Below, piece after piece: positions 1-64,000 of a DNA stretch of 64,000 bases. This stretch comes from a virus: positions 1 through 64,000 of the IMG/VR virus record IMGVR_UViG_3300033144_006256; one strand, 5' to 3'. The notes beneath the pieces were generated by a model. It searched no databases, was not told the origin of the DNA, and was given only the letters and a program-made list of their open reading frames with translations. How positions within the stretch are numbered: position 1 is the stretch's first letter; every line of letters starts with the position of its first letter. The position numbers and the translations under genes are program-made.

Positions 1-2
1 TT

Positions 3-29
3 ATTTTTAAAGTTACTGACATTGAATAG
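3..29 (+). CDS. 3' end of an upstream gene (partial)
   Basis: The frame from base 3 reads IFKVTDIE and then TAG, 12 nt before the next ATG. That spacing fits a gene entering from the left. Another frame is also open to base 51, so the assignment is tentative and no function can be given. Confidence 0.3.
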   Translation: MFKVTDIE

Positions 30-40
30 AGGCTTGGTGA

Positions 41-427
41 ATGATAACTGATTACACAAATAAAGGAACAGTAAAACCCCCCTTAGGATTATTGCCTCGT
101 TCCGACCATCCACATCGTAAAGGCTTAGTCGGTCAGTGGATAATGAACGAGGGATCTGGGCTGTTCCTAAATGATATGAGTGGGAATGGGAATGCTGGAA
201 CTGTTGTTGGTGCTGGTTGGGGTATTGGTGGAGTAGATTGTACTGGAGGGGGAATTGATTATAGTGCTTTACCTACTGCTTTATCATCCCCGTATTCATT
301 GGTTTTTACTTTTAAAGCACCAGGTACTGCATCTGGGCAATACATTTTTGATTGTGATAATGGACCTTTATTTATATACCCAGAAAGTAGCCTAATATAT
401 ATGGCACAGATACAATGGTATATATAG
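41..427 (+). CDS. N-terminal half of a LamG-like (concanavalin-type) fibre domain
   Basis: This encodes 128 aa. Residues about 25-60 (HRKGLVGQWIMNEGSG, then a DMSGNGN-like turn) look like the start of a LamG/concanavalin A-like lectin jelly roll, as in phage fibres and adhesins that bind surface sugars. The frame stops at 425-427. The rest of the same domain (MVYIDGILD, then NRALTHQEIQSLY) continues in the next frame from about 391, so the gene looks split by one base near 388-415. Either the domain is broken in nature or there is a sequencing error. The two ORFs together are best read as one gene, 41-3234. Confidence 0.6.
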   Translation: MITDYTNKGTVKPPLGLLPRSDHPHRKGLVGQWIMNEGSGLFLNDMSGNGNAGTVVGAGWGIGGVDCTGGGIDYSALPTALSSPYSLVFTFKAPGTASGQYIFDCDNGPLFIYPESSLIYMAQIQWYI

Positions 428-3234
428 ATGGTATATTAGATATTACATATTCTGCGTATGTGTTGCCTTCTATTTCATTAGCTTTCTATTTAGCATATAG
501 AGATGATGCTGCTCATAGTTTAGATGGTATATTTATTAACTCAGCATTCTACAACCGAGCCCTAACCCACCAAGAAATACAATCACTATACATAGAACCC
601 TACGCCGCTTGGGAGAAGCCGAGAAAGTATTTTTTTGTGGGAGAAGCAACTACTTCTACAAGCACAACTATTTCAACAACAAGCACTTCCAGCAGTTCAA
701 CGTCTATATCCACATCTTCAACATCAGTTTCTACAAGCAGTTCATCAACAAGTATTTCTACTTCATCTACTAGTATATCAACATCAAGTTCATCTACATC
801 CATTTCAACATCTTCTACTTCAACTTCTATTTCTACAAGTTCAACATCTATATCTACATCAAGTAGTAGCACATCAATTTCAACGTCAACATCTTCTTCA
901 TCTACATCAATATCTACATCCTCTTCATCTACAAGCAGCAGTTCCATTTCAACCAGTACTTCTAGTAGTAGCACATCAATTTCTACTAGTTCCACAAGTA
1001 TTTCTACATCAAGTTCTAGTATATCAACTTCTTCCAGTTCAACTTCTATCAGTACATCTTCCAGTAGCATTTCAACTTCAAGCAGTTCAACTTCATCAAG
1101 TAGTACTTCCACAAGTTCCAGTTCAACATCTGTTTCAACATCATCATCAATAAGTACAAGTTCTTCTACTACATCAGTTTCAACATCATCATCTTCTACT
1201 TCTACAACTACAATACTAGTAGGTAATATAATAAGTACAGATATTCTTACAGATAAATTTTATAAACATAGTGGGTTTTCATCAACTATTTTAGATAGTT
1301 TCGCATCACAAGATGCTGGACGTGGGGTTGCAATTGATAATGATTATTTTTATGGTGCTGTAAGTGGCATAAAAATAATTTATAAGTTTTCTGGCTTTTC
1401 TTCAACAATTTTAGATAGTTTCAATTGGATCACTGGGAACGGACCCAGAGGGATGACAGTTCTTGATAAAAATATATATATTACAAATGGGGTATCAGAC
1501 GTTTATAAGTTTTCTGGATTTTCATCAACAGTTTTAGATAGTATAACAGGGCTTACTTCATTCACAACTGGGGTTACTATTGATAGAGATTTTCTTTATA
1601 CAGAGAACACTAATAAAATCTATAAACACAGTGGATTTTCAGCTACAATATTAGATAGTTTTTCTTCAAGTAATTCTGTTAGTGATATAACAAAAAATAA
1701 CAATTATTTCTATAGTTCTGATCTTACTGCAGATAAAATTTACAAATATAGTGGGTTCTCTCCAACAATTTTAGATAGTTTTTCTACGCCAGCCACTTCG
1801 CCATCTGGTATCACACAAGACGACTATGATGCTCGTGTAGGGACAACTACATCTACAAGTTCAAGTTCAACATCTTCATCTAGTACAAGTATTTCCACGA
1901 CATCAATTTCCACAAGTTCAAGCTCAACAAGCAGCAGTTCAACTAGCATTTCTACTTCATCAACCAGTATATCAACATCCATATCAACAAGTTCAACTAG
2001 TATTTCAACAAGCAGTACATCGATTAGTATATCATCTTCCAGCACCAGTATTTCCACTTCAATTTCTACATCTTCTACAAGTATTTCTACTTCATCAACC
2101 AGTATTTCAACAAGCAGTTCTTCAATATCTACATCTTCTAGCAGTTCATCAACTTCGATTTCCACTAGTTCAACTTCAATTTCCACAAGTTCCAGTTCCA
2201 CTTCCATTTCTACCAGTAGTTCTTCAACTTCAATTTCTACATCTTCAACCAGCATTTCTACATCAAGTAGTAGCACATCAATTTCAACGAGCAGTAGTAG
2301 CACAAGTATTTCAACATCCAGTACTTCTATTTCTACTAGCAGCACGAGCATTTCAACATCAAGTAGTTCCACTTCAATTTCCACTTCTTCAACAAGTACT
2401 TCAACATCAACATCTAGTAGTTCAACTTCCATTTCAACTAGTAGTTCTTCTACTTCAATAACAGGAATAACAACATCTACATCTATTTCTACTTCTAGCA
2501 CCAGTATTTCAACAAGTAGCACATCTATATCCACTTCAACATCATCGTCATCCACAAGCGTTTCTACGAGTTCTACGAGCATTTCAACGAGCAGTAGTAG
2601 CATTTCAATCAGCACTTCCAGTAGTTCCATTTCTACTAGTATTTCTACCAGTTCAACTTCTATATCTACAAGTAGTTCTTCAACTAGCACTAGTATTTCT
2701 ACATCATCATCTTCAACATCCACAAGCACTTCTAGCAGTTCTACATCTATAAGTTTAAGCACTAGTAGTTCGTCAATTTCAACTTCAATCTCAACTAGCA
2801 GTAGTTCAATTTCTACATCAAGCAGTTCTACATCTATAAGCACAAGTTCAACATCACTTTCAACATCTAGTAGTTCAATTTCAACAAGTATTTCCACATC
2901 ATCAACTTCTGTTTCAACAAGTATTTCTACAAGTTCCACAAGTATCAGTACATCTTCTAGCAGCACCAGTATTTCCACATCTTCAACATCAATTTCAACT
3001 TCCACATCCATTTCTACAAGTTCAAGCAGTATTTCCACATCTAGTTCATCCACAAGTATTTCTACGACATCAGTTTCCACTTCCAGCAGTTCCACGTCAG
3101 TTTCATTTATAACAACAACATCAACATCAAGTTCTTCAACATCGCTTTCCACATCTTCAAGCAGTACTTCGCTAACTACAAGTATAACTGTTCAATTTTT
3201 AAGAAGAACATTTCTAGGAACGGAGCATAACTAA
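415..3234 (+). CDS. Fibre-like protein: LamG remainder, Ser/Thr tracts, five-bladed propeller
   Basis: This encodes 939 aa. Order: residues 1-75 complete the LamG fold begun at 41; about 80-265 is almost pure Ser/Thr (TSISTSSSS units); about 270-475 holds five repeats of about 41 aa with the core YKxSGFSxTILDSF followed by a GITxDNNYxY strand; about 475-920 is another Ser/Thr tract; the tail is LTTSIT-VQFLRR. Each repeat can supply four beta strands, so the block reads as a five-bladed propeller (inference). Such proteins are probable receptor-binding or virion-surface fibres. In-frame sequence upstream of the ATG (PNIYGTDT) shows that 415 is not the original start. Confidence 0.6.
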   Translation: MVYIDGILDITYSAYVLPSISLAFYLAYRDDAAHSLDGIFINSAFYNRALTHQEIQSLYIEPYAAWEKPRKYFFVGEATTSTSTTISTTSTSSSSTSISTSSTSVSTSSSSTSISTSSTSISTSSSSTSISTSSTSTSISTSSTSISTSSSSTSISTSTSSSSTSISTSSSSTSSSSISTSTSSSSTSISTSSTSISTSSSSISTSSSSTSISTSSSSISTSSSSTSSSSTSTSSSSTSVSTSSSISTSSSTTSVSTSSSSTSTTTILVGNIISTDILTDKFYKHSGFSSTILDSFASQDAGRGVAIDNDYFYGAVSGIKIIYKFSGFSSTILDSFNWITGNGPRGMTVLDKNIYITNGVSDVYKFSGFSSTVLDSITGLTSFTTGVTIDRDFLYTENTNKIYKHSGFSATILDSFSSSNSVSDITKNNNYFYSSDLTADKIYKYSGFSPTILDSFSTPATSPSGITQDDYDARVGTTTSTSSSSTSSSSTSISTTSISTSSSSTSSSSTSISTSSTSISTSISTSSTSISTSSTSISISSSSTSISTSISTSSTSISTSSTSISTSSSSISTSSSSSSTSISTSSTSISTSSSSTSISTSSSSTSISTSSTSISTSSSSTSISTSSSSTSISTSSTSISTSSTSISTSSSSTSISTSSTSTSTSTSSSSTSISTSSSSTSITGITTSTSISTSSTSISTSSTSISTSTSSSSTSVSTSSTSISTSSSSISISTSSSSISTSISTSSTSISTSSSSTSTSISTSSSSTSTSTSSSSTSISLSTSSSSISTSISTSSSSISTSSSSTSISTSSTSLSTSSSSISTSISTSSTSVSTSISTSSTSISTSSSSTSISTSSTSISTSTSISTSSSSISTSSSSTSISTTSVSTSSSSTSVSFITTTSTSSSSTSLSTSSSSTSLTTSITVQFLRRTFLGTEHN
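650..1215 (+). repeat. Ser/Thr-coding low-complexity repeat, tract 1
   Basis: Codons are almost only Ser, Thr and some Ile, with degenerate TCA/AGT/ACA units of 9-15 nt. Synonymous codons vary, so the protein pattern, not the DNA, is conserved. Acidic ORFs on the opposite strand are shadows. Confidence 0.85.
1840..3190 (+). repeat. Ser/Thr-coding low-complexity repeat, tract 2
   Basis: About 1.35 kb codes for STSISTSSSS-type sequence, the longest such tract in the window. It ends in the motif LTTSIT, shared with the two following genes. Confidence 0.85.
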
Positions 3235-3235
3235 T

Positions 3236-4846
3236 ATGGGTAATATACTTTCATCAGATCAAGATGCTAATAAAATTTATAAACATAGTGGGTTTTCATC
3301 TTCAATAATTGATAGTTTTTCAGTAATTGATGTCCGTGGGATAACAGCGGATAATGATTATATATATTCAGCGGATGATGCAAGTAATAAAATAATAAAA
3401 TATTCAGGTTTTTCAAATACAATTTTAGATAGCTTCACATCTCCAACTGCAATTCCTTGGGGAGTTACTGTTGATAATAATTATTTTTATAGTTCTAATT
3501 ATAATAGTCAAGATATTTATAAATTTTCTGGATTTTCTTCAACAATTTTAAATAGTATAAGTCTTACATTCGCTGCTGCAGATATAACAGTTGATAATAC
3601 TTATATATATGCAGCAGACCCTGCTAATGATAACGTATTTAAAAATTCATTATTTTCATCAAATATATTAGATAGCTTTTCTGCCCCAGCTGGGGCGACA
3701 ACTGGCTTAACAAAAGATAATAATTATTTTTATACATCTAACAGTGCTGATGACAAAATTTATAAACATAGTGGATTTTCAAGTACTGTATTAGATAGTT
3801 TTTCATCTCCAAGCAGTGACCCAACTGGATTAACTGTCGCTAACTATTCAGAAAGAGTGACTACAACAACTTCCACATCAACTTCCATTTCCACAAGTTC
3901 ATCATCCACAAGTATTTCTTCATCTACAAGTTCCAGCTCAACTTCTATTTCCACAAGTAGCACGAGTATTTCCACGTCAAGCAGTTCCACAAGTATTTCT
4001 ACATCTACAAGCAGTTCAAGTACTTCGGTTTCAACTTCTAGCAGTTCAACTTCCACAAGTTCCAGTAGTATTTCAACATCTATAAGTACTAGCAGTTCCA
4101 GCACATCAATTTCAACATCTTCAACATCGGTTAGCACATCATCAAGCAGTATTTCCACTAGTTCATCATCAACGAGTATCAGTACAAGCAGTTCCAGTAT
4201 TTCCACTTCCATTTCCACAAGTTCAACTTCGGTTTCCACATCTTCAAGTTCTACATCTATTTCTACTAGCAGTTCCAGTATGTCCACAAGCATTTCCACA
4301 TCATCAACTTCTATTTCAACAAGTTCAAGTTCGGTTTCTACAAGTATTTCAACGAGTAGCACCAGTATTTCCACATCTTCAAGCTCAATTTCAACGAGCA
4401 TATCAACTAGCAGTTCATCAACATCAATCTCAACTTCAAGCAGTAGCACTAGCATTTCATCTTCAACAAGTTCATCATCAATTTCTACAAGTATTTCCAC
4501 CAGTTCTACATCGCTTTCCACATCTTCCAGCTCAATAAGTACCAGTACTTCAACCTCCAGCAGTTCAACTTCCGTTTCCACATCTTCATCATCAATTTCT
4601 ACAAGTATTTCCACTAGCAGTTCTTCAACTTCGGTTTCTACATCGTCCAGTAGCACCAGTATTTCTTCAAGCACGAGCAGTTCGTCCACAAGCATTTCCA
4701 CTTCAAGTTCTTCAACATCGGTTTCAACATCGTCCAGTAGCACTTCAATTTCTAGCTCTACTTCGTCCAGTAGCACAAGTTTAACTACAAGTATAACAAT
4801 ACCATTTGTTAAAGGACGAACATCACTTATATCAGCATTTAGCTAA
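3236..4846 (+). CDS. Fibre-like protein: five-bladed propeller plus Ser/Thr tract
   Basis: This encodes 536 aa. It starts directly at the first strand of a propeller (MGNILSSDQDANKIYKHSGF). Five repeats with core YKHSGFSSTxLDSF cover residues 1-200, then comes a Ser/Thr-only tract of about 310 aa and the C-terminus LTTSIT-IPFVKGR. The ATG lies 1 nt after the previous stop. The start matches the VGNII that opens the other propellers, so it may be a module detached from a longer fibre. Role is inferred: virion-surface or host-binding protein. Confidence 0.6.
   Translation: MGNILSSDQDANKIYKHSGFSSSIIDSFSVIDVRGITADNDYIYSADDASNKIIKYSGFSNTILDSFTSPTAIPWGVTVDNNYFYSSNYNSQDIYKFSGFSSTILNSISLTFAAADITVDNTYIYAADPANDNVFKNSLFSSNILDSFSAPAGATTGLTKDNNYFYTSNSADDKIYKHSGFSSTVLDSFSSPSSDPTGLTVANYSERVTTTTSTSTSISTSSSSTSISSSTSSSSTSISTSSTSISTSSSSTSISTSTSSSSTSVSTSSSSTSTSSSSISTSISTSSSSTSISTSSTSVSTSSSSISTSSSSTSISTSSSSISTSISTSSTSVSTSSSSTSISTSSSSMSTSISTSSTSISTSSSSVSTSISTSSTSISTSSSSISTSISTSSSSTSISTSSSSTSISSSTSSSSISTSISTSSTSLSTSSSSISTSTSTSSSSTSVSTSSSSISTSISTSSSSTSVSTSSSSTSISSSTSSSSTSISTSSSSTSVSTSSSSTSISSSTSSSSTSLTTSITIPFVKGRTSLISAFS
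3860..4800 (+). repeat. Ser/Thr-coding low-complexity repeat, tract 3
   Basis: Same STSISTSSSS-type coding pattern as tracts 1 and 2. It ends at the shared LTTSIT motif. Confidence 0.85.
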
Positions 4847-4851
4847 AAAAT

Positions 4852-7800
4852 ATGATTAAAGATAAAAAGAAAATATTAGAATTAAAAAATAAACATTCTA
4901 AAAGAATGATGGAAAAACATTCTTTAACTGGTATTGGTATTGGCTATAAAACAACTAATGGAATAAAAACTGATAAACTTAGTATGGTTTTTCTTGTTGA
5001 AAAGAAACTTCCGAAAAATGAAATTCCAAAAGATAAATTATTGCCTCCTACATTAGAAGATGTTGAATGTGATGTTATAGAAACAGGCGAAATTAAAGCA
5101 TTGGCTTATACTGATAAAATACGTCCAGCAGAACCAGGCTATTCTATTGGACATCCAGATATAACAGCAGGGACATTAGGATGCGTTGTATATAAAGATA
5201 TTGGAAGATACATATTAAGTAATAATCACGTAATGGCTCACGAAAATGCAGCTGAAATTGGCGACCCTATATATCAACCAGGTGTATATGATGGCGGAGT
5301 GGCAGATGATACTGTCGCATATTTAGATAGTTTCGTAACGTTAGAAGATAATGCAACAGTTGATGGTGCATTAGCAATTATAACAAACAATGAATTAGTA
5401 ACAAATGTTGGGCAATGGGGTTCAGCTATAACAAGTTATTCTGACCCAGAAGTTGATGATACTGTTTATAAAACTGGAAGAACCACAGAAAATACAACAG
5501 GTACAGTATTATATGAGCATACAGATGTTAATATAAATTATACAGATTTGGGGGTATTACTTATAAAAGATTGTTTTATAACAGATTATATGGCAGATGG
5601 TGGGGATAGTGGTTCAGTAGGGCGATCAAGTGATACAAACGCAGTAGGGCTTTTATTCGCAGGGAGCAGTACACGAACAATATTTAACTATATGTCAAAT
5701 GTTGTTACTGAATTAGGATTTACTTTTACAGAACCATCCCCAAGATATTGGGTAGGGGGTGAAGATGATTGGGATAGTACAGCTGGGAGCAAATGGTCGC
5801 TAACTGATGGCGGAGCTGGCGGGGCTAGCGTTCCAACTTCTGATAATAATGTTTATATAAAATCAGGTGTTTGCACAATTACAGAAGCAGTATCAGCTGG
5901 AACACTAACACATACAGAAGGGACATTAGATACAAATGACCAAACATTAACAGTCACTGGTTCATTTATTACTTCTGGAGCAGAAAATAGAACATTAGAT
6001 TTTGGTTCAAGCACGATAAATTGTGGAAGTTTTACATATTCTGGCTCTGGTTTAACACTTATAGAGGGAACTTCAACAATAATAGTTGCTAATTCAGGAA
6101 ATTTTAATGGGAATGGTGAAACTTATTATGAAGTTCAACTTAATGATGAATTACATACAATAACAGGTGCAAATACTTTTACAACATTAACACGTACAGG
6201 AACAGCTACATTAGATAATAGATTAACATTATCAGCAAATCAAACTATAACTGGAACATTTACTTTAACAAGTAATTCTGTAACTAATCTTATTTTTGTA
6301 AGGTCAAATGAAAGCGGAACACAGCGAACAATAACCGCCGCCACTTTTACAATAAATTATGCTTCTTTTAAAGATATAGTTTGTGCTGGTGCTGGAACTC
6401 CCGCAGTCCCTACTTCCGCACAAAATTTAGGGAATAATAGCGGTATAACATTCCCAACTGCTATAAGATATTGGGTAGGCGGGGCTGGTAATTGGTCAGA
6501 TGGCACAAATCATTGGTCGCTAACTTCTAGCGGTTCAGCTGGGCATACTTCACCTGGTATAACAGATGATACTTATTTTGATAGTAACTCACATAACGAT
6601 GCTTATACAGTAACAGTAGATAAAACTTTTTATTCTAAAGATTTAACATTTGCACAGCCATCATCAGGTGCAGTTACATTCGCTGGGACTGAAACTTTAT
6701 ATATATATGGGGATTTAACATTAGTTGATGGAATGGTATATTCAAGCACTGGAAGTATTTATTTTAAAGCAACAGATGCTGGGCATACAATAACTTTGGC
6801 TGGCAATACTGCTGATAATCCTATTTATTTTGATGGTGTTAGCGGAGAATGGACATTGCAAGATGAATTTAATATTTCAGAAAATACTATAACACTTACT
6901 AATGGTTCTTTTGTTACTAATGACCAAACAGTTACTTGTGATGGTTTTGAGAGTAGTAATAGCAATACAAGAAGTTTAACATTAGGTTCAAGCGAAATAA
7001 CTTGTTCTGGTTTGATTGCTTGGGATATTAATACTATAACAAATTTAACTTTTGATGCTGGAACTTCAACTATTATTTTTACAAGTTATAGTATAATGTT
7101 TTATGGTGGTGGGCTAACATATTATGAAGTACAATTTACTTGTGCATATGCTAGAATTATTATTACTGGTGCAAACACTTTCACTAATTTGATAAAAACA
7201 AATACCGTAGAAGATTCAGGGGCTTCTTTTACAACTACTTTTCGTGGATATGAACGAATAGAGAAATCGTATATTGTAGAAGAATTTGATACATTGAGAT
7301 TATATGGAGACCAAACTATAACTGGTGTGCTTACATTAACTGGTTCTTCAACTGTCCCATTATTAGTTTATTCTAGTTCTAAGGGGACACAACGAACGAT
7401 AACAGCTGCTAATGTATCAGCATCTTATACCGATTTTCAAGATATTTTAGGTGCTGGTGCAGATGATTGGGATTTATCTAGTATAACTGGTGGTTCAGGT
7501 GATTGTGGTGGGAATACTGATATTACTTTTACAACACCAGCTACACAATATTGGTATAAAAATACTGGCGATTGGTCAGATAATACTAAATGGTTTTTAG
7601 CAACAAATGGAGGAGGTGGAGCAGGTAGAGTTCCATTACCACAAGATGATGTAGTTTTTGACGCTAATTCAATGGATACTGATAGCCAGGTTATAACAGT
7701 TGATAGGGGTAGAATTGGCAAAAATATAACTTTTGCGAATATAACTGATAACCCTATATTAGATATTACGTCTTGGGACAGATATGATACTTATTATTTT

Positions 7801-10800
7801 ATTTCAATTTTTGGTTCTTTAACAATGGGGACACTTACATTTGGAGAAACCACAATACATTATTATAGGATGACATTACTTTTTGAAGGTAGGGATAGTT
7901 ATACACTAACAAGTAATGGAGTATCATTTAATTGCCGTATTGGTTTGGATGCCCCTAGTGGAACATTAACATTACAAGATAATTTATTATCAACTGCAAG
8001 AGAAACAGTTGATAATAATACATTAGGCGGACTATTTATAGCGAATGGGACATTTAATGCTAATAATTATAATTTAAATATAGCTGGTATTTGGGTAGAC
8101 GTTGGGGCAGAGAGAACAATAAATATGGGAAGTGGAACTTGGATATTAGATGGGCATAGAGGTTCTTGGACAGCTAATCCATATGATTTAACAATAAATG
8201 CTGATACTTCTTTAATAAAATTAACAAATAATTCTAGTATAGATAAATATTTTTATGGAGATCACCATACTTATTATAATTTATGGAATGTAACAGAAGG
8301 AAGCGGAAAACTTATTTTTACAGATACAAATACTTTTAATGATATTAAAATAGATGCTGGTAGAGAAACACAATTTACGGGTGATACTACACAAACAGTA
8401 ACAACTTTTACAGCTAATGGTTCAGAAGGAAATTTAATCACACTTACAAGTTATGATGATATTGCCTATACACTTACAAAAGCTGGTGGTGGAACGATAG
8501 AATGTGATTATATAGATGTTAGTAAATGCACAGCAATGCCAGAAGATACTTGGTATGCTGGGGTAAATTCAGTAGATAGCGGGGATAATACTGGTTGGGA
8601 TTTTGCAACTACATCTACAAGTTCAACCTCTACAAGTTCATCAAGTACATCAGTTTCTACTTCATCATCTTCTACTTCTACAACTACAATACTAGTAGGT
8701 AATATAATAGGTTGTGATAGTAATAATGATAAATTTTATAAACATAACGGTTTTTCTGCTGGTATCTTAGATAGTTTTTCATCACCATCAACTGCCCCAA
8801 AAGGATTAACACACGATGGGTCTTATTTTTATAGTATAGATAGTGATTCAGATAAAGTTTATAAACATTCAGGTTTTTCAAACACAATATTAGATAGCTT
8901 TGCAACTGGGATAAATAATCCTGACGGGATAACTGTTGATGATAATTATTTTTATGTAAGTGATAATAATTTTGAAAATACAAAACATTATAAATTCTCA
9001 GGATTTTCTGCAACTATTTTAGATAGTTTTTCAACTGATGGGATAGAAGCAAAAGGGATTACAATTGATTTTTATTATTTTTACTATTCAGTGGCATATT
9101 CACCTTTAACTGGTATAAATTTATATAAAAGTTCTGCATTTGGTGGGACTGTACTTGATAGTTTTAATCACGGCAGTTATACAATAAATGGTATCACTGC
9201 AATAAATACAAATTTATGTATAACAGATAGTGGGAATAAGATTTATAAATTTTCTGGATTTTCTACTACAGTATTAGATAGTTTCGTAACAACTAATGAA
9301 CAATACTTAGCTTATGATGATTATGATGCAAGAATGGAAACAACAACTTCAACATCTACTAGTTCCACATCAATATCTACAACATCTATTTCCACGTCAT
9401 CTACAAGCACAACAGAAATAACAACATCTACATCAATTTCCACTTCATCTACAAGTATTTCAACAACCACTATTTTACAAGGGGATATAATTAGTAGTGA
9501 TTATAATACTGACAAAATTTATAAACATTCAGGATTTTCATCAACTATTTTAGATAGTTTTGCTTCTCCTTCAACATATCCACGTGAGATTACTATTGAT
9601 AATAATCATTTGTATAGTTTAGATGATGACACTAATAAAATTTATAAACATTCAGGATTTTCTCCAACTATTATAGATAGTATAAATATACCATCAAATA
9701 ACCCAAGAGGTATTACTGTCGATAATAAATATTTGTATAGTTCTAAATGGAATTCTCCTAAATTTTACAAACATAGTGGATTTTCAAGCACTATTTTAGA
9801 TAGTTTTGCATCGCCATCAACTCCTGTCCCAAGCGGGCTTACTATTGATAATAATTATTTATATAGTTCAGATAATAACACTGATAAATTCTATAAATAT
9901 TCTGGGTTTTCATCAACTATTTTAGATAGTTTTGCATCGCCATCAACTAGCCCACTTGGGTTAACTATTGATGATAATTATCTGTATAGTTCAGATAGTG
10001 CTTCAGATAAAATTTATAAACATTCAGGTTTCTCTTTAACAGTTTTAGATAGTTTTAATTCGCCTGATAGCAATCCAATCGGGCTTACCCAAGATAATTA
10101 TGATGCTCGGATAGAACCAACCACATCAACATCTACAAGTAGCAGTTCAACTTCTGTTTCAACTTCTTCTACCAGCATTTCAACATCCAGTAGCTCTGTT
10201 TCCATTTCAACTAGCACATCTAGCAGTTCAACATCAATTTCTACGAGTTCATCAAGCACATCAATTTCTACATCTTCCACATCGCTTTCAACTTCCAGTT
10301 CCAGTATTTCAACATCCATATCCACATCATCAACTTCGCTTTCTACATCAACTTCCAGTAGCAGTACTTCGCTTTCCACATCTTCATCATCTACAAGCAC
10401 AACAGAAATAACAACATCAACAAGTATTTCTACATCAAGCACATCCACTTCCAGCAGTTCCATTTCATTTTCTACATCTACATCTTCATCATCAATCTCA
10501 ACATCAATCAGTACTTCGTCCACAAGTATTTCAACATCTAGCAGTAGCACAAGCATTTCAACAAGTACATCATCTACAAGTATTTCTACTTCTTCCAGTA
10601 GCACAAGCGTTTCAACAAGTATTTCTACAAGTTCAAGTTCGGTTTCAACTTCAATTAGTATTTCAACATCTTCAACTTCGCTTTCATCTTCTACAAGCAG
10701 TAGTTCCACATCTATTTCAATAACATCCACATCATCATCATCAACAAGTTTAACTACAAGTATAACATTGTATTTCAGAGGGTACACTATATTAAATAGC

Positions 10801-10830
10801 GAACATAAATTACATACAACAATAAATTAA
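4852..10830 (+). CDS. Giant fibre protein with N-terminal trypsin-like protease, YWVGG repeats and two propellers
   Basis: This encodes 1992 aa, the largest gene here. Residues 1-295 are a chymotrypsin-fold serine protease: His126 in LSNNHVMAH, Asp171 in TVDGALAI and Ser253 in DGGDSGSVG form a complete triad. Residues about 297-1250 hold three YW(V/Y)xxxGxWSD modules followed by beta-rich, parallel-helix-like sequence (TLTxxGTLT..., GTQRTITAA), as in adhesins and phage tail fibres. Two five-bladed propeller blocks lie at about 1280-1496 and 1543-1755, each followed by Ser/Thr tracts. The C-terminus has LTTSIT like the two genes before it. The protease may mature the fibre or digest surface proteins (inference). 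There is no signal peptide, as expected for a virion protein. Confidence 0.7.
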   Translation: MIKDKKKILELKNKHSKRMMEKHSLTGIGIGYKTTNGIKTDKLSMVFLVEKKLPKNEIPKDKLLPPTLEDVECDVIETGEIKALAYTDKIRPAEPGYSIGHPDITAGTLGCVVYKDIGRYILSNNHVMAHENAAEIGDPIYQPGVYDGGVADDTVAYLDSFVTLEDNATVDGALAIITNNELVTNVGQWGSAITSYSDPEVDDTVYKTGRTTENTTGTVLYEHTDVNINYTDLGVLLIKDCFITDYMADGGDSGSVGRSSDTNAVGLLFAGSSTRTIFNYMSNVVTELGFTFTEPSPRYWVGGEDDWDSTAGSKWSLTDGGAGGASVPTSDNNVYIKSGVCTITEAVSAGTLTHTEGTLDTNDQTLTVTGSFITSGAENRTLDFGSSTINCGSFTYSGSGLTLIEGTSTIIVANSGNFNGNGETYYEVQLNDELHTITGANTFTTLTRTGTATLDNRLTLSANQTITGTFTLTSNSVTNLIFVRSNESGTQRTITAATFTINYASFKDIVCAGAGTPAVPTSAQNLGNNSGITFPTAIRYWVGGAGNWSDGTNHWSLTSSGSAGHTSPGITDDTYFDSNSHNDAYTVTVDKTFYSKDLTFAQPSSGAVTFAGTETLYIYGDLTLVDGMVYSSTGSIYFKATDAGHTITLAGNTADNPIYFDGVSGEWTLQDEFNISENTITLTNGSFVTNDQTVTCDGFESSNSNTRSLTLGSSEITCSGLIAWDINTITNLTFDAGTSTIIFTSYSIMFYGGGLTYYEVQFTCAYARIIITGANTFTNLIKTNTVEDSGASFTTTFRGYERIEKSYIVEEFDTLRLYGDQTITGVLTLTGSSTVPLLVYSSSKGTQRTITAANVSASYTDFQDILGAGADDWDLSSITGGSGDCGGNTDITFTTPATQYWYKNTGDWSDNTKWFLATNGGGGAGRVPLPQDDVVFDANSMDTDSQVITVDRGRIGKNITFANITDNPILDITSWDRYDTYYFISIFGSLTMGTLTFGETTIHYYRMTLLFEGRDSYTLTSNGVSFNCRIGLDAPSGTLTLQDNLLSTARETVDNNTLGGLFIANGTFNANNYNLNIAGIWVDVGAERTINMGSGTWILDGHRGSWTANPYDLTINADTSLIKLTNNSSIDKYFYGDHHTYYNLWNVTEGSGKLIFTDTNTFNDIKIDAGRETQFTGDTTQTVTTFTANGSEGNLITLTSYDDIAYTLTKAGGGTIECDYIDVSKCTAMPEDTWYAGVNSVDSGDNTGWDFATTSTSSTSTSSSSTSVSTSSSSTSTTTILVGNIIGCDSNNDKFYKHNGFSAGILDSFSSPSTAPKGLTHDGSYFYSIDSDSDKVYKHSGFSNTILDSFATGINNPDGITVDDNYFYVSDNNFENTKHYKFSGFSATILDSFSTDGIEAKGITIDFYYFYYSVAYSPLTGINLYKSSAFGGTVLDSFNHGSYTINGITAINTNLCITDSGNKIYKFSGFSTTVLDSFVTTNEQYLAYDDYDARMETTTSTSTSSTSISTTSISTSSTSTTEITTSTSISTSSTSISTTTILQGDIISSDYNTDKIYKHSGFSSTILDSFASPSTYPREITIDNNHLYSLDDDTNKIYKHSGFSPTIIDSINIPSNNPRGITVDNKYLYSSKWNSPKFYKHSGFSSTILDSFASPSTPVPSGLTIDNNYLYSSDNNTDKFYKYSGFSSTILDSFASPSTSPLGLTIDDNYLYSSDSASDKIYKHSGFSLTVLDSFNSPDSNPIGLTQDNYDARIEPTTSTSTSSSSTSVSTSSTSISTSSSSVSISTSTSSSSTSISTSSSSTSISTSSTSLSTSSSSISTSISTSSTSLSTSTSSSSTSLSTSSSSTSTTEITTSTSISTSSTSTSSSSISFSTSTSSSSISTSISTSSTSISTSSSSTSISTSTSSTSISTSSSSTSVSTSISTSSSSVSTSISISTSSTSLSSSTSSSSTSISITSTSSSSTSLTTSITLYFRGYTILNSEHKLHTTIN
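10115..10755 (+). repeat. Ser/Thr-coding low-complexity repeat, tract 4
   Basis: Same type as tracts 1-3, inside the C-terminal part of the giant fibre gene. Shorter tracts lie at about 8606-8690 and 9335-9475. Confidence 0.85.
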
Positions 10831-10832
10831 AA

Positions 10833-10880
10833 TTGATTGAATAATCAAATTATGCTATAATATAACTATAACCGTTATAG
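10833..10880 (+). promoter_or_regulatory. Promoter with operator-like palindrome before the head-tail operon
   Basis: TTGATT at 10833-10838 and TATAAT at 10856-10861 are 17 nt apart. The start point falls inside the perfect palindrome CTATAACCGTTATAG (10866-10880). A repressor bound there would block transcription of the downstream structural operon. The same palindrome type follows the promoter at 44664. Confidence 0.6.
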
Positions 10881-10902
10881 AAAACGAAATTAAAGTAAAC
10901 CA

Positions 10903-11874
10903 TTGAATACTTTATTTGCGATAACTGAAGACCATATTTTAACAGAACGGCTTGAATTATCAGCCGATGCAAGTTCTGGGCAAGCAGATGTAGCATTTAA
11001 AAATGTTACAACTGTTTTAGTAAATGATTATATAATATTAGGGACAATGGGTTCAGAAACTGCTGAAATATTACAAATAGATAGTATATCAGGATTAACA
11101 GTAACATTTAAAAGTAACCTTTTATATAACCATAAAGAATATGATATAGCCGTAAAAACACTTTTCAATAAAAGAAAATTCTGGCGTAAAAATACAGGGG
11201 AAAGCGTATATACACAATTAATTGATGAAGGTTCGCCAAAAACAATAGAAGTTGATAATCCAAATGGGACAATGTTAGAAGATTCTAATGGCGTTACTAC
11301 AAGCGTATATAAAGCAACATATTTTAATTCAACAACTAATGTAAATACAGCTGTTGATGATGCAATAGCACAATATGCAGGTGATTCAAGAAATTATGCA
11401 TCACTTTTTAAGATAAAAAGAGAAGCTGGAATGGCTAAAAACCCTTATATAGATGATGATTTAGTATATAATTATAGATTAGAAGCGGAAGGATTGATTA
11501 ACGGAATGTTAGCAGGTATTTATTCAGTTCCTTTTACATCAAATATACCAAAAATTATAACATATATAGCAACATTATTAAGTGCAGGTTACCTTTTACA
11601 AACAGAATATGGGGTAGAAGATGATATTGATATAAATAAAACAGGTACTTCAAAAATTGCTCGTGCTGAAAAATTACTTAATAAAATACTTAATGGCGAT
11701 TTACAATTATTAGATAGCAACAATGAGTTAATAGGCAAATCAAGCAACGCACAAGCATCATATAGTAATGATTATGATGATGATAAAGATGATAAAGGCG
11801 AACTATTTAATCTTGAAAATGAACAGTTTAAAGCGGCAAATCCAGATAATCCACTAAGTAGCACACGGAGGTAG
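10903..11874 (+). CDS. Head-tail connector, Gp36/DUF1320-like
   Basis: This encodes 323 aa with a TTG start (MNTLFAITED); no in-frame ATG fits better. The middle (LEAEGLINGMLAGIYSVPF, then IPKIITYIATLLSAGYLLQ) resembles the phage Gp36/DUF1320 head-completion family, in which a helical bundle docks on the portal ring. The N-terminal 110 aa is an extra beta-rich part and the C-terminal 60 aa is acidic and disordered-looking. It heads the operon of morphogenesis and tail genes, which is the usual place for such an adaptor. Family assignment is by pattern, not by search. Confidence 0.55.
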   Translation: MNTLFAITEDHILTERLELSADASSGQADVAFKNVTTVLVNDYIILGTMGSETAEILQIDSISGLTVTFKSNLLYNHKEYDIAVKTLFNKRKFWRKNTGESVYTQLIDEGSPKTIEVDNPNGTMLEDSNGVTTSVYKATYFNSTTNVNTAVDDAIAQYAGDSRNYASLFKIKREAGMAKNPYIDDDLVYNYRLEAEGLINGMLAGIYSVPFTSNIPKIITYIATLLSAGYLLQTEYGVEDDIDINKTGTSKIARAEKLLNKILNGDLQLLDSNNELIGKSSNAQASYSNDYDDDKDDKGELFNLENEQFKAANPDNPLSSTRR

Positions 11875-11876
11875 CT

Positions 11877-12332
11877 ATGATTGAAATAGATGTTACGGGT
11901 GTAAAAAATGTAAATGAAATACTAATTTCTTTAAATAGGCGATTAAAAAATATCAATCAGCCATTAAAACAAAGTGGAAGGTTATTTTTAAAAGCAATCC
12001 AAGACAATTATAATACGCAAGGGAAAACATTCGGCAAGCCGTGGAAGCCGTTAAAACCAGCAACAATAAGGGCAAAACAGAAATTAGGATATTTAGGAGC
12101 GGGACCGCTTAACAGAACAGGCACAATGAAAAGAAGTTTTAAAATGAAAATGGGAAAAAGCGAAGTTATTATATCAAATCCTACAAGTTATTATCCATAT
12201 CATCAAAGTTCAGCACCAAGAAGAGTAATACCACGCAGGGTTACTATGCGGATGGATAGAGAAAGAAGAACCCAGATATTTAAAATCTTTCAAAGATATG
12301 TTGTAGATATATTGCAAAAACGGAGAAAATAG
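11877..12332 (+). CDS. Phage virion morphogenesis (tail completion) protein
   Basis: This encodes 151 aa. The GKPWKPLKPATIRAKQKLG stretch, LNRTGTMKRSFK and the YYPYHQ...PRRVIPRR segment match the phage virion morphogenesis family (Mu gpG / P2 gpS type), which completes the head-tail joint or tail. The protein is strongly basic. The RBS GGAGG lies just before the ATG at the end of the preceding gene, so the two are coupled. Confidence 0.7.
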   Translation: MIEIDVTGVKNVNEILISLNRRLKNINQPLKQSGRLFLKAIQDNYNTQGKTFGKPWKPLKPATIRAKQKLGYLGAGPLNRTGTMKRSFKMKMGKSEVIISNPTSYYPYHQSSAPRRVIPRRVTMRMDRERRTQIFKIFQRYVVDILQKRRK

Positions 12333-12821
12333 GTGTATAATTCATTAACCAAAATTAAAGATATTTTAAGAACAAATATAGGCACAGGAAAAGTGAAAAA
12401 GATTTTTATTGGCGATCCGTATATGATACCAACATCGCAACTTCCTTGTGTAGCAGTAGTTCCCGTATTAACAGGTGTAGATGTGGCAGATAATACAAGG
12501 GATGCTAATATATTTGAAATAGATATAGTTGGAATAGAAAATATTAAAAGTTATTTTGGAGAAAAACTTGATGAAATGGTTGGGGTAAAAGCGTTAATAA
12601 ATATTATGGAAGAAAGAAACAGCAGTGGAACATTGCAATCAGATACAGTTTTATATCAATTAAGGGATAATCTACAATTAGGTAATAATTGGCAGATAAA
12701 TAATATTGCTGGTATAGAATATTCAAGAATAGGTGAAGGGCGACCACGACCAGAACAGTTGATAACGATAGAAGCATCTATAAGAATAACAATTACAAGA
12801 TTTAACAATAGACCAACATAA
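12333..12821 (+). CDS. Minor tail / tail terminator-like protein
   Basis: This encodes 162 aa with a GTG start directly after the previous stop. The alternating alpha/beta pattern (LTKIKDILRTNIG, then FEIDIVGIEN and ITIEASIRITITRF) and its place between the completion protein and tail tube gene suggest a tail terminator (gpU-like). No diagnostic motif is visible, so this rests mainly on context. Confidence 0.45.
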   Translation: MYNSLTKIKDILRTNIGTGKVKKIFIGDPYMIPTSQLPCVAVVPVLTGVDVADNTRDANIFEIDIVGIENIKSYFGEKLDEMVGVKALINIMEERNSSGTLQSDTVLYQLRDNLQLGNNWQINNIAGIEYSRIGEGRPRPEQLITIEASIRITITRFNNRPT

Positions 12822-13012
12822 TGAAAAAAATTATAAATACTTATCCGAAAACATTATCGTTTTCTGATATAAGATTAAATATACAATCTAGCGAAATATT
12901 GAATGTGCCAGATAGCATAGCAAAGTATATGCTTGTAAATCCGTTCATCAAGCTAGTACAAGCGGATAAATTCCGTAAAACGGGTAATACCCGAATTAAA
13001 AAGAAAGGATAA
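12821..13012 (+). CDS. Small protein before the tail tube gene
   Basis: This encodes 63 aa, overlapping the previous stop by one base (TAATG). It contains SFSDIRLNIQSSEILNVPDS and a basic C-terminus. Not recognised; its position in the operon suggests a tail assembly factor. Confidence 0.5.
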   Translation: MKKIINTYPKTLSFSDIRLNIQSSEILNVPDSIAKYMLVNPFIKLVQADKFRKTGNTRIKKKG

Positions 13013-13014
13013 AT

Positions 13015-14010
13015 ATGCCAATTAACAGTGGGCGGTTAGGATGGCTTGGTATAGCACTTAACGCATCAGCAGGTGATGACAATGAACCAGAAAAATATAT
13101 ACCATTTAGAACTTGCACTTTAAAAAGTGTTATGGAACCAATAGAAGATAATGCAGCAAGGGGATTAAGGGAAGCTGTATCTGCTGGTTCATCAACATCA
13201 GATGAAGGCGGTCCTATAATAGGTAAAACAAGGGGGGAAGGGACTACCGAATGTTTTGTAGATGTAGAAAATGCACCTTATCTACTTATACCAGCATTAG
13301 GCTCAGTTTCAACAACAGCTGCATCAGGTGAAGCGGCAGTTTATGAGCATACTATTACAAGGAAAGCTGCAAACGCACCGAAAACAGCAACACTTACATC
13401 GTATAGGGTAGTTGATACTGAAAAATATCTTTATGCAACAGCAAATTCAACTACATTAGCTGTTAGCGATGGTGAATTTACAATATCAACCGATTGGATT
13501 AGTAAATTCCCAATAGCAGGCTCAGGTTCAAAATCATTAACAGAAGAAAGAATATTAAGTTTTAAAGATTATACTGTTAAATTCGGTGATGATTTAACCG
13601 CGGCAGATAGTGCAGAAGCAACACCATTAACAGGATTTACGCTAACTATAAATAATAATGCAGAAGCACATTATTTAAGCGGTTCAAACGATGTAAATGT
13701 AGTAAGTTTAGGAAACTTTGAATTGTCAGGTGATTTTAGTTTATTCTTTGAATCTGAAACACAAAAAGATATTTATGAAACACTTGATAAAAAAGCAATG
13801 GTAATATCAATCACAGGTGCATCAATTGGAAATTCAGAAACAGCAGAAATACAGATCAGAATACCACGTGTTTATTTTACAGATCATTCAGTTGAAACAG
13901 GAATTGATGGATTTTATGCTGAAACACCATCTTGGAAAGCAGGATATGATAGCGGACAATCAAGTTCTATAACCGTTATAATAACTAACGAAACAGCAAG
14001 TTATACTTAA
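13015..14010 (+). CDS. Major tail tube protein
   Basis: This encodes 331 aa. The beta-rich sequence with a GRLGWLGIA start, the TTECFVDVENAPYLLIPALG segment, GFTLTINNNAEAHYLSGSNDV and a long KAMVISITG...IQIRIPRVYFTDHS end fits siphovirus/myovirus tail tube proteins (phage_tube_2-like). The RBS AGAAAGGATAA precedes the ATG. A strong intrinsic terminator follows, as expected for a highly expressed gene. Confidence 0.7.
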   Translation: MPINSGRLGWLGIALNASAGDDNEPEKYIPFRTCTLKSVMEPIEDNAARGLREAVSAGSSTSDEGGPIIGKTRGEGTTECFVDVENAPYLLIPALGSVSTTAASGEAAVYEHTITRKAANAPKTATLTSYRVVDTEKYLYATANSTTLAVSDGEFTISTDWISKFPIAGSGSKSLTEERILSFKDYTVKFGDDLTAADSAEATPLTGFTLTINNNAEAHYLSGSNDVNVVSLGNFELSGDFSLFFESETQKDIYETLDKKAMVISITGASIGNSETAEIQIRIPRVYFTDHSVETGIDGFYAETPSWKAGYDSGQSSSITVIITNETASYT

Positions 14011-14017
14011 AATTTAT

Positions 14018-14044
14018 AGCTGGGCTACGCTAGCCCAGCTTTTA
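14018..14044 (+). terminator. Intrinsic terminator after the tail tube gene
   Basis: A perfect 10-bp stem AGCTGGGCTA / TAGCCCAGCT with a CGC loop is followed by TTTT. Confidence 0.85.
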
Positions 14045-14077
14045 ATCAACTAAGTTAAAAATATGCCAAAGATATAG

Positions 14078-14105
14078 TTGACAATTTACAGAGATATATT
14101 ATAAT
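14078..14105 (+). promoter_or_regulatory. Promoter for tnpB 1 (leaderless transcript)
   Basis: TTGACA at 14078-14083 and TATAAT at 14100-14105 (16 nt spacer). The tnpB ATG begins 7 nt after the -10 box, so the mRNA is predicted to start at the start codon. Confidence 0.7.
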
Positions 14106-14111
14106 CTATAT

Positions 14112-15260
14112 ATGGAAAAAGGAATAAAATATAGGTTATATCCTAATAATAAACAAAGAATATTATTAGAAAAACATTTTGGTGCTACAAGATGGTTATA
14201 TAATTATAGTTTGAATAAAAAAATAAAACTATATCAGAGAAGAAACAAGTCGATAAGTTGTTTTGATTTAATAAAAGAAATCCCTAAATTAAAAGATGAT
14301 AGAGAATGGTTAAAAGAAGTTAATTCGCAATCTTTACAGATGGAATTACGCCAACTAGATAATGCTTTCACAAGATTTTTTAGAGAGAAAAAAGGGTTTC
14401 CAAATTTTAAATCAAAGAAGAAAAAAAACTCGTTTAGTATACCACAAGGTAATAGAATAGAAGATAACAAAGTTTCTTTTATAAAGATTGGTAGTATTAA
14501 AGCTAAAATAGACAGAAAATTTGATGGGAGAATAATAAAAGCAACAATAAGTAAAAATAATATAAACCAATATTTTGTTTCATATATTATAGATACCAAT
14601 AATATATTAGAGCATACCAGAAATATCAATAAGAAAACAACTGTTGGGATTGATTTAGGGATAAAACACTTTGCTATTCTATCAAGTGGAGAAAAAATTG
14701 ATAATCCGAAATTTTTAAGAAAATCAGAGCAAAGATTAGCCATTCTTCAAAAAAGATTAAGCAAAAAGAAAAAAGGTAGTAACAATAGAATAAAAGCAAG
14801 ATATAAAGTAGCTAAAATACATAACAAAATATCAAATCAAAGGTCGTATTTCTTACATAATCTAACTTCAAAGCTAACCAACGATAACCAAGTTGATACA
14901 TACGCTATTGAAAATCTAAACATAAATGGAATGATAAAGAACCACTGTTTAGCAAAATCAATTAGTGATGTTAGTTGGGGCGAATTTGTAAGGCAATTAT
15001 CTTATAAATGCAAATGGTATGGCAAAAATCTATTAACAATCGGTAGATTTGAACCAAGTAGCAAAATGTGTAGTTGTGGGTATATAAATAAAGAATTAAA
15101 ACTTTCAGATAGAGAATGGGAATGCCCAGAATGTAAAGTAACCCACGATAGGGATATACTTGCATCGAATAACATTAAAAAATTTGCATTACAAAATCAA
15201 AACTTAATAAATAATTCACCGTTGTTGAAACGGGTAGAGCCTGTGGAGCTGTCGCATTAG
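14112..15260 (+). CDS. tnpB: RNA-guided endonuclease TnpB (IS200/IS605 OrfB type)
   Basis: This encodes 382 aa. The N-terminus (GIKYRLYPNNKQRILLEKHFGATRWLYNYSL) is the typical OrfB helix-turn-helix-like start. The RuvC residues are intact: Asp181 in VGIDLGIK, Glu267 in AIENLN, and Asp346/Asp348 in THDRDILASNNI. The zinc ribbon has CSCG (only one residue between the first two Cys) and CPEC. Family knowledge: TnpB cuts DNA next to a short TAM using a guide RNA from the element's right end. Catalysis looks possible, unlike nuclease-dead repressor relatives. No tnpA partner is nearby. Confidence 0.9.
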   Translation: MEKGIKYRLYPNNKQRILLEKHFGATRWLYNYSLNKKIKLYQRRNKSISCFDLIKEIPKLKDDREWLKEVNSQSLQMELRQLDNAFTRFFREKKGFPNFKSKKKKNSFSIPQGNRIEDNKVSFIKIGSIKAKIDRKFDGRIIKATISKNNINQYFVSYIIDTNNILEHTRNINKKTTVGIDLGIKHFAILSSGEKIDNPKFLRKSEQRLAILQKRLSKKKKGSNNRIKARYKVAKIHNKISNQRSYFLHNLTSKLTNDNQVDTYAIENLNINGMIKNHCLAKSISDVSWGEFVRQLSYKCKWYGKNLLTIGRFEPSSKMCSCGYINKELKLSDREWECPECKVTHDRDILASNNIKKFALQNQNLINNSPLLKRVEPVELSH

Positions 15261-15299
15261 CGAGGTATTGAAGCAGGAATTAACGAAAGGATAAATCAA
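15200..15299 (+). ncRNA. Predicted TnpB guide RNA (omega/reRNA) scaffold, element 1
   Basis: It overlaps the 3' end of tnpB and runs to the restored gene start. It contains the hairpin CCGTT-gttga-AACGG, then TGTGGAGC, corresponding to the CGTGGAGA of elements 2 and 3, and ends GAAAGGATAA. In TnpB systems the guide would be the flanking sequence after the right end, here the start of the chaperone gene. Boundaries are approximate. Confidence 0.5.
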
Positions 15300-15614
15300 A
15301 TGCCAAAGATAGAAGATACTATCAAAAAAATAGATATTATTTTGCCAAGTAATAAAGAAGTAAAATTAACAATTAGAAAAGGTATGTCCGTAGGTGATCT
15401 TGAAGAAGTTAATATAGAAGAAGATGATTTTAAGCGTTCAATAATAATGCTTGAAAAGATGATAGTTAGTTGGAATTTTACTGATAAAGATGAAAACCCA
15501 TTGCCGATAGTATATGATAATATACGGAAATTAAATATATCTGATATGAATTTTATCATTAAAAGTGCGGATATTAAAAACGGTTTTTTAGAGCAGAAGC
15601 AAGAAGAGAAATAG
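15300..15614 (+). CDS. Tail assembly chaperone, short (G-like) product
   Basis: This encodes 104 aa. KLTIRKGMSVGDLEEVNIEEDDFKR, then IVSWNFTDKDENPLPIVYDNI is the typical tail assembly chaperone pattern (lambda gpG role): it keeps the tape measure protein soluble before tube polymerisation. It sits directly before the tape measure gene. The start was regenerated by TnpB element 1; the original 5' end is at 14063. Confidence 0.8.
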   Translation: MPKIEDTIKKIDIILPSNKEVKLTIRKGMSVGDLEEVNIEEDDFKRSIIMLEKMIVSWNFTDKDENPLPIVYDNIRKLNISDMNFIIKSADIKNGFLEQKQEEK

Positions 15615-15787
15615 CGAAATCGATATGGCTAAACCAAAGGAGCTATCTTGCGACAAAACTATGGTTGTGCAGTGAAATGAGCTGGACGGAACAAGAGTTT
15701 TTAAACCAAAATATTGAATTTGTAGAGGCATTGATTGAATACAAAATACAAATCAGCAAAAAAGCTGAAAGTGATAGAAAAAAATAA
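15300..15787 (+). CDS. Tail assembly chaperone GT fusion by -1 ribosomal frameshift
   Basis: The slippery heptamer T_TTT_TTA at 15584-15590 is in the correct phase (GGT TTT TTA). After slipping -1, translation continues RAEARREIAKSIWLNQRS ... MSWTEQEFLNQNIEFVEALIEYKIQ and stops at 15785-15787, one base before the tape measure ATG. The G/GT arrangement is well established in tailed phages, and the coding quality of the second frame supports it. The fusion is about 162 aa. Confidence 0.8.
15584..15590 (+). promoter_or_regulatory. Slippery site for -1 frameshifting
   Basis: TTTTTTA in the X_XXY_YYZ phase of the chaperone gene, the same heptamer type as the HIV-1 gag-pol slip site. Confidence 0.8.
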
Positions 15788-17872
15788 ATGGCGACAGCAG
15801 ATAATAGTTTAAATATATTTATTAGGGTTAAAACTGAAGCAGAAAAAGCCATTAGAAATGTATCAAAAGAATTAGATACACTTACTAATAATATTTCTTC
15901 TTTTAGTAAAAAAAATGAAGAAGCTATAAAGGCTTCTAATAGATTTGCTATTGGGCTAACTGCTGTTGCTGGTGCTGCTAGTTATATGGGCAAACAAATG
16001 TTAGATGCAGCTGGAACATTTGAACAAAGCCAAATTGCTTTTACAACTATGCTTGGTAGTGCAACCCGTGCAGAAACAATGCTTGATAAACTTGCTGAAT
16101 TTGCTAAAAGAACACCTTTTGAATTAGCTGGGATAGAAGCAAATACAAAACAATTATTAGCAATGGGAATATCTAGCACTAAGATAATGCCAACATTAAA
16201 AGCATTAGGTGATATTTCAGCAGGGTTAAGTGTACCATTAGAAAGATTAGCTTTAAACTTTGGACAAGTAAAAACACAAGGGAAATTAACAGGTAGGGAA
16301 TTAAGAGATTTCTCAGTAGCTGGTGTTCCATTAGTTGCAGAACTTGCAAAACAATTAAACGTTTCTAAATCCGCAATAGCAGAAATGGTTTCTGCTGGTG
16401 ATATAGGGTTTGAAGAAGTTGAAAAAGCATTTATTTCTATGTCCTCTGAAGGTGGTAAATTTAATAATTTAATGGATAAACAATCGAAATCATTAAATGG
16501 TATGATTTCTAATCTTAAAGACGCTTGGGAATTATTTTTAAGAGGTGAAGGACAAAAATTATTAGAATGGGGAAAGCAATTTGTTCAAATGGCAATAGAT
16601 ATAGTTGATAATAAACTTCCAAAATGGATAAATAGAATTGAAGATATAACTAAATATTTAAAAGAACATAAAACTACATTAATTGTTGTTTCTGGGATAA
16701 TAATGGGTGCATTAGCACCAGCTGTTATTTCAGCAGCAACTGCCTTTAGTGCATTAGCATTATCATTAGCACCATTTTTAATAACTGGTGTAATCGCTGG
16801 TGCATTAGCCGCAGGGATAATAGCTATTATAAAAAATTTTGATAAATTAAAAAAAATTGTAGTAGATACTTGGGATAAAATTAAAAATGGTTGGAAGGCA
16901 GTAGCTAATTGGTTTAAAACTGGTGGAGCAGGGACTTGGGGATGGGTTAAAAATTTTTTCAAATCATTGATTGATAGTATAAAAAGTTTTTTTACATTCA
17001 AATGGATAAAAGATGGACTTTTATCACTTAGAGATATGACTAAACGGGTTACCAAAGAAATCACCGAGACTGATGAAGAAAGGATGGCGAGATATAAAAA
17101 AATACAAGAAGAAACGATAAAAAGGGCGTGGGGGATGGAATTAGAATGGCGAGCGAAACAAATAGAAATGGCGGAAGATGCGAAAGAAGCACAAGAAGCA
17201 ATGGCTAGAGCATCAAAAGAGGCATCAGAAGAAGCAGAAAAAGCAGCAAAAGAAGCATCTAAAGCGTGGAAAGAATATGTAAATAAAACGGTGGATAATC
17301 TTCAAAGGTTAAAAGATGAATTTTTTGGTGAAAGAGATGAAGAAGTATCAGCATTAGAAGATATGATTAGTAAAAGGCAAGAATTACAAGACGAGATTAA
17401 ACAAGAGCGTGGTTTGCTAATGGGAACATTTTTAGGCGAACAACTTACTAATAAAGAAATTGAAAAAAGAATGGCATTACACGGGGACGAAATAAAAGCA
17501 CTTGATAAAAGATTTGTAGCAGAACAAACACAAATAGAACAGGCAGAAGAAAGAATAAGGCAATTAAAATCAGAAGAAAAAATACTTGATACTAATACTA
17601 TTAAATTAAGAGCATTACAAAGACAAGCAGTAGTTGAAAAACAAATAACTGGTATGGGATTAGATTTACCAGCCAGAGAAACACCTGGGTTTCAAGCACC
17701 ACTTCCTATAGATTGGATAAAAGCTGGTATGCCATCACAAGGGTTAGCACAAAATATTCTTAACTTTGATTTTAGCGGAGCAAGAATAGAAGATAAAGAA
17801 ACATTTAAAAATGATATTATAGAAGTATTAAGGCAACAAAGTATACTAGGAGTTCAAGGATTAACACAATGA
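15788..17872 (+). CDS. Tail tape measure protein
   Basis: This encodes 694 aa. Residues 50-260 hold the conserved tape measure domain (AGTFEQSQIAFTTMLGSATRAETMLDKL, TPFELAGIEANTKQLLAMG, GRELRDFSVAGVPL). A hydrophobic segment lies at about 295-350 (TLIVVSGIIMGALAPAVI..., ALAAGIIAII). The C-terminal third is charged coiled coil rich in EA/K repeats. By the usual 0.15 nm per residue the tail would be about 100 nm long. The stop TGA (17870-17872) overlaps the original ATG of the next gene, now displaced by TnpB element 2. Confidence 0.9.
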   Translation: MATADNSLNIFIRVKTEAEKAIRNVSKELDTLTNNISSFSKKNEEAIKASNRFAIGLTAVAGAASYMGKQMLDAAGTFEQSQIAFTTMLGSATRAETMLDKLAEFAKRTPFELAGIEANTKQLLAMGISSTKIMPTLKALGDISAGLSVPLERLALNFGQVKTQGKLTGRELRDFSVAGVPLVAELAKQLNVSKSAIAEMVSAGDIGFEEVEKAFISMSSEGGKFNNLMDKQSKSLNGMISNLKDAWELFLRGEGQKLLEWGKQFVQMAIDIVDNKLPKWINRIEDITKYLKEHKTTLIVVSGIIMGALAPAVISAATAFSALALSLAPFLITGVIAGALAAGIIAIIKNFDKLKKIVVDTWDKIKNGWKAVANWFKTGGAGTWGWVKNFFKSLIDSIKSFFTFKWIKDGLLSLRDMTKRVTKEITETDEERMARYKKIQEETIKRAWGMELEWRAKQIEMAEDAKEAQEAMARASKEASEEAEKAAKEASKAWKEYVNKTVDNLQRLKDEFFGERDEEVSALEDMISKRQELQDEIKQERGLLMGTFLGEQLTNKEIEKRMALHGDEIKALDKRFVAEQTQIEQAEERIRQLKSEEKILDTNTIKLRALQRQAVVEKQITGMGLDLPARETPGFQAPLPIDWIKAGMPSQGLAQNILNFDFSGARIEDKETFKNDIIEVLRQQSILGVQGLTQ

Positions 17873-17882
17873 GCATTCAATT

Positions 17883-17911
17883 TTGACAAAAAATAAAATA
17901 TTTTGTATAAT
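17883..17911 (+). promoter_or_regulatory. Promoter for tnpB 2 (leaderless transcript)
   Basis: TTGACA at 17883-17888 and TATAAT at 17906-17911 (17 nt spacer). The ATG at 17918 is 7 nt after the -10 box, as for tnpB 1. Confidence 0.7.
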
Positions 17912-17917
17912 ATAGAT

Positions 17918-19042
17918 ATGTGTAAGAGTTATAGAATAAAGTTATATCCTAACAATATACAAAAACAAGAATTATTAAAATATGCTGGTGCTTGTAGATT
18001 TGTATATAATTATTTTCTTGATAGAAAGAAAACTGAATATTTAAAAAATAGTAAAAATATCCCATATAATAAACTTTCAAAAGAATTAGTAGTTTTAAGA
18101 CACAATACAAGTTGGCTAAAAAATATACCGTTTGTCCCACTCCAACAATCATTAAGGAATTTAGATACTGCATATAATAAATTTTTTAGGAAACAAGCAA
18201 AATTCCCAAAGTTTAAAAGAAAATATAGTAGGCAATCAATAAGAAAAATTAATGGGTGGCATATAAAAAATAATAAGATAGTTTTTTCTAAAGAATTACA
18301 TTTGAAATTTAGGGGTAGAATTACAGAAAACCCAGTAGGCACTTTAACTATATCAAGGAATGCAATTGGAGAATGGTTCGCCTCTGTAATGGAAGATATA
18401 GAAGTTAAAAAAGTAAAGTTAAAAGGCAATATAGGAATTGATTTAGGTATTAAAGATTTGGCTATAACAAGCGATGGCGATAAATACAAGAATTGCAAAC
18501 CATTAAAATCAAATTTAAAACAATTAAGAAAGAAATCAAAAATACTTTCTAAAAAGAAAAAAGGAAGTAATAGAAGAAAGAAAGCAAGATTTGAATTAGC
18601 AATATTGCACAATAAAATTAGTAATATAAGGAATAATCATCTTCATCATACTTCAAAAGCGATTGTTAGCAAAAACCACGCGATAATTGCATTAGAAGAT
18701 TTGGCGGTTATAAATATGATGAAGAATAGAAAACTATCGCAAGCAATATCAGATGTAGGTTGGGCTGAATTAGTAAGGCAAATTACATATAAACAAAGTT
18801 GGATAGGTGGAAAAGTAATCAAAATTAACAGATTTTTCCCTTCATCGAAGACTTGCTCCAAGTGTGGATTTGTTTTAGATAGTTTGCCATTAAATATTAG
18901 AGAATGGCAATGCCCAAAATGCAAAGCAAAACACGACCGCGATGTTAATGCTGGTAAGAATATCTTATCGCAAGCATTAAAAACCGCTAAAAATATTTTA
19001 AAACAAGGGGTTGCGGAACTGCCCCGCGTGGAGAGCAGATAA
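17918..19042 (+). CDS. tnpB: RNA-guided endonuclease TnpB (IS200/IS605 OrfB type)
   Basis: This encodes 374 aa from the ATG at 17918; a TTG at 17903 would overlap the promoter and is less likely. It starts CKSYRIKLYPNNIQKQELLKYAGACRFVYNYFL. The RuvC triad is intact: Asp175 in IGIDLGIKDLAI, Glu260 in IALEDLAV, Asp340/Asp342 in KHDRDVNAGKNI. The zinc ribbon is the regular CSKCG and CPKC. It is clearly divergent from tnpB 1, so the two elements are relatives, not a recent duplication. Function by family: guide-RNA-directed double-strand cleavage that maintains or spreads the element. Confidence 0.9.
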   Translation: MCKSYRIKLYPNNIQKQELLKYAGACRFVYNYFLDRKKTEYLKNSKNIPYNKLSKELVVLRHNTSWLKNIPFVPLQQSLRNLDTAYNKFFRKQAKFPKFKRKYSRQSIRKINGWHIKNNKIVFSKELHLKFRGRITENPVGTLTISRNAIGEWFASVMEDIEVKKVKLKGNIGIDLGIKDLAITSDGDKYKNCKPLKSNLKQLRKKSKILSKKKKGSNRRKKARFELAILHNKISNIRNNHLHHTSKAIVSKNHAIIALEDLAVINMMKNRKLSQAISDVGWAELVRQITYKQSWIGGKVIKINRFFPSSKTCSKCGFVLDSLPLNIREWQCPKCKAKHDRDVNAGKNILSQALKTAKNILKQGVAELPRVESR

Positions 19043-19101
19043 GCCCTTAATTTATTAAGGCAAGCTCTATGAAACGCTGATATCTTAGAAAGGATAATTC
19101 C
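18995..19101 (+). ncRNA. Predicted TnpB guide RNA (omega/reRNA) scaffold, element 2
   Basis: Stem GGGG...CCCC around GCGGAACTG, then CGTGGAGAG, then the nested stem AGAGC / GCTCT enclosing a hairpin (GCCCTTAAT / ATTAAGGC), then ACGCTGATATCTTAGAAAGG up to the GTG. The same order of parts appears in element 3 with changed but still pairing stem bases. The guide should be the first bases of the distal tail gene. Confidence 0.6.
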
Positions 19102-20364
19102 GTGAGCATTCAATATAATTCAACTGAATTAGAAAACGCAACTTATAATGCAGAATTTGTTAAACACGAAAGCACACCGAATAGAGAATTAAATATAATC
19201 CCGCATATTAAACAAACAGGTGGTATATTAGTTAATGAAAGATTCCCATATAAAACAATACCATTAAGGGGATATATAGTAGGTTCATCACAATCAGATT
19301 TAGATAGTAAAATTGATACACTTAAAAATTTATTTAATACAAGCGAAAAAAATTTAGATGTTAGCTGGGCAGGCGGGACAAGAAGATATGTAGCAACGCC
19401 AAGAAATTTTATATGCGATAGAAACCATTATAATGTTTCATCAGTTAATTTTAGTGTTGATTTTGTTGTGCCAAGTGGTGTAGGTAAAGCTACAAGTTTA
19501 ACCCCAGTTATAAATGCTTTGTCAGTAACATCAACGCCATACACTAACACTACTATGAATTTAAGTAGTGGTTCATCAAGAATACGCCCTTTGATAACAA
19601 TAACAACAAACAGTGGGACGATACACGGATATAAAGTAACTAATACAATAACTGGCGATTATTTTATCTTAACAAGAGGTGGAACTGGGTTAATCTCTGG
19701 ACGAACTATAGATTGCGATGCAAAAACGATAAATGGTGTTTATGATAATTTTATAGGTGATTTTTTAGATTATTCCCCATTGGCGAATAGGCGATTGAGA
19801 ATAGATGTTGGAGAAATATTAGATGAACATTTTGATAGTTATGAGTATGGTGTTGCTATATATAATGATGGTGCTAATGACATTGAAAGAGCCGTAAGTT
19901 TTAAAACAAAACATTCTGATGATACATATAGAAAAATGGCTTGTTTTATTAAAAAAACAGGGACACCAGTTGGGAACTTAAATTGGAGAATAGAAACTGA
20001 TAATAATGGAGAGCCATCAGGGACTTTAATCCACGCACAAGCGTATGGAGCAATATCTGCTGGAGAGGTAACAACAAGTCTTGATTGGGTAGAAGATTAT
20101 ACAAATAGCACATTTACTGGGATAAAAGCTAACACTACATATTGGTTAAGATTTGCCGCATCTGCATCTGGGGGTGATAGTTCAAATTGTTTTGTGATTG
20201 GGTATGGTGCTGAATATAGTAAGGGGACTGGTGCTACGACAGATGACGGTGGGACAACTTGGACAATATCAACTAAAGCATATCCATTTAGATTATATAT
20301 AGGTGGAGCAACACCTGGATTTAATTTTACTCTTGATCTTGATTATTATCCAACATATTTATGA
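19102..20364 (+). CDS. Distal tail protein (Dit) with inserted carbohydrate-binding-like domain
   Basis: This encodes 420 aa. The N-terminal 150 aa (SIQYNSTELENATYN, PLRGYIVGSSQSDLDSKIDTLKNLF, then VSSVNFSVDFVVPSG) is the siphovirus Dit N-domain that forms the hexameric ring at the tail end. Residues about 235-405 (HFDSYEYGVAIYNDG, TYRKMACFIKKTG, NTTYWLRFAASASGG) look like an inserted jelly-roll module, known in evolved Dits that bind host sugars. The GTG start and RBS GAAAGGATAA come from TnpB element 2; the ancestral start was ATG at 17869. Confidence 0.75.
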   Translation: MSIQYNSTELENATYNAEFVKHESTPNRELNIIPHIKQTGGILVNERFPYKTIPLRGYIVGSSQSDLDSKIDTLKNLFNTSEKNLDVSWAGGTRRYVATPRNFICDRNHYNVSSVNFSVDFVVPSGVGKATSLTPVINALSVTSTPYTNTTMNLSSGSSRIRPLITITTNSGTIHGYKVTNTITGDYFILTRGGTGLISGRTIDCDAKTINGVYDNFIGDFLDYSPLANRRLRIDVGEILDEHFDSYEYGVAIYNDGANDIERAVSFKTKHSDDTYRKMACFIKKTGTPVGNLNWRIETDNNGEPSGTLIHAQAYGAISAGEVTTSLDWVEDYTNSTFTGIKANTTYWLRFAASASGGDSSNCFVIGYGAEYSKGTGATTDDGGTTWTISTKAYPFRLYIGGATPGFNFTLDLDYYPTYL

Positions 20365-21557
20365 AAACATTATTTTATAAAGTCAAAGATAGTTCTGGTG
20401 AAATCTTAAAAGATAGTAACGGCTATCCATATTTTTGGGACGATGTTACATTTAGCGGTTTTACTAAAAGAATAAATGCTGGGAATAGTGACTGCCAACT
20501 TATTTTAGCAAGAGCATTTGATAATTATGGCGAAGATGAAGATGTATCATTAGGGAATATTGTAGAAATTTATATAAACGATGAAGATGCTAAAAATTTG
20601 CTTATTTATTCAGGATATATTTCAACAATTCGTCCAATTACAGAAGGCGGAAAAGAAAAAGTAGATATACAATTATTAGGGCAACAAACCCGATTATCAA
20701 AAGCAGTTTTGAAAAATAGCACACAAACAACACTTTATACAGATACAACAGCAGGATTAACAACTGCTGCGGCTGGTTCAGTAGCGGATTTAGGACTTGT
20801 TATGAGAGCGATAATAACAAGGTGGCAAGCAGAAGAAACTAATCCGATTATTACAACAACAGCAGGGCAATGTAAAGATACAAACACAACAGAAACTTAT
20901 ACTTTTACATCAAGAACTTATTTAGATGCAATTAATACAGTAAAAGGATTATCACCATCAGCATTATGGTATTGGTATTTAGATGAAAATAATGTTTTCA
21001 ATTTTAGAAGTGATGCAATTACAGAACACACCTTTTATTTTGGCAAGCATCTTTCAAGTTTAAAGGTAGAAAAACGCATTGACACAATCGTTAATTTCGT
21101 GTTAATATACAATCGTGATACAGGTTCACCGATATACAGAATGTATACAGATAATAATTCAGTTAATCTATATGGGACACGAACATTAAAAATACAAAAT
21201 AAAAGTATTATAAACACAGATATTGCAGATAAAATAGGAAATAGAATTATAAATGAAATGAAAAATCCAGATGTTCGTGTTGAAATGGATATAATTGATA
21301 ATAATGAAAGCAGTGATGGATATGATATTGAAAGTATCCGTCCAGGCGATACTTTCAAATTGCGTGGCGTTAATGACGCTTTGGCAAATACAATTTACGA
21401 TGATATGCAAATTACAGAAGTTCAATATAGATTAGATGGGGCAAGGGTTATAGCAGAACCAGTAAAATCAGGGATTATTCAATCAATAGTGAATGTAAAT
21501 ACAAAACTAGATGAAATAGGGAGCGAAGGTGTAGGCACAACATACACCGCAGCGTAA
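20361..21557 (+). CDS. Baseplate hub / tail-associated protein (gp27/Tal-like)
   Basis: This encodes 398 aa, overlapping the Dit stop by 4 nt (ATGA). It has an early beta-rich part (TKRINAGNSDCQLILARAFDNYG, VEIYINDEDAKNLLIYSGYIS) and a late SIRPGDTFKLRG segment with ITEVQYRLDGARV, as in hub proteins that assemble under Dit. The position after Dit supports a hub role. No lytic domain is seen. Confidence 0.65.
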   Translation: MKTLFYKVKDSSGEILKDSNGYPYFWDDVTFSGFTKRINAGNSDCQLILARAFDNYGEDEDVSLGNIVEIYINDEDAKNLLIYSGYISTIRPITEGGKEKVDIQLLGQQTRLSKAVLKNSTQTTLYTDTTAGLTTAAAGSVADLGLVMRAIITRWQAEETNPIITTTAGQCKDTNTTETYTFTSRTYLDAINTVKGLSPSALWYWYLDENNVFNFRSDAITEHTFYFGKHLSSLKVEKRIDTIVNFVLIYNRDTGSPIYRMYTDNNSVNLYGTRTLKIQNKSIINTDIADKIGNRIINEMKNPDVRVEMDIIDNNESSDGYDIESIRPGDTFKLRGVNDALANTIYDDMQITEVQYRLDGARVIAEPVKSGIIQSIVNVNTKLDEIGSEGVGTTYTAA

Positions 21558-21558
21558 A

Positions 21559-22032
21559 ATGGAAAGTGATATTATAAAAGCAATAGATAAATTAAAAGAA
21601 AGCAACGAAAAATTAATTTCAGTTGCATATAATCAAGGGTTTAAATCATACGGAGAACATATTAAACCAGCAGAAGAAACAAAGATAGAACTTAATAAAT
21701 TAAATGTAGAAGTATCAACTATGAAAGATTATATGAAAGCCATTGATAAAAAAATGGAAAACCACGATGAAGTATTAGATAAAATACATAACGAATTGAA
21801 AGATTTTATAAATAATGCTAATATAAAATTTGAACAAAAAGATTTAAACAGAAACGAACATAAAGAATTAAGGGTTAGCTTAGAAGAATATAAAGATAAA
21901 GCAGAAAGCAAGTTTGCTTCTAAAGGTATTGAAGATATGCTAACATCAATAAATAGGAAAGTTTGGATAACAATTATTATTTTTATATTAAGCACTTGTG
22001 CATTTGTGGCAGTAAAATTTGGGTTATTATAG
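21559..22032 (+). CDS. Coiled-coil protein with C-terminal membrane anchor (XhlA-like)
   Basis: This encodes 157 aa: long charged coiled coil (residues 1-125) and one C-terminal transmembrane helix (VWITIIIFILSTCAFVAVKFGLL). This plan resembles hemolysin XhlA-type proteins encoded between tail and lysis genes, where they help anchor or assist lysis. It ends the tail operon and is followed by a structured RNA and the amidase. Assignment rests on architecture and context. Confidence 0.5.
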   Translation: MESDIIKAIDKLKESNEKLISVAYNQGFKSYGEHIKPAEETKIELNKLNVEVSTMKDYMKAIDKKMENHDEVLDKIHNELKDFINNANIKFEQKDLNRNEHKELRVSLEEYKDKAESKFASKGIEDMLTSINRKVWITIIIFILSTCAFVAVKFGLL

Positions 22033-22203
22033 TTCAATTTTTTACAACTAAACAAAAGTATATCGTTAACGGTTATCTTTATGCGTAAATGCGTATAAAA
22101 GCGTATTATTTGAAACATAAAGGTAATTATGCTATCTCAGATTATATGTAAATTGCAATTTATATATAACTTTGCTTAGTTTTAAGTAATTAAAAAAATA
22201 TTG

Positions 22204-22423
22204 TAGTTTTTAACAACTTAGCGAATGACATTCTGAAAGAAGAATAGGGCAACCAACGCCCGAACTATTAAAACAATTCCGCATAGTTAGTTTATAGCTT
22301 TTATCAAGTATCCAAGCCATTCGTTTGGTTTGGGATTATATACTTAGATAGAACACGCAAGTGGGAAGATAATGCGAGCAACTGCTGTAAGTGTTGCATT
22401 TTTCGCTAAGTTGTTAAAAACTA
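22204..22423 (+). ncRNA. Large structured RNA or DNA element closed by a 22-bp perfect stem
   Basis: Positions 22204-22225 and 22402-22423 are perfect reverse complements. The 176 nt between fold into at least five small hairpins: ATTCT/AGAAT at about 22230, GGGC-aaccaac-GCCC, AACTAT/ATAGTT, a long helix AAGTAT-CCAAGCC / GGTTTGG...ATACTT, and CAC-GCAA-GTG with a GNRA-type loop. No ORF fits. It lies between the tail operon and the amidase. No known RNA family was recognised. CTATAAC-AG-GTTATAAG directly follows. Confidence 0.6.
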
Positions 22424-22445
22424 TAACAGGTTATAAGATAAAACA

Positions 22446-23111
22446 ATGATTACATATTTTAATTGTGCGGGACATAATAAAAAATCAGTAGGGGCGGCAT
22501 ATTTTAATACAACAGAAGAACGGCAAACAAGAGAAACAAGAGATGAAGTATCAACTAACCTTTTACCATATAATATAAATGTAGTAAAAGATAATGATGA
22601 TTTTTCATTAACTGATACTATTAAATGGATAAATAAAAATTGTAAATCTGGCGATATTGCGATTGAAATTCATTTTAACGCTTCTAAAAAACATAATGCA
22701 AGGGGTGTAGAAGGTTGGGTATATACTGGAAATGCTAAAATTGGTTTATTATGCCGTAATATAGTTAAAAGAATTAGCGATTATACAGGTATGAAAAATA
22801 GGGGAGTTAAATATAGTGATAAGTATGCTTTTATAAGAGATACTAAATGTGATGCTATAATTCTTGAATGTGGATTTTTAGATAGTGAATTTGATGCAAA
22901 GATAATTCTTGATCCGAATAACGATGATTTGATTTCTAAGGCGATTTCAGATGAAATGGTATCTTATATGGGGTTATCGCTTAAAACCCCGCAGAACGCA
23001 GATTTGAGCGAACCAGAGCAACTTGATGATGAAGATTTTGAAGAACTTGATGAAAAACTTGATGAAATTTTATATGATTTAGATGAAATTATCAAAATAT
23101 TAAGCAAATAA
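22446..23111 (+). CDS. Endolysin, N-acetylmuramoyl-L-alanine amidase (Amidase_3)
   Basis: This encodes 221 aa. The zinc ligands are visible: His in NCAGHN, Glu in the TEERQTRETRDEV helix, His in IEIHFNAS and the catalytic Glu in IILECGFLDS. Residues 1-175 form the amidase domain, which cuts the bond between MurNAc and the peptide stem. The last 45 aa are very acidic (DDEDFEELDEKLDEIL), perhaps a coiled-coil or targeting tail. No signal peptide is present, so release would need a holin. An M23 peptidase follows, giving a two-enzyme lysis or entry set. Confidence 0.85.
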   Translation: MITYFNCAGHNKKSVGAAYFNTTEERQTRETRDEVSTNLLPYNINVVKDNDDFSLTDTIKWINKNCKSGDIAIEIHFNASKKHNARGVEGWVYTGNAKIGLLCRNIVKRISDYTGMKNRGVKYSDKYAFIRDTKCDAIILECGFLDSEFDAKIILDPNNDDLISKAISDEMVSYMGLSLKTPQNADLSEPEQLDDEDFEELDEKLDEILYDLDEIIKILSK

Positions 23112-23174
23112 CATAAAAACTTATTAGTATATTCAAAAGATATTTTCGCAAAGATATGAATAAGCGTATATGTT

Positions 23175-23777
23175 ATTAAGGGAAAATTTATTTGTAAGCG
23201 TATTTTCATACCTGCAATAATTATAGCATTCGTTATACCTCCGCTTCTATCGTATTATTTAACAAAAAATAATACCTTAAAAGAAAATAAAATACTTATA
23301 GAAGAAATTGATGAAGAAATAATCGGTGGATCTGATTATACTTTATTTGAATATACAATACCACCTAAGTCTAAACCAAAAAAAATAACATCATCTAAAA
23401 AAAGAAATGTTATTGCTAGTGAAAGTTTGGGCTTTTTTATTTGCCCTGCTACTGGAATATCTTGGGGAAAGTATCACGGAAGAAATGCTGTTGATATAGC
23501 GAATGCTAGTGGAGGAAATATTATAGCTTCTGCTTCTGGCATCATCACCAAAGTTGGCAAAGGCTATAATGGCGGTTTGGGCAACTATGTTATAATTGCC
23601 CACTCAGAGGGCGTAGAAACTCTGTATGCACACTTATCGGCTATTTATATATTTGAGGGTCAAGAAATTCAACAGGGGGCAATTCTGGGGCTTATGGGGG
23701 CTACTGGACACTGTATACCCGCAGGAGCTGTTCATCTTCATTGGGAAGTTCACGGAGCTGATAATCCTTTAAACTAA
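23175..23777 (+). CDS. Membrane-anchored M23 (LytM-type) peptidase
   Basis: The catalytic part is at the C-terminus: YHGRNAVDIANASG (first zinc His and Asp), LYAHLS and HLHWEVH (HxH). In the same frame upstream lie an N-terminal hydrophobic segment (RIFIPAIIIAFVIPPLLSYYL) and a linker, continuous back to a TGA at 23157-23159. No ATG, GTG or early TTG exists in this part, so the start is uncertain: ATT at 23175 is one option, and a TTG at 23427 would give only the enzyme domain. The M23 fold cleaves peptidoglycan cross-bridges. Confidence 0.65.
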   Translation: MKGKFICKRIFIPAIIIAFVIPPLLSYYLTKNNTLKENKILIEEIDEEIIGGSDYTLFEYTIPPKSKPKKITSSKKRNVIASESLGFFICPATGISWGKYHGRNAVDIANASGGNIIASASGIITKVGKGYNGGLGNYVIIAHSEGVETLYAHLSAIYIFEGQEIQQGAILGLMGATGHCIPAGAVHLHWEVHGADNPLN

Positions 23778-23936
23778 GATTTCAAAAAGTTCTTTTTTAA
23801 AATCATATTTTCTATAATCTATATAACCGCATTTATCACATTCAAAGTAGTGACCCCAATTGCTGTTATCTATAAGCGGATTTCTAATTGCAAAAGGGTT
23901 TTTACCAATTTCATTATTACAATGTAAGCATTTCAT
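23769..23936 (-). CDS. Small zinc-ribbon protein
   Basis: This encodes 55 aa: MKCLHCNNEIG ... FECDKCGYIDYRK, two CxxC pairs forming a zinc ribbon. It overlaps the end of the M23 gene convergently by 9 nt. It is the last gene of the minus-strand block. Function unknown. Confidence 0.6.
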   Translation of the reverse strand: MKCLHCNNEIGKNPFAIRNPLIDNSNWGHYFECDKCGYIDYRKYDFKKELFEILV

Positions 23937-23941
23937 ATTTT

Positions 23942-24088
23942 TTATTTAAAATCGTTTATTATATTTTTAAAACTTTCCCAAAAAGTATGTTCGCTATAAG
24001 TATAATATCCAAAAGCCATTAAAAGGATAAAAGGTAATCCTAGTGTTATTGCAAAAATAAATATAAGTTTTCTATACAGTTTTTCCAT
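23942..24088 (-). CDS. Small single-span membrane protein
   Basis: This encodes 48 aa with one transmembrane helix (LIFIFAITLGLPFILLMAFGYY) and a short charged tail. Not recognised. It is part of the minus-strand cluster downstream of the DNA methyltransferase. Confidence 0.5.
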   Translation of the reverse strand: MEKLYRKLIFIFAITLGLPFILLMAFGYYTYSEHTFWESFKNIINDFK

Positions 24089-24106
24089 TTTATTTTATTA
24101 AACTTA

Positions 24107-24325
24107 TTACAAATTATATTCTAATCCTGATTTATCCCATAAACTTTTCAATTCTTTATCTTTTAATTTTGAAAATAAACATAAACTTCTAAACCCTAGT
24201 GCTTCATTTAATAAATTTTTATCCATTTCTGTTGCTGTATTATTTTTAACATTAAATAATCTAGCTGAACCATTTATATTTATTGCTTCTAATATTTTTA
24301 TTCTTGTTTTACTTAATATTTTCAT
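24107..24325 (-). CDS. Hypothetical small protein
   Basis: This encodes 72 aa, basic N-terminus (MKILSKTRIKILEAININGS), mostly helical with LNEALGFRSLCLFSKLKDKELKSL. Not recognised. Confidence 0.5.
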   Translation of the reverse strand: MKILSKTRIKILEAININGSARLFNVKNNTATEMDKNLLNEALGFRSLCLFSKLKDKELKSLWDKSGLEYNL

Positions 24326-24326
24326 A

Positions 24327-24431
24327 TTATTTTATTATACTTATTACACAAGCAAACCATAATCCCCATATACCAACAAAAAAATAAACTTTTAAGATAG
24401 TTAGCTTAGGATTTTTCCACTTGGATTTCAT
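24327..24431 (-). CDS. Very small membrane protein
   Basis: This encodes 34 aa: MKSKWKNPKLTILKVYFFVG and one transmembrane helix. Its ATG overlaps the preceding gene's TGA (ATGA), the usual sign of translational coupling. Confidence 0.5.
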   Translation of the reverse strand: MKSKWKNPKLTILKVYFFVGIWGLWFACVISIIK

Positions 24432-24703
24432 AAATATTCTACTACTTTAATCCCCAGTTTTTTACAAAGTTTTTTAAAATCATTTTTCCCATTATAATAT
24501 TGATAAAAGATTATTGAAACATCATCTGATTTTCCTTTATAATATCTATCCACAAAATAAGCAAATCCGCATTCTTTTTTATCTATTAAACCGCAGATAT
24601 TATCCATATCACCAATATTTTTTCCTTCATAAGGGCAGAACCTTTTTACCTTTAAAGGAATTTCTATTACAAGATTATTGTTTTTTACAGATATTTTTTC
24701 CAT
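24428..24703 (-). CDS. Hypothetical protein
   Basis: This encodes 91 aa with a CPYEGK...CGLIDKKECGF pattern (three Cys) that could hold a metal. It ends by a TGA overlapping the next ATG and begins where the methyltransferase ends, so the block is one operon. Function unknown. Confidence 0.5.
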   Translation of the reverse strand: MEKISVKNNNLVIEIPLKVKRFCPYEGKNIGDMDNICGLIDKKECGFAYFVDRYYKGKSDDVSIIFYQYYNGKNDFKKLCKKLGIKVVEYL

Positions 24704-25368
24704 TATAATATTCTTTTATTTGCTATATTACAATAATTTTTACTTAATTCTATCCCTATAAATTTCCTATTAAATTGTTTTGCAATTTTTAATATAGTCC
24801 CACTACCACAGAAAGGATCAATTATTAAATCATTTTCTTCTGTTGTCGATAATATTATTCTTTTTGCAATTTCTTCAGGAATTGGACAGCTATGATTATT
24901 ATTCTTTTTACTAACATTTTTAATTTGATTTACTTTCCACCAATCGTAACTTCTACAAGTTTTTCCTTCTGCAATTCTTTTTTTTATTCTTTTATCATTA
25001 GGATTTTTATATTCTTGAGGTATTTTTCTAAAATCTGGTTTGCAATTCCACCAAGTTATAATCCTATGTTGTTTTGCTGTATTGCTATTATATACCCAAC
25101 TTACAGATTGTTGGCATAAACCCAAATCAAGTGTTGCTAAAATATTTATTGTTTCTTCTGGATAATGAATTATTATTGATTTTTTATTTGAAAAAACATT
25201 ATATAATAAATCCCTATATTCATCTACATCTAAATTATCAGTGTAATTATCATAATGATATTTTTGGTTATAAGGTGGATCGCTTATAAAAAATGCTTTA
25301 GATAATATTTTATTATCAATATTATCTAAAATTTCTAAACAGTCACCTTGTATAATTTTATTTTCCAT
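24703..25368 (-). CDS. DNA methyltransferase (N6-adenine/N4-cytosine, DPPY type)
   Basis: About 221 aa from MENKIIQGDCLEIL. Motif IV is DPPYNQKY, near the N-terminus, and motif I (IDPFCGSGTILKIAKQF) is near the C-terminus, which is the beta-class order. It methylates a base in DNA using SAM. The longer frame to 25452 lacks conserved sequence, so the ATG at 25366-25368 is preferred. A sigma70-like promoter lies at 25464-25491, and a 7-bp hairpin (25406-25412 with 25432-25438) lies in the leader. Confidence 0.8.
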   Translation of the reverse strand: MENKIIQGDCLEILDNIDNKILSKAFFISDPPYNQKYHYDNYTDNLDVDEYRDLLYNVFSNKKSIIIHYPEETINILATLDLGLCQQSVSWVYNSNTAKQHRIITWWNCKPDFRKIPQEYKNPNDKRIKKRIAEGKTCRSYDWWKVNQIKNVSKKNNNHSCPIPEEIAKRIILSTTEENDLIIDPFCGSGTILKIAKQFNRKFIGIELSKNYCNIANKRIL

Positions 25369-25463
25369 TTTGTTTTCACAACAAGTTATAGTTATTTTTC
25401 CAAAGAATGCCACTAGCGATTGATGAACTAATGGCATTTTCAAGAAATACAACTTATATTTTT

Positions 25464-25491
25464 ATTATAGCAGATATTTAAAAAATGTCAA
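25464..25491 (-). promoter_or_regulatory. Minus-strand promoter for the methyltransferase block
   Basis: Read on the minus strand: TTGACA (25486-25491), 16 nt, TATAAT (25464-25469). It is preceded by CGC, like the promoters at 28415 and 40290. Confidence 0.7.
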
Positions 25492-25528
25492 GCGACCATA
25501 TAACCATTATAACTTTAAAAACAAGGAT

Positions 25529-25557
25529 TTGACATTTTTAGTAGTATGAATTATAAT
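25529..25557 (+). promoter_or_regulatory. Promoter of small RNA 1
   Basis: TTGACA at 25529-25534, 17 nt, TATAAT at 25552-25557, consensus in both boxes. No ORF follows within 700 nt; a terminator lies about 100 nt downstream. Confidence 0.75.
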
Positions 25558-25561
25558 ATAG

Positions 25562-25668
25562 TTAATGTATAGGGAAGATAGTTATAAAATTGATAACAGT
25601 TTTATAATCCGAGAAATCGGTGAAAACTTTTCTATACATTGCATTTAACACCCGTAAGGGTGTTTTTT
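25562..25668 (+). ncRNA. Small RNA 1: three-way junction with GAAA tetraloop
   Basis: P1: AATGTATAG (25564-25572) pairs with CTATACATT (25632-25640). P2: TTATAAAA (25582-25589) with TTTTATAA (25600-25607). P3: CCGA-GAAA-TCGG at 25609-25620. The intrinsic terminator AACACCC-gtaa-GGGTGTT plus T-run closes it. A paralogue with the same layout is on the minus strand at 49735-49843. No ORF. Function unknown. Confidence 0.75.
25647..25668 (+). terminator. Terminator of small RNA 1
   Basis: ACACCC-GTAA-GGGTGT followed by TTTTTT. Confidence 0.85.
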
Positions 25669-25717
25669 GCTTGTTGAATAATGCGAATTATGTTCAACAA
25701 AAATACAATTATGTTTT

Positions 25718-26052
25718 TTGATATAAAAAGTTTTCGCTATATCGGAGTAGGCGTACGAAACTGACGAGTGTTTAGCCAGTTAAGTTTTCTGGTGAATTAA
25801 AAAAACGATATTTCTTAATTACCTAGTGACTGGGTTAAGAAATAATGATAAGCGATTAAAATTAAATAACAAATATTCTAATTAAAAGGATTTTATATCG
25901 CCACCAATGCTTCTGTGTGCTTGTTATGTAGCTACAGATAACCGTCACGAAAAGGGTGCTGGGGTGCGGATCCTCTAAATATCCGCCACTTCTTGAAGAA
26001 TAAATTTTTAATATTCTAACGCACAAAATCTAAACATCCCTTTTTATATCAA
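25718..26052 (+). ncRNA. Possible structured RNA of about 335 nt
   Basis: TTGATATAAAAAG (25718-25730) and CTTTTTATATCAA (26040-26052) form a 13-bp closing helix. Inside are ATTTCTTAA / TTAAGAAAT (25810-25843), GTTAT/ATAAC around 25920-25950 and a GTGCGGAT...ATCCGCCAC hairpin near 25970. A hairpin TTGTTGAA/TTCAACAA (about 25671-25700) precedes it. No ORF over 60 codons and no known RNA family recognised. Transcription and strand are inferred from the upstream unit. Confidence 0.4.
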
Positions 26053-26159
26053 CATTCATATAAATATCCAATTTATTAATTCCATTTCAAAAGCGGGATA
26101 ACTACAACAATTTTTGAAGAATAAATTATAAAGAAATAATATTAAACAAGTAAGAATAA

Positions 26160-26240
26160 AAAGAAATAAAAAAAAGAAAAAAACCGCTTGCGATAGCAAG
26201 CCACGAAGCGTAGCGAAGTGTGTATCGGAAATAAAAAATA
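26160..26240 (-). repeat. Intergenic repeat, inverted copy of 49225-49325; terminator-like on minus strand
   Basis: On the minus strand: TTCCGATACA, ACTTCGCTACGCT, then hairpin GCTTGC-TATC-GCAAGC and a T-rich run. The segment at 49225-49325 (plus strand) has the same order of motifs. The hairpin plus T-run could end leftward transcripts. The rest of 26053-26290 is A-rich with no gene. Confidence 0.5.
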
Positions 26241-26293
26241 AAAAACAAAATATTAAATAATAGTAATAATTTTAAAAAAAGATAATACAACAC

Positions 26294-26321
26294 TTGACAT
26301 TTTTCCTATATCTGTTATAAT
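26294..26321 (+). promoter_or_regulatory. Promoter for the early region genes
   Basis: TTGACA at 26294-26299, 16 nt, TATAAT at 26316-26321. It precedes the gene at 26352. Confidence 0.7.
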
Positions 26322-26351
26322 AAAGATATAATAAATTAAAGGAACAAAAAT

Positions 26352-26915
26352 ATGTCTAAAATAACAATATCTATAATAAAAAGTTTTATTAAAAAGAACT
26401 TTAAAAAAATATACATAAAAATAACAAGTAATTTTGATACTAATGATGATTGCTTAATTGGGTTTAAAGATAGCGAATTTAATATTATGGCAGAAAGCAT
26501 AAGATACCCTAAAAATACATTGGGGATAGAAGGTGCTTGGTTTATAGGAAACAGCAGGGATTATTTTGAAAAATATGAAGATGATGAATTTACTGGATAT
26601 ACAGTTAGTAATTGTTGCGGTTCATTTATAATAGCAATTAAAAAACCAACAGATAAAAATATATTAGATGATTATATACAATTAAAAACTAATTTTTATG
26701 GTAAAAAGTTTTCAATATACCAGTTATTCTTAAATGAATTTCGGGGGAAAGATAAAAAATTTAGTGAACTTACAGATATACCAGCAGATTTAATACCTTG
26801 CCTAGCAATATTTAATGATAATAAAATACAATTATGGTTTCATCTTAACAATGGGGCAACAGTAAAAGAATATTTAACAAATAAATTTTTAAATAAAGAA
26901 TTTGGAAGGAAATAA
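26352..26915 (+). CDS. Hypothetical early protein
   Basis: This encodes 187 aa with RBS AAAGGA 9 nt upstream and its own promoter. Basic N-terminus (SKITISIIKSFIKKNFKKIYIK), then mixed alpha/beta with LGIEGAWFIGNSRDYFEKYEDDEFTGY and DIPADLIPCLAIFNDNKIQLWFHL. No family recognised. As the first gene of the region it may be a host takeover factor. Confidence 0.6.
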   Translation: MSKITISIIKSFIKKNFKKIYIKITSNFDTNDDCLIGFKDSEFNIMAESIRYPKNTLGIEGAWFIGNSRDYFEKYEDDEFTGYTVSNCCGSFIIAIKKPTDKNILDDYIQLKTNFYGKKFSIYQLFLNEFRGKDKKFSELTDIPADLIPCLAIFNDNKIQLWFHLNNGATVKEYLTNKFLNKEFGRK

Positions 26916-26919
26916 AAAT

Positions 26920-27270
26920 ATGAAATTTAATTTAAAAGAAGAATATAAGGAAGCAGATTTAACTAATATAGAAACACTTAAACAAATAGTTATAAATAAA
27001 TTTAAAGAATATAAGTTGCCTTTAAACAAGATTATAAAGAAAGATGATGGAATGTTTATTTATGGTAAATATTGCACAGAACATTGCAGAATAGTAAGAA
27101 AATTAGTTAAAGAAATATCTAATAATGAATATTTATACGAAAGAAAAAAGAAATATTATAATTGCAATTTTATTGGTACAGAAAATTTAGAAGAATTTCA
27201 AAATATACTTGAAATGATAATTAGTGAAAATTTAAGAAGAAAGGAATTTAAATTATATGAAAAAATATAA
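26920..27270 (+). CDS. Hypothetical protein
   Basis: 116 aa from MKFNLKEEY; the ATG at 26920 has GGAAGG upstream and is preferred to an in-frame ATG at 26902. Charged and helical, with a CTEHCRIVRKLVKEI segment. Not recognised. Confidence 0.55.
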   Translation: MKFNLKEEYKEADLTNIETLKQIVINKFKEYKLPLNKIIKKDDGMFIYGKYCTEHCRIVRKLVKEISNNEYLYERKKKYYNCNFIGTENLEEFQNILEMIISENLRRKEFKLYEKI

Positions 27271-27436
27271 AAAAACTATGAAAAAATTTGGTTTCATAAT
27301 AGGTGTAAATGGTTTTCCAATTGATGTACAAGAAACTACGGAGAAAAAAGCTTTATTAAAATTTATAGATAAATATTATAAAAGGTTAGAAGATGAAAAT
27401 TTTATATTTAGTTGTTTGGGGGAAATGGTTAAATAG
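27257..27436 (+). CDS. Small hypothetical protein
   Basis: This encodes 59 aa: MKKYKKTMKKFGFIIGVNGF, then a helical LLKFIDKYYKRLEDEN part. It overlaps the end of the previous gene by 14 nt. Not recognised. Confidence 0.5.
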   Translation: MKKYKKTMKKFGFIIGVNGFPIDVQETTEKKALLKFIDKYYKRLEDENFIFSCLGEMVK

Positions 27437-27462
27437 ATATAATAAATTAAGAAATTAAAAAT

Positions 27463-27612
27463 ATGATTGATACAAACATTATATTACAAAAAGAAATAAA
27501 CAATGCACTTATTGAAAGTAATAAAATTACTGCTAAACTTCAAACAAGTATATTAGAAGATATAGAAAAAATTAAAAAGCGATTAGATAAATTAGAAAAA
27601 AGGATAAAATAA
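27463..27612 (+). CDS. Small coiled-coil protein
   Basis: This encodes 49 aa, fully helical (LQKEINNALIESNKITAKLQ, then ILEDIEKIKKRLDKLEKRIK) with heptad-like spacing. Not recognised. Confidence 0.45.
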   Translation: MIDTNIILQKEINNALIESNKITAKLQTSILEDIEKIKKRLDKLEKRIK

Positions 27613-27616
27613 AAAT

Positions 27617-27691
27617 ATGAATTATAAAGATGAATTAAAATTTCAAGAAATATTAAATAGATTATATGTTAAAGATGAAACAAAAAAATGA
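27617..27691 (+). CDS. Tiny ORF coupled to the methylase gene
   Basis: This encodes 24 aa (MNYKDELKFQEILNRLYVKD); its TGA overlaps the ATG of the next gene. It may serve translational coupling. Confidence 0.3.
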   Translation: MNYKDELKFQEILNRLYVKDETKK

Positions 27692-28368
27692 AAAAATCTT
27701 GGAAATATTCATCACCAAATGGCAAGGAAGTTTGGAAAGAACTTGAAAAAATATCTAATGTTGGATATTCAAATTTCTTTACTGATTGGCTTGATTTAAT
27801 ATTAGCATCGCTTCTTTCTTTAACTGATAATTTAAAAAGGGATAATATTAAAGAAAAACTACTTAATAATAAACTTGATGGCATATACGAAGAAAGATAT
27901 TTGCAAATCGCCAATAAATATAAAAGCGAAAAAGAAATAGGAAATCGTCCAATAGATTTTTTTGCAAATGCTTGGAACAAACTTTTTAAAGAAACATTAG
28001 AAAAACAAAAAGATATTTTAGGTGATATTTATCAGGGCAGAATAACAATGGGAGAAGCAGGACAGTTTTTTACGCCAGAACATATCACAGAAGCGATGGC
28101 AGAAATGCAAATAACAGAAGATAATAAAAATATAATCGATCCGTGTTGCGGTAGCGGAAGATTTTTAATATCAGCTAATAAGAAGAATAAAAACTGTTAT
28201 CTTAATGGTATTGATATTGATAATAGATGTGCCAAAATGTGTGCTATAAATATGTGGATATTTGATTGCAATGCAACAGTTAGACAAGGCAATCCTTTAA
28301 CAAATGAATTTTACAATCAATGTGATATACGAAAAGGCTGGTTTATTTATGAACGAATTTTAGCTTAA
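27688..28368 (+). CDS. N6-adenine methylase-like protein (HsdM/N6_Mtase fold), probably lacking motif IV
   Basis: This encodes 226 aa. GEAGQFFTPEHITEAMAEM and the SAM-binding motif IDPCCGSGRFLISANK are typical of type I HsdM / N6_Mtase. The expected NPPF/NPPY motif is not present: the chain ends RQGNPLTNEFYNQCDIRKGW soon after. Either the enzyme is inactive or GNPLTNEFY stands in for it. A short form of this family is also known from plasmids and phages. Confidence 0.65.
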   Translation: MKKSWKYSSPNGKEVWKELEKISNVGYSNFFTDWLDLILASLLSLTDNLKRDNIKEKLLNNKLDGIYEERYLQIANKYKSEKEIGNRPIDFFANAWNKLFKETLEKQKDILGDIYQGRITMGEAGQFFTPEHITEAMAEMQITEDNKNIIDPCCGSGRFLISANKKNKNCYLNGIDIDNRCAKMCAINMWIFDCNATVRQGNPLTNEFYNQCDIRKGWFIYERILA

Positions 28369-28414
28369 CAAAGCGGGAAGATAAAGTTATCCACTTTTAT
28401 CCACCTTTGAACGC

Positions 28415-28442
28415 TTGACATTTATTCTACATCTGCTATAAT
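28415..28442 (+). promoter_or_regulatory. Promoter, early family
   Basis: TTGACA at 28415-28420, 16 nt, TATAAT at 28437-28442. The upstream half (TTGAACGCTTGACATTTAT) is identical to the promoter at 40290. The 120-nt leader holds a 9-bp hairpin AGATATAAT / ATTATATCT near 28480-28512. Confidence 0.75.
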
Positions 28443-28567
28443 AAAAATAACAAAGAAAAGCGAACCCTATCGGGCAAGATATAATAAACACAAGTTACTA
28501 ATTATATCTACAACGACGGGCTGGCAATTCTATAAATAATAATATAATTTAGAAGGAGAACAAAAAA

Positions 28568-28786
28568 ATTAATTCAACAACAAAATATATAAAAGCAAAA
28601 ATTAAAATAATAAAAAAAGATGTTGAAAATTATGATACAGAATCAGCACACGAGACAGAAGATAGTTTACGGGATGAAATATTAAAAAATATAGCTTCTG
28701 GTGAATATACAAAACAAGAATGTATAGATATGGCAAAAGAAGTATTAAAAACTAATAAAATAAATTTTACTAGATGGTGTGCATAA
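28568..28786 (+). CDS. Small protein with an apparent ATT start
   Basis: A 73-codon frame (IN STTKYIKAKIKIIKKD, then ESAHETEDSLRDEILKNIA) begins at ATT, 9 nt after a very strong AGAAGGAG. No ATG, GTG or TTG is in range. Helical, acidic middle. Function unknown. The ATT start is inferred from the ribosome site and frame length. Confidence 0.5.
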   Translation: MNSTTKYIKAKIKIIKKDVENYDTESAHETEDSLRDEILKNIASGEYTKQECIDMAKEVLKTNKINFTRWCA

Positions 28787-28798
28787 TAAAATAAAAAT

Positions 28799-29065
28799 AT
28801 GGGAATACTAATTATAACAACAATAATAATATCACTGATAACATTAATAGCTTGGATTGCTGATATGAATGTAAAATACATCTTAAAAGTAATTTTCTGG
28901 ATAATATTAGCAATAGTATTTTTCAAGATAATATCATTAGGGATTAAACAACACGAACAGAACGAATGTACAGCTTTACTAAAACAGAAAGAAAATATAG
29001 GCGAAATATGGTTTTCGGCAGATTGGCAAAAGAAAATGTGCTCAACTTTCAACATAGAACTTTAA
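28799..29065 (+). CDS. Small membrane protein, two spans
   Basis: This encodes 88 aa: two transmembrane helices (LIITTIIISLITLIAWIA and ILKVIFWIILAIVFFKIISL) and a soluble tail with WFSADWQKKMCSTF. Not recognised. Confidence 0.55.
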   Translation: MGILIITTIIISLITLIAWIADMNVKYILKVIFWIILAIVFFKIISLGIKQHEQNECTALLKQKENIGEIWFSADWQKKMCSTFNIEL

Positions 29066-29077
29066 AACATAATAAAT

Positions 29078-29191
29078 TTAGCTTGCTTGACTGCTACTCA
29101 TTTACATAGGTTTTTTTAGCAAGTATTTAAGACATAGGTATTTGCAATTTTTGTTCTCCTATGTATCTGGAGTAGCAATTTAGCAAGCTAA
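29078..29191 (+). ncRNA. Structured leader RNA B with alternative pairings
   Basis: Outer stem TTAGCTTGCT (29078-29087) / AGCAAGCTAA (29182-29191); second stem TGCTACTC (29092-29099) / GAGTAGCA (29170-29177); inner hairpin ACATAGG (29132-29138) / CCTATGT (29158-29164). A second ACATAGG (29104-29110) and an extra AGCAAG (29118-29123, after a T7 run) can compete for the same partners, as in a two-state switch. The outer stem is shared with leader C at 34442. Confidence 0.6.
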
Positions 29192-29206
29192 CTAAAAGGA
29201 GGCAAT

Positions 29207-29350
29207 GTGAAAACAAAACAAGAATATTGGTTAAATATCGCCAACCAATTAAAAAACAGGGGCGATAACGAACAGAAAATAAAAAGAATAATTACAACTT
29301 GCAGTGATGATAAAACCGCTAATCAAGTGATAAACTATATAAGGAAATAA
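29207..29350 (+). CDS. Small hypothetical protein (GTG start)
   Basis: This encodes 47 aa: KTKQEYWLNIANQLKNRGDN, then IKRIITTCSDDKTANQVINYI. GTG with a near-perfect AAAAGGAGG 5 nt upstream, directly after leader B. Not recognised. Confidence 0.5.
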   Translation: MKTKQEYWLNIANQLKNRGDNEQKIKRIITTCSDDKTANQVINYIRK

Positions 29351-29354
29351 TTTT

Positions 29355-29699
29355 ATGGATACAAAACAAGAATTCAAAAAATTTAAAAAGGAACATACAT
29401 TAAAAGATATGCAGGAAGAAAAAAACCAACAAGATTATATTAATAAAGATACTGCTGTTAATCTTGAAAAAGAAATCCTGCTAAAAGAAGAAAAAATTAG
29501 TGATATGCTATATCAAGGTGAAGCGAACATTAGGTTTTGTAATATGCTAAGTGAAATGTTAAAAGAAGAAGAAAAAAAGATTTTCTGGTTTGCACGACCG
29601 AAATATAAAGTGATTTTAAAGATTTACAGAAAAGCGATTAAGGATTGGAGAGAATTAAATATCAATTTAAAAATGGATATAGATAAAAAAGTAAAATAA
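29355..29699 (+). CDS. Hypothetical coiled-coil protein
   Basis: This encodes 114 aa, highly charged and helical (EFKKFKKEHTLKDMQEEKNQ), with a basic FWFARPKYKVILKIYRKAIK end. Not recognised. Confidence 0.5.
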   Translation: MDTKQEFKKFKKEHTLKDMQEEKNQQDYINKDTAVNLEKEILLKEEKISDMLYQGEANIRFCNMLSEMLKEEEKKIFWFARPKYKVILKIYRKAIKDWRELNINLKMDIDKKVK

Positions 29700-29703
29700 A
29701 AAT

Positions 29704-30288
29704 ATGAAACAAAAATTAAAATGCAAGTTTTGTAAAAAAACATTCATAGATATAATCGGACAGGATAAAAATAATGCAATTTGTGATAATTGTGTAAATG
29801 GAAATGTCAGAATAATAAAAACATCTTGGTTCAGCTTAGTAGTTTTGATACTTTTAACAGCATTATTGATAAGTTGTTTTATGCTAAAAGTTGTATTGTT
29901 TGAAAGAGAATTAAAATCTATAACGGTTATAAAGATTGAAAGGCAAGAAATAATTGAAGAACCAGAAATTTTACCAGCGATTCCGCAACCAAAAAAGATA
30001 TTATCATTAAAAGCCAGCTACTATGTAAATAACTGCTGTGGTAAAGATGTTTGTATTACAGCTAATGGCGAAGTATATGACGATAGCCAGCTTACCGCAG
30101 CGTGCAATCTTGTGCCACTAGGAACGATTTTAAATGTTCAGCATAAAGAAAAAGAAATCACAGTAAGGGTAAATGATAGAATTAGCAAGAAATATGGCAA
30201 TAGCAGAATAGATTTGTCCAAAGGGGCATTTGCAAAATTAGGGAATTTAGAAGCGGGGTTGTTAAATGTAAAAGTTTTAATAAACTAA
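29704..30288 (+). CDS. Membrane-anchored RlpA-like double-psi beta-barrel protein
   Basis: This encodes 194 aa: zinc ribbon at 7-30 (CKFCKKTF, CDNCVNG), one transmembrane helix at about 43-65, a linker, then residues 100-194 with a DPBB/RlpA fold (ASYY, TANGEVYDDSQLTAACNLVPLGT, VRVNDRIS, RIDLSKGAFAKLGNLEAGLLNV). RlpA proteins are lytic transglycosylases or bind septal glycan. The anchor places the domain outside the membrane, so it may modify host peptidoglycan. Confidence 0.75.
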   Translation: MKQKLKCKFCKKTFIDIIGQDKNNAICDNCVNGNVRIIKTSWFSLVVLILLTALLISCFMLKVVLFERELKSITVIKIERQEIIEEPEILPAIPQPKKILSLKASYYVNNCCGKDVCITANGEVYDDSQLTAACNLVPLGTILNVQHKEKEITVRVNDRISKKYGNSRIDLSKGAFAKLGNLEAGLLNVKVLIN

Positions 30289-30297
30289 ATTAAAATT

Positions 30298-30672
30298 ATG
30301 AAAGATTATAAAATTGAAACAAAACCTAGTTTTTGGGAAGTGATATTAAAAAGAGGTTGTTATTCTGACAAGGAAGAAAAACATTTATTTTTCAGAGCGA
30401 ATGATGAGAATGAAGTTTGGAATTTTCTTTGTAGATATTTAGAAGATACTTTTGTAGATATATATAATTATGATGGTATTAGTCATATTGGTGCGATAAA
30501 AATTTACGGAGAAGATAAAAAAATTATAAAAAAGTTTGTTACAAACAAATTAAAAAAATATTTGGTAGAAATGGAATATAGGGATGAAGATGAGATAGAA
30601 TGGGATACTGATTATGGATATGCTTGGGCTTGTAAAATATTAAGATTAAATGTAATAGAATTTAAAAAATAA
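30298..30672 (+). CDS. Hypothetical protein
   Basis: This encodes 124 aa, acidic, mixed alpha/beta (FWEVILKRGCYSDKEEKHLFFRA, then EWDTDYGYAWACKILRLNV). Not recognised. It lies just before the recombination genes. Confidence 0.5.
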   Translation: MKDYKIETKPSFWEVILKRGCYSDKEEKHLFFRANDENEVWNFLCRYLEDTFVDIYNYDGISHIGAIKIYGEDKKIIKKFVTNKLKKYLVEMEYRDEDEIEWDTDYGYAWACKILRLNVIEFKK

Positions 30673-30693
30673 ATAAACTAAAAAGGAGCAATA

Positions 30694-31545
30694 ATGGATA
30701 ACTTAAATATAGAAAAATTTAATCCCACTAAGGCAGAAGTAATTAAAATAACTGATAAATACAAGAATATACAGATTAAAGGGTTAGAAGATAAACAAGG
30801 GTATTTAATTGCAAAATCAGGCAAGCAAGAATTATCAGCATTAAGAACAGCTGTTAAAAGTTATGGAAAAGAACAGCGGGTAGAAGCATTAAAATATCAG
30901 AAAGCAGTTATAAAAGCAGAGAATGAACTTTTAAAAATTATAAAACCGATTGAAGATAAAATTAAATTAAAAATAGATTTAATAGATGGTGAAAAAGAAA
31001 AAATAAGAATGCAAAAATATCTTCCAGATAGAAAAGCAAGACTAAAAGAAATTGATATTGAACTTGAAGATAGTGAATTATTAGAAATGGATAATACAGA
31101 ATTTGAAAACTTTTTTAATGAAAAGAAAACTGAAATTCTTGCAGAAAAAGAAAGAAAATTACAAGAAGCAGAAGATAAACTTGTAGAAGAAAAAAAGAAA
31201 ATTGAAATTGATAAAGGGATTGCAAAAGCAAAAGAAGAAGCAAGAAAAGAAGCTATGAAACAAGCAAAAATAAATATAGAAAATGCAAAAATACAAGCTG
31301 AAAAAGATAAAAAGAAAGCAGTTGAAGAAGCAAAGCAGAAAATACTTGATGAACAACAAGAAAAAGAAAATGCAAAAATAGTAGAAGAAGAAAAGAAAAA
31401 ACAAGAAGCAGAAGAATTACGAAAACAAGAAAAATATCAACTTTTTCTTGAAAGAAATGATTATAAAGATGATGGAAGTTTCAAAATAGAAACAGAAGAT
31501 GGTTTAGTTGTCCTTTATAAGAAGATTGATGAAATAATAATTTAA
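30694..31545 (+). CDS. Coiled-coil protein of the recombination cluster
   Basis: This encodes 283 aa with RBS AAAGGAG. Residues 1-120 are a globular part (ITDKYKNIQIKGLEDKQGYLI, ELSALRTAVKSYGKEQRVEA); 140-255 is a long, extremely charged coiled coil (EKERKLQEAEDKLVEEKKK); the last 25 aa form a small beta end. The layout resembles DUF1351-like phage proteins encoded next to single-strand annealing proteins, which is the case here. Exact role unknown. Confidence 0.55.
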   Translation: MDNLNIEKFNPTKAEVIKITDKYKNIQIKGLEDKQGYLIAKSGKQELSALRTAVKSYGKEQRVEALKYQKAVIKAENELLKIIKPIEDKIKLKIDLIDGEKEKIRMQKYLPDRKARLKEIDIELEDSELLEMDNTEFENFFNEKKTEILAEKERKLQEAEDKLVEEKKKIEIDKGIAKAKEEARKEAMKQAKINIENAKIQAEKDKKKAVEEAKQKILDEQQEKENAKIVEEEKKKQEAEELRKQEKYQLFLERNDYKDDGSFKIETEDGLVVLYKKIDEIII

Positions 31546-31562
31546 TAAAGAAAGGTAAAATT

Positions 31563-32180
31563 ATGGCAAATGAAATTAAAAAACTACAAATAACAGAAGA
31601 AATAAGAAAACAGTTAAATGCACCGCTTCCAGCAGAAGCAATATCAAAGCATCCAACTAAAACATTTCTAAGCACAATAAAATCTATTTTTATCATAGAA
31701 CGATTAAACAGTGTATTCAAATTAGGCGGGTGGCATTTATCAACAGAAATTATTAAAGAAACACCTGATTATGTTTTGGTAAAAGGTGAATTAAAAATAC
31801 ACGATTATGATGTGAAGATAACACCACAATTTGGAGGGCATAATACAACAGGTAAAGGAACAGAAATTGCAGATGGTTATAAAAGTGCTGTTACTGATTG
31901 CCTTAGTAAATGTGCTAGTTACCTTGAAATAGGCATAGATGTTTTTAAGGGGAAATCAACACCAGCACAAAGTTATAACAGTTATAGCAAACCAGCTTAT
32001 ACACCAAAACTAGCACAACAACAAACAACAGAACAACAGATGAATAATCAAGACAAAAAAGATTTAACCTGCACAGAATGTTTAGTTGAAATCTCAGTTG
32101 CTGAATATGAATTTTCTAAGAAAAAATTTGGAAAAGCACTTTGCAGAAACTGTCAAGGCATAGCAAGGGGTAATGAATAA
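31563..32180 (+). CDS. Rad52/Rad22-like single-strand annealing protein
   Basis: This encodes 205 aa. LPAEAISKHPTKTFLSTIKS, then IIERLNSVFKLGGWHLSTEI and GGHNTTGKGTEIADGYKSAV match the Rad52/Rad22 (Sak-type) DNA-binding core. A Gln-rich linker and a C-terminal zinc ribbon (CTECLVEIS ... CRNCQG) follow. Such proteins anneal complementary strands in phage recombination and replication. The PD-(D/E)XK nuclease two genes on is the expected exonuclease partner. Confidence 0.8.
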   Translation: MANEIKKLQITEEIRKQLNAPLPAEAISKHPTKTFLSTIKSIFIIERLNSVFKLGGWHLSTEIIKETPDYVLVKGELKIHDYDVKITPQFGGHNTTGKGTEIADGYKSAVTDCLSKCASYLEIGIDVFKGKSTPAQSYNSYSKPAYTPKLAQQQTTEQQMNNQDKKDLTCTECLVEISVAEYEFSKKKFGKALCRNCQGIARGNE

Positions 32181-32681
32181 TGAATATTTGGGTTACCACT
32201 GATACACATCTAAATCATACTAAATTGATTGAATATGGGCGACCAGAAAATTTTGAAGATAAGATTAAAAAAGGGTTGGTTAATAATATTAAAAAAGATG
32301 ATTTGTTAATCCATTTAGGTGATGTTTGTATAGGGGATGATAAGAAAAATAATAATTGGTTTAAAAAAAAGATTGAAGTGCAAAACTATTCTTGTATTAG
32401 GAACCCACGATAATAAAACGATCAATTTTTATTTATCTAATGGCTGGGATTTTGCCTGTGAAAGATTTGATTTCAAAATGTTTGGTAAACGAATTGCCTT
32501 TACACATATGCCGATTGCTTGGGATGGATATTTTGATATAAATCTACACGGGCATTTCCATAATACAGATTATAGAAGGAACGAACCAGACTTTAATAAA
32601 GTTATAAGTGGTTATAATAAACTTATATCATTAGAATTTACTAATTATCAACCATTAAATCTTCGTAAAATAATAAAATGA
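32180..32681 (+). pseudogene. Metallophosphoesterase split by a frameshift in an A8 run
   Basis: Frame one (32180-32413) gives TDTHLNHTKLIEYG and LIHLGDVCIG; frame two (32337-32681) gives TILVLGTHDNKTI, FTHMPIAWDG and INLHGHFHN. Together they hold all calcineurin-like metal motifs (DxH, GD, GxHD, H, GHxH) in order. The frames join at the A8 run near 32362-32370 (NNWFKK to RLKCKT), a one-base change. Without the shift this would be a 165-aa phosphodiesterase or phosphatase. Sequencing error and real inactivation cannot be told apart. Confidence 0.7.
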
Positions 32682-33235
32682 AACCCCCAAAAAATTACAT
32701 TTCGTATAGCCAGCTTTGTCTATTCTTAGAAGATAGGGAAGAATACTTTAACAGATATTACAGGAATATAAAGCGAGAGCCAAATGAAAAAATGCAATTT
32801 GGTAAATTAGCACATAAAGTTTTAGAAGATAGAACATTTATAGTAAGTAATTTAACTGATAAACAGAATAAAATTATTGAAAAAATAAGAACAGAAATAC
32901 CAATAACTGAACAATGCGAAGTTAAAATTGAAGTTGAATATAAGCCGATAAATTTACTTGCTATTTTTGATGGGATACAAGGTGATACTATTGTTGAATA
33001 TAAAACAGGGCAATTATGGAACCAGAAACGTGTAGATGAACATTTGCAATTAACATTTTATTCATTAGTTTATTGGTCAAAATATAAGAAAATGCCACGG
33101 CTAAAGTTAATATCAATTAGTTCTGCAAGCGGAGCAATCAGAACATTCTGGACAGCAAGAACTTATGAAGATATTAAAGATTTACAGGATAAAATAAATT
33201 ACTTTTATAGTGAAATTAAAAGTTGGAAAGGGTAA
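32678..33235 (+). CDS. PD-(D/E)XK nuclease (RecB/Cas4-like exonuclease)
   Basis: This encodes 185 aa. ISYSQLCLFLEDREEYFNRYY and QFGKLAHKVLE form the usual N-terminal helices; LLAIFDGIQGDTIVEYKTGQ carries the catalytic D...ExK; HLQLTFYSLVYW is the following helix. This is the PDDEXK_1 (RecB-like) family. With the Rad52-like annealing protein it probably forms the phage's exonuclease/annealase pair. It overlaps the phosphoesterase stop by 4 nt. Confidence 0.8.
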   Translation: MKPPKNYISYSQLCLFLEDREEYFNRYYRNIKREPNEKMQFGKLAHKVLEDRTFIVSNLTDKQNKIIEKIRTEIPITEQCEVKIEVEYKPINLLAIFDGIQGDTIVEYKTGQLWNQKRVDEHLQLTFYSLVYWSKYKKMPRLKLISISSASGAIRTFWTARTYEDIKDLQDKINYFYSEIKSWKG

Positions 33236-33236
33236 T

Positions 33237-33452
33237 ATGAGAATATCAAAAAAATTAAAACTTAATTATGAACTTTGTATAAAATATCTAAAACAGGCAG
33301 ATTTAGCAGATTTAGAAACTGCTTGTAGAAGTTTAAGTATGTTTGGTTATATTCTTAACTTTTATAACGATGCTAAAAGATTTTCAGAATATTGTGAAAG
33401 TATAGGTGAACACGAAATAGCTAAATATGCAGTTCGTAATTGGAATAAATAG
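33237..33452 (+). CDS. Small hypothetical protein
   Basis: 71 aa from MRISKKLKLNYELCIKYLKQ; the ATG directly follows the nuclease stop. Helical with ADLETACRSLSMFGYIL. Not recognised. Confidence 0.5.
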   Translation: MRISKKLKLNYELCIKYLKQADLADLETACRSLSMFGYILNFYNDAKRFSEYCESIGEHEIAKYAVRNWNK

Positions 33453-33467
33453 AAAGGAAAAATAAAA

Positions 33468-33905
33468 ATGGATAAATTAATTTACGAAGAATATGACGAA
33501 AATGGTAATATAATCCCTTGTGAATATCATAATGAAATTAGAAAATGCAAATTATGTGAAATTTTACTTTCTAAAACGAGAGAATGCCATAAATTAAGAA
33601 TTAAAGGTGATAATGAAGAATGGATAACTATTAAATACGGTGATTATTATGATGAAACTCCGAATTATTGTAAAAATTGTTATAATAAGTTTATAAAAAA
33701 TAACGATATCAAGAAGAAAAAAAATAATGGTGGTTCAAAACCAAAGAAAGTTAAACAATTAACATATCAGAATGATGTTGTTAAAATATGGGATAGTATA
33801 TCAGATGCAGCTGATGAGCTTAATTTTACACGGCAAGGTATATCTAACTGTATAAATGGCTATATTAAATCATATAAAAACTATAAATGGGAATTAATTA
33901 AATGA
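33468..33905 (+). CDS. Zinc-finger protein with NUMOD1-like DNA-binding repeat
   Basis: This encodes 145 aa. The N-terminal part has four CxxC-type Cys (CKLCEILLSKTRECHKL, YCKNCYNKF); the C-terminal 50 aa (VKQLTYQNDVVKIWDSISDA, then NFTRQGISNCINGYIKSYKNYKWEL) match NUMOD1, the helix-turn-helix module of homing endonucleases. No nuclease domain is visible, so it could be a free-standing DNA-binding protein or a homing endonuclease remnant. Confidence 0.6.
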   Translation: MDKLIYEEYDENGNIIPCEYHNEIRKCKLCEILLSKTRECHKLRIKGDNEEWITIKYGDYYDETPNYCKNCYNKFIKNNDIKKKKNNGGSKPKKVKQLTYQNDVVKIWDSISDAADELNFTRQGISNCINGYIKSYKNYKWELIK

Positions 33906-34366
33906 ACATTAATGATAATTATTTAGAAACATTTAAAAGATTAGAAAAAGATATTATTAAATGGGACGATCTTGAACATCAAGAAGAAGCAACAGAAACA
34001 GTATTTAGTATTTCAAGACAATTATTTATGATAGCAAAAGGAACTATTGATAAAGATAGATTAAAAAAGATGATGGCGGAACTTTCAGCAATGCTTATTT
34101 ATCTGAAAACAAAAAAAGTAGTATATAAAAATACTATGGAAAAGCAAGAAAAATCACTAAAATATGTTTATGCTACAAAAATGAAAGATGAAAAAATAAG
34201 CAAAGAAAGAACTATAACAATGATAAAAAATGAAATTGAAAGTGAAACGATAGAAATTGAAAATGAAATATTGAAAAGTAGGCAATTATTTGAATTTTAT
34301 TCTGGTTGTTGTGATGTTTCGGAAACACTAATAACTGTAATACAAAGTATTTGTAAAACCGCATAA
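33902..34366 (+). CDS. Hypothetical helical protein
   Basis: This encodes 154 aa, helical and charged, with a coiled-coil middle (MEKQEKSLKYVYATKMKDEK) and two Cys near the end (YSGCCDVSETL). It overlaps the previous stop (AAATGA). The size and pattern recall phage proteins encoded near annealing and replication genes. Function unknown. Confidence 0.5.
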   Translation: MNINDNYLETFKRLEKDIIKWDDLEHQEEATETVFSISRQLFMIAKGTIDKDRLKKMMAELSAMLIYLKTKKVVYKNTMEKQEKSLKYVYATKMKDEKISKERTITMIKNEIESETIEIENEILKSRQLFEFYSGCCDVSETLITVIQSICKTA

Positions 34367-34441
34367 TTCGCCAAAAATTGCCACGTGTTGCGTTTTTAGA
34401 AGCGAATTGGTATATATATCCATCTTTGAAAATTAAATCAC

Positions 34442-34534
34442 TTAGCTTGCTGTAGTGTTCCGTTCGGTGCGATCATCGTTTAACCCTCCTTTTTCGGTGT
34501 TTTTATATCCGAACGGAATATTTTAGCAAGCTAA
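34442..34534 (+). ncRNA. Structured leader RNA C
   Basis: Outer stem TTAGCTTGCT (34442-34451) / AGCAAGCTAA (34525-34534), the same stem as leader B. Inner stem TTCCGTTCGG (34458-34467) / CCGAACGGAA (34509-34518). The loop carries ACCCTCCTT (34483-34491), which could pair with AAGGAGG-type ribosome sites. The stretch 34366-34441 before it has only a weak ATTCGC/GCGAAT stem. Confidence 0.65.
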
Positions 34535-34554
34535 CAACTAGAAAGGTAAAAATT

Positions 34555-35277
34555 ATGGAAAACATAATTAAACAAGGTAAACTAGAAAATAATATTTACT
34601 ATTTACCAGAGATACAACTAGATAGAAAAGAATATTTAGAAGTTGCAAAACACTTAAAATTCTTAGGTGGAAAATGGAAAGGCGGTAAAATAGGCGGGTT
34701 TATTTTTGATAGAAATATAAACAGTATTGATGAACTTTTAGGCAATAATACAAAAAAGAAAAAAGAATTACAGTTTTTTGAAACACCTGAAAAATTAGCG
34801 AAAGAACTTGTAGAATTAGCAGAGATAAATAATTATGTAGATATTTTAGAACCTTCTGCTGGCAGAGGAGCGATTATTAAAGAAATAAAAAAAGTATGCG
34901 ACAGGCAAATACAATTTTGTGAAATTGATAAAACAAATTTAAAATATCTTGATAAAATTGATAATTTAGAGAATGTATCAGATAATGGCGATTTTTTGGA
35001 ATTTAACCATATGACATTTGATAGAATAATTGCTAATCCCCCATTTTTTAAAAATCAAGATATTAAACACATATTGCATATGTATGATTTATTAAGGAAT
35101 AAAGGCATATTAGTTTCTATCGCTTCTAAACATTGGGAAAATTCTAAAAATAAGAAAGAAACAGAATTTAGAAAGTTTTTAGAATATACAAAAGCTGAAA
35201 TTATAGATATAAAAGAAGGAGAATTTAAAGAAAGCGGGACAACTATTGGAGGGGTAATAATTAAAATTAAAAACTAG
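34555..35277 (+). CDS. DNA adenine methyltransferase-like protein (NPPF type)
   Basis: This encodes 240 aa with RBS AGAAAGG directly after leader C. Residues 1-60 form a small KHLKFLGGKWKGGKIGGFIF domain. FFETPEKLAKELVELA leads into motif I (ILEPSAGRGAIIKEI), then the acidic loop (FCEIDK) and motif IV IIANPPFFK. This is a gamma-type N6-adenine DNA methylase layout. The end (FKESGTTIGGVIIKIKN) is typical of short phage versions. Confidence 0.75.
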   Translation: MENIIKQGKLENNIYYLPEIQLDRKEYLEVAKHLKFLGGKWKGGKIGGFIFDRNINSIDELLGNNTKKKKELQFFETPEKLAKELVELAEINNYVDILEPSAGRGAIIKEIKKVCDRQIQFCEIDKTNLKYLDKIDNLENVSDNGDFLEFNHMTFDRIIANPPFFKNQDIKHILHMYDLLRNKGILVSIASKHWENSKNKKETEFRKFLEYTKAEIIDIKEGEFKESGTTIGGVIIKIKN

Positions 35278-35290
35278 AAAGGAAAAAATT

Positions 35291-35488
35291 ATGCGTAATA
35301 AAATTGTAGCAGGATTATTAGCTTTATTACTTGGCTGGACAGGGTGTCACAAATTTTATTTGGGTAAAGCATCAGGTATATTTTATATCTTATTCTGCTG
35401 GACATTTATTCCAACAATTATCGCTTTTTTTGAAGGAATATCATATCTTTTGATGTCCGATGAAGAATTTGATAAGAAGTATAATTAA
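35291..35488 (+). CDS. TM2-domain membrane protein
   Basis: This encodes 65 aa. KIVAGLLALLLGWTGCHKFYLG, then a second hydrophobic helix ending FFEGISYLLMSDEEF, matches the TM2 family (two helices, GxxGxHxFYLG motif). Its role in phages is unknown; it may act at the host membrane. RBS AGAAAGG upstream. Confidence 0.75.
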   Translation: MRNKIVAGLLALLLGWTGCHKFYLGKASGIFYILFCWTFIPTIIAFFEGISYLLMSDEEFDKKYN

Positions 35489-35492
35489 CCCC

Positions 35493-35520
35493 TTGATATT
35501 TTTCAGAAATACGGTATAAT
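35493..35520 (+). promoter_or_regulatory. Promoter of the 35.5 kb small RNA
   Basis: TTGATA at 35493-35498, 16 nt, TATAAT at 35515-35520. Confidence 0.65.
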
Positions 35521-35525
35521 AATAG

Positions 35526-35630
35526 TAAGCTTTGCGACATATTAAAACTATAATAGGTTATAAAAAAAATACCAAATATATATATTTTACAAGAAGCCAC
35601 TTAGTTGCAAAGCTTAATAGGTGGTTTTTT
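35526..35630 (+). ncRNA. Small RNA with interleaved stems and T-rich end
   Basis: TAAGCTTTGC (35526-35535) pairs with GCAAAGCTTA (35607-35616). GCCAC (35596-35600) pairs with GTGGT (35621-35625), which is followed by TTTTT. The two stems interleave, so they form a pseudoknot or exclude each other (terminator against closing stem). No ORF. It precedes the gene at 35682; a small CAAGAT/ATCTTG hairpin follows at about 35641-35656. Confidence 0.5.
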
Positions 35631-35681
35631 GTTTAAGCTACAAGATAAAATCTTGATTAAAAATAGAAAAGTAAAAAAACA

Positions 35682-36014
35682 ATGAATAAAATAAAACTTG
35701 ATAAAAAAGAAAAGGCATTTAAAAAAAGATTATGTAAAATATCTGGCATTTTTAGCGATGAATATTCAATTTTTACAGAATTTAATACATTAAAAAATAT
35801 TTCTTCTAATGATATAATGCATTTGTCATCTGCTGGATTTTTTTGCTTAGCTGGCGAAGATATGATTAGTCCTTTTAACAATATAGTAGAGGATAATGTT
35901 GAAAATTTATTTATAAAATGGATTTTTAGTGGTGATTTAGTAGCAAGAGATAAAATAGTTGAAATTATAAATAATACAATAATAGAAAAAAAAGGAAAAT
36001 CATATTTTGCCTAA
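35682..36014 (+). CDS. Hypothetical protein
   Basis: This encodes 110 aa, helical, basic N-terminus (MNKIKLDKKEKAFKKRLCKI), middle with SSAGFFCLAGEDMISPFNNI. Not recognised. It overlaps the next gene by 8 nt. Confidence 0.5.
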   Translation: MNKIKLDKKEKAFKKRLCKISGIFSDEYSIFTEFNTLKNISSNDIMHLSSAGFFCLAGEDMISPFNNIVEDNVENLFIKWIFSGDLVARDKIVEIINNTIIEKKGKSYFA

Positions 36015-36303
36015 AATTAAAAAAACTATTTTAAAAGAAAGTGGCTATATCTATATTTTAAAAAACAAAGAATTTTATAAAATTGGTAGATCTAAAAATC
36101 CTAAGAATAGAATAAAAAGCTATGTCACAGAAAATCCTGATGAAATTGAAATAATATTATGTGAATATGTTGATGATTATAAAAAGGCAGAGGAAGAATT
36201 GCATATATTATTTAAAGATAAAAAACATAGGGGAGAATGGTTTAAACTTAATAATGAAGATATAGAACTTATAAAAAATTATATAAATAAAGAAAGGATA
36301 TAA
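36007..36303 (+). CDS. GIY-YIG-type (T5orf172/MUG113-like) protein
   Basis: 98 aa with a TTG start inside the end of the previous gene. GYIYILKNKEFYKIGRSKNP, then RIKSY and AEEELHILFKDKKHRGEWFKL match the T5orf172/MUG113 branch of the GIY-YIG fold. Members are nucleases or DNA-binding domains found in phages. Confidence 0.75.
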   Translation: MPKIKKTILKESGYIYILKNKEFYKIGRSKNPKNRIKSYVTENPDEIEIILCEYVDDYKKAEEELHILFKDKKHRGEWFKLNNEDIELIKNYINKERI

Positions 36304-36305
36304 TT

Positions 36306-37061
36306 ATGCGAAGCACAAGAAAACAGCCATTTTGTTGGCAAGAGAAAAAAATAACACGGCTTATAAGAGAACAATATAAAAAATCAATGAGGTCTAAAAT
36401 GTTGTTACTATATGTTACTATAACTGAGATAGATAGTGATTTTAATGGTAAAGATATAAAATACTACACAAAAACAATATCTACATATAGCGGGCTAAGT
36501 AAAGATTTCATACCAACAGGATTAAAATATTTAGAAAAGTTAGGGATAATAATATTAGAAGAAGATAGGGAAAATGGGAAGTTTAAAGGTAAAAGGATAA
36601 ATTTTACACCTGAGAATGTTGAAGAAATGCCCCGAAAAACCATTGCCGTAAAACCCACTAACGGTAAACCCCTTAATGAAAAAAACGAACCATCAGAAGA
36701 TAGTATTATTATAGAAGATAGTAAAGATAAAGAAGATAATATTATACAAGCAGAGCTTGTGGATGATAAAAATTCTTCTTCTAAAGAACCAAACCAAATA
36801 AATACACTAATAGATAAATTTAAACCGATAAACCCTTCTTGTTATAAGTTATTCCCTAATAAAGGTCAGCGTAATGCTTTAGACAGGATGATTAAAAAAC
36901 ACGGCTTTGAAGAACTAAGCAAATTATTAGATGCTTTACCAGATATACTAAGTAAAAAGTATTCCCCAAATATAACAACCCCAGTAGCATTAGAAAATAA
37001 ATTAGGCGATTTGATGATGTTTATTAAGAAAAATAATAAGAAAGGATATATAGAAGTATGA
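36306..37061 (+). CDS. Replication initiator-like winged-helix protein
   Basis: This encodes 251 aa. Residues 25-100 look like a winged helix (SMRSKMLLLYVTITEID, TISTYSGLSKDFIPTGLKYL, EKLGIIILEED); then an acidic linker; residues 180-250 form a second helical domain (KGQRNALDRMIKKHGFEELS, IKKNNKKGYIEV). The layout resembles phage replisome organisers / helicase loaders. No helicase, primase or polymerase gene was found in the window, so the phage would need the host replisome or genes outside it. Confidence 0.55.
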   Translation: MRSTRKQPFCWQEKKITRLIREQYKKSMRSKMLLLYVTITEIDSDFNGKDIKYYTKTISTYSGLSKDFIPTGLKYLEKLGIIILEEDRENGKFKGKRINFTPENVEEMPRKTIAVKPTNGKPLNEKNEPSEDSIIIEDSKDKEDNIIQAELVDDKNSSSKEPNQINTLIDKFKPINPSCYKLFPNKGQRNALDRMIKKHGFEELSKLLDALPDILSKKYSPNITTPVALENKLGDLMMFIKKNNKKGYIEV

Positions 37062-37393
37062 AAATTTTAAAAATGATGTCTGGAATTGAATTTTTATTAG
37101 AAGATGTTGAAGCAGAAAATATAGCAAGAATATTTGGTCAACAAAAATTAGTTAAACTTAGAAGCGGTGAATATGTTAATACTGCCAGTATAGAAGTTAT
37201 TAAAGATATAGATACTGTCCCATATTGGGACGGGTATATGCTTGAACCAGACGGAAGAAGTTTTATTAGAGATGGCGTAAAAGTAAAAATGGAAACTGAT
37301 ACCTTCTCAGAAATTGAATATAAGCCACATCCAAAATATCTTGCTATGAAAAAACAATTAGATAAAAAACTATCAATGCCTAAAGCTAGGTAA
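37058..37393 (+). CDS. Hypothetical protein
   Basis: This encodes 111 aa, overlapping the previous stop by 4 nt (ATGA). Mixed beta/alpha with LVKLRSGEYVNTASIEVIKD and a basic end. Not recognised. Confidence 0.5.
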   Translation: MKILKMMSGIEFLLEDVEAENIARIFGQQKLVKLRSGEYVNTASIEVIKDIDTVPYWDGYMLEPDGRSFIRDGVKVKMETDTFSEIEYKPHPKYLAMKKQLDKKLSMPKAR

Positions 37394-37409
37394 CTAGAAA
37401 GCGGTAGAT

Positions 37410-37769
37410 ATGGAAGTTAAAAATTTTTGGGAATATACAGATGATGAATTAAGGAAATTATGGGTTGAAAAAAATATTTGGGAATTTGAAAAAAAATATA
37501 AAGAACTTTGCAATGGTGATAGAATAATGAACCAAGTTTTAGGAAGCACATTTAAACCATTAGTAGATTATTGTTTAAAAGAAAAAATAATATCAAAAAC
37601 AATACAAAATGGAAAAAATTATTATGCTATATATTTGCCAAAATTCTTATGGTGGAAAGAAAAATATAATATTATGGCTGAATGCCAAAAAAGAAAAGAA
37701 GATAAAAGAAAATATGCAGAAAAACTTGAAAAAGAAAAAAATAAACAACTAAATGAAAATAATGTTTGA
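37410..37769 (+). CDS. Hypothetical protein
   Basis: This encodes 119 aa, RBS AGAAAGCGG. Winged-helix-like middle (MNQVLGSTFKPLVDYCLKEK, then ISKTIQNGKNYYAIYLPKF) and a charged helical tail. A DNA-binding role is possible but unproven. Confidence 0.45.
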   Translation: MEVKNFWEYTDDELRKLWVEKNIWEFEKKYKELCNGDRIMNQVLGSTFKPLVDYCLKEKIISKTIQNGKNYYAIYLPKFLWWKEKYNIMAECQKRKEDKRKYAEKLEKEKNKQLNENNV

Positions 37770-38250
37770 ACCTAAAATTGAATATTTTGAAAAATTAAAT
37801 GAAATTAAAAAAAGATACAAAGAATTATGGAAACCAAAAATTGCCCCGTATAAAATTTATTATTGGTTAAATATTTTTACTCCGATAGAAGAAAATATTT
37901 GGAGTGATATAAGATATTTAGGATTGACATTTTATCCACAATATCCAGTTGATAAATATTTTATAGATTTTGCCGACCCGATTAAAAAAATAGGCATAGA
38001 AGCAGATGGTAAAATACATTTTAATCAATTAGAAAAAGATGAATTGCGTGATAAAAAATTAGCTAAATTAGGTTGGGATATTATTAGAATACAAGGTCGC
38101 CAAACATATAAAACAATTAAAGATTATTTTCCAGAAGAATATAATAAAGAAGATTATGATGAAAAAATAATGGAAGAATATGAAAATGATTGTTCAGAGG
38201 GAATACTTAGAAAATTACTAAGAAACTATTATTCTGATAGTAGGATATAG
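37753..38250 (+). CDS. PD-(D/E)XK endonuclease, DUF559/Vsr-like
   Basis: 165 aa (or 162 from the second ATG). YFIDFADPIKKIGIEADGKI carries the catalytic D...ExDG pattern; ELRDKKLAKLGWDIIRIQGR is the conserved follow-up helix and strand of DUF559/Vsr-type nucleases. It overlaps the previous gene by 17 nt. It may nick or cut DNA in repair or recombination. Confidence 0.7.
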   Translation: MKIMFEPKIEYFEKLNEIKKRYKELWKPKIAPYKIYYWLNIFTPIEENIWSDIRYLGLTFYPQYPVDKYFIDFADPIKKIGIEADGKIHFNQLEKDELRDKKLAKLGWDIIRIQGRQTYKTIKDYFPEEYNKEDYDEKIMEEYENDCSEGILRKLLRNYYSDSRI

Positions 38251-38270
38251 AAATATGCTTTTTAGATAAC

Positions 38271-38298
38271 TTGACATTTTCAGCAGTTGTAGTATAAT
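38271..38298 (+). promoter_or_regulatory. Promoter, early family, leaderless downstream ATG
   Basis: TTGACA at 38271-38276, 16 nt, TATAAT at 38293-38298; the next ATG (38305) is 7 nt from the -10 box. Confidence 0.65.
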
Positions 38299-38304
38299 AA
38301 GAAT

Positions 38305-38449
38305 ATGGATAAAAAAGAAAAATTAAAAAAAATTTGGAAAAGTATCGCAAGAAATTATAAGTATAAACAATGAAAAAAATAATATAGAAAACAGATTAAA
38401 AATACTAAGAAAAAGATTAAAAGAATTAGGAAAAGAAATAGAAAGGTAA
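38305..38449 (+). pseudogene. Small coiled-coil gene, probably frameshifted in an A8 run
   Basis: From the ATG the frame gives MDKKEKLKK... and stops at 38373. One frame over, an open frame without a start gives GKVSQEIISINNEKNN, then LKILRKRLKELGKEIER to 38449. Joining them at the A8 run near 38328 yields one 48-aa coiled coil. The break is of the same kind as in the phosphoesterase gene. Confidence 0.4.
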
Positions 38450-38453
38450 AATT

Positions 38454-39008
38454 ATGAAACTACAAAAATTTCTTAAAAAAGATATACAAGAAGCATTTAA
38501 CCTTAACCAAGAACTTAAAAAATATGTAGAAGGAACAACACTTTTCTATCTGCAAACAGGAAGAATATCAAAAATAATTCGCGATAATAAATATTATCTT
38601 GCCTTAGATGAAGAATGTAAAACATTTAATCAATACATCGCTACATTAGGAATATCACAAGGGCATATTTATAACTCTATAAGAATTTATGAAAAATGGG
38701 TATTAGAATATGGATATAATGTAGACGATTTAGCAGAAGTCCCATATTCTAAACTGTTAATGATAAGCCCGATTACAACAGCAGAAAATAAAGATGAAAT
38801 GCTGGCACAAGCAAAAGTATTATCCAGATCTGATTTAAAACATAATATAAGTGGAGAACAAGGGAAAACAGAAGATTGCTATCTTGCTAAAATAAATTTT
38901 GAAATAGTATGTGATAAATATCAGAATGGAAATTGCACACTTAGAAATGAACCTTGTAAACAAGAACAGAAGATTTTAAATATTGTTAATAATAAAGAAA
39001 TAAAATGA
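38454..39008 (+). CDS. Hypothetical HTH-like protein
   Basis: This encodes 184 aa with RBS GAAAGG. Residues 40-95 (GRISKIIRDNKYYLALDEEC, FNQYIATLGISQGHIYNSIR) resemble a helix-turn-helix seen in phage regulatory or replication proteins. The C-terminal 50 aa has four Cys (IVCDKYQNGNCTLRNEPCKQ), perhaps a metal site. Function unknown. Confidence 0.5.
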   Translation: MKLQKFLKKDIQEAFNLNQELKKYVEGTTLFYLQTGRISKIIRDNKYYLALDEECKTFNQYIATLGISQGHIYNSIRIYEKWVLEYGYNVDDLAEVPYSKLLMISPITTAENKDEMLAQAKVLSRSDLKHNISGEQGKTEDCYLAKINFEIVCDKYQNGNCTLRNEPCKQEQKILNIVNNKEIK

Positions 39009-39391
39009 AGAAAAAATTAACAACACAGCAAAAAATAAGAAAGCTACAAAAAAAGGCAGATAGTTTATATCATCAAATAATTTGTAAAAGATTTCCAAAA
39101 TGTTTAGTATGCGAAGTTAATGATAGCCAATGTGCTCACCACTTTGTCAGGAAAAGCCAGTCAGCAGAATTACGCTATAATTTTTCTAATGGGATAAATA
39201 TCTGTGCAAAATGCCATACACTACATCATAGAACAGGCGATCCTAGAATACACGATACAATTATAAGAAAAAAAGGCACAAAATGGGCAGATGAACTTTA
39301 TAAGATTAAAAATAAAGTTAATAAACAATACAAAGGTATTGAATATTACGAAAATATAATTAGTAATTTTGAAAGAATATTAAATGAATAA
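39005..39391 (+). CDS. NinG/Rap-like recombination protein (HNH type)
   Basis: This encodes 128 aa. CLVCEVNDSQCAHHFVRKSQ, AELRYNFSNGINICAKCHTL and HHRTGDPRIHD match the lambda NinG (Rap) family, a Holliday-junction/D-loop nuclease with an HNH-like zinc fold. It overlaps the previous stop by 4 nt and lies in the recombination-rich part of the window. Confidence 0.75.
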   Translation: MKKKLTTQQKIRKLQKKADSLYHQIICKRFPKCLVCEVNDSQCAHHFVRKSQSAELRYNFSNGINICAKCHTLHHRTGDPRIHDTIIRKKGTKWADELYKIKNKVNKQYKGIEYYENIISNFERILNE

Positions 39392-39698
39392 AGAAAAAGA
39401 ATTTTTAACTAAAAGAATGATAGGCGAAAAAATAAGCCCTGTTTTAGAAGAAATAGAAGATGCACTTTGGGGTTTTGAATATAACAAAGCAGGTGAAAAA
39501 CCAAAATTCACAGAAGCAGGATTTAGAGCAAGTATAAAAATTTTTATGGCAAACCTTTTAGAAAGAATGTATAATAAACAAGAAAAAGAAAATATGCCAC
39601 AAAAAGAACGTCAAAAACAAGCAGAATATTTTGGTAAAGAAATAAGGGAATTAGTTATACTTGCAACTGGCATAGATACGCATAAATTATATAAATAG
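39384..39698 (+). CDS. Hypothetical protein
   Basis: This encodes 104 aa, helical (MIGEKISPVLEEIEDALWGF, FRASIKIFMANLLERMYNKQ). It overlaps the NinG-like gene by 8 nt. Not recognised. Confidence 0.5.
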   Translation: MNKEKEFLTKRMIGEKISPVLEEIEDALWGFEYNKAGEKPKFTEAGFRASIKIFMANLLERMYNKQEKENMPQKERQKQAEYFGKEIRELVILATGIDTHKLYK

Positions 39699-39711
39699 AA
39701 AGGTAAAAATT

Positions 39712-40053
39712 ATGGTTCATACAGAAGAAAAATGTAGATATTGTAAATATTTCCATAACCCAGATGGAAAAGTAAAAATACTATATCACGATAATATTTG
39801 TTGTGTTGTAGAAGATAAATTTAGAAAGCGATTATTAGTAGTATATAAAAACCATTTCTTAGCTCCACCAATTCAAAAAGATGATATACATATGGTTTTA
39901 ATCGCAAGAAAATTCGGTGATATAGATCCGAAAAAAGGTAAAACAATAAAAGGACACTATATAATTCAAGTAATCCCTGAAAAAGGGAGCGAAGCGGAGG
40001 GCAATCTGAAAGGAAAAAAACGTGAAACCAAGAAAATTCAAAAAGATATGTAA
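39712..40053 (+). CDS. Hypothetical protein with N-terminal CxxC
   Basis: This encodes 113 aa. It starts MVHTEEKCRYCKYFHNPDGK, followed by a beta-rich stretch (ILYHDNICCVVEDKFRKRLL) that faintly recalls HIT-family proteins, without a clear HxHxH. RBS AGAAAGG. Function unknown. Confidence 0.45.
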   Translation: MVHTEEKCRYCKYFHNPDGKVKILYHDNICCVVEDKFRKRLLVVYKNHFLAPPIQKDDIHMVLIARKFGDIDPKKGKTIKGHYIIQVIPEKGSEAEGNLKGKKRETKKIQKDM

Positions 40054-40285
40054 AGTTTGTAAAAAAATATTTTTAGGAAATTCACCAACAGCTAAATATT
40101 GTCAAGAATGCAAATTAACAGCGGTAGAAAATATAAGGCATAAACAAAATTTAACTTATTGGGAAGAAAAAGGAAAAATAAGGAATAAGATAGGCAGAAA
40201 TATGGTTAGAATACTTAGAAATAAAGGGTATGAACACGAACAGATGTTGGAATATTGTGAACAAGCAAAAGTTATCAACAGTTGA
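40022..40285 (+). CDS. Small zinc-ribbon protein
   Basis: 87 aa, GTG start with GAAAGGAAAAAA upstream. ICKVCKKIFLGNSPTAKYCQEC has two CxxC pairs. The helical basic C-terminus suggests nucleic acid binding. It overlaps the previous gene by 32 nt. It ends in TGA, showing TGA is a stop here. Confidence 0.55.
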   Translation: MKPRKFKKICKVCKKIFLGNSPTAKYCQECKLTAVENIRHKQNLTYWEEKGKIRNKIGRNMVRILRNKGYEHEQMLEYCEQAKVINS

Positions 40286-40289
40286 ACGC

Positions 40290-40317
40290 TTGACATTTAT
40301 CCTATATATGCTATAAT
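40290..40317 (+). promoter_or_regulatory. Promoter of structured RNA D
   Basis: TTGACA at 40290-40295, 16 nt, TATAAT at 40312-40317; its upstream half is identical to the promoter at 28415. Confidence 0.75.
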
Positions 40318-40352
40318 ATAATTATATTATAGAAATATTGAAAACCAACCAT

Positions 40353-40427
40353 CCCCCTAACTCTCTACACAACCCCGAGTTTCTACCCTCCTTGAAACTG
40401 TGGTAGGTTGTGTGGGGTATTAGGGGG
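40353..40427 (+). ncRNA. Structured RNA D: two coaxial stems around a pseudoknot
   Basis: P1 CCCCCTAA (40353-40360) / TTAGGGGG (40420-40427); P2 ACACAACC (40367-40374) / GGTTGTGT (40406-40413). Inside, AGTTTC (40378-40383) / GAAACT (40394-40399) and TACC (40384-40387) / GGTA (40402-40405) interleave as an H-type pseudoknot. ACCCTCCTT lies between them. Confidence 0.65.
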
Positions 40428-40440
40428 GAGGAATAAAGCA

Positions 40441-40482
40441 ATGTGCCTTAAAATAAACTTAATAATTTTATTAAATAACTAA
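40441..40482 (+). CDS. Possible 13-aa hydrophobic leader peptide
   Basis: MCLKINLIILLNN, with GGGGGGAGG 8-9 nt before the ATG; that ribosome site is partly held in stem P1 of RNA D. It might be a leader peptide, but evidence is only the site and frame. Confidence 0.25.
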   Translation: MCLKINLIILLNN

Positions 40483-40519
40483 GGATGAACTTTAAATAAT
40501 TAACTACATCATTTGCATT

Positions 40520-40560
40520 CTTAGTTGAGGGTGGAACTCTTTTGCTCATTCTCAACTAAG
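40520..40560 (+). ncRNA. Leader hairpin E
   Basis: CTTAGTTGAG (40520-40529) / CTCAACTAAG (40551-40560), 10 bp. A second AACTAAG at about 40478-40484 could compete for CTTAGTT. It sits in the leader of the gene at 40594. Confidence 0.5.
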
Positions 40561-40593
40561 ATTTCAAGTGATTTAATAAATTAAGTAAAAAAT

Positions 40594-40782
40594 ATGGAGA
40601 AAAAAGAATTATTAGAAATGAAATTACACGAAGAATGTGTCGTTAATAAATATTATTCGGTATTAAGAGTTTTTGGAGGATGGATTTATAATCAAATGTT
40701 GGAAAATCAAGATGGAATTTGGACTTCCACGTCAACATTTGTCCCTGAAGTATTAGATTGTGAAGTAATAATGAAAAGTTAA
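40594..40782 (+). CDS. Small hypothetical protein
   Basis: This encodes 62 aa, MEKKELLEMKLHEECVVNKY, then SVLRVFGGWIYNQML. Not recognised. Confidence 0.45.
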   Translation: MEKKELLEMKLHEECVVNKYYSVLRVFGGWIYNQMLENQDGIWTSTSTFVPEVLDCEVIMKS

Positions 40783-40819
40783 AAAACCGCCTAAGTTCTT
40801 TACAATTAAGGAGGATAAG

Positions 40820-40936
40820 ATGAAAACTTATATTGCTACACTGTGCTTTATAACTCTTTTAAACTTTTTTATATCAAGGGGGTGTAATAATGAATATAAA
40901 AGAAGTTCCGAAAGAAAAAGCAATAAAAAGGTATGA
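40820..40936 (+). CDS. Small membrane or exported peptide
   Basis: 38 aa: MKTYIATLCFITLLNFFI, then a basic tail. It has an excellent AAGGAGG 5 nt upstream of the ATG. It overlaps the next gene by 47 nt in another frame. The hydrophobic start followed by SRGC loosely recalls a lipoprotein signal. Confidence 0.45.
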   Translation: MKTYIATLCFITLLNFFISRGCNNEYKRSSERKSNKKV

Positions 40937-41150
40937 GGGTTTTATCAGGTTTGTTTTACGAAAACCAAGTAGATATACTAAAGCTAATTTAGCCAGAGCA
41001 GACTTATTACGAAGGAATATTTGCAAGAACGGTGGGACTATCATAGATGCAGAGAAAGCATATAGAAGAGCAATAGTAAGGATAGATGAAGAAAGGAAAC
41101 TAAGGGAACAAAGGGTAGCCATAAAACAACAGCAATTAAGAGGGTGGTAA
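40890..41150 (+). CDS. Small basic protein
   Basis: This encodes 86 aa, very basic and helical (RYEGFIRFVLRKPSRYTKAN, then AYRRAIVRIDEERKLREQRV). RBS AAGGGGGTG. Its charge suggests nucleic acid binding. Not recognised. Confidence 0.5.
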   Translation: MNIKEVPKEKAIKRYEGFIRFVLRKPSRYTKANLARADLLRRNICKNGGTIIDAEKAYRRAIVRIDEERKLREQRVAIKQQQLRGW

Positions 41151-41151
41151 T

Positions 41152-41445
41152 ATGGCAGGCACGCCGAACCAAATTAACGAAAAGCTAAGTAAGCAGATAG
41201 AGGAACAGTTTGATACATTTGTTGATAAAGCCACAAAGTTAGGAATGATAAGCAAGGTGGTAAATATCCGCAATAAGAAACCGATTGATAAATATACTTA
41301 TCTAACAGAGCTTTTATTCAGAAATCCAGTATTCATTGATAAAGATATGCTCATCTTGATGACCTTAGTAGAACGGCAATGTATCAACTACGGATATGAT
41401 AGCAAAACACTATCAGAAGCAACGGTAAAGGCAATGAAAATATAG
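41152..41445 (+). CDS. Hypothetical protein
   Basis: This encodes 97 aa, helical (EKLSKQIEEQFDTFVDKATK, TYLTELLFRNPVFIDKDMLI). It starts 1 nt after the previous stop. Not recognised. Confidence 0.5.
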   Translation: MAGTPNQINEKLSKQIEEQFDTFVDKATKLGMISKVVNIRNKKPIDKYTYLTELLFRNPVFIDKDMLILMTLVERQCINYGYDSKTLSEATVKAMKI

Positions 41446-41512
41446 TTGGCAGGTTTCCTCCTCCTTAACCGCCAACCTCAAAAGAGCAGACACCTTAGGC
41501 AAGTGTCTGCTC
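41446..41512 (+). ncRNA. Two hairpins: CCTCCT-loop hairpin F and a 10-bp stem
   Basis: TTGGC-a-GGTT / AACC-GCCAA (41446-41475) encloses the loop TCCTCCTCCTT. Then GAGCAGACAC (41484-41493) / GTGTCTGCTC (41503-41512) encloses CTTAGGCAA. CACCTTAGGCAAG occurs again at about 42027-42039 after the next gene. Confidence 0.55.
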
Positions 41513-41541
41513 CCACCTTAAATAAATAATAAATAGGAAGT

Positions 41542-42033
41542 ATGAAGAAATATTTTAAACATTTTTGGACAATCGCAAAACACAAATATTATGTTGGGAT
41601 AGAATGTTTTAAGGTTGGGCTATATTGGCAAGGGATAATACACGATTTTTCAAAGTATAGTTTAACTGAATTTTTTATCTCCGCTAAATATTTTCAAGGA
41701 AAAAGTAGTCCGATAGATGCAGAAAGAATTAAAAATGGATATTCTGTCGCGTGGCTTAACCATAAAGCTAAAAATAAACATCATTTTGTTTATTGGGTTG
41801 ATTTAGACAGGGGAAAAGCAATCCCTTGTGATATGCCAGATAAGTATATTTTAGAAATGGCTTGTGATTTTATAGGTGCTGGGAAAGCGTATAACAATGT
41901 TTCAAGCGATACAAGCGAACCACTAAAATATTATAACGAAAAAATAGACAAGCAATTTATGACCAAAAATACACAAGATAAATTTGAGAAGCTATTACAG
42001 AAATATTCTGATACAGGGAGATTAACACCTTAG
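41542..42033 (+). CDS. DUF5662-family protein
   Basis: This encodes 163 aa. VGLYWQGIIHDFSKYSLTEF, YFQGKSSP, NGYSVAWLNHKAKNKHHFVYW and the later DMPDKYILEMACDFIGAG match DUF5662, a conserved phage/bacterial family with HD-like His and Asp residues (HDFSKY, NHKAKNKHH). Biochemical role unknown. Confidence 0.75.
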   Translation: MKKYFKHFWTIAKHKYYVGIECFKVGLYWQGIIHDFSKYSLTEFFISAKYFQGKSSPIDAERIKNGYSVAWLNHKAKNKHHFVYWVDLDRGKAIPCDMPDKYILEMACDFIGAGKAYNNVSSDTSEPLKYYNEKIDKQFMTKNTQDKFEKLLQKYSDTGRLTP

Positions 42034-42072
42034 GCAAGCACTCTCTCCCAATAATAAATTAAATTAAATAAT

Positions 42073-42321
42073 ATGAAGACAATAGCGATTGATGAAGAGG
42101 CAATAAAAGGGCTTATAACCAAAAAAGATATAATCGGCGACCTTTATGCAATTTTACTAATGGTTAGTGGTATGGAGAAAAATCAATTTGTTGGAGGGGG
42201 TAGGCTAGAAGAATTAAAAAGTGTAGCTCCTTATCAAATAGCAAAAAAAATAATGCAATTACAAACTGAGATAGAAACAAAGGTTTTATTAGGTGATACT
42301 GAAATAAAAGCGAATAAGTAG
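42073..42321 (+). CDS. Hypothetical protein
   Basis: This encodes 82 aa, MKTIAIDEEAIKGLITKKDI, helical. Its leader and first 13 coding bases are almost the same as those of the gene at 42464. Not recognised. Confidence 0.5.
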   Translation: MKTIAIDEEAIKGLITKKDIIGDLYAILLMVSGMEKNQFVGGGRLEELKSVAPYQIAKKIMQLQTEIETKVLLGDTEIKANK

Positions 42322-42421
42322 TTTCATACGACGGTATGTCTGGTGCAAACCCAGAGTTCGCTGTCAAGAAACACCTCCACTTTTCCGCTTAAAATACCGG
42401 GAAATTAGAGAAAATATTTTG

Positions 42422-42441
42422 TTGTAAAGTGGACTTTACAA
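42422..42441. promoter_or_regulatory. 20-nt inverted repeat, possible operator or hairpin
   Basis: TTGTAAAGT-GG-ACTTTACAA, perfect arms, 22 nt before the ATG at 42464. Confidence 0.45.
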
Positions 42442-42463
42442 GGAATAAATTAAATTAAAAAAT

Positions 42464-42619
42464 ATGAAGACAATAGATATTCCCCACAAAGAAATATGTA
42501 GAATGTGGGAAGAAAAATGCAAAGAATTTTCAGATTTGCAGTTAAAAAATATTGGTTTAAATAAAGAAATTAAAAATCTTAACAGTATAATTCTAAAAAT
42601 TAGAGGTTTAATAAATTAA
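42464..42619 (+). CDS. Small hypothetical protein
   Basis: This encodes 51 aa: MKTIDIPHKEICRMWEEKCK, then a coiled-coil-like LKNIGLNKEIKNLNSII. It shares leader and start with the gene at 42073. Confidence 0.45.
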   Translation: MKTIDIPHKEICRMWEEKCKEFSDLQLKNIGLNKEIKNLNSIILKIRGLIN

Positions 42620-42630
42620 GGATAAAAAAT

Positions 42631-42711
42631 ATGGAATTATTTGCATATATTTTAATAGGAATTGGGATTAGTGTGATATTATATTCTATCAGAATTATAA
42701 CCAAAAAATGA
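42631..42711 (+). CDS. Tiny membrane peptide
   Basis: This encodes 26 aa, MELFAYILIGIGISVILYSI and a basic end: one membrane helix. Confidence 0.35.
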   Translation: MELFAYILIGIGISVILYSIRIITKK

Positions 42712-42835
42712 ATGAAGATTTAACAAATTAAGATAAAAAATATGAATATAGAAAAAAAATAAAGAGAATATAAAGTTAAATGATATTTCTAGTAGCAAAG
42801 TATTTAAAAATTACCTTAGTGAAATAATAAAAATT

Positions 42836-43666
42836 ATGAAAAATAAAATTATACAAGGTGAAGCATTAGAAGAATTAAAAAAACTTCCAGATGAAAGTGT
42901 CAATATGTGTATTACGAGTCCACCTTATTGGACTTTAAGAGATTACGGAGTTGAAAGGCAACTAGGGTTAGAGCCAAATTTTAATATTTATATTACTAAT
43001 CTCTGTAATATTTTTGATGAGGTTAAAAGAGTATTAAAAAAAGAAGGAACTTGTTGGGTTATTTTAGGAGATACATATATGACACAAAAAAGAAAATTGC
43101 CTGATAAATGCCTCTGTCAAATTCCATCCCGCTTTGCAATAGAAATGACAAATAGAGGTTGGATATTAAGAAATGAATTGATATGGCACAAATCAAACTG
43201 TATGTCCTCATCAGTAAAAGATAGATTTACAGTAGATTTTGAAAAGATATTTTTCTTTGTTAAGGGTAAAAAATATTATTTTGAAACGCAATATGAACCG
43301 ATGAATGATAAAAGTAAAGAAAGATATAAATATAACTTTACTGGGAATAAAAATAATGATGGTAAACTTACATTGCAAGAACCAAAGGGGAAATCAATAC
43401 AATCAAATAAAGGTAGAAATAAACGCTGTGTTTGGAAAATTACAACTAAATCATATAAAGAAGCACACTTTGCAACATACCCAGAAAAACTTATAGAGAC
43501 ACCTATATTAGTTGGTTGTCCAGAAAATGGGATAATTCTTGACCCATTTTTCGGTGCAGGAACAACAGGAGTAGCTTGTAAAAACCTTAATCGTAGATTT
43601 ATAGGTATAGAAAAAGATAAAGAATATTTTAAAATAGCAGAAGCGAGAATAAAATCAACACCATAA
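42836..43666 (+). CDS. Site-specific DNA methyltransferase (SPPYW type)
   Basis: This encodes 276 aa. [20 protein letters not shown], then motif [14 protein letters not shown] near the N-terminus and motif [21 protein letters not shown] near the C-terminus: beta-class order. SPPY favours N4-cytosine specificity, though N6-adenine is possible. The middle part (about 120-210) is the target recognition region. No cognate restriction gene was found, so it probably protects phage DNA. Confidence 0.85.
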
Positions 43667-43719
43667 CCGCTGTTTTAAAAGAGTTTAACCTTAAATAAAT
43701 AACAAGAAAGGATAAAAAT

Positions 43720-44190
43720 ATGAATATGGATAAAAAAGAAATTCAAAAAAGAGTTTTACAAAATGGGGAACCATTAGACTTAGATAAATTTACTTGGGAT
43801 AAAGATACTAAAACATTTTCAAGTTTAGAAGATAATTTAGTACTTGATTTTAATGGTATAGATTACTGTGTTTTTTCTGCTGGCTCTGACTGTGTTTTCA
43901 AAACTGGCTCTGGTTGTATCTTCAAAACTGGCTCTAACTGTGTTTTTGATACTGGCTCTGGCTGTGTTTTTTCTACTAGCTCTTACTGTATTTTTTCTAC
44001 TGGTTTTAACTGTGCAGTAGTTAGAAGAGATGTTTATGGAGTTATAGAATTAAAAGAAAATCAGAAAATTAAATTAAATGGATGGAATATTAAAGGTTAT
44101 AAAATCCTAGATGAGGAAGAAAAATCTCTATCTGGCAAAAAAGTAAAAGTAGAACTAGACGGTAAAAGTTATACAGCTACTATCGATTAA
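43720..44190 (+). CDS. Cys-containing octapeptide-repeat protein
   Basis: 156 aa. Residues about 48-98 hold seven tandem 8-residue units of the form C(V/I)FxTGSx (for example CVFKTGSGCIFKTGSN). Regular Cys/Phe spacing suggests a short beta-solenoid with a Cys ladder. It is flanked by ordinary sequence (MNMDKKEIQKRVLQNGEPLD before, IELKENQKIKLNGWNIKGYK after). RBS AGAAAGG. Role unknown. Confidence 0.6.
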   Translation: MNMDKKEIQKRVLQNGEPLDLDKFTWDKDTKTFSSLEDNLVLDFNGIDYCVFSAGSDCVFKTGSGCIFKTGSNCVFDTGSGCVFSTSSYCIFSTGFNCAVVRRDVYGVIELKENQKIKLNGWNIKGYKILDEEEKSLSGKKVKVELDGKSYTATID

Positions 44191-44204
44191 TAAATTAAAT
44201 AAAT

Positions 44205-44378
44205 ATGGATAAGAAATTAATATACAATTATAAAGAATTATACGACCCATTAGATGATATTACTTTTAGTTCAGAACTGCTAATCAGAAAATTAAATAAA
44301 AGAGAATACCTCAATAATGATGAAAGAGAATTATTGATAGAAGCAATTGAAGTGTGCGTTAATCTTTTAAAATGTTAG
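44205..44378 (+). CDS. Small hypothetical protein
   Basis: This encodes 57 aa (MDKKLIYNYKELYDPLDDIT), acidic and helical. Its end overlaps the next ATG by 7 nt. Confidence 0.45.
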   Translation: MDKKLIYNYKELYDPLDDITFSSELLIRKLNKREYLNNDERELLIEAIEVCVNLLKC

Positions 44379-44452
44379 ATTATATTATTGCAATTGGGTT
44401 ATTAACTTTATTTTTTGGAAGTATTTTAGCTGTAATTTTAGGGGGGGGGTAA
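44372..44452 (+). CDS. Tiny membrane peptide
   Basis: This encodes 26 aa, MLDYIIAIGLLTLFFGSILA then VILGGG (from a G9 run): one membrane helix. Confidence 0.35.
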   Translation: MLDYIIAIGLLTLFFGSILAVILGGG

Positions 44453-44453
44453 A

Positions 44454-44639
44454 ATGGATAAGCAAGAAATGAATATAAAAATAATGACAGATTATCGCTT
44501 AGCATTAGAAGAAATATTTAGAAATGTTAGAAATTTAGACGAAGATAGATTAGTAGAATTAGATATTAATAGTGCCTTTTTAAAAGAAGAAGAAATACAA
44601 TTAGTTTGGAAAAGTATTTTCAAAAAAAGAAGAAGATAA
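44454..44639 (+). CDS. Small hypothetical protein
   Basis: 61 aa, helical and acidic with a basic KKRRR end. The G9 run before it acts as ribosome site. Not recognised. Confidence 0.45.
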   Translation: MDKQEMNIKIMTDYRLALEEIFRNVRNLDEDRLVELDINSAFLKEEEIQLVWKSIFKKRRR

Positions 44640-44641
44640 TA

Positions 44642-44664
44642 AAAGGAGGCATAAGTTGCCTCCT
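44642..44664 (+). terminator. Terminator-like hairpin
   Basis: AAGGAGGC-ataagtt-GCCTCCTT with TTTTT a few bases on; its end overlaps the following -35 box. Confidence 0.6.
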
Positions 44665-44718
44665 TGACTTTTTCATAAAAAAAGCGTATAATTACAACAT
44701 AAACTATAACGGTTATAA
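44664..44718 (+). promoter_or_regulatory. Promoter and operator-like palindrome before the ParB/MT-A70 gene
   Basis: TTGACT at 44664-44669, 17 nt, TATAAT at 44687-44692. CTATAAC-G-GTTATAA at 44704-44718 lies just after the start point, the same motif as at 10866. Confidence 0.6.
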
Positions 44719-44720
44719 CT

Positions 44721-45587
44721 ATGAAAATCAATCAAATAAAAGTTTGTAAAAGGTTTAGAAAAGATCTTGGTGACTTAGAAGAATTAAAAAAATCAATTAA
44801 AGAAATAGGGCTTTTACAACCAATAGTTGTTGATGAAAATAATAATTTAATAGCTGGACAAAGAAGATTACAAGCATTTAAAGAATTAAGTATCACTGAT
44901 ATAGATGTGAATATAATAAAAATAGATAGTAGTTTAAAAGGTGAATATGATGAAAATGTTATAAGGAAACAATTTACACCGACAGAGGGGGTTAAAATAT
45001 GGGAAGCAATGAAAAGTTATCAGGGGAAAAATCAATATACACAAGAGGATGTGTCCAATTTGGACACAAGCAAAAAAAGAGATAGGGCAGCTAAAGCAAC
45101 AAAGATAGGAAGAACAAATCTTTCAAAGGCAAAACAAGTTATAGAATATGGGGATAAGGATATAATAAAAGAAATGGATAAAACCGAGAATATTAGTGGA
45201 GCATACAGTAAAATTAAAACAGCAAAAACACTAGCAGATATTGAACAACAAAAAAAAGATATAGCAAGTGGCAAAATAAAACTTCCAGAAGGTGTATTTG
45301 AAAATATAGTTGTAGATCCGCCTTGGGATTACAAATCAGAATATAATGCAGAAACACGAAGATCAGCTAATAAATATCCACCAATGACGTTAGAAGAAAT
45401 AGAAAATATTAAATTACCATTAGCGGATGATTGTATATTATGGTTTTGGACAACACAAGCATTTATCTTTGAAGCTAAAAGAATACTTGATAATTGGGGT
45501 TTTGATTATAAAGGAATGTTAATTTGGGATAAAGGGCAAATGGGTCAAGGTTATTGGCTAAGAATGCAATGTGAGTTCTGTGATTAG
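44721..45587 (+). CDS. ParB-like nuclease domain fused to a truncated MT-A70 methyltransferase
   Basis: This encodes 288 aa. Residues 1-110: ParB/Srx fold (GLLQPIVVDENNNLIAGQRRLQAFKEL). Residues 110-185: HTH part (KATKIGRTNLSKAKQVIEYG). Residues 195-285: MT-A70 N6-adenine methylase core with DPPWDYKSEY, KYPPMTLEEIENIKLP and FWTTQAFIFEAKRIL, ending at GYWLRMQCEFC. MT-A70 proteins normally go on for another 40-60 aa, so the C-terminus is missing. It runs straight into a piece of a C5-cytosine methylase gene. Confidence 0.75.
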   Translation: MKINQIKVCKRFRKDLGDLEELKKSIKEIGLLQPIVVDENNNLIAGQRRLQAFKELSITDIDVNIIKIDSSLKGEYDENVIRKQFTPTEGVKIWEAMKSYQGKNQYTQEDVSNLDTSKKRDRAAKATKIGRTNLSKAKQVIEYGDKDIIKEMDKTENISGAYSKIKTAKTLADIEQQKKDIASGKIKLPEGVFENIVVDPPWDYKSEYNAETRRSANKYPPMTLEEIENIKLPLADDCILWFWTTQAFIFEAKRILDNWGFDYKGMLIWDKGQMGQGYWLRMQCEFCD

Positions 45588-45897
45588 ATTTTTTAAACAA
45601 GGGGTAAATGCATCTGATTTATTTAATGGTAATTATTTTAATACAAGAAGATTAGCTTTAAATAAACCAGCACCAACAATTACAAAAACTAAAGCATTAT
45701 TACATCCGACAGAAGACAGATGGCTTACAATAGAAGAATGTAAAGCTATATCAACTTTCCCAAAAGATTTCAAATTTATTGGCTCATATAATAACCAATG
45801 GGCAAGAATAAGGAATGCTGTTATGCCAAAATTTATGGAAGCGATTGCGTTACATATTAAAAAAGAAATATTAGAAAAATACTATGAAAACAATTAA
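45571..45897 (+). pseudogene. C-terminal fragment of a C5-cytosine DNA methyltransferase
   Basis: 108 aa, GTG start. NTRRLALNKPAPTITKTKAL, LHPTEDRWLTIEECKAISTFP and GSYNNQWARIRNAVMP are the last part of Dcm-type enzymes (target recognition end, motifs IX and X). The catalytic PCQ and ENV parts are absent. It overlaps the MT-A70 end by 17 nt, so a deletion seems to have joined two methylase genes. Confidence 0.65.
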
Positions 45898-46066
45898 CCT
45901 TATATGCCAACAATGTGGCACAAAACTATTAAAACAACCACAGAACATAAATAAGAGGCAACAACCTTTTTCTACTTGGTATAATGGCTTTTGTGATGTA
46001 TGTGGTAAAGAAAAAACAGTGACTGAAAACCGTGATTTTGGCTATTTAAAAGAAAAAAATGATTAA
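45884..46066 (+). CDS. Small zinc-ribbon protein
   Basis: This encodes 60 aa. LICQQCGTKLLKQPQN ... GFCDVCGKEKTV: two CxxC pairs. It overlaps the previous ORF by 14 nt. Function unknown. Confidence 0.55.
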   Translation: MKTINLICQQCGTKLLKQPQNINKRQQPFSTWYNGFCDVCGKEKTVTENRDFGYLKEKND

Positions 46067-46128
46067 CTATAAAAACAAATATCCATTATCTACCCTTAAT
46101 ACTTAATAAAATAACAGATATAGAAATA

Positions 46129-46209
46129 ATGGGTAATAATCATTCAACAGAGCAAGGAATACAATATAAGCATATTAGAAACGCAATTAATAATATAATA
46201 GAAAGTTAA
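46129..46209 (+). CDS. Tiny ORF
   Basis: 26 aa, MGNNHSTEQGIQYKHIRNAI. No clear ribosome site; kept only as a possible peptide. Confidence 0.25.
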   Translation: MGNNHSTEQGIQYKHIRNAINNIIES

Positions 46210-46214
46210 AAAAT

Positions 46215-46319
46215 ATGAAAACTAAAAAACCTTGTCCAAGTTCAAAAATCCGTTCTAAAGGTAAAGGACGTGGGTTAGGTATAGGAAAAGGTAAGGGACC
46301 GATAGGAAGAAGAAAATAA
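46215..46319 (+). CDS. Very small basic Gly/Lys-rich protein
   Basis: 34 aa, MKTKKPCPSSKIRSKGKGRG then KGPIGRRK. Similar tiny basic proteins occur in phages; probably nucleic acid binding. Confidence 0.4.
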   Translation: MKTKKPCPSSKIRSKGKGRGLGIGKGKGPIGRRK

Positions 46320-46320
46320 C

Positions 46321-46336
46321 TTATAACCTGTTATAA
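46321..46336. promoter_or_regulatory. Operator-like palindrome
   Basis: TTATAAC-CT-GTTATAA, perfect 7-nt arms, the same motif family as at 10866 and 44704. It lies upstream of the terminase-small-like region. Confidence 0.45.
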
Positions 46337-46374
46337 CTTTAATAAATTAAAAAAAACATATAGTAAAGGATAAA

Positions 46375-46530
46375 ATGCCTACTGTATCAGAAGAAAAGAA
46401 AAAAGAATATTTAGCACTTATAAGAAGATTATTAGTTATGAATCCAAATATAACTGTTTTAGGTATTCAATCAGCATTAGAAAATAGTAAAAATAGTTTT
46501 AATCGATTTTTTTATAAAAATATGTTATAA
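46375..46530 (+). pseudogene. 5' fragment of the TerS-like gene, cut off by the homing endonuclease insertion
   Basis: Reads MPTVSEEKKKEYLALIRRLL, then VMNPNITVLGIQSALENSKN, and diverges into nonsense ending in the -10 box at 46526. The first 40 aa correspond to the start of the intact gene at 47301 (MPAYSEEKKNQFMEYIRRLL, VMSPNISILSIQESLEKSKG). About 60-65% of residues agree, so this is an old copy of the 5' end left on the far side of the inserted endonuclease gene. Confidence 0.7.
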
Positions 46531-46595
46531 TATATTTATAGGGACGAGAAATATTTTTTATGCCTGCCAATGGCTCGTCCCTGAGGTAGGCTTTT
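46526..46595 (+). ncRNA. H-type pseudoknot at the 5' end of the homing endonuclease transcript
   Basis: TATAAT at 46526-46531 predicts a start near 46538-46541. Stem 1: GGGACGAG (46541-46548) / CTCGTCCC (46574-46581), 8 bp. Stem 2: GCCTGCC (46562-46568) / GGTAGGC (46585-46591), 7 bp with one G-U. The stems interleave; a TTTT follows at 46592. It ends 12 nt before the endonuclease ATG. Confidence 0.65.
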
Positions 46596-46607
46596 AAGTA
46601 TATTATT

Positions 46608-47296
46608 ATGCCATCAGGAGTTTATAAAAGAAGTGAATTAGAAAAAAATAGATTATATAATAATCTAAAATATAGTATTAGGGTTGGTATGACTGGCAAA
46701 AAGCATTCAGAGCATTCAAAAAAGAAGATGAGTAATTCTAAATTAGGTAAGCATTATTCGACAAGGACTGAGTTTAAAAAAGGTAACCCACCGTGGAATA
46801 AAGGCAAAAAATTATCAGATGAATATAGAAAAAAATTAAGTGAATCACATAAGGGGTTGCAATCTTATTGGAAAGGCAGAAAAAGAGGAGCGATGTCAGA
46901 TGAATGGAAAAGAAAAATATCAGAAGCTAATAGGGGGGGGCTAAAGGGAACGCTTGGAAAGGTGGTATAACAAAAAAACATTTTGCAGAAAGAAATAATG
47001 TTGAAATTAAAATTTGGAAGGCTAATATTTTTAAAAAATATAATTGGTCTTGTAGAAAATGTGGTAAAATAGGTGGTAGGTTGCAAGCCCACCATATATA
47101 TAATTTTTCTAGTCACATTAATTTTAGATCTAAGATTGATAATGGTATATTACTATGCAACGAATGCCATAAAGAATTTCATAAAATATATAAAAGGGTA
47201 AATAATAATATAGAGCAAATAGATATTTTTATAAATGGTTATAATACTATAAAACAGTTTTTAAGGGATAATTATAAAGAAATATTTTGTGATTAA
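46608..47296 (+). pseudogene. HNH homing endonuclease with NUMOD3 repeats, frameshifted in a G8 run
   Basis: Frame one (46608-46970): NUMOD3 motifs GKKHSEHSKKKMSNSKLGKH and KKLSDEYRKKLSESHKG, ending ISEANRGG. After the G8 run at 46933-46940, frame two continues AKGNAWKGGITKKHFAERNN, then the HNH part SCRKCGKIGGRLQAHHIYNF, NGILLCNECHKEFHK, to the stop at 47296. A single base would restore a protein of about 229 aa. The gene lies inside the duplicated 5' end of the TerS-like gene. Confidence 0.75.
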
Positions 47297-47300
47297 AAAT

Positions 47301-47792
47301 ATGCCAGCATATAGTGAAGAGAAAAAAAATCAATTTATGGAGTATATTAGAAGGCTATTAGTTATGAGTCCTAATATTTCTATTTTATCAATACAAGAAT
47401 CTCTTGAAAAAAGTAAAGGGATAAGGCTAGATAAAGATTATATACATAAACTAAGAAACAAAATATTTGCAGAAAGAGCGAATAGGTATAATTATTATAC
47501 TATAAAAAAATTGTTGCCAGAATATAGTGACGAAATAGAAATAATTAAAAGTAGATTGTGGAGCATATTAAATAACAAAGATGCTGAAGATAGAGATAAA
47601 ATTAGGGCTCTAAGTGAAATAAGAAATTCAAGTAAAGATTTACTAAACGCTATGGCTGATGCTGGCGTATTTACAAGGGAGATAGGAAAACTTGATACTG
47701 GTATGGCTGAAATAGTAAAGATGATTAAAGAATACTACCCTAAAAAAGAAATAAAGCCAGAAGATGTGCCAGGTGAAGCACCGCAGGAATAG
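47301..47792 (+). CDS. Small terminase subunit-like HTH protein
   Basis: 163 aa from ATG 47301. The N-terminal part (IRRLLVMSPNISILSIQESL, GIRLDKDYIHKLRNKIFAER) is a helix-turn-helix; the middle and end form coiled coil (EIEIIKSRLWSILNNKDAED, AGVFTREIGKLDTGMAEIVK), as in terminase small subunits that recognise the packaging site. It is the closest such candidate upstream of the large terminase, 2 kb away. The role is inferred. Confidence 0.5.
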   Translation: MPAYSEEKKNQFMEYIRRLLVMSPNISILSIQESLEKSKGIRLDKDYIHKLRNKIFAERANRYNYYTIKKLLPEYSDEIEIIKSRLWSILNNKDAEDRDKIRALSEIRNSSKDLLNAMADAGVFTREIGKLDTGMAEIVKMIKEYYPKKEIKPEDVPGEAPQE

Positions 47793-47856
47793 TGTTAGAA
47801 GCCCCAAAATTGCGTTCTAAGGGGTTTTAAAGTAAAAAGTAATTATAATATACATT

Positions 47857-47976
47857 ATGGAAAAAGAAACATTTGATGCAATAAGAATAATAATATCTTG
47901 TTTTGGCTTATCTGTCGCAATAATAGGATTTTTTTATGGAAGTAATCACAGGATATACAGGGTTTATGGTTTTTAA
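47857..47976 (+). CDS. Small membrane protein
   Basis: 39 aa with one membrane helix (IRIIISCFGLSVAIIGFFYG). It overlaps the next small gene in another frame by 41 nt. Confidence 0.4.
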   Translation: MEKETFDAIRIIISCFGLSVAIIGFFYGSNHRIYRVYGF

Positions 47977-48037
47977 TGCTTTGGCTATATTCGCTTGGAG
48001 TATTTATTTAAGAAAAATTTATATTGAAAATAAGTAG
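47936..48037 (+). CDS. Small membrane protein nested in the previous one
   Basis: 33 aa, MEVITGYTGFMVFNALAIFA then WSIYLRKIYIENK: one membrane helix. Overlapping membrane peptides recall spanin-like or toxin-like pairs, but no motif supports either. Confidence 0.35.
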   Translation: MEVITGYTGFMVFNALAIFAWSIYLRKIYIENK

Positions 48038-48148
48038 CTTATCTAAGCCAAAAGTGCTAATTCTATGGGGGGTTCATTTTACATAATAGTTAAAATATGA
48101 AACAAGAAGATTGGCAAAAAATATAAGGTTTATTAGAAAGGCAAAAAA

Positions 48149-48385
48149 ATGAAAAAACATAATCCATATAAACTAACTATAGAAAAAATAGAAAACGGCT
48201 TTTTGCTAACCCATAATGAACAACTTGACGATGATTGGGTAAAAGAACGCAAGGAAGCAATCATAGAAGATGATGATGAAGAAAAAGAAATAGTAGCAGT
48301 GCTTCAACAAGTAGCTGAATATTTTGGTATTTATAATAGCAAACATAAAGAAAGAAATTTAGAGATAGGATTTAAAAAAAATTGA
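48149..48385 (+). CDS. Hypothetical small phage protein
   Basis: 78 aa, RBS GAAAGG. LTIEKIENGFLLTHNEQLDD, then EEKEIVAVLQQVAEYFGIYN, a pattern seen in small proteins of many phages. Function unknown. Confidence 0.5.
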   Translation: MKKHNPYKLTIEKIENGFLLTHNEQLDDDWVKERKEAIIEDDDEEKEIVAVLQQVAEYFGIYNSKHKERNLEIGFKKN

Positions 48386-48462
48386 TAAAGTATTTGATAT
48401 AGTATATTGTTTTAGAATGATTAAAATTATTTGGTGAATATTGGGATAGTATGTGGTATTAA

Positions 48463-48535
48463 GCAGATGTAGTTTAACTGTTAAAACTATCATTCCAACA
48501 AAATGATTTTAGCGGTACAACTCCGTTCATCTGCA
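48463..48535 (+). tRNA. tRNA-like gene, related to tRNA-Gly(UCC), abnormal anticodon arm
   Basis: 73 nt. Acceptor GCAGATG (48463-48469) / CATCTGC (48528-48534), perfect. D stem GTTT/AAAC. T arm AGCGG-TACAACT-CCGTT. The best anticodon stem TCATT/AATGA leaves the loop CCAACAA, so TCC, expected from the overall likeness to tRNA-Gly, is shifted out of position. It may be a degraded tRNA or an RNA with another job. Confidence 0.5.
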
Positions 48536-48568
48536 CAGGTTTTTTAACATTAAATAAAGGAGGGAATA

Positions 48569-49063
48569 ATGACAATAATACCAGTAGTAATTATTGTATT
48601 AAAGAAATGTAACCATTTTGTATTAGTAGTTAATTCAACTAAACTCAATGGAAAAGCATTCCCAGGTGGTAAAATTAAATTTGGTGAAACAATAAGAGAA
48701 GCAACAATGCGTGAAGCGAAAGAAGAATTAGGTATTGATGTTAAGGTTGAAAGAATAATCGGGTATGGTGAAATGATAACAGCTGGATATGCAGGTGATA
48801 GAAAATATTTATCATATGCAGAACTAAACGCACTGCCAGAAACACAGAAAAGAAATTTTATTAATCCGTGTAGTAAAAAACATTATTTATTCTATACAGT
48901 CCTTTGTTCAAAGAAATTTAAGAATAGCAGAGTAGTATTGAATGAAGAAGCCACAGAATGTTTTTGGGTCACAATTAATGAGTTAGAAGAATGTGGGTTA
49001 AATGGAATTTGGGAACAGCCGATAGGACACATTAAACAATCAATGTTTAAAAATCCATATTAG
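48569..49063 (+). CDS. NUDIX hydrolase
   Basis: 164 aa with RBS AAGGAGG. The Nudix box is complete: GGKIKFGETIREATMREAKE followed by ELGID (GX5EX7REUXEEXGU). Nudix enzymes split nucleoside diphosphate derivatives; phage ones often act on dNTPs, NAD(H) or capped RNA. The later part (KKHYLFYTVLCSKKFKN) is typical for the fold. It is the last gene before the 49 kb non-coding module. Confidence 0.85.
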   Translation: MTIIPVVIIVLKKCNHFVLVVNSTKLNGKAFPGGKIKFGETIREATMREAKEELGIDVKVERIIGYGEMITAGYAGDRKYLSYAELNALPETQKRNFINPCSKKHYLFYTVLCSKKFKNSRVVLNEEATECFWVTINELEECGLNGIWEQPIGHIKQSMFKNPY

Positions 49064-49145
49064 TTCTTTATCAAATAAGAAATATGGTATAACTGTTAAA
49101 AGAATACAAAGATTTTGTTTATAATACTTCCAATATTCTTAAAAG

Positions 49146-49178
49146 GGGGCGGAATGCTAATGATGCAATATCCGCCCC
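49146..49178 (+). ncRNA. GC-rich hairpin after the NUDIX gene
   Basis: GGGGCGGA (49146-49153) / TCCGCCCC (49171-49178), followed by AAAA rather than T. It may stabilise or end the early transcript. Confidence 0.45.
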
Positions 49179-49224
49179 AAAATACTAATATTTCCAAGTA
49201 TTATTTAAGGTTTTGTTATTAGTT

Positions 49225-49325
49225 TTATACTTCCGATACAAACTTCGCTACGCTCGTTGCTTTTGTATAAAACACCCTTCGCTACGCTACGGGGTTTTCT
49301 ATCAAAAGCGGTTTTCTTTTTTCTA
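49225..49325 (+). repeat. Intergenic repeat, inverted copy of 26160-26240
   Basis: CTTCCGATACA, ACTTCGCTACGCT (again as CTTCGCTACGCTACGGGG), then AAGCGGTTTTCTTTTTTC, the same motif order as on the minus strand near 26.2 kb. TTTTATAC / GTATAAAA also pairs here. Confidence 0.5.
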
Positions 49326-49734
49326 TAATCTTTTCTAAACTTTTTCTTTATTGTTTATATTTATCTGCTTAGTGTTGGCATAGTTATCCCATAGCGATAT
49401 TTAAAAAAATATAACCTTATAATGCCTTCTGTGGAGTTTTTCTAAAGACTAAGTTACTATCCTTAAACAAATGTTACAAAAAAAATGTAAATTTGGCGGC
49501 CTCTTTTCCTATATTACCATTGGATAGCATCCCATTTCGGAAAGGTCGTGCTTTTGCACACATAGAGTATTGATTTTGCTGATGCAACTATCACGCTTTA
49601 GAATTAAGGAGGAGTGGTTACCTTCAAGTATGCTCTCCCCACAGGATTAACAAACTATATCATATGTAGTAGGGTGATTAGATAAAAGCACATAAGCACA
49701 CTTACTTTATCTTATTCGTTCCCTACATTTTACA
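49326..49734. other. Non-coding stretch with hairpins
   Basis: No ORF over 60 codons. It contains GTGC-TTTT-GCAC near 49550 and a two-part hairpin ATGTAG...CCCTACAT enclosing AGATAAA/TTTATCT (about 49670-49730). GGGATAACTA on the minus strand (near 49387) also occurs at about 26095 in the sister module. Nothing else recognisable. Confidence 0.4.
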
Positions 49735-49843
49735 AGCAAAAAACACCCAATAAAGGGTGTCTGATGCAATGAGATATAATATTTTACCAATTTCTTGGCA
49801 TACAAATTTGTCGATAAAATTGTAATTTATATTATATTCCATT
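49735..49843 (-). ncRNA. Small RNA 2, paralogue of small RNA 1
   Basis: Minus-strand layout: P1 49829-49843 with 49768-49782 (ATATAATAT/ATATTATAT plus AATG/CATT); P2 TACAA.../...TTGTA (49801-49824); P3 CCAA-GAAA-TTGG (49787-49798); terminator ACACCC-TTTATT-GGGTGT plus T6 (49735-49760). The order, tetraloop and terminator match small RNA 1, with compensatory changes in P3 (G-C to A-T). Confidence 0.75.
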
Positions 49844-49849
49844 AACCAT

Positions 49850-49878
49850 ATTATAATTTACTTTTAAAAAATTGTCAA
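49850..49878 (-). promoter_or_regulatory. Minus-strand promoter of small RNA 2
   Basis: On the minus strand: TTGACA (49873-49878), 17 nt, TATAAT (49850-49855). The -35 box abuts the large terminase ATG. Confidence 0.75.
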
Positions 49879-51348
49879 ATGGATAAACAAGAATTAGAAA
49901 ATATAGCAGAGTCACAATTAAATTTTAGTGAATTTATTAAAAGAATATTCTCTAAAAGTTTTGATAAATTTATCGGTGGGCAATACCCAACAGATGTTGC
50001 TAATTTTATGCAATATTATCACGATAAAGGGAAAAATACGATTAGAATATCAGCAAGGTTGCACGGAAAATCAACTTTTATTTATGCATATATAATGTGG
50101 CTAATATTCAGAATGGATAAAGATTTATCCATTATTTATTTTTCATATAGCGGGAAAATGTCCGCATACCATATAACTAAGATAAAAAAACTAATACAGA
50201 ACAATCCATACTTTAATGAACTTATTGATTTAAAACCAACAGCAGAAACACTAATGGCATATAGGTGGAAGAACAGCAAACACGAAGTAACAGTTAACCC
50301 ACAAGGGCTATTAGGGTTTAAGCGAGGTTTACACAGCTCAGTAGTTATTATAGATGACCCATATTCTATTGACAAAGAAATTGTAAATGAAGTAGTAAAC
50401 TTTTCAAATGTTGCCAAAATAAATAATATTATTAAAGCACAGGTGTTAGATATACCATATGTTGATGGCGGTGAAATACATATAGTTGGCACGCCATTTT
50501 CAAATGATGATGTGTTTTTTGATAAAGAATTAAGAAAGATGTTTGCATTCTGGCAAGCCCCAGCGATTAAAGATGAAAAGAATAAAATAGCATTATGGCC
50601 TGAATATATGGATTGGGATGAATTAATGAAAAGGAAAGTAACCAGAAGTAATTTTTTTGCCCGTGAATATCTTTGCCAGCCGATAATTGCAAGCGAAGGG
50701 TATCTTACAAAAGAACAAGTATTAAGTGTAGTTGACGATAGCTTAACAAATAACGATATTTATGATATAATGACAACGCCTGCAAATACAATAGCAGGAT
50801 TTGATATAGGAAAGAAGCTACACCCATCAGCAATAACTGTCCTTAGATGGGATGGGACAGCTTATAAAGAGATATACAATAGATTTTTAGATAATTGGGA
50901 TTATACAAATGGCGGAGAATTTGACCCTGATAATCCAACACAATTAGAATTATTAAAACTTGTAGTAAAGAATTTAAAAGTTGATATTTTATACTTTGAT
51001 AATACTCGTGGGGAATTTGAAGCGTTTATAGAAACACAGAGCTTGCCACAACAGGCAATCCCAGTAGTATTTTCTTTAAAAGAAAAAACAGCTATGGCAA
51101 TGCATCTTAGCAATGCCATAACTGAAAAACTAATTTTAATACAAAACAAACAGAGATCTATCAACAGTTTATTATCTGTTATGAAAGATTTACAATCAAT
51201 AGAAACACCAGAAGGTCACGGGGATATGTTTTGGGCAATGGCATTGGCTGCAAAAGCCCTTTATGAAATACACCCAAGAGAAGGTGGGGCAAAAGTATCC
51301 ACAGGTTCACCATCAATAGTAGATGGCGAAATACCGAAAGGATACTAA
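49879..51348 (+). CDS. terL: Terminase large subunit
   Basis: 489 aa. ATPase: Walker A-like ARLHGKSTFIYAYIMW (residues about 58-73) and Walker B SVVIIDDPYS (about 154-163). Nuclease: AGFDIGKKLHPSAITVL (about 305-320), LYFDNTRGEFEAF (about 372-384) and the late Asp in GHGDMFWAMALAAKAL (about 452-467). It packages DNA into the prohead through the portal and cuts it. It opens the head operon. The ATG at 49879 has little Shine-Dalgarno sequence. Confidence 0.9.
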   Translation: MDKQELENIAESQLNFSEFIKRIFSKSFDKFIGGQYPTDVANFMQYYHDKGKNTIRISARLHGKSTFIYAYIMWLIFRMDKDLSIIYFSYSGKMSAYHITKIKKLIQNNPYFNELIDLKPTAETLMAYRWKNSKHEVTVNPQGLLGFKRGLHSSVVIIDDPYSIDKEIVNEVVNFSNVAKINNIIKAQVLDIPYVDGGEIHIVGTPFSNDDVFFDKELRKMFAFWQAPAIKDEKNKIALWPEYMDWDELMKRKVTRSNFFAREYLCQPIIASEGYLTKEQVLSVVDDSLTNNDIYDIMTTPANTIAGFDIGKKLHPSAITVLRWDGTAYKEIYNRFLDNWDYTNGGEFDPDNPTQLELLKLVVKNLKVDILYFDNTRGEFEAFIETQSLPQQAIPVVFSLKEKTAMAMHLSNAITEKLILIQNKQRSINSLLSVMKDLQSIETPEGHGDMFWAMALAAKALYEIHPREGGAKVSTGSPSIVDGEIPKGY

Positions 51349-51363
51349 TATTAAGAATATACA

Positions 51364-53205
51364 ATGAAAATTTTTGGCTTTGAAATAAATAGAAAAGAAA
51401 AAAAAGAAGATGCTAATTATAATATAGCAAGAATAATGCGTGAAATTGGCGTACCTCGTGATGCTGTTATTGGTGAATATAAAACAGAAGAAAACCCTGA
51501 TGAATTGAATATTGATACATATATAAGAATGCAACAAAACGATGGCACAGTTCAAGCTATTATAAGAATGTTGTCTCTGCCTATACAATCCGCAGAACCT
51601 TTTATCATAGGTGCAGAAAATGATAATGGGGAGGCGGATTTTATTCGTACTGTTTTATTTGGCTCAGAATTTGAAGGTGGGATGTCAACACCAATGGCAT
51701 TAGTTATATCAGATATGACAAGAGCAATAGCAGAAGGGTTTAGAGCATATAATAAAGTCCCGCAAGTTATAACACAAGGGGATTATAAAGGGAAAATAGG
51801 TTGGCGTAAAATAGCCCCACGAGATGCACAAACGATTAAGATAAAGGTAGATAAACACGGAGGATTTGATGGGTTACACCAAATAGCAACATTAGGTGAT
51901 CAAACAATAGATAAAAATATTCCAAAAGATTATGCTTTACTATATACATTTCAAAAAGAAAAACACGGGTTGTATGGTGAATCAATATTAAAATCCGCTT
52001 TTTACCATTATGATAAAAAGCATAAACTTTACTACATAGCTTGTAAAAAGGCAGAAGTAGAAACGATGGGGATACGAACAGTTGAACTCCCACAAGCACC
52101 AAATCCATCAGATAGAACTGCGATAGAAAAAGCAGTTGATAATATAGGGATTAATACAAGAATATCTGTCCCACATAATTATAAATTTGATGTTAAATTT
52201 CCTTCTAATGGTGGTTCAGATTTTATAATGAAGAATATAGAACACCACGATTTAGAAATGGCAAAATCTGCTTTATGCGGTATGCTTGAACTAAATTCGG
52301 GAGGTAGTTATGCACTATCAAAAGATAAAAGTAATTGGTTAGTATTAGCAATAAATGGGATTATGAAGGGAATGGAAGCAACAATAAATTCTTATGTAAT
52401 AGCTCCATTGATAAATTATAACTATGGGACATATAATTATCCTAAATTTAAATTCCCTGCGATAACAACAGAAGCGGAAGATTTACTTACAGAAGTTTCT
52501 AAAAGTATATTTAGTAAAGCTGAAATGTTGCCAACAGAAGTATTTAATGATGTTGTTAATAGAGCAGTAGAAAAAATGGGGATTAAAAAAGAACCACAAG
52601 ATGCTACAAAAGAATTAAAGAAAATAGAAAAAGAAAGTGATGAAAAAGAAAAAATAGATAACCTTGTCGAAAAGGCGAAGACAGAAGTTAAATTAGAAGA
52701 ACCAGAGTGTCCATTCTGGCGTGAAAAAAACAAATATGAACAATCAGTATCATTTGAAGATATAGAAGAAAGAATGGATTTACAGAGTGTTGATTTAGAA
52801 GAAAAACTATTGCCTATATTTAAAAAGCAAAGAGCTCAGTTAAAAGTAGCAATTAAAAAAGCAATTAGAAATAATGATATTAAAAGTATCAAGAAATTAA
52901 AATTAATTAAACAAGATAAAATGCAAGAAATACTTTTAGAAGAAATGAATGATACATTTGAGTTTTCTAAAAGGAAAGCAGCAGATGATGATAAGAACCA
53001 ATCGCCAAAAACATCTAAAGCGACAGAAAAAATACTAAAAGCTAAAGCTAAAGAATATGCTGATATGCACGAAGATAGTGTAAAGGAAAGTACCATTAAA
53101 TATCTTGAAGAAGCATTAAAAGATAAAAATCTTAAACTTGAAGAACAAAAGGAAGAAGATTGGAATGATACATTAGAAGAAATAATAGAGAAAGTAAATG
53201 GATAA
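51364..53205 (+). CDS. Portal protein (Mu gp29 / DUF935-like)
   Basis: 613 aa. YIRMQQNDGTVQAIIRMLSL and PIQSAEPFI, then ALLYTFQKEKHGLYGESILK and LNSGGSYALSKDKSNWLVLA fit the DUF935 portal family, with the long helical hairpin of the wing and stem. Residues about 430-613 form a very charged C-terminal extension with coiled coil, possibly for internal head protein contacts. It lies right after the terminase, as usual. Confidence 0.85.
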   Translation: MKIFGFEINRKEKKEDANYNIARIMREIGVPRDAVIGEYKTEENPDELNIDTYIRMQQNDGTVQAIIRMLSLPIQSAEPFIIGAENDNGEADFIRTVLFGSEFEGGMSTPMALVISDMTRAIAEGFRAYNKVPQVITQGDYKGKIGWRKIAPRDAQTIKIKVDKHGGFDGLHQIATLGDQTIDKNIPKDYALLYTFQKEKHGLYGESILKSAFYHYDKKHKLYYIACKKAEVETMGIRTVELPQAPNPSDRTAIEKAVDNIGINTRISVPHNYKFDVKFPSNGGSDFIMKNIEHHDLEMAKSALCGMLELNSGGSYALSKDKSNWLVLAINGIMKGMEATINSYVIAPLINYNYGTYNYPKFKFPAITTEAEDLLTEVSKSIFSKAEMLPTEVFNDVVNRAVEKMGIKKEPQDATKELKKIEKESDEKEKIDNLVEKAKTEVKLEEPECPFWREKNKYEQSVSFEDIEERMDLQSVDLEEKLLPIFKKQRAQLKVAIKKAIRNNDIKSIKKLKLIKQDKMQEILLEEMNDTFEFSKRKAADDDKNQSPKTSKATEKILKAKAKEYADMHEDSVKESTIKYLEEALKDKNLKLEEQKEEDWNDTLEEIIEKVNG

Positions 53206-54370
53206 TGGAAAGTTTATTAAAAAAATATCTTTAATATGTGAGAAAGAAGGAATATATAACTCCGAACTTATACAATTAAAAAAAGAAAATTTAACAAAAG
53301 ATGAATTTATATCAGGCATAACAAATCTTATAGAAGAAAAAAGAAAACAACGGATAATAGAACTCAAAGAAGCAAAAAAAAATGAAACACAGGAAAATAT
53401 AATATCTATAACAGGTTATATAAAAAATATAAATGAAAAGTTATTTAAAAAATTTATAAATGAAAAACCAAACTGGTATAAAGAACCAGTAGCAAAAGTA
53501 GAAGTGACTAATCTCAATACACCAAGAGAAGAAATAAAGGTTTCTAACTTCCCTAAGCAGATAGAATTTCCAGAAGAAATAAAAGTCTCTAACTTTCCAG
53601 AACAACAAAAGCCATTAAAGAAAATTGAAATAACTAATTTCCCAGATTACCCAGAGCCATTAAAAGAAATAGAAGTAAAGAATTTTCCAAAACAGATTGA
53701 TATTAAAAAACCAGATTGGTATAAAGAACCGAAAGATAAAGTAGAAATAACTAATTTCCCAGAACAGAAAGAATTTCCAAAAGAAATAAAAGTTACAAAT
53801 CCTCAAGAAAATGTTATAATAAAGAATGATATAACAGTTAAAGAGCCAAACTGGATAGCAAAATTACTTCCAGATAATAATATTGTTAAAAAGATATCAG
53901 ATAGTGTAAGTAAGATATTAGATAAAGTTACAAGCACATCAGTTGGCAGAATAATTAAAAATAAGTTTATAGTTAAAACAGAAAAAGAAAATCCTTTAAA
54001 TGTTGTGCTAGTAGATCCAGTTACTAAACAACCAACAGAATTAAATGTTAGGGTAGCAGGAGGCGGTGGAGGTTATCAAGATACGATAGGGATAAAAAAT
54101 GCTAGTGAAGAAACTATTAACCCAGCGACAGAAGAAAAGCAAGATAATACTATAACTGCGATAGAAGATGTAGAAACATCTGCTGACGAAACTACAACGG
54201 CAGTAAGCTCATTAGAAACAGCATTAACAGAAGGTGATGGACTTAGAAGAAATATAGAACAAGGGGAAACATTAGAACTTATATTAATAGAACTTAAAAA
54301 AATAAATAAACATTTTGAAACTATCACTGATGAAGAAATAAACAGTGATGATATAAACCTAGAAAGTTAA
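53198..54370 (+). CDS. Repeat-containing virion protein (NFP repeats)
   Basis: 390 aa, overlapping the portal end by 8 nt. Residues about 95-215 carry about eight units of the form KxEVxNFPxxxEFPKEIKV, suggesting a repeated beta structure. A Gly-rich hinge (VAGGGGGYQD) and an acidic helical tail follow. It lies between portal and minor head genes, so it is a structural protein of the head or its surface. Not recognised further. Confidence 0.6.
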   Translation: MDNGKFIKKISLICEKEGIYNSELIQLKKENLTKDEFISGITNLIEEKRKQRIIELKEAKKNETQENIISITGYIKNINEKLFKKFINEKPNWYKEPVAKVEVTNLNTPREEIKVSNFPKQIEFPEEIKVSNFPEQQKPLKKIEITNFPDYPEPLKEIEVKNFPKQIDIKKPDWYKEPKDKVEITNFPEQKEFPKEIKVTNPQENVIIKNDITVKEPNWIAKLLPDNNIVKKISDSVSKILDKVTSTSVGRIIKNKFIVKTEKENPLNVVLVDPVTKQPTELNVRVAGGGGGYQDTIGIKNASEETINPATEEKQDNTITAIEDVETSADETTTAVSSLETALTEGDGLRRNIEQGETLELILIELKKINKHFETITDEEINSDDINLES

Positions 54371-54375
54371 AAATT

Positions 54376-54924
54376 ATGAAAATACAAGATGGCACAGGTA
54401 GTGGTAATATGCAGAAAATTAATAATGAAAACCAAGCACATACATTATCAATAAGTATGCCTGTACAGCACCACGTAAATCACGATCACAAAAAAGTATA
54501 TTCTGTATTAATAAATAAAACACCAACTGCTGCAGGAGATTGTTTTTGTTATATTAAAAATACAGATGATGATGATTTGATAATTACAGATACGAAATTT
54601 TTTGCTGCGACAGATGAAATTATACAAATTAAACTGTCTGATATAGGGACGCCTATAGGCGGAACAGATGTAACCCCAGTTAATAAAAACGCAGGCAGTG
54701 GAGAAGAAGCATCTGGGATATTCCAAACAGGCGTTGATATAACAGGGTTATCTGGTGGAGCAACAGTAGATGAATTCCAAGTTGATGGTGGAACAGGTAC
54801 AAACTATAATAGATGGTTATCTGGGCTTATTATACCTAAGAATAAAATAGCCACATTTTATGTAGTAACAGGAGGAATAGCAATAAGGGGTTCTATCACG
54901 TTTTATATCCACGAATCATTATAA
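54376..54924 (+). CDS. Structural protein, probable head-associated
   Basis: 182 aa, beta-rich. SISMPVQHHVNHDHKKVYSV, then DDDDLIITDTKFFAATDEII and ATFYVVTGGIAIRGSITFYI. Similar small beta proteins occur next to capsid genes in many siphoviruses. Function inferred only from place and fold pattern. Confidence 0.5.
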   Translation: MKIQDGTGSGNMQKINNENQAHTLSISMPVQHHVNHDHKKVYSVLINKTPTAAGDCFCYIKNTDDDDLIITDTKFFAATDEIIQIKLSDIGTPIGGTDVTPVNKNAGSGEEASGIFQTGVDITGLSGGATVDEFQVDGGTGTNYNRWLSGLIIPKNKIATFYVVTGGIAIRGSITFYIHESL

Positions 54925-54927
54925 AAT

Positions 54928-56037
54928 ATGGCTATAAGGAACACTATAATTGATCCTGAAACTGGACGTGAAGCATCAGTAGTTGATGGGGCAGAAGTAA
55001 ATGCTCTAGCTGTAGCAACACGTCCGCTTAAAACTTTTGAAAATAAAGATATATATTTTCAAAATGAAACATACGGTGCAGAAATGAACCAAAATGTAGC
55101 GACTGGCGGTACTCCTATACATATACACGATGGTACGGATAATATATATTGGACAGCATCAGCAATATCTGGGAATTGGGTATTTGATAGTACAGATCAG
55201 AATCATACTCCTGCTGGTTCAAAAAGTATTGATGCAACAGGGACAACAAATAATAGCATAGCACAAATAGCAAAAGGTAGCTCACAAGATTTAACTGGAT
55301 ATGTTTCAATAACTGGTTGGATATATATCTCTAGTTGGTCGGCAGCTGGCACGAAACACATTGAATTATATGGGTGGGACACTGGGACAGGACTAATTGT
55401 AGGTAATTCTGTTAATATAGATGATTATATAAATACAGGGCAAATAGGAAGCTGGCAGAAATTTACAATTAATCTTAAAGATTTTGGGATAAAAAATAAA
55501 ACTATAGATTCTATAAGAATACAAACTACAACAACTGCGGTAGCACCTAATTATTATTTAGATGATATACAGATAGAAGAAACAGGAGCCCCATTAGAAT
55601 ATAATATACAGCCAGAAACAGATACTTGGTTACATATACACGAAATAAGTATGGTATTAGCAGATGCTTATACAGGGACGATAACAGGGCTTGATGATGG
55701 GACAGAAAATACAACAATGCAAGCATTATCATATAACAAGATATTGGGCGTTAGCGAATTAGATAGCGGGATTATTTATAAACATACTGCTAATGGTAAT
55801 ACAAAGTTTTCTTATAATATGAAGAGTCTAGCAGATATACTTGATAACACTTGTTCAAGGATAATAACGTCTGGGTCTGATAGAATAAATACTTTTATAA
55901 AAATATGTTTTGTATATACTGAACCAATAATTCTTAAATGGGAAGAAATGGATAAATTATCATTTACTATTTCAGATGATTTAAGTGGGTTATTAAGGTT
56001 TAGAATTAAAGCAGGGTGTAAAGAGGAAAAAAGATGA
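54928..56037 (+). CDS. Structural protein with galactose-binding-like domain
   Basis: 369 aa. Residues about 70-215 look like a jelly-roll carbohydrate-binding module (NWVFDSTDQNHTPAGSKSID, DLTGYVSITGWIYISSWSAA, DSIRIQTTTTAVAPNYYLDD IQIEE). The last 150 aa form another beta domain. Its position among head genes suggests a decoration or head fibre protein that may touch host sugars. Confidence 0.55.
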   Translation: MAIRNTIIDPETGREASVVDGAEVNALAVATRPLKTFENKDIYFQNETYGAEMNQNVATGGTPIHIHDGTDNIYWTASAISGNWVFDSTDQNHTPAGSKSIDATGTTNNSIAQIAKGSSQDLTGYVSITGWIYISSWSAAGTKHIELYGWDTGTGLIVGNSVNIDDYINTGQIGSWQKFTINLKDFGIKNKTIDSIRIQTTTTAVAPNYYLDDIQIEETGAPLEYNIQPETDTWLHIHEISMVLADAYTGTITGLDDGTENTTMQALSYNKILGVSELDSGIIYKHTANGNTKFSYNMKSLADILDNTCSRIITSGSDRINTFIKICFVYTEPIILKWEEMDKLSFTISDDLSGLLRFRIKAGCKEEKR

Positions 56038-56621
56038 ATTTAGAAGAAAAAAAGAAAAAAGAAGAAGAAATAATTGAAGAAGAATTTGATTTAGACGAAT
56101 TTACAGAAGAAGTTGTTAAAAAGAATAAACCATTGTCAGATGGTGTATTAGCTGGATTAGCGGCAACAACTATTACATATGCAGTCAATACTGGACGGAA
56201 TGAATATTTTGAAAGTGTTAAAAAAGATACTTATGCTTATGAATTTTCGGCGTTATTAGATAGCAAAACTTGTAATCGTTGTTTATCACTGGACGGCAGG
56301 GTAATAGAAGCTAATGATTCTGCATATCAAGAACAAATGCCTAGTTTGCATATTTTCTGCCGCTGCCTATGGATAAGAATAGATAAAAGCGAAGATGATT
56401 TACCAAAGATAACAGGTATCCCAGAAAACATACCAACTGAATTTAATGAAATACCAAAATACCCGACACTTAGGAAGGATCAGAAAGAAGCAAGGATTGA
56501 AGTAGAAAAAAGAATTAAACGATTAGAAAAAAAAGTTAAAAAATATGAAACATCAGAAACATATCCGAACAGGGTTAAGAGTTTAAGCAAAACTATAAGC
56601 GGATTAAAGAGGGCATTATAA
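56034..56621 (+). CDS. Minor head / head morphogenesis protein (Mu gpF C-terminal-like)
   Basis: 195 aa. YEFSALLDSKTCNRCLSLDG, then RVIEANDS and MPSLHIFCRCLWI match the C-terminal part of phage Mu protein F / SPP1 gp7-type head morphogenesis proteins (Cys/His cluster). The N-terminus is acidic and short compared with full-length relatives; the C-terminus is a basic coiled coil. It overlaps the previous stop by 4 nt. Confidence 0.75.
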   Translation: MNLEEKKKKEEEIIEEEFDLDEFTEEVVKKNKPLSDGVLAGLAATTITYAVNTGRNEYFESVKKDTYAYEFSALLDSKTCNRCLSLDGRVIEANDSAYQEQMPSLHIFCRCLWIRIDKSEDDLPKITGIPENIPTEFNEIPKYPTLRKDQKEARIEVEKRIKRLEKKVKKYETSETYPNRVKSLSKTISGLKRAL

Positions 56622-56749
56622 TGGGAACTAAAATATACAAAGGGGAAACAATTAGTTGTCTGTATTGCGGAGAAAAGAATATAAAAGGAAGAGATTACTG
56701 TTGGAAGTGCTTCAAACCACTTCGTCCGATTAACAAACCAATAACATAA
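56621..56749 (+). CDS. Small zinc-ribbon protein
   Basis: 42 aa. MGTKIYKGETISCLYCGEKN, RDYCWKCFKPLRPI: two CxxC pairs. The ATG overlaps the previous stop by one base. Function unknown. Confidence 0.55.
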   Translation: MGTKIYKGETISCLYCGEKNIKGRDYCWKCFKPLRPINKPIT

Positions 56750-56772
56750 TATACAAAAATTGTTATATGTGG

Positions 56773-56778
56773 TATAAT
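56773..56778 (+). promoter_or_regulatory. -10 box before the prohead protease
   Basis: TATAAT with a weak TATACA 17 nt upstream; transcription would start about 5 nt before the ATG at 56789. Confidence 0.4.
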
Positions 56779-56788
56779 ACAAATAAAT

Positions 56789-57262
56789 ATGGAAAAAATA
56801 CAATTATTATTAAATATAAAAAAAGATATTCAGCTTGAAGAAGCTGAAAAAGGTGATTGGATAGTTGAAGGATATGCAACTACACTTGGAAGAAATTCAC
56901 ATAGAATGCGAATGACAGAAGAAGCATTAAGACAAGTAGCTGAAAACTTTAAAACATATACAACTGTTTTATTTAATCACGATAGCAATGCATTAATTGG
57001 AAAAATACTTGATGCAACAGCAGACGGGGATGGTGTTTGGGTAAAAGTAAGAATATCAAAAAGCGAACCTGATTATTGGGCAAAAATTCAAGATGGAACA
57101 TTAAACAAATTTTCTATACAATATGAAGCTAAAACAAGGAGAATATTTGTAGATGGTGAATTTATAGATGAAATAATAGAAGCATTTGCTGTTGAAGCAA
57201 GTTTGGTATCAATCCCAGCACAAAATAAGGCAGAGGCAATATTAAGCTATGTAGTAACATAG
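56789..57262 (+). CDS. Prohead protease, HK97-type (S78)
   Basis: 157 aa. GDWIVEGYATTLGRNSHRMR, then VLFNHDSNALIGKI (catalytic His) and LNKFSIQYEA (catalytic Ser in S-x-Q), followed by EAFAVEASLVSIPAQNKAEA. It cleaves scaffold and capsid precursors during head maturation. A second protease/scaffold gene follows. Confidence 0.85.
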   Translation: MEKIQLLLNIKKDIQLEEAEKGDWIVEGYATTLGRNSHRMRMTEEALRQVAENFKTYTTVLFNHDSNALIGKILDATADGDGVWVKVRISKSEPDYWAKIQDGTLNKFSIQYEAKTRRIFVDGEFIDEIIEAFAVEASLVSIPAQNKAEAILSYVVT

Positions 57263-57280
57263 AATTTAAAGAATAAAATT

Positions 57281-57418
57281 ATGGACGAAATAGTTTCAAA
57301 AACCAAGAAATTATTTCTTCGTGATAATAGTATAAAGAGCAGCGGTACTGCTCTACGTGGAGAGACAATAAGACCATTTATGGGTAACTGTAATAAGGCA
57401 ATCTCAGTGAAGCGTTGA
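57281..57418 (+). pseudogene. Displaced start of the scaffold gene reading into element 3
   Basis: ATGGACGAAATA is the original beginning of the scaffold/protease gene. It now reads into the inserted element for 45 codons (VSKTKKLFLRDNSIKSSGTA...) and stops at 57416-57418. The real gene restarts at 57443. Confidence 0.5.
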
Positions 57419-57442
57419 TATCTTATTAGAAAGGATAATACC
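57293..57442 (+). mobile_element. Element 3: TnpB-less guide-RNA-like element after codon 4 of the scaffold gene
   Basis: 150 nt between two copies of TGGACGAAATA (57282-57292 and 57444-57454). The right end (GCGTTGATATCTTATTAG then AAAGGATAATACC and GTG) matches element 2 (ACGCTGATATCTTAG then AAAGGATAATTCC and GTG). It holds the scaffold hairpin AGAGCAG-CGGTA-CTGCTCT followed by ACGTGGAGAG, equivalent to the stem in element 2 with different paired bases. No transposase or nuclease gene fits in it. Confidence 0.75.
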
Positions 57443-59233
57443 GTGGACGAAATAAAAGCGTTAATAACAATATTAGAAAGTGCATTAAAAAGTGAAAACA
57501 AAGAAGCGATAAAAGAAAGTATTGATAAAGTTATTGCTAAACTTAAAGGAACAACTGATAAAACAAAAGAAAATGGGTTAAAAGATAGTGTAATCCCATA
57601 TAAACAAACTCCCTTAGCAGAAGAAAAAGAAAAATGGGATGCTGGTGCAGAAGTTAAAAAGGCAACAGGCGATGCAGAAAAACTTTATACAATGCACGCT
57701 TATGTTGATAGAAGCGATGATAATTTTGATGATACAGAAAGTAAATGGTATAAATTGCCGCATCACAAAGGCGATGGCGACCAGCAGTTAGTTTGGAAAG
57801 GATTATCAGCAGCAGTAGCGGCAATGCGTGGTGCTCGTGGTGGCGTTGATGTCCCAAAAGAAGAACGAACAGGTATAATGGCACATTTAAGAAAACACTA
57901 TGCAGAATTTGATAAACCATTCCCAGAAGAAGATAGTGACATTCCTATTTTGGGGTTATCTGAAGATAAAAAAACTATTTATAGGATCGATACAGATAGT
58001 AAATCAACTGTTGACGGGAATCTTGTAAGGGCTCAAGTATTAAAAATTAAAAAGTTAATACATAGGGATGCAAAAGGCGGAGTATTAAATGTTACTAAAG
58101 AAAGCATTAAAAAAATAATCAAGAATTTTAAAGATGGCATTATAGATAATGTTTATGTCCCGCTTGGGCATACAAATGATGTTAAAAAAAATACTGGGAA
58201 AGTTGTTGATTTAATACCAACAGAAGATGGGATGGATGCAATTATAGATGTGCGTGATAAAGGAATAATAAAAAAGTTGAAAGATAAATTGATTGAAAAA
58301 GTTTCTGCTTCAATAGATGAAAATTATCTTAATAAAGAAACAGGCAAATTTGTTGGTCCCGTATTAAGGCATATAGCATTAGTATCAGAACCGTATATAA
58401 AAGGGATGAATAAAGATGGTCTTGTTTTTTTAGAAGAAGATGAAGAAAAAAATGTTGTAGTATTAGTAGAAGAAACAACAATAGAAGAAGATTTAACAAC
58501 AATTAAAGATACAATTAACTTTGCGATTGAAAGGATTGCGAAGAAACTAGTAAAGGATAAAAAAATGTATACAAATGAAACTAAAAATACATCTGATGAG
58601 GTTAAGAAAGAAGATGAAGTTATAGAAGAAAAATCAGATGAAATTAAAGATGAAAAAACTACAGAGGATGAAAAATCTGATGAAACTCCCAAGGAAAAAA
58701 CTAAGGAAGATGAAAAATCTGATAAAAAATCAGATGAAAAATCTACCGAAGATGAAACTAAGGAAGAAAAATCAGAGGATACTTCAACGGATAGCGAATC
58801 GAAAGATGAAACTACTGAAGAAGAATCAGAGTCTGTAGACAACAGCGAGAAAGATGAAGAAATCAACCTCGCAGAAGCTGAAAAAGAATATAATGAATTC
58901 TTAATAGCTGGTAAAGTACTGCCAGTTCAAAAAGATGCCGTTATAGCATTGTTAGCTTCTAAAGGAACGATTAACTTATCAGAAAGTGAAAAATCAGTTT
59001 CTGAACTAGTTAGAAGTTTACTAGAAAAGCAAAAATCTTTGGATTTTGAAGAAAAAGGTGCTGAAAATACTGATAAAGTAGAAACGAAGAGTGAAGATGC
59101 AGAAGCGATAAAAGATGAAAAAATCGGTTTTTTAAAGCAAAAAATGGGTTATTCAGAGGAAGAAGCCCAAGTTGCCTTTGAAGAATATTCAAAGATAAAT
59201 GAGGCAAAAGGCGGGATGGAAACAACAGGATAA
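57443..59233 (+). CDS. Mu I-like protease / scaffold fusion protein
   Basis: 596 aa, GTG start with RBS AGAAAGG from element 3. Residues 70-165: AAVAAMRGARGGVDVPKEER and HLRKHYAEFDK, a domain common in prohead protease proteins. Residues 170-330: Mu gpI-like protease region (VYVPLGHTNDVKKNTGKVVD, VSASIDENYLNKETGKFVGP, IALVSEPYI). Residues 370-475: extremely acidic DEKS-rich stretch, then a helical tail; this is typical scaffold composition. Two protease-like genes in a row are uncommon. Confidence 0.75.
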   Translation: MDEIKALITILESALKSENKEAIKESIDKVIAKLKGTTDKTKENGLKDSVIPYKQTPLAEEKEKWDAGAEVKKATGDAEKLYTMHAYVDRSDDNFDDTESKWYKLPHHKGDGDQQLVWKGLSAAVAAMRGARGGVDVPKEERTGIMAHLRKHYAEFDKPFPEEDSDIPILGLSEDKKTIYRIDTDSKSTVDGNLVRAQVLKIKKLIHRDAKGGVLNVTKESIKKIIKNFKDGIIDNVYVPLGHTNDVKKNTGKVVDLIPTEDGMDAIIDVRDKGIIKKLKDKLIEKVSASIDENYLNKETGKFVGPVLRHIALVSEPYIKGMNKDGLVFLEEDEEKNVVVLVEETTIEEDLTTIKDTINFAIERIAKKLVKDKKMYTNETKNTSDEVKKEDEVIEEKSDEIKDEKTTEDEKSDETPKEKTKEDEKSDKKSDEKSTEDETKEEKSEDTSTDSESKDETTEEESESVDNSEKDEEINLAEAEKEYNEFLIAGKVLPVQKDAVIALLASKGTINLSESEKSVSELVRSLLEKQKSLDFEEKGAENTDKVETKSEDAEAIKDEKIGFLKQKMGYSEEEAQVAFEEYSKINEAKGGMETTG

Positions 59234-59306
59234 AGCGAATTTAGTTCGTTCCAATTACTATACTGTTTGGTCGGCAGAATAGATTTAACAATACGAGACA
59301 AAAACT

Positions 59307-59717
59307 ATGACTGTATTAAGTGCTGATAATAACGCAAAAAGAAAAGATGGACAGTTCATTGAACATAAATTAGTAGCTTCTGATATTGTATATAAAGATT
59401 CGTTAGTATGTAATAATACAAGCGGGTATTTACTTCCAGGCAGTGATACTGCGGATTTGCGATTTGCAGGTGTTGCATTAGAGCAAGCTGATAACAGTTC
59501 AGGTTCTGCTGGTGCTAAATCAGTAAGAGTACAAAAAACAGGTTCATTTGTATTTGCAAAAGCTACTGCCGTTCAAGGTGATATTGGAGCTGCTGCATAT
59601 ATTCTTGATGATCAAACTGTTGGAACTACTTCTACTAATGGAATTCAATGTGGTTATATTTCCGAACTTATAAGTTCTTCAAAAGTACGTGTTCGTATTG
59701 ATGTTTCAGTGAGGTAA
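59307..59717 (+). CDS. Capsid decoration/cement protein (DUF2190-like)
   Basis: 136 aa. RKDGQFIEHKLVASDIVYKD, AGVALEQADNSSGSAGAKSV and VRVQKTGSFVFAKA fit the small beta-barrel DUF2190 family placed before capsid genes (head decoration). The 73-nt leader after the scaffold gene holds nothing else recognisable. Confidence 0.65.
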   Translation: MTVLSADNNAKRKDGQFIEHKLVASDIVYKDSLVCNNTSGYLLPGSDTADLRFAGVALEQADNSSGSAGAKSVRVQKTGSFVFAKATAVQGDIGAAAYILDDQTVGTTSTNGIQCGYISELISSSKVRVRIDVSVR

Positions 59718-59721
59718 TCAA

Positions 59722-60663
59722 ATGATTGTTTCAAGTGATTTAATGAAACTTCTTTTAGCTGGGATGAAAACCACTTTTATGAAGAGGTTAAAAGAAACTC
59801 CAGTTATACACCCTGCAATTACTACTATAACTAACTCAACTAAAGATAAAGAAACTTATCCTTGGTTAGGGGAAGACCCAGCAGTAACAGAGTGGTTAGA
59901 TGAACGACAAGAGCAAGCAATAGCAGAACATAATTTTGAAATAACTAATAGAAGTTGGTCAAATATGATTTCTGTTGATAGAGATACGATAGAGGACGAC
60001 GCTTATTCTCAGATTAAGCTACGAGCATCTGGACTAGGCAAATCTTTTGCTCAGTTCTATGATGAATCTGTATTTACTCTATTAGCTCAAGGCAATTTAA
60101 CAACTGGGACATCTGGCGAATTCAAGGGGAAAAATATTACTTGTTGGGATGGCGGAGCATTTTTTGCTTCAACTCATACAATCCAACATACTGGTGTAGA
60201 TCAATCTAATGTTGGTTCAACTGCATTATCTTATGCTTCTTTAGCAGCTGCACGAGTATCTATGATGAAGATTAAGAATGATCACGGTAAGCCAATAACA
60301 GTAATGCCTAATTTATTGGTAGTCCCACCAGATCTTTATGACACAGCTCTAAAGATAACAGGCTCTGCAATAGATCCTTCAGAAGGAACAACTACATCTT
60401 TCACAGCGAAGAATACTCTAAGTGGTATAAAAGTAATACAATCTCCATATCTAACTGATGCTAATAACTGGTTCTTGTTTGACACAGTTAACTCTATAAC
60501 AAACCCAATTATAATTCAGATTAGACGAAAAGTTCAATTCAATTCATTAACAGATGGAACAGAATCAGCTTTCTTACGAAAGAAATTGTATTTTGGTTCA
60601 GATGCGAGAATTGGATTCGGATTTGCAGATTGGCGATATGCTTACGGAGCATTTGTGACCTAA
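59722..60663 (+). CDS. Major capsid protein (Mu gpT-like)
   Basis: 313 aa, RBS GAGG. LAGMKTTFMKRLKETPV, YPWLGEDPAVTEWLDERQEQ, NRSWSNMISVDRDTIEDDAY, GKPITVMPNLLVVPPDLYDT and DARIGFGFADWRYAYGAFVT match the Mu major head subunit gpT family (HK97 fold). Codons are somewhat richer in G/C than in neighbours, as expected for the most expressed gene. Confidence 0.9.
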   Translation: MIVSSDLMKLLLAGMKTTFMKRLKETPVIHPAITTITNSTKDKETYPWLGEDPAVTEWLDERQEQAIAEHNFEITNRSWSNMISVDRDTIEDDAYSQIKLRASGLGKSFAQFYDESVFTLLAQGNLTTGTSGEFKGKNITCWDGGAFFASTHTIQHTGVDQSNVGSTALSYASLAAARVSMMKIKNDHGKPITVMPNLLVVPPDLYDTALKITGSAIDPSEGTTTSFTAKNTLSGIKVIQSPYLTDANNWFLFDTVNSITNPIIIQIRRKVQFNSLTDGTESAFLRKKLYFGSDARIGFGFADWRYAYGAFVT

Positions 60664-60703
60664 ACTATAAATTAGTTTATTAACTTAGCTCTTTCGTGCT
60701 TTT

Positions 60704-60819
60704 CGCTCCCAATTTTGTTGCGTGCGATAATTATATGATTATTGTTGACTGCGATTATAGTTATTCTTAATAGTTTAACTTTTGAGCGGTGTCGCTTTGA
60801 AATAAACAAATTGGGAGCG
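60704..60819 (+). ncRNA. Structured RNA closed by a 15-bp stem after the capsid gene
   Basis: 60704-60719 (CGCTCCCAATTTTGTT) pairs with 60805-60819 (AACAAATTGGGAGCG) with one bulged base. Inside are CGATAAT/ATTATTG, AGTTA/TAACT and GCG-GTGT-CGC hairpins. A tRNA-like sequence starts 11 nt downstream, so both may be one transcript. No ORF. Confidence 0.5.
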
Positions 60820-60830
60820 GAGGTACTAGA

Positions 60831-60902
60831 AGCAGGGTAGAATAGCGGTAGCTCATTGGGCTTATATCCAAAAGGTCGTCGGTTCGAACCAGACCCCCGC
60901 CA
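60831..60902 (+). tRNA. Degenerate initiator-like tRNA with UAU anticodon
   Basis: The body follows initiator tRNA-fMet closely (GGTAGCTC, GGG before the loop, AGGTC-GTCGG-TTCGAAC). Acceptor GCAGGG/CCCCGC has one mismatch and position 1-72 is A-C, unpaired as in initiators. The anticodon loop is CTTATAT, so the anticodon is UAU instead of CAU. The anticodon stem and D stem each have one mismatch and CCA is not encoded (ACAA). Function is doubtful. Confidence 0.5.
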
Positions 60903-60962
60903 CAATTATAATATGATAGAATCATAGAAACACGTTATAGGCGTGAAATTAAGGAAAAATAA

Positions 60963-61268
60963 ATGTCAGATTATAAACCATCAATAGCACAACTTTTAAA
61001 TGATATGTTTGTGCTTGATTATAGCAATATTTCAGCAAGTACAGTGGTAAAATCAGCAACAGGAACATTTGCAGGTATTTTTGTATCTGCTGCTTCTGCA
61101 ACACCAACAATAACAGTTTATGATAATACTGCTGGTTCAGGGACAAAAATATTAGATACATTTACACCTGTTGCAGGGACATTTTATGATATACCTCCTT
61201 GTATTTTTGGAACAGGATTGTATATAACAATTAGTGGGACAGTGTCTTGCACAGTGTTCTATAAATAA
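60963..61268 (+). CDS. Small beta-rich head protein
   Basis: 101 aa. STVVKSATGTFAGIFVSAAS, ATPTITVYDNTAGSGTKILD, then TFTPVAGTFYDIPPCIFGTG LYITISG: a pattern of small virion decoration proteins near capsid genes in many phages. Function inferred. Confidence 0.55.
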   Translation: MSDYKPSIAQLLNDMFVLDYSNISASTVVKSATGTFAGIFVSAASATPTITVYDNTAGSGTKILDTFTPVAGTFYDIPPCIFGTGLYITISGTVSCTVFYK

Positions 61269-61282
61269 AGAAAGGTAAATTT

Positions 61283-61507
61283 ATGAGTAAGAGATTAAGT
61301 TTAGATAAAAAAGAATGTTCTAAAATATTAAAAGTTGCAGTTTATTCAGGAATATCTGCTCTTTTAGCTGTTTTAATAACATACTTTAAGAGCATTGACA
61401 TCTCATCACAGATGGCGTATTATTTAGTTATCGGAATACCAGTCGTTAATACAGCACTTGTAGCATTGAAACAATTTATAGATGAGAATATAACAAAAAA
61501 AAAGTAA
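61283..61507 (+). CDS. Holin-like membrane protein
   Basis: 74 aa with two hydrophobic helices (ILKVAVYSGISALLAVLITY and MAYYLVIGIPVVNTALVALK), a charged N-terminus and basic end. Size and topology fit a class II holin, but it lies far from the amidase gene. RBS AGAAAGG. Confidence 0.5.
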   Translation: MSKRLSLDKKECSKILKVAVYSGISALLAVLITYFKSIDISSQMAYYLVIGIPVVNTALVALKQFIDENITKKK

Positions 61508-61536
61508 CAAGTTAATAAACTTGAATATAAAAATAA

Positions 61537-62217
61537 ATGAATGAGCAGATCACAATTTTATTTACTACATTTAACAGGTTAGAATATACAAAACAAAGTT
61601 TGCCTGTTTTAGTAAAAAATACAGAATACGAAAATATACGGCTCATTATTATTGATAACAATTCAACAGATGGAACTCAAGAATGGCTAGAAAAAAACAA
61701 GCCAGATAATTCTTGGGTTTTTTATAATAAAAAAAATAATGGCGTTATAGGTGCTATGAACCAATGTTTGCCCCTGTGTGGCGGGCTAATGGCAAAAGTG
61801 GATAATGATACACTTGTCCCTAAAAAATGGCTTACAACGCTATATACAAAGTTGCAAGAGCATTCATTGTTCGCTATCGGAGCGAAGCATAAGATAATGA
61901 ATTCTAATTATAAAACTTGGGATGATTGGATGGAAAATTTGAAAAAATTAGATAATGATTTATATTTAACAAATTATGTTGGCGGTTCAGGTGTATTATT
62001 CAGAACAGAAGGGATAAAAAATATACCAGCTCGTGGAAGATTTTTTGGCTGGGGTGATATTCAAGAACAAATGGTTAGAAGCGATAAAAAAATAGCTTTT
62101 CATAATGGGGTGTATGTTGATTTATTAGATATGGATGCAGACAACAAGTATAATACCGATTTCATTGATTATCGTTTAGAAGTAGGAAGGGTTAAAAATG
62201 TTAAACAATTGTTATAG
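61537..62217 (+). CDS. Family 2-type glycosyltransferase
   Basis: 226 aa. GT-A fold: ITILFTTFNRLEYTKQSLPV, LIIIDNNSTDGTQEWLE, then the DxD-like MAKVDNDTLVP and GGSGVLFRTEGI. It transfers a sugar from a nucleotide donor. Together with the two genes after it this is a phage glycosylation cassette; the Ser/Thr-rich fibres would be plausible targets (inference). Confidence 0.8.
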   Translation: MNEQITILFTTFNRLEYTKQSLPVLVKNTEYENIRLIIIDNNSTDGTQEWLEKNKPDNSWVFYNKKNNGVIGAMNQCLPLCGGLMAKVDNDTLVPKKWLTTLYTKLQEHSLFAIGAKHKIMNSNYKTWDDWMENLKKLDNDLYLTNYVGGSGVLFRTEGIKNIPARGRFFGWGDIQEQMVRSDKKIAFHNGVYVDLLDMDADNKYNTDFIDYRLEVGRVKNVKQLL

Positions 62218-63187
62218 GATACTTTATTGTGGTGTGTTTAATCCGAAACTTATTTATCAAGCATCCCCGATTTCTAATGATGATGTTATAGCCCGTGGAT
62301 TAGAAAAAAATAATTGCAGGGTAGTTAAATTTGATTTTAGGCAAGAAACAAAAGAATTTGGTGTTGAAAATATGCGACAGGCATTATATGAAAGAGCAAT
62401 TAGTTATCAACCAGATATTATATGGTTCGCTAAAACAGATGAAATCGGTATTGAAACTTTACTTAATATTAAAAGTGCTTTGCCTAATACTAAGATTGTT
62501 AATTGGGCAGATGATATTCGTCCAGAGCCAGTAAAAGAACTTATAGAGTTTAATAAACATACAGATTTACTTTTAGCTGATTTTGGCGGTGAATGGTTGA
62601 AAAAACATAAAGAACTTGGTGTGAATAGAATAGCAAATTTTTTTACATTAGTTGATACTGAAAATTATGTGCATATTGATATACCAGAAACAGAATGGCA
62701 AGAAGATATTATATTTACAGGTAAAGACGCTCCATTTTCAGAAGATATAAGAAAGGTAGTAAAAAGTTCATTAGAAGATTATGGGGCTAAGATATATGAT
62801 GAAAATAATTGGATTGGTTATCCAGAATATAAACAAGCTATAAATGGTGCTTATATAGGTATAGGTTGCAATTCGCTTAATCACGCAGAACTTTACACAT
62901 CAGATCGTCTTGCTCATTTTATGGGATGCGGAACATTTTATATGACATATAAAATTAAAGGATTAGAAAAGATTTTTAATAGCAATGAAATAATACAATT
63001 TGATAGTATAAAAGATATGTATGAAAAAATAGAATACTATTTAATAAATGATAAAGAGCGGAAAGAAATAGCTTATAACGGTTATAAGAAGATAAGAAAA
63101 TTACTTGATTACCGCAGAGTAGTAAATGATTGGTTAAATATATTATTTAATAATAAAAGTGAATATGATTGGGTAACAATATTATGA
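62198..63187 (+). CDS. Glycosyltransferase, CgeB-like (GT-B fold)
   Basis: 329 aa, overlapping the previous gene by 20 nt. ILYCGVFNPKLIYQASPISN, ALPNTKIVNWADDIRPEPVK, NRIANFFTLVDTENY, then YIGIGCNSLNHAELYTSDRL and FMGCGTFYMTYKIKGLEKIF fit CgeB/GT4-like glycosyltransferases with a C-terminal donor-binding half. Substrate unknown. Confidence 0.7.
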   Translation: MLNNCYRILYCGVFNPKLIYQASPISNDDVIARGLEKNNCRVVKFDFRQETKEFGVENMRQALYERAISYQPDIIWFAKTDEIGIETLLNIKSALPNTKIVNWADDIRPEPVKELIEFNKHTDLLLADFGGEWLKKHKELGVNRIANFFTLVDTENYVHIDIPETEWQEDIIFTGKDAPFSEDIRKVVKSSLEDYGAKIYDENNWIGYPEYKQAINGAYIGIGCNSLNHAELYTSDRLAHFMGCGTFYMTYKIKGLEKIFNSNEIIQFDSIKDMYEKIEYYLINDKERKEIAYNGYKKIRKLLDYRRVVNDWLNILFNNKSEYDWVTIL

Positions 63188-63342
63188 AATTCAAAAACCA
63201 TAAAGATAAATTAAAACTTGCCAGAAAAATGATAACAAGAAACGAAATTAAAAATCACACGCCATTATTCCAAAGTAAAGCGTGGAAATTAAAAAAAATA
63301 TCAATAAATAATCGTATTAAAAAGAAATGTTTGGAAAAGTAA
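63184..63342 (+). CDS. Small basic protein
   Basis: 52 aa, MKFKNHKDKLKLARKMITRN, then KAWKLKKISINNRIKKKC. It overlaps the genes on both sides by 4 and 16 nt. Not recognised. Confidence 0.45.
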   Translation: MKFKNHKDKLKLARKMITRNEIKNHTPLFQSKAWKLKKISINNRIKKKCLEK

Positions 63343-63884
63343 TGGAAGAAATTAAAAAAGATATTCATAACCAGCCAGATAGTGAATGGCATACAAAAGG
63401 GATAAAAGAAAGTTGCGAACATTTATTATTTGTAAGTAAAATATTCCCATTTAAAAGTGTGTTAGATTTAGGATGTGGGAGTGGCATTGCTTGCAAGATA
63501 TTAAAAGAAGCAGGGAAACAATGTATAGGGATTAGTCTATCAGATGAAGAAGCACACAAAGGGGTAGAGATATTAAAGCAAGATATACACAATTTAGATA
63601 TACCAGATAATAGTTATGATTTAATTTTTGCAAGGCATATTTTAGAACACAGCCCTATCCCATTACATATACTTTTTGAATGTAAAAGAATAGCAAAATT
63701 AAGTTATATAGTTATACCAGATTGTAATTGGATGAGCTTATCACACACTAACCATTATTCTGTTTTAACACCTGAAATGTGGGAAAAACTTTTTGAAAGG
63801 GTTGGATTAAAAATAATTGAAAAGATGCTTGGAAAATGGCACGCACACCCAAAAGGTGTAGAATATAGGTATTTATTAAAATGA
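63327..63884 (+). CDS. Class I SAM-dependent methyltransferase (Methyltransf_11-like)
   Basis: 185 aa. SVLDLGCGSGIACKILKEAG is motif I; LDIPDNSYDLIFARHILEHS is the post-I/motif II region; SYIVIPDCNWMSLSHTNHYS, VLTPEMWEKLFERVGL follow. The family acts on small molecules or sugars; among glycosyltransferases it may methylate a surface glycan. Confidence 0.75.
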   Translation: MFGKVMEEIKKDIHNQPDSEWHTKGIKESCEHLLFVSKIFPFKSVLDLGCGSGIACKILKEAGKQCIGISLSDEEAHKGVEILKQDIHNLDIPDNSYDLIFARHILEHSPIPLHILFECKRIAKLSYIVIPDCNWMSLSHTNHYSVLTPEMWEKLFERVGLKIIEKMLGKWHAHPKGVEYRYLLK

Positions 63885-64000
63885 AAATAGGTTTTATCAC
63901 AATTTGGGCTCATCGCGGGCAAGCGTATGTTACAAAAGCAATCAAAGAAGCGTTAGATAAAGAACACGAAACATTTATATTCGCAAGAAGAGGATTTGTT
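63881..64000 (+). CDS. Start of another glycosyltransferase-like gene (cut by window end)
   Basis: MKIGFITIWAHRGQAYVTKA, IKEALDKEHETFIFARRGFV: the typical opening of a GT-B glycosyltransferase. It overlaps the methyltransferase stop (ATGA). Confidence 0.55.
   Translation, partial: MKIGFITIWAHRGQAYVTKAIKEALDKEHETFIFARRGFV

What the first reader, a model, noticed from the sequence alone, without database searches (positions are those of the whole stretch)
415..10830. Fibres built from Ser/Thr-only linkers and twenty propeller repeats
Four blocks of exactly five YKxSGFSxTILDSF repeats occur in three genes, always separated by Ser/Thr tracts up to 450 aa. Linkers of nearly two residue types between propellers are reminiscent of mucins and are rare in described phages.
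Basis: partly seen in the sequence, partly recalled or inferred. Interest (0 to 1): 0.62.

Follow-up and report, generated by a model that had tools for sequence, protein, structure and literature searches.

The report
Phage propeller fibres with dedicated glycosyltransferase
A bacterial virus carries surface proteins made of small five-bladed propellers joined by very long serine/threonine strings, and it and many unrelated viruses keep a sugar-attaching enzyme gene next to the propeller gene, which suggests that these viruses coat their own fibres with sugar.

Summary
In detail: 20 repeats, in four blocks of exactly five, in three genes, joined by Ser/Thr tracts of up to 450 aa. The tracts are mostly 82-92% Ser/Thr; the rest is almost all Ile/Val/Leu at regular spacings, with no proline. 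AlphaFold gives a five-bladed propeller (pLDDT 88), so there are four propellers of five blades. Identical linker peptides never share their DNA, so the pattern is kept at protein level. The main finding lies outside the given coordinates. The record (84.6 kb) has a ~22-kb glycan cassette (about 14 glycosyltransferases, 3 sulfotransferases, 5 methyltransferases, sugar-nucleotide enzymes, no predicted membrane protein) running up to the fibre genes. In divergent viral contigs the order 'small protein - glycosyltransferase (GT) - propeller' recurs: a GT lies within 500 bp of the propeller in 21 of 29 distinct loci, usually with overlapping or abutting frames, and the small protein is near-exclusive to propeller loci. 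The GT has a predicted GT-A fold, closest to viral STIV A197, then Mnn9 and protein-glycosylating enzymes. Best explanation: virion propeller fibres glycosylated by their own cassette, with Ser-rich linkers as an optional, possibly mucin-like addition. Glycosylation itself is inferred. New variant of a known kind.

The parts
41..427 (+). LamG-like (concanavalin-type) ORF, N-terminal part; its reading frame is broken near 403 and continues in the next ORF. Possibly a break made by the assembly.
   Evidence: Reading by eye; a near copy lies at the contig end. No Pfam match.
415..3234 (+). Fibre gene A: remainder of the LamG-like domain, Ser/Thr tract, propeller 1, 450-aa Ser/Thr tract
649..1221 (+). 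Ser/Thr linker, 191 aa, 88% S/T
1222..1842 (+). Propeller block 1, five blades
   Evidence: fold predicted for block 4 on an alignment of all four
1843..3192 (+). Ser/Thr linker, 450 aa
3236..4846 (+). Fibre gene B: propeller 2 and a 315-aa Ser/Thr tract
3239..3859 (+). Propeller block 2, five blades
3857..4801 (+). Ser/Thr linker, 315 aa
4852..10830 (+). Fibre gene C (1,992 aa): NAL1-like serine protease domain, repetitive beta-rich region, propellers 3 and 4, Ser/Thr tracts
4858..5724 (+). Serine protease domain (phrog_20754, E=1.5e-58, residues 3-291; NAL1_N below its cut-off)
8608..8697 (+). Ser/Thr linker, 30 aa
8698..9339 (+). Propeller block 3, five blades
9340..9477 (+). Ser/Thr linker, 46 aa
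9481..10116 (+). Propeller block 4, five blades (block modelled)
10120..10770 (+). Ser/Thr linker, 217 aa
61537..62217 (+). First gene of the glycan cassette, GT2. The cassette goes on beyond the window to record position 83541 (L008, L009) and ends with the SM gene (82494-82910) and the propeller-associated GT (82888-83541).
62198..63187 (+). Glycosyltransferase (PF13524)
63327..63884 (+). SAM methyltransferase of the cassette

Best explanation
ORFs 415-10830 encode surface fibres of a tailed phage. Each block is a five-bladed beta-propeller (predicted) that most likely acts as an adhesion module, and the propellers are strung on long, presumably disordered Ser-rich linkers. The phage also encodes a large cassette that builds and modifies sugars in the cytosol. 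The cassette ends in a conserved pair, a small protein of unknown function (SM) and a GT-A glycosyltransferase, whose homologs usually lie directly before the propeller gene in other phages. I propose that this GT starts or extends O-linked glycosylation of the propeller fibre during virion assembly, and that in phages such as this one the Ser/Thr linkers add many more acceptor sites, giving a mucin-like coat that may be sulfated or methylated. Shown: the repeats, codon-level constraint, cassette content, and the gene neighbourhood in many phages. Predicted: propeller fold and GT-A fold. Inferred: virion location in this phage, glycosylation, acceptor residues, purpose of the coat.
For: Propeller model pLDDT 88.1, pTM 0.86, with propeller matches. 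Cassette of GTs, sulfotransferases, methyltransferases, UDP-GlcNAc 2-epimerase and a GDP-mannose-dehydratase-like enzyme, without membrane-helix-like stretches, so assembly is probably cytosolic. GT within 500 bp of the propeller gene in 21 of 29 distinct loci, 18 of them between 23 nt overlap and a 3-nt gap. Reverse scan from the GT: 10 of 10 loci with SM have a propeller, 1 of 70 without SM. GT model pLDDT 93.3; best fold matches STIV A197, Mnn9, collagen glycosyltransferases and polypeptide GalNAc-transferases (profile match to A197 E=1e-6). Propeller fused to a tail protein in L014 and L016. Precedents for virion glycosylation and for five-bladed propellers in a phage receptor-binding protein.
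Against: No glycan has been seen. GT and SM also accompany propellers without Ser-rich linkers, so the linker need not be the acceptor. Five of 29 loci (L014, L015, L020, L054, L062) have neither GT nor SM detected (L015 is a fragment). L014 has both linker and propeller but no GT in 9 kb upstream. In the window two small genes and LamG genes lie between the GT and the first propeller, across a contig end. Some relatives lack the second Asp of the DxD motif.
Confidence: 0.5

Rival explanations
1. Receptor editing: GT, SM and, in some phages, a deacetylase act late in infection on the host-surface glycan that the propeller binds, so that progeny do not stick to debris or related phages are excluded. 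The propeller is the receptor-binding part and is not itself glycosylated.
For: A tight pairing of a binding protein with sugar enzymes would also be expected here. Six loci add a polysaccharide-deacetylase-like gene. Prophage glycosylation of O-antigen is known to block phage adsorption (PMC11990801).
Against: No membrane GT, flippase or polymerase-like protein in the window's cassette. Gene overlap with a structural gene suits modification of the virion. The nearest GT folds include several enzymes that act on protein.
Confidence: 0.22
2. The linkers are plain flexible spacers without sugar. They give reach between binding propellers, and the glycan cassette serves another purpose or another virion protein.
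For: Linker residues vary between relatives: S/T/I in the window, S/T in L010, S/C/F/Y in L011 and L017, S/L in L072. Most propellers with a GT have no such linker. Low-complexity spacers are common in many proteins (general knowledge).
Against: Ser is the one residue shared by all these linkers, and the Ser-rich grammar is kept despite scrambled codons.
Confidence: 0.18
3. The GT cassette modifies phage DNA bases.
For: Phage GTs that hypermodify DNA are known (cited in PMC12619734).
Against: No thymidylate-synthase-like gene in the record. The Tet_JBP search was uninformative because no control rang. The GT lies among structural genes and beside the propeller gene.
Confidence: 0.04
4. The GT-propeller link is hitch-hiking in a region where phages swap cargo genes, without a functional pair.
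For: Related GTs without SM also lie near structural genes in many other phages. The sets come from contigs sampled by similarity, so they are not independent.
Against: Order, strand and frame overlap persist among very divergent phages (GT identities to the window copy as low as 23%), and SM tracks the propeller almost one to one.
Confidence: 0.06

Closest known systems
Receptor-binding protein gp45 of Staphylococcus phage phi11 (PMC4901313)
   Same: Five-bladed propeller in a phage adhesion protein; each blade four-stranded, ring closed by the N-terminal strand
   Different: One propeller per chain in a trimeric baseplate protein. Here up to two propellers per gene (50 blades in L010), regular repeats, Ser-rich linkers, and sugar genes alongside. 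No sequence match to PDB propellers of phages.
A197 of Sulfolobus turreted icosahedral virus (PMC10551542)
   Same: Small stand-alone GT-A; top match of the GT by profile and by fold. Viral, and proposed to glycosylate the major capsid protein.
   Different: Archaeal virus; acceptor there also unproven; no propeller or SM partner described in that review passage
Virion glycosylation of mycobacteriophages (Freeman et al. 2023, as cited in PMC12619734 and PMC11256854)
   Same: Phage-encoded GTs thought to put glycans on virion proteins
   Different: Targets there are capsid and tail tube C-termini; here fibre propellers and Ser-rich linkers, with a conserved three-gene order. The original paper was not held.
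Mucins (by analogy)
   Same: Long repetitive Ser/Thr tracts between folded domains
   Different: No proline in the linkers, regular Ile/Val/Leu, glycans unproven, no homology claimed

Membership tests
Five-bladed beta-propeller domains | Five four-stranded blades in a ring | tested here: met
   20 strands in a 212-residue model, pLDDT 88.1, pTM 0.86; propeller matches. A prediction, not an experiment.
Five-bladed beta-propeller domains | Sequence match to a known propeller family | tested here: not met
   No Pfam family for the blocks; PDB profile search gave only weak matches, best E=0.0072
Phage receptor-binding / tail fibre proteins | Part of the virion | tested here: inconclusive
   Fusion to a tail protein in L014 and L016; in the window only gene order
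Phage receptor-binding / tail fibre proteins | Binds host surface | not testable with these tools
   Needs binding assays
GT-A glycosyltransferase (A197-like / phrog_1574-like) | GT-A fold | tested here: met
   Model pLDDT 93.3, pTM 0.89; top matches A197, Mnn9 and other GT-A enzymes; profile A197 E=1e-6; phrog_1574 E=1.2e-11
GT-A glycosyltransferase (A197-like / phrog_1574-like) | DxD-type metal motif | tested here: inconclusive
   First Asp invariant and second common, but lost in L018, L050 and L069; present in the window copy as DDD
GT-A glycosyltransferase (A197-like / phrog_1574-like) | Sugar transfer activity | not testable with these tools
   Needs an enzyme assay
Virion glycosylation system | Sugar enzymes encoded with a structural gene | tested here: met
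Virion glycosylation system | Glycan on a virion protein | not testable with these tools
   Needs glycoproteomics
Mucins | Pro/Thr/Ser-rich tandem region | tested here: not met
   Ser/Thr-rich but no proline in the linkers
Mucins | Dense O-glycans | not testable with these tools
   Needs mass spectrometry
DNA-glycosylating phage system | Base-modifying partner enzymes | tested here: inconclusive
   No thymidylate synthase match; the Tet_JBP control did not ring

The most novel reading that the evidence does not exclude
A widespread, modular phage glycoprotein-fibre system: a three-gene core (small protein, protein-directed glycosyltransferase, five-bladed propeller) that phages extend with sugar-building cassettes and with Ser-rich linkers, making phage-encoded mucin-like strings on the virion.
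Probability: 0.4. Interest if true: 0.85.

Novelty: new variant of a known kind. Interest (0 to 1): 0.66.

Why it matters
Virion glycosylation in phages is thinly documented and its targets are known in few cases. A glycosyltransferase gene usually overlapping or abutting one structural gene in many divergent phages gives a defined enzyme-substrate pair to test. If confirmed, it would show that bacterial viruses can build heavily glycosylated, linker-rich fibres with their own sugar pathways, for reach, surface sticking or shielding. It would also suggest a role for some of the many unassigned glycosyltransferases in phage genomes.

Tried and rejected
Single-sequence searches found no relatives: one block in phage records and in viral contigs, the protease in viral contigs. 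Alignments were needed. The Ser/Thr codon pattern could not be scanned over collections because it has too few fixed bases. The SM alignment was too diverse to scan, and SM got no function from PHROGs or PDB (73, 105). The idea that the GT belongs to the linker was dropped, since GT and SM also accompany linker-free propellers. DNA-repeat expansion as the present state of the linkers was rejected by codon diversity. The terminase search gave only weak, mixed hosts; the host is unresolved, though Amidase_3 and M23 genes point to a bacterium. The original virion-glycosylation paper was not held. Paper searches for phage Ser/Thr glycoprotein fibres or NHL/GT pairs returned nothing.

Full report
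Observation. ORFs 415-3234, 3236-4846 and 4852-10830 hold 5, 5 and 10 repeats of the YKxSGFSxTILDSF type, in four blocks of 207-214 residues. The other blocks are 47-57% identical to the reference block. Every block is flanked by Ser/Thr tracts, the longest 450 aa. Continuous stretches are 82-92% Ser/Thr, except one of 20 aa at 75%; nearly all other residues are Ile, Val or Leu, commonly 4, 7, 9 or 11 residues apart. Among 1,691 sampled pairs of identical 12-residue linker peptides none share all codons, and codon identity (0.343) is only slightly above that expected for independent codon choice (0.307). The same holds for relative L010 (0.328 against 0.310). So the pattern is kept as protein, not as a DNA repeat.

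Fold. Block 4, aligned with the other three, gives an AlphaFold model of 20 strands with pLDDT 88.1 and pTM 0.86. This fits five blades of four strands; that the ring is closed by the N-terminal strand is my reading of the repeat register. Foldseek matches in the PDB and among viral predictions are propellers (NHL, YWTD, YVTN, WD40). No Pfam repeat family matches by sequence.

Context. The window is bases 1-64000 of an 84,644-base virus record. From 61,537 to 83,541 lies a one-strand cassette with GT2 and GT4-like transferases, a GT75/RGP-like protein, three sulfotransferases, five methyltransferases, UDP-GlcNAc 2-epimerase and a GDP-mannose-dehydratase-like enzyme, besides unassigned genes. 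The count of about 14 glycosyltransferases includes members recognised only by weak or homology-based matches. None of the listed proteins from 61,537 to the contig end has a membrane-helix-like stretch in a Kyte-Doolittle scan. The cassette follows the major capsid gene (59722-60663, Mu gpT-like). The contig ends inside a LamG-like gene that shares about 115 bp with window ~288-402, so the contig ends probably meet in a repeat and the cassette probably runs into the fibre genes; this join is inferred. A Mu gp36-like gene (10903-11874) and a tail cluster follow the fibres.

Relatives. Scanning viral contigs with alignments of the blocks found several dozen loci, most of them divergent. Five blades per block is the rule. 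L010 encodes a 3,670-residue frame with 50 blades and Ser/Thr tracts up to about 418 aa. L011 and L017 have Ser/Cys/Phe/Tyr-rich linkers and L072 a Ser/Leu one; L014 and L015 also have Ser/Thr tracts. L012, L013, L016, L018 and most others have no such linker. In L014 and L016 the propeller is fused to a homolog of window ORF 20361-21557, a tail-tip-like protein by its place after the Dit-like gene.

The propeller-linked glycosyltransferase. Homologs of two genes at the cassette end, SM (82494-82910) and GT (82888-83541), stand in this order directly before the propeller gene in most relatives. Among 29 distinct loci with at least 1.5 kb upstream, 21 have a GT within 500 bp, and 18 of these lie between 23 nt of overlap and a 3-nt gap. 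L011, L012 and L076 have GT or SM in the same neighbourhood but not abutting; five loci have neither. Starting instead from the GT, 80 loci were fetched: all 10 with SM carry a propeller, against 1 of 70 without SM, and that one is cut off upstream. Several of these contigs are also in the first set, so the two tests are not independent, and the Fisher value of 6.7e-12 overstates the case. Six loci also have a polysaccharide-deacetylase-like gene. Other sugar genes around the core vary: aminotransferase, hexapeptide acyltransferase, epimerase, sulfotransferase, cytidylyltransferase. The GT model has pLDDT 93.3 and pTM 0.89. Its best PDB matches are STIV A197, then Mnn9, then collagen glycosyltransferases, mimivirus R699 and polypeptide GalNAc-transferases; the profile also finds A197 first (E=1e-6).

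Interpretation. The simplest account is that the GT acts on the propeller fibre made next to it, in the cytosol, with SM as a specific partner. Because GT and SM also accompany propellers without Ser-rich linkers, the blade itself, for example its conserved SGFSxT loop, may be the basic acceptor, and the linkers an optional enlargement. Linker-bearing records tend to have more GT2 matches (7, 6, 1, 5 against 0-4; p=0.011), but the sample is small and contig length confounds it. Receptor editing by the same enzymes remains a serious rival. Precedents are the five-bladed propeller of phi11 gp45 (PMC4901313), virion glycosylation in mycobacteriophages (cited in PMC12619734 and PMC11256854), and STIV A197, which is essential and proposed to glycosylate the capsid protein (PMC10551542).

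Limits. All relatives are uncultured contigs, chosen by similarity to the query. Virion location, sugars and acceptors are untested. The acceptor of a GT cannot be read from fold similarity. The membrane scan is crude, and one relative's GT (L071) gave a hydrophobic stretch. Within this phage the GT and the first propeller are separated by two small genes and LamG genes, across the contig end.

Noticed in passing
14112-15260 and 17903-19042: Two OrfB/TnpB-like (IS605-type) genes inserted among the tail genes; Pfam was run on the first only, the second resembles it by eye.
   Followed up: partly
~288-427 and record 84302-84644 (L009): A LamG-like gene at the contig end is a near copy of the one at window 41-427; they share about 115 bp, and the window copy's frame breaks just past that stretch. 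Looks like a repeat that broke the assembly.
   Followed up: partly
4852-5751: NAL1-like serine protease domain at the N-terminus of a fibre protein; the best phage-record match is an archaeal virus of Aeropyrum (38% identity over 42% of the query).
   Followed up: partly
L008:4009-5025 (record 67008-68024): Protein of the RGP / reversibly glycosylated polypeptide family (E=3.5e-38), a family best known from plants (general knowledge), in a phage cassette.
   Followed up: no
L013:9992-11815: After its propeller this protein continues in about twenty TKTFTADAxLxx-type repeats.
   Followed up: no
L011 and L017 (IMGVR_UViG_3300022677_000027): Very Ser/Cys-rich linkers (SSSSCSSSCSSS...) around propellers, plus nearby genes made largely of Ser/Cys.
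   Followed up: no
L050 and L051: Propeller loci in MAG contigs labelled Candidatus Bipolaricaulota and Methanosarcinales; they may be proviruses or misbinned virus contigs.
   Followed up: no
48463-48536 and 60831-60903: tRNA-Val and tRNA-Ile(TAT) genes.
   Followed up: no
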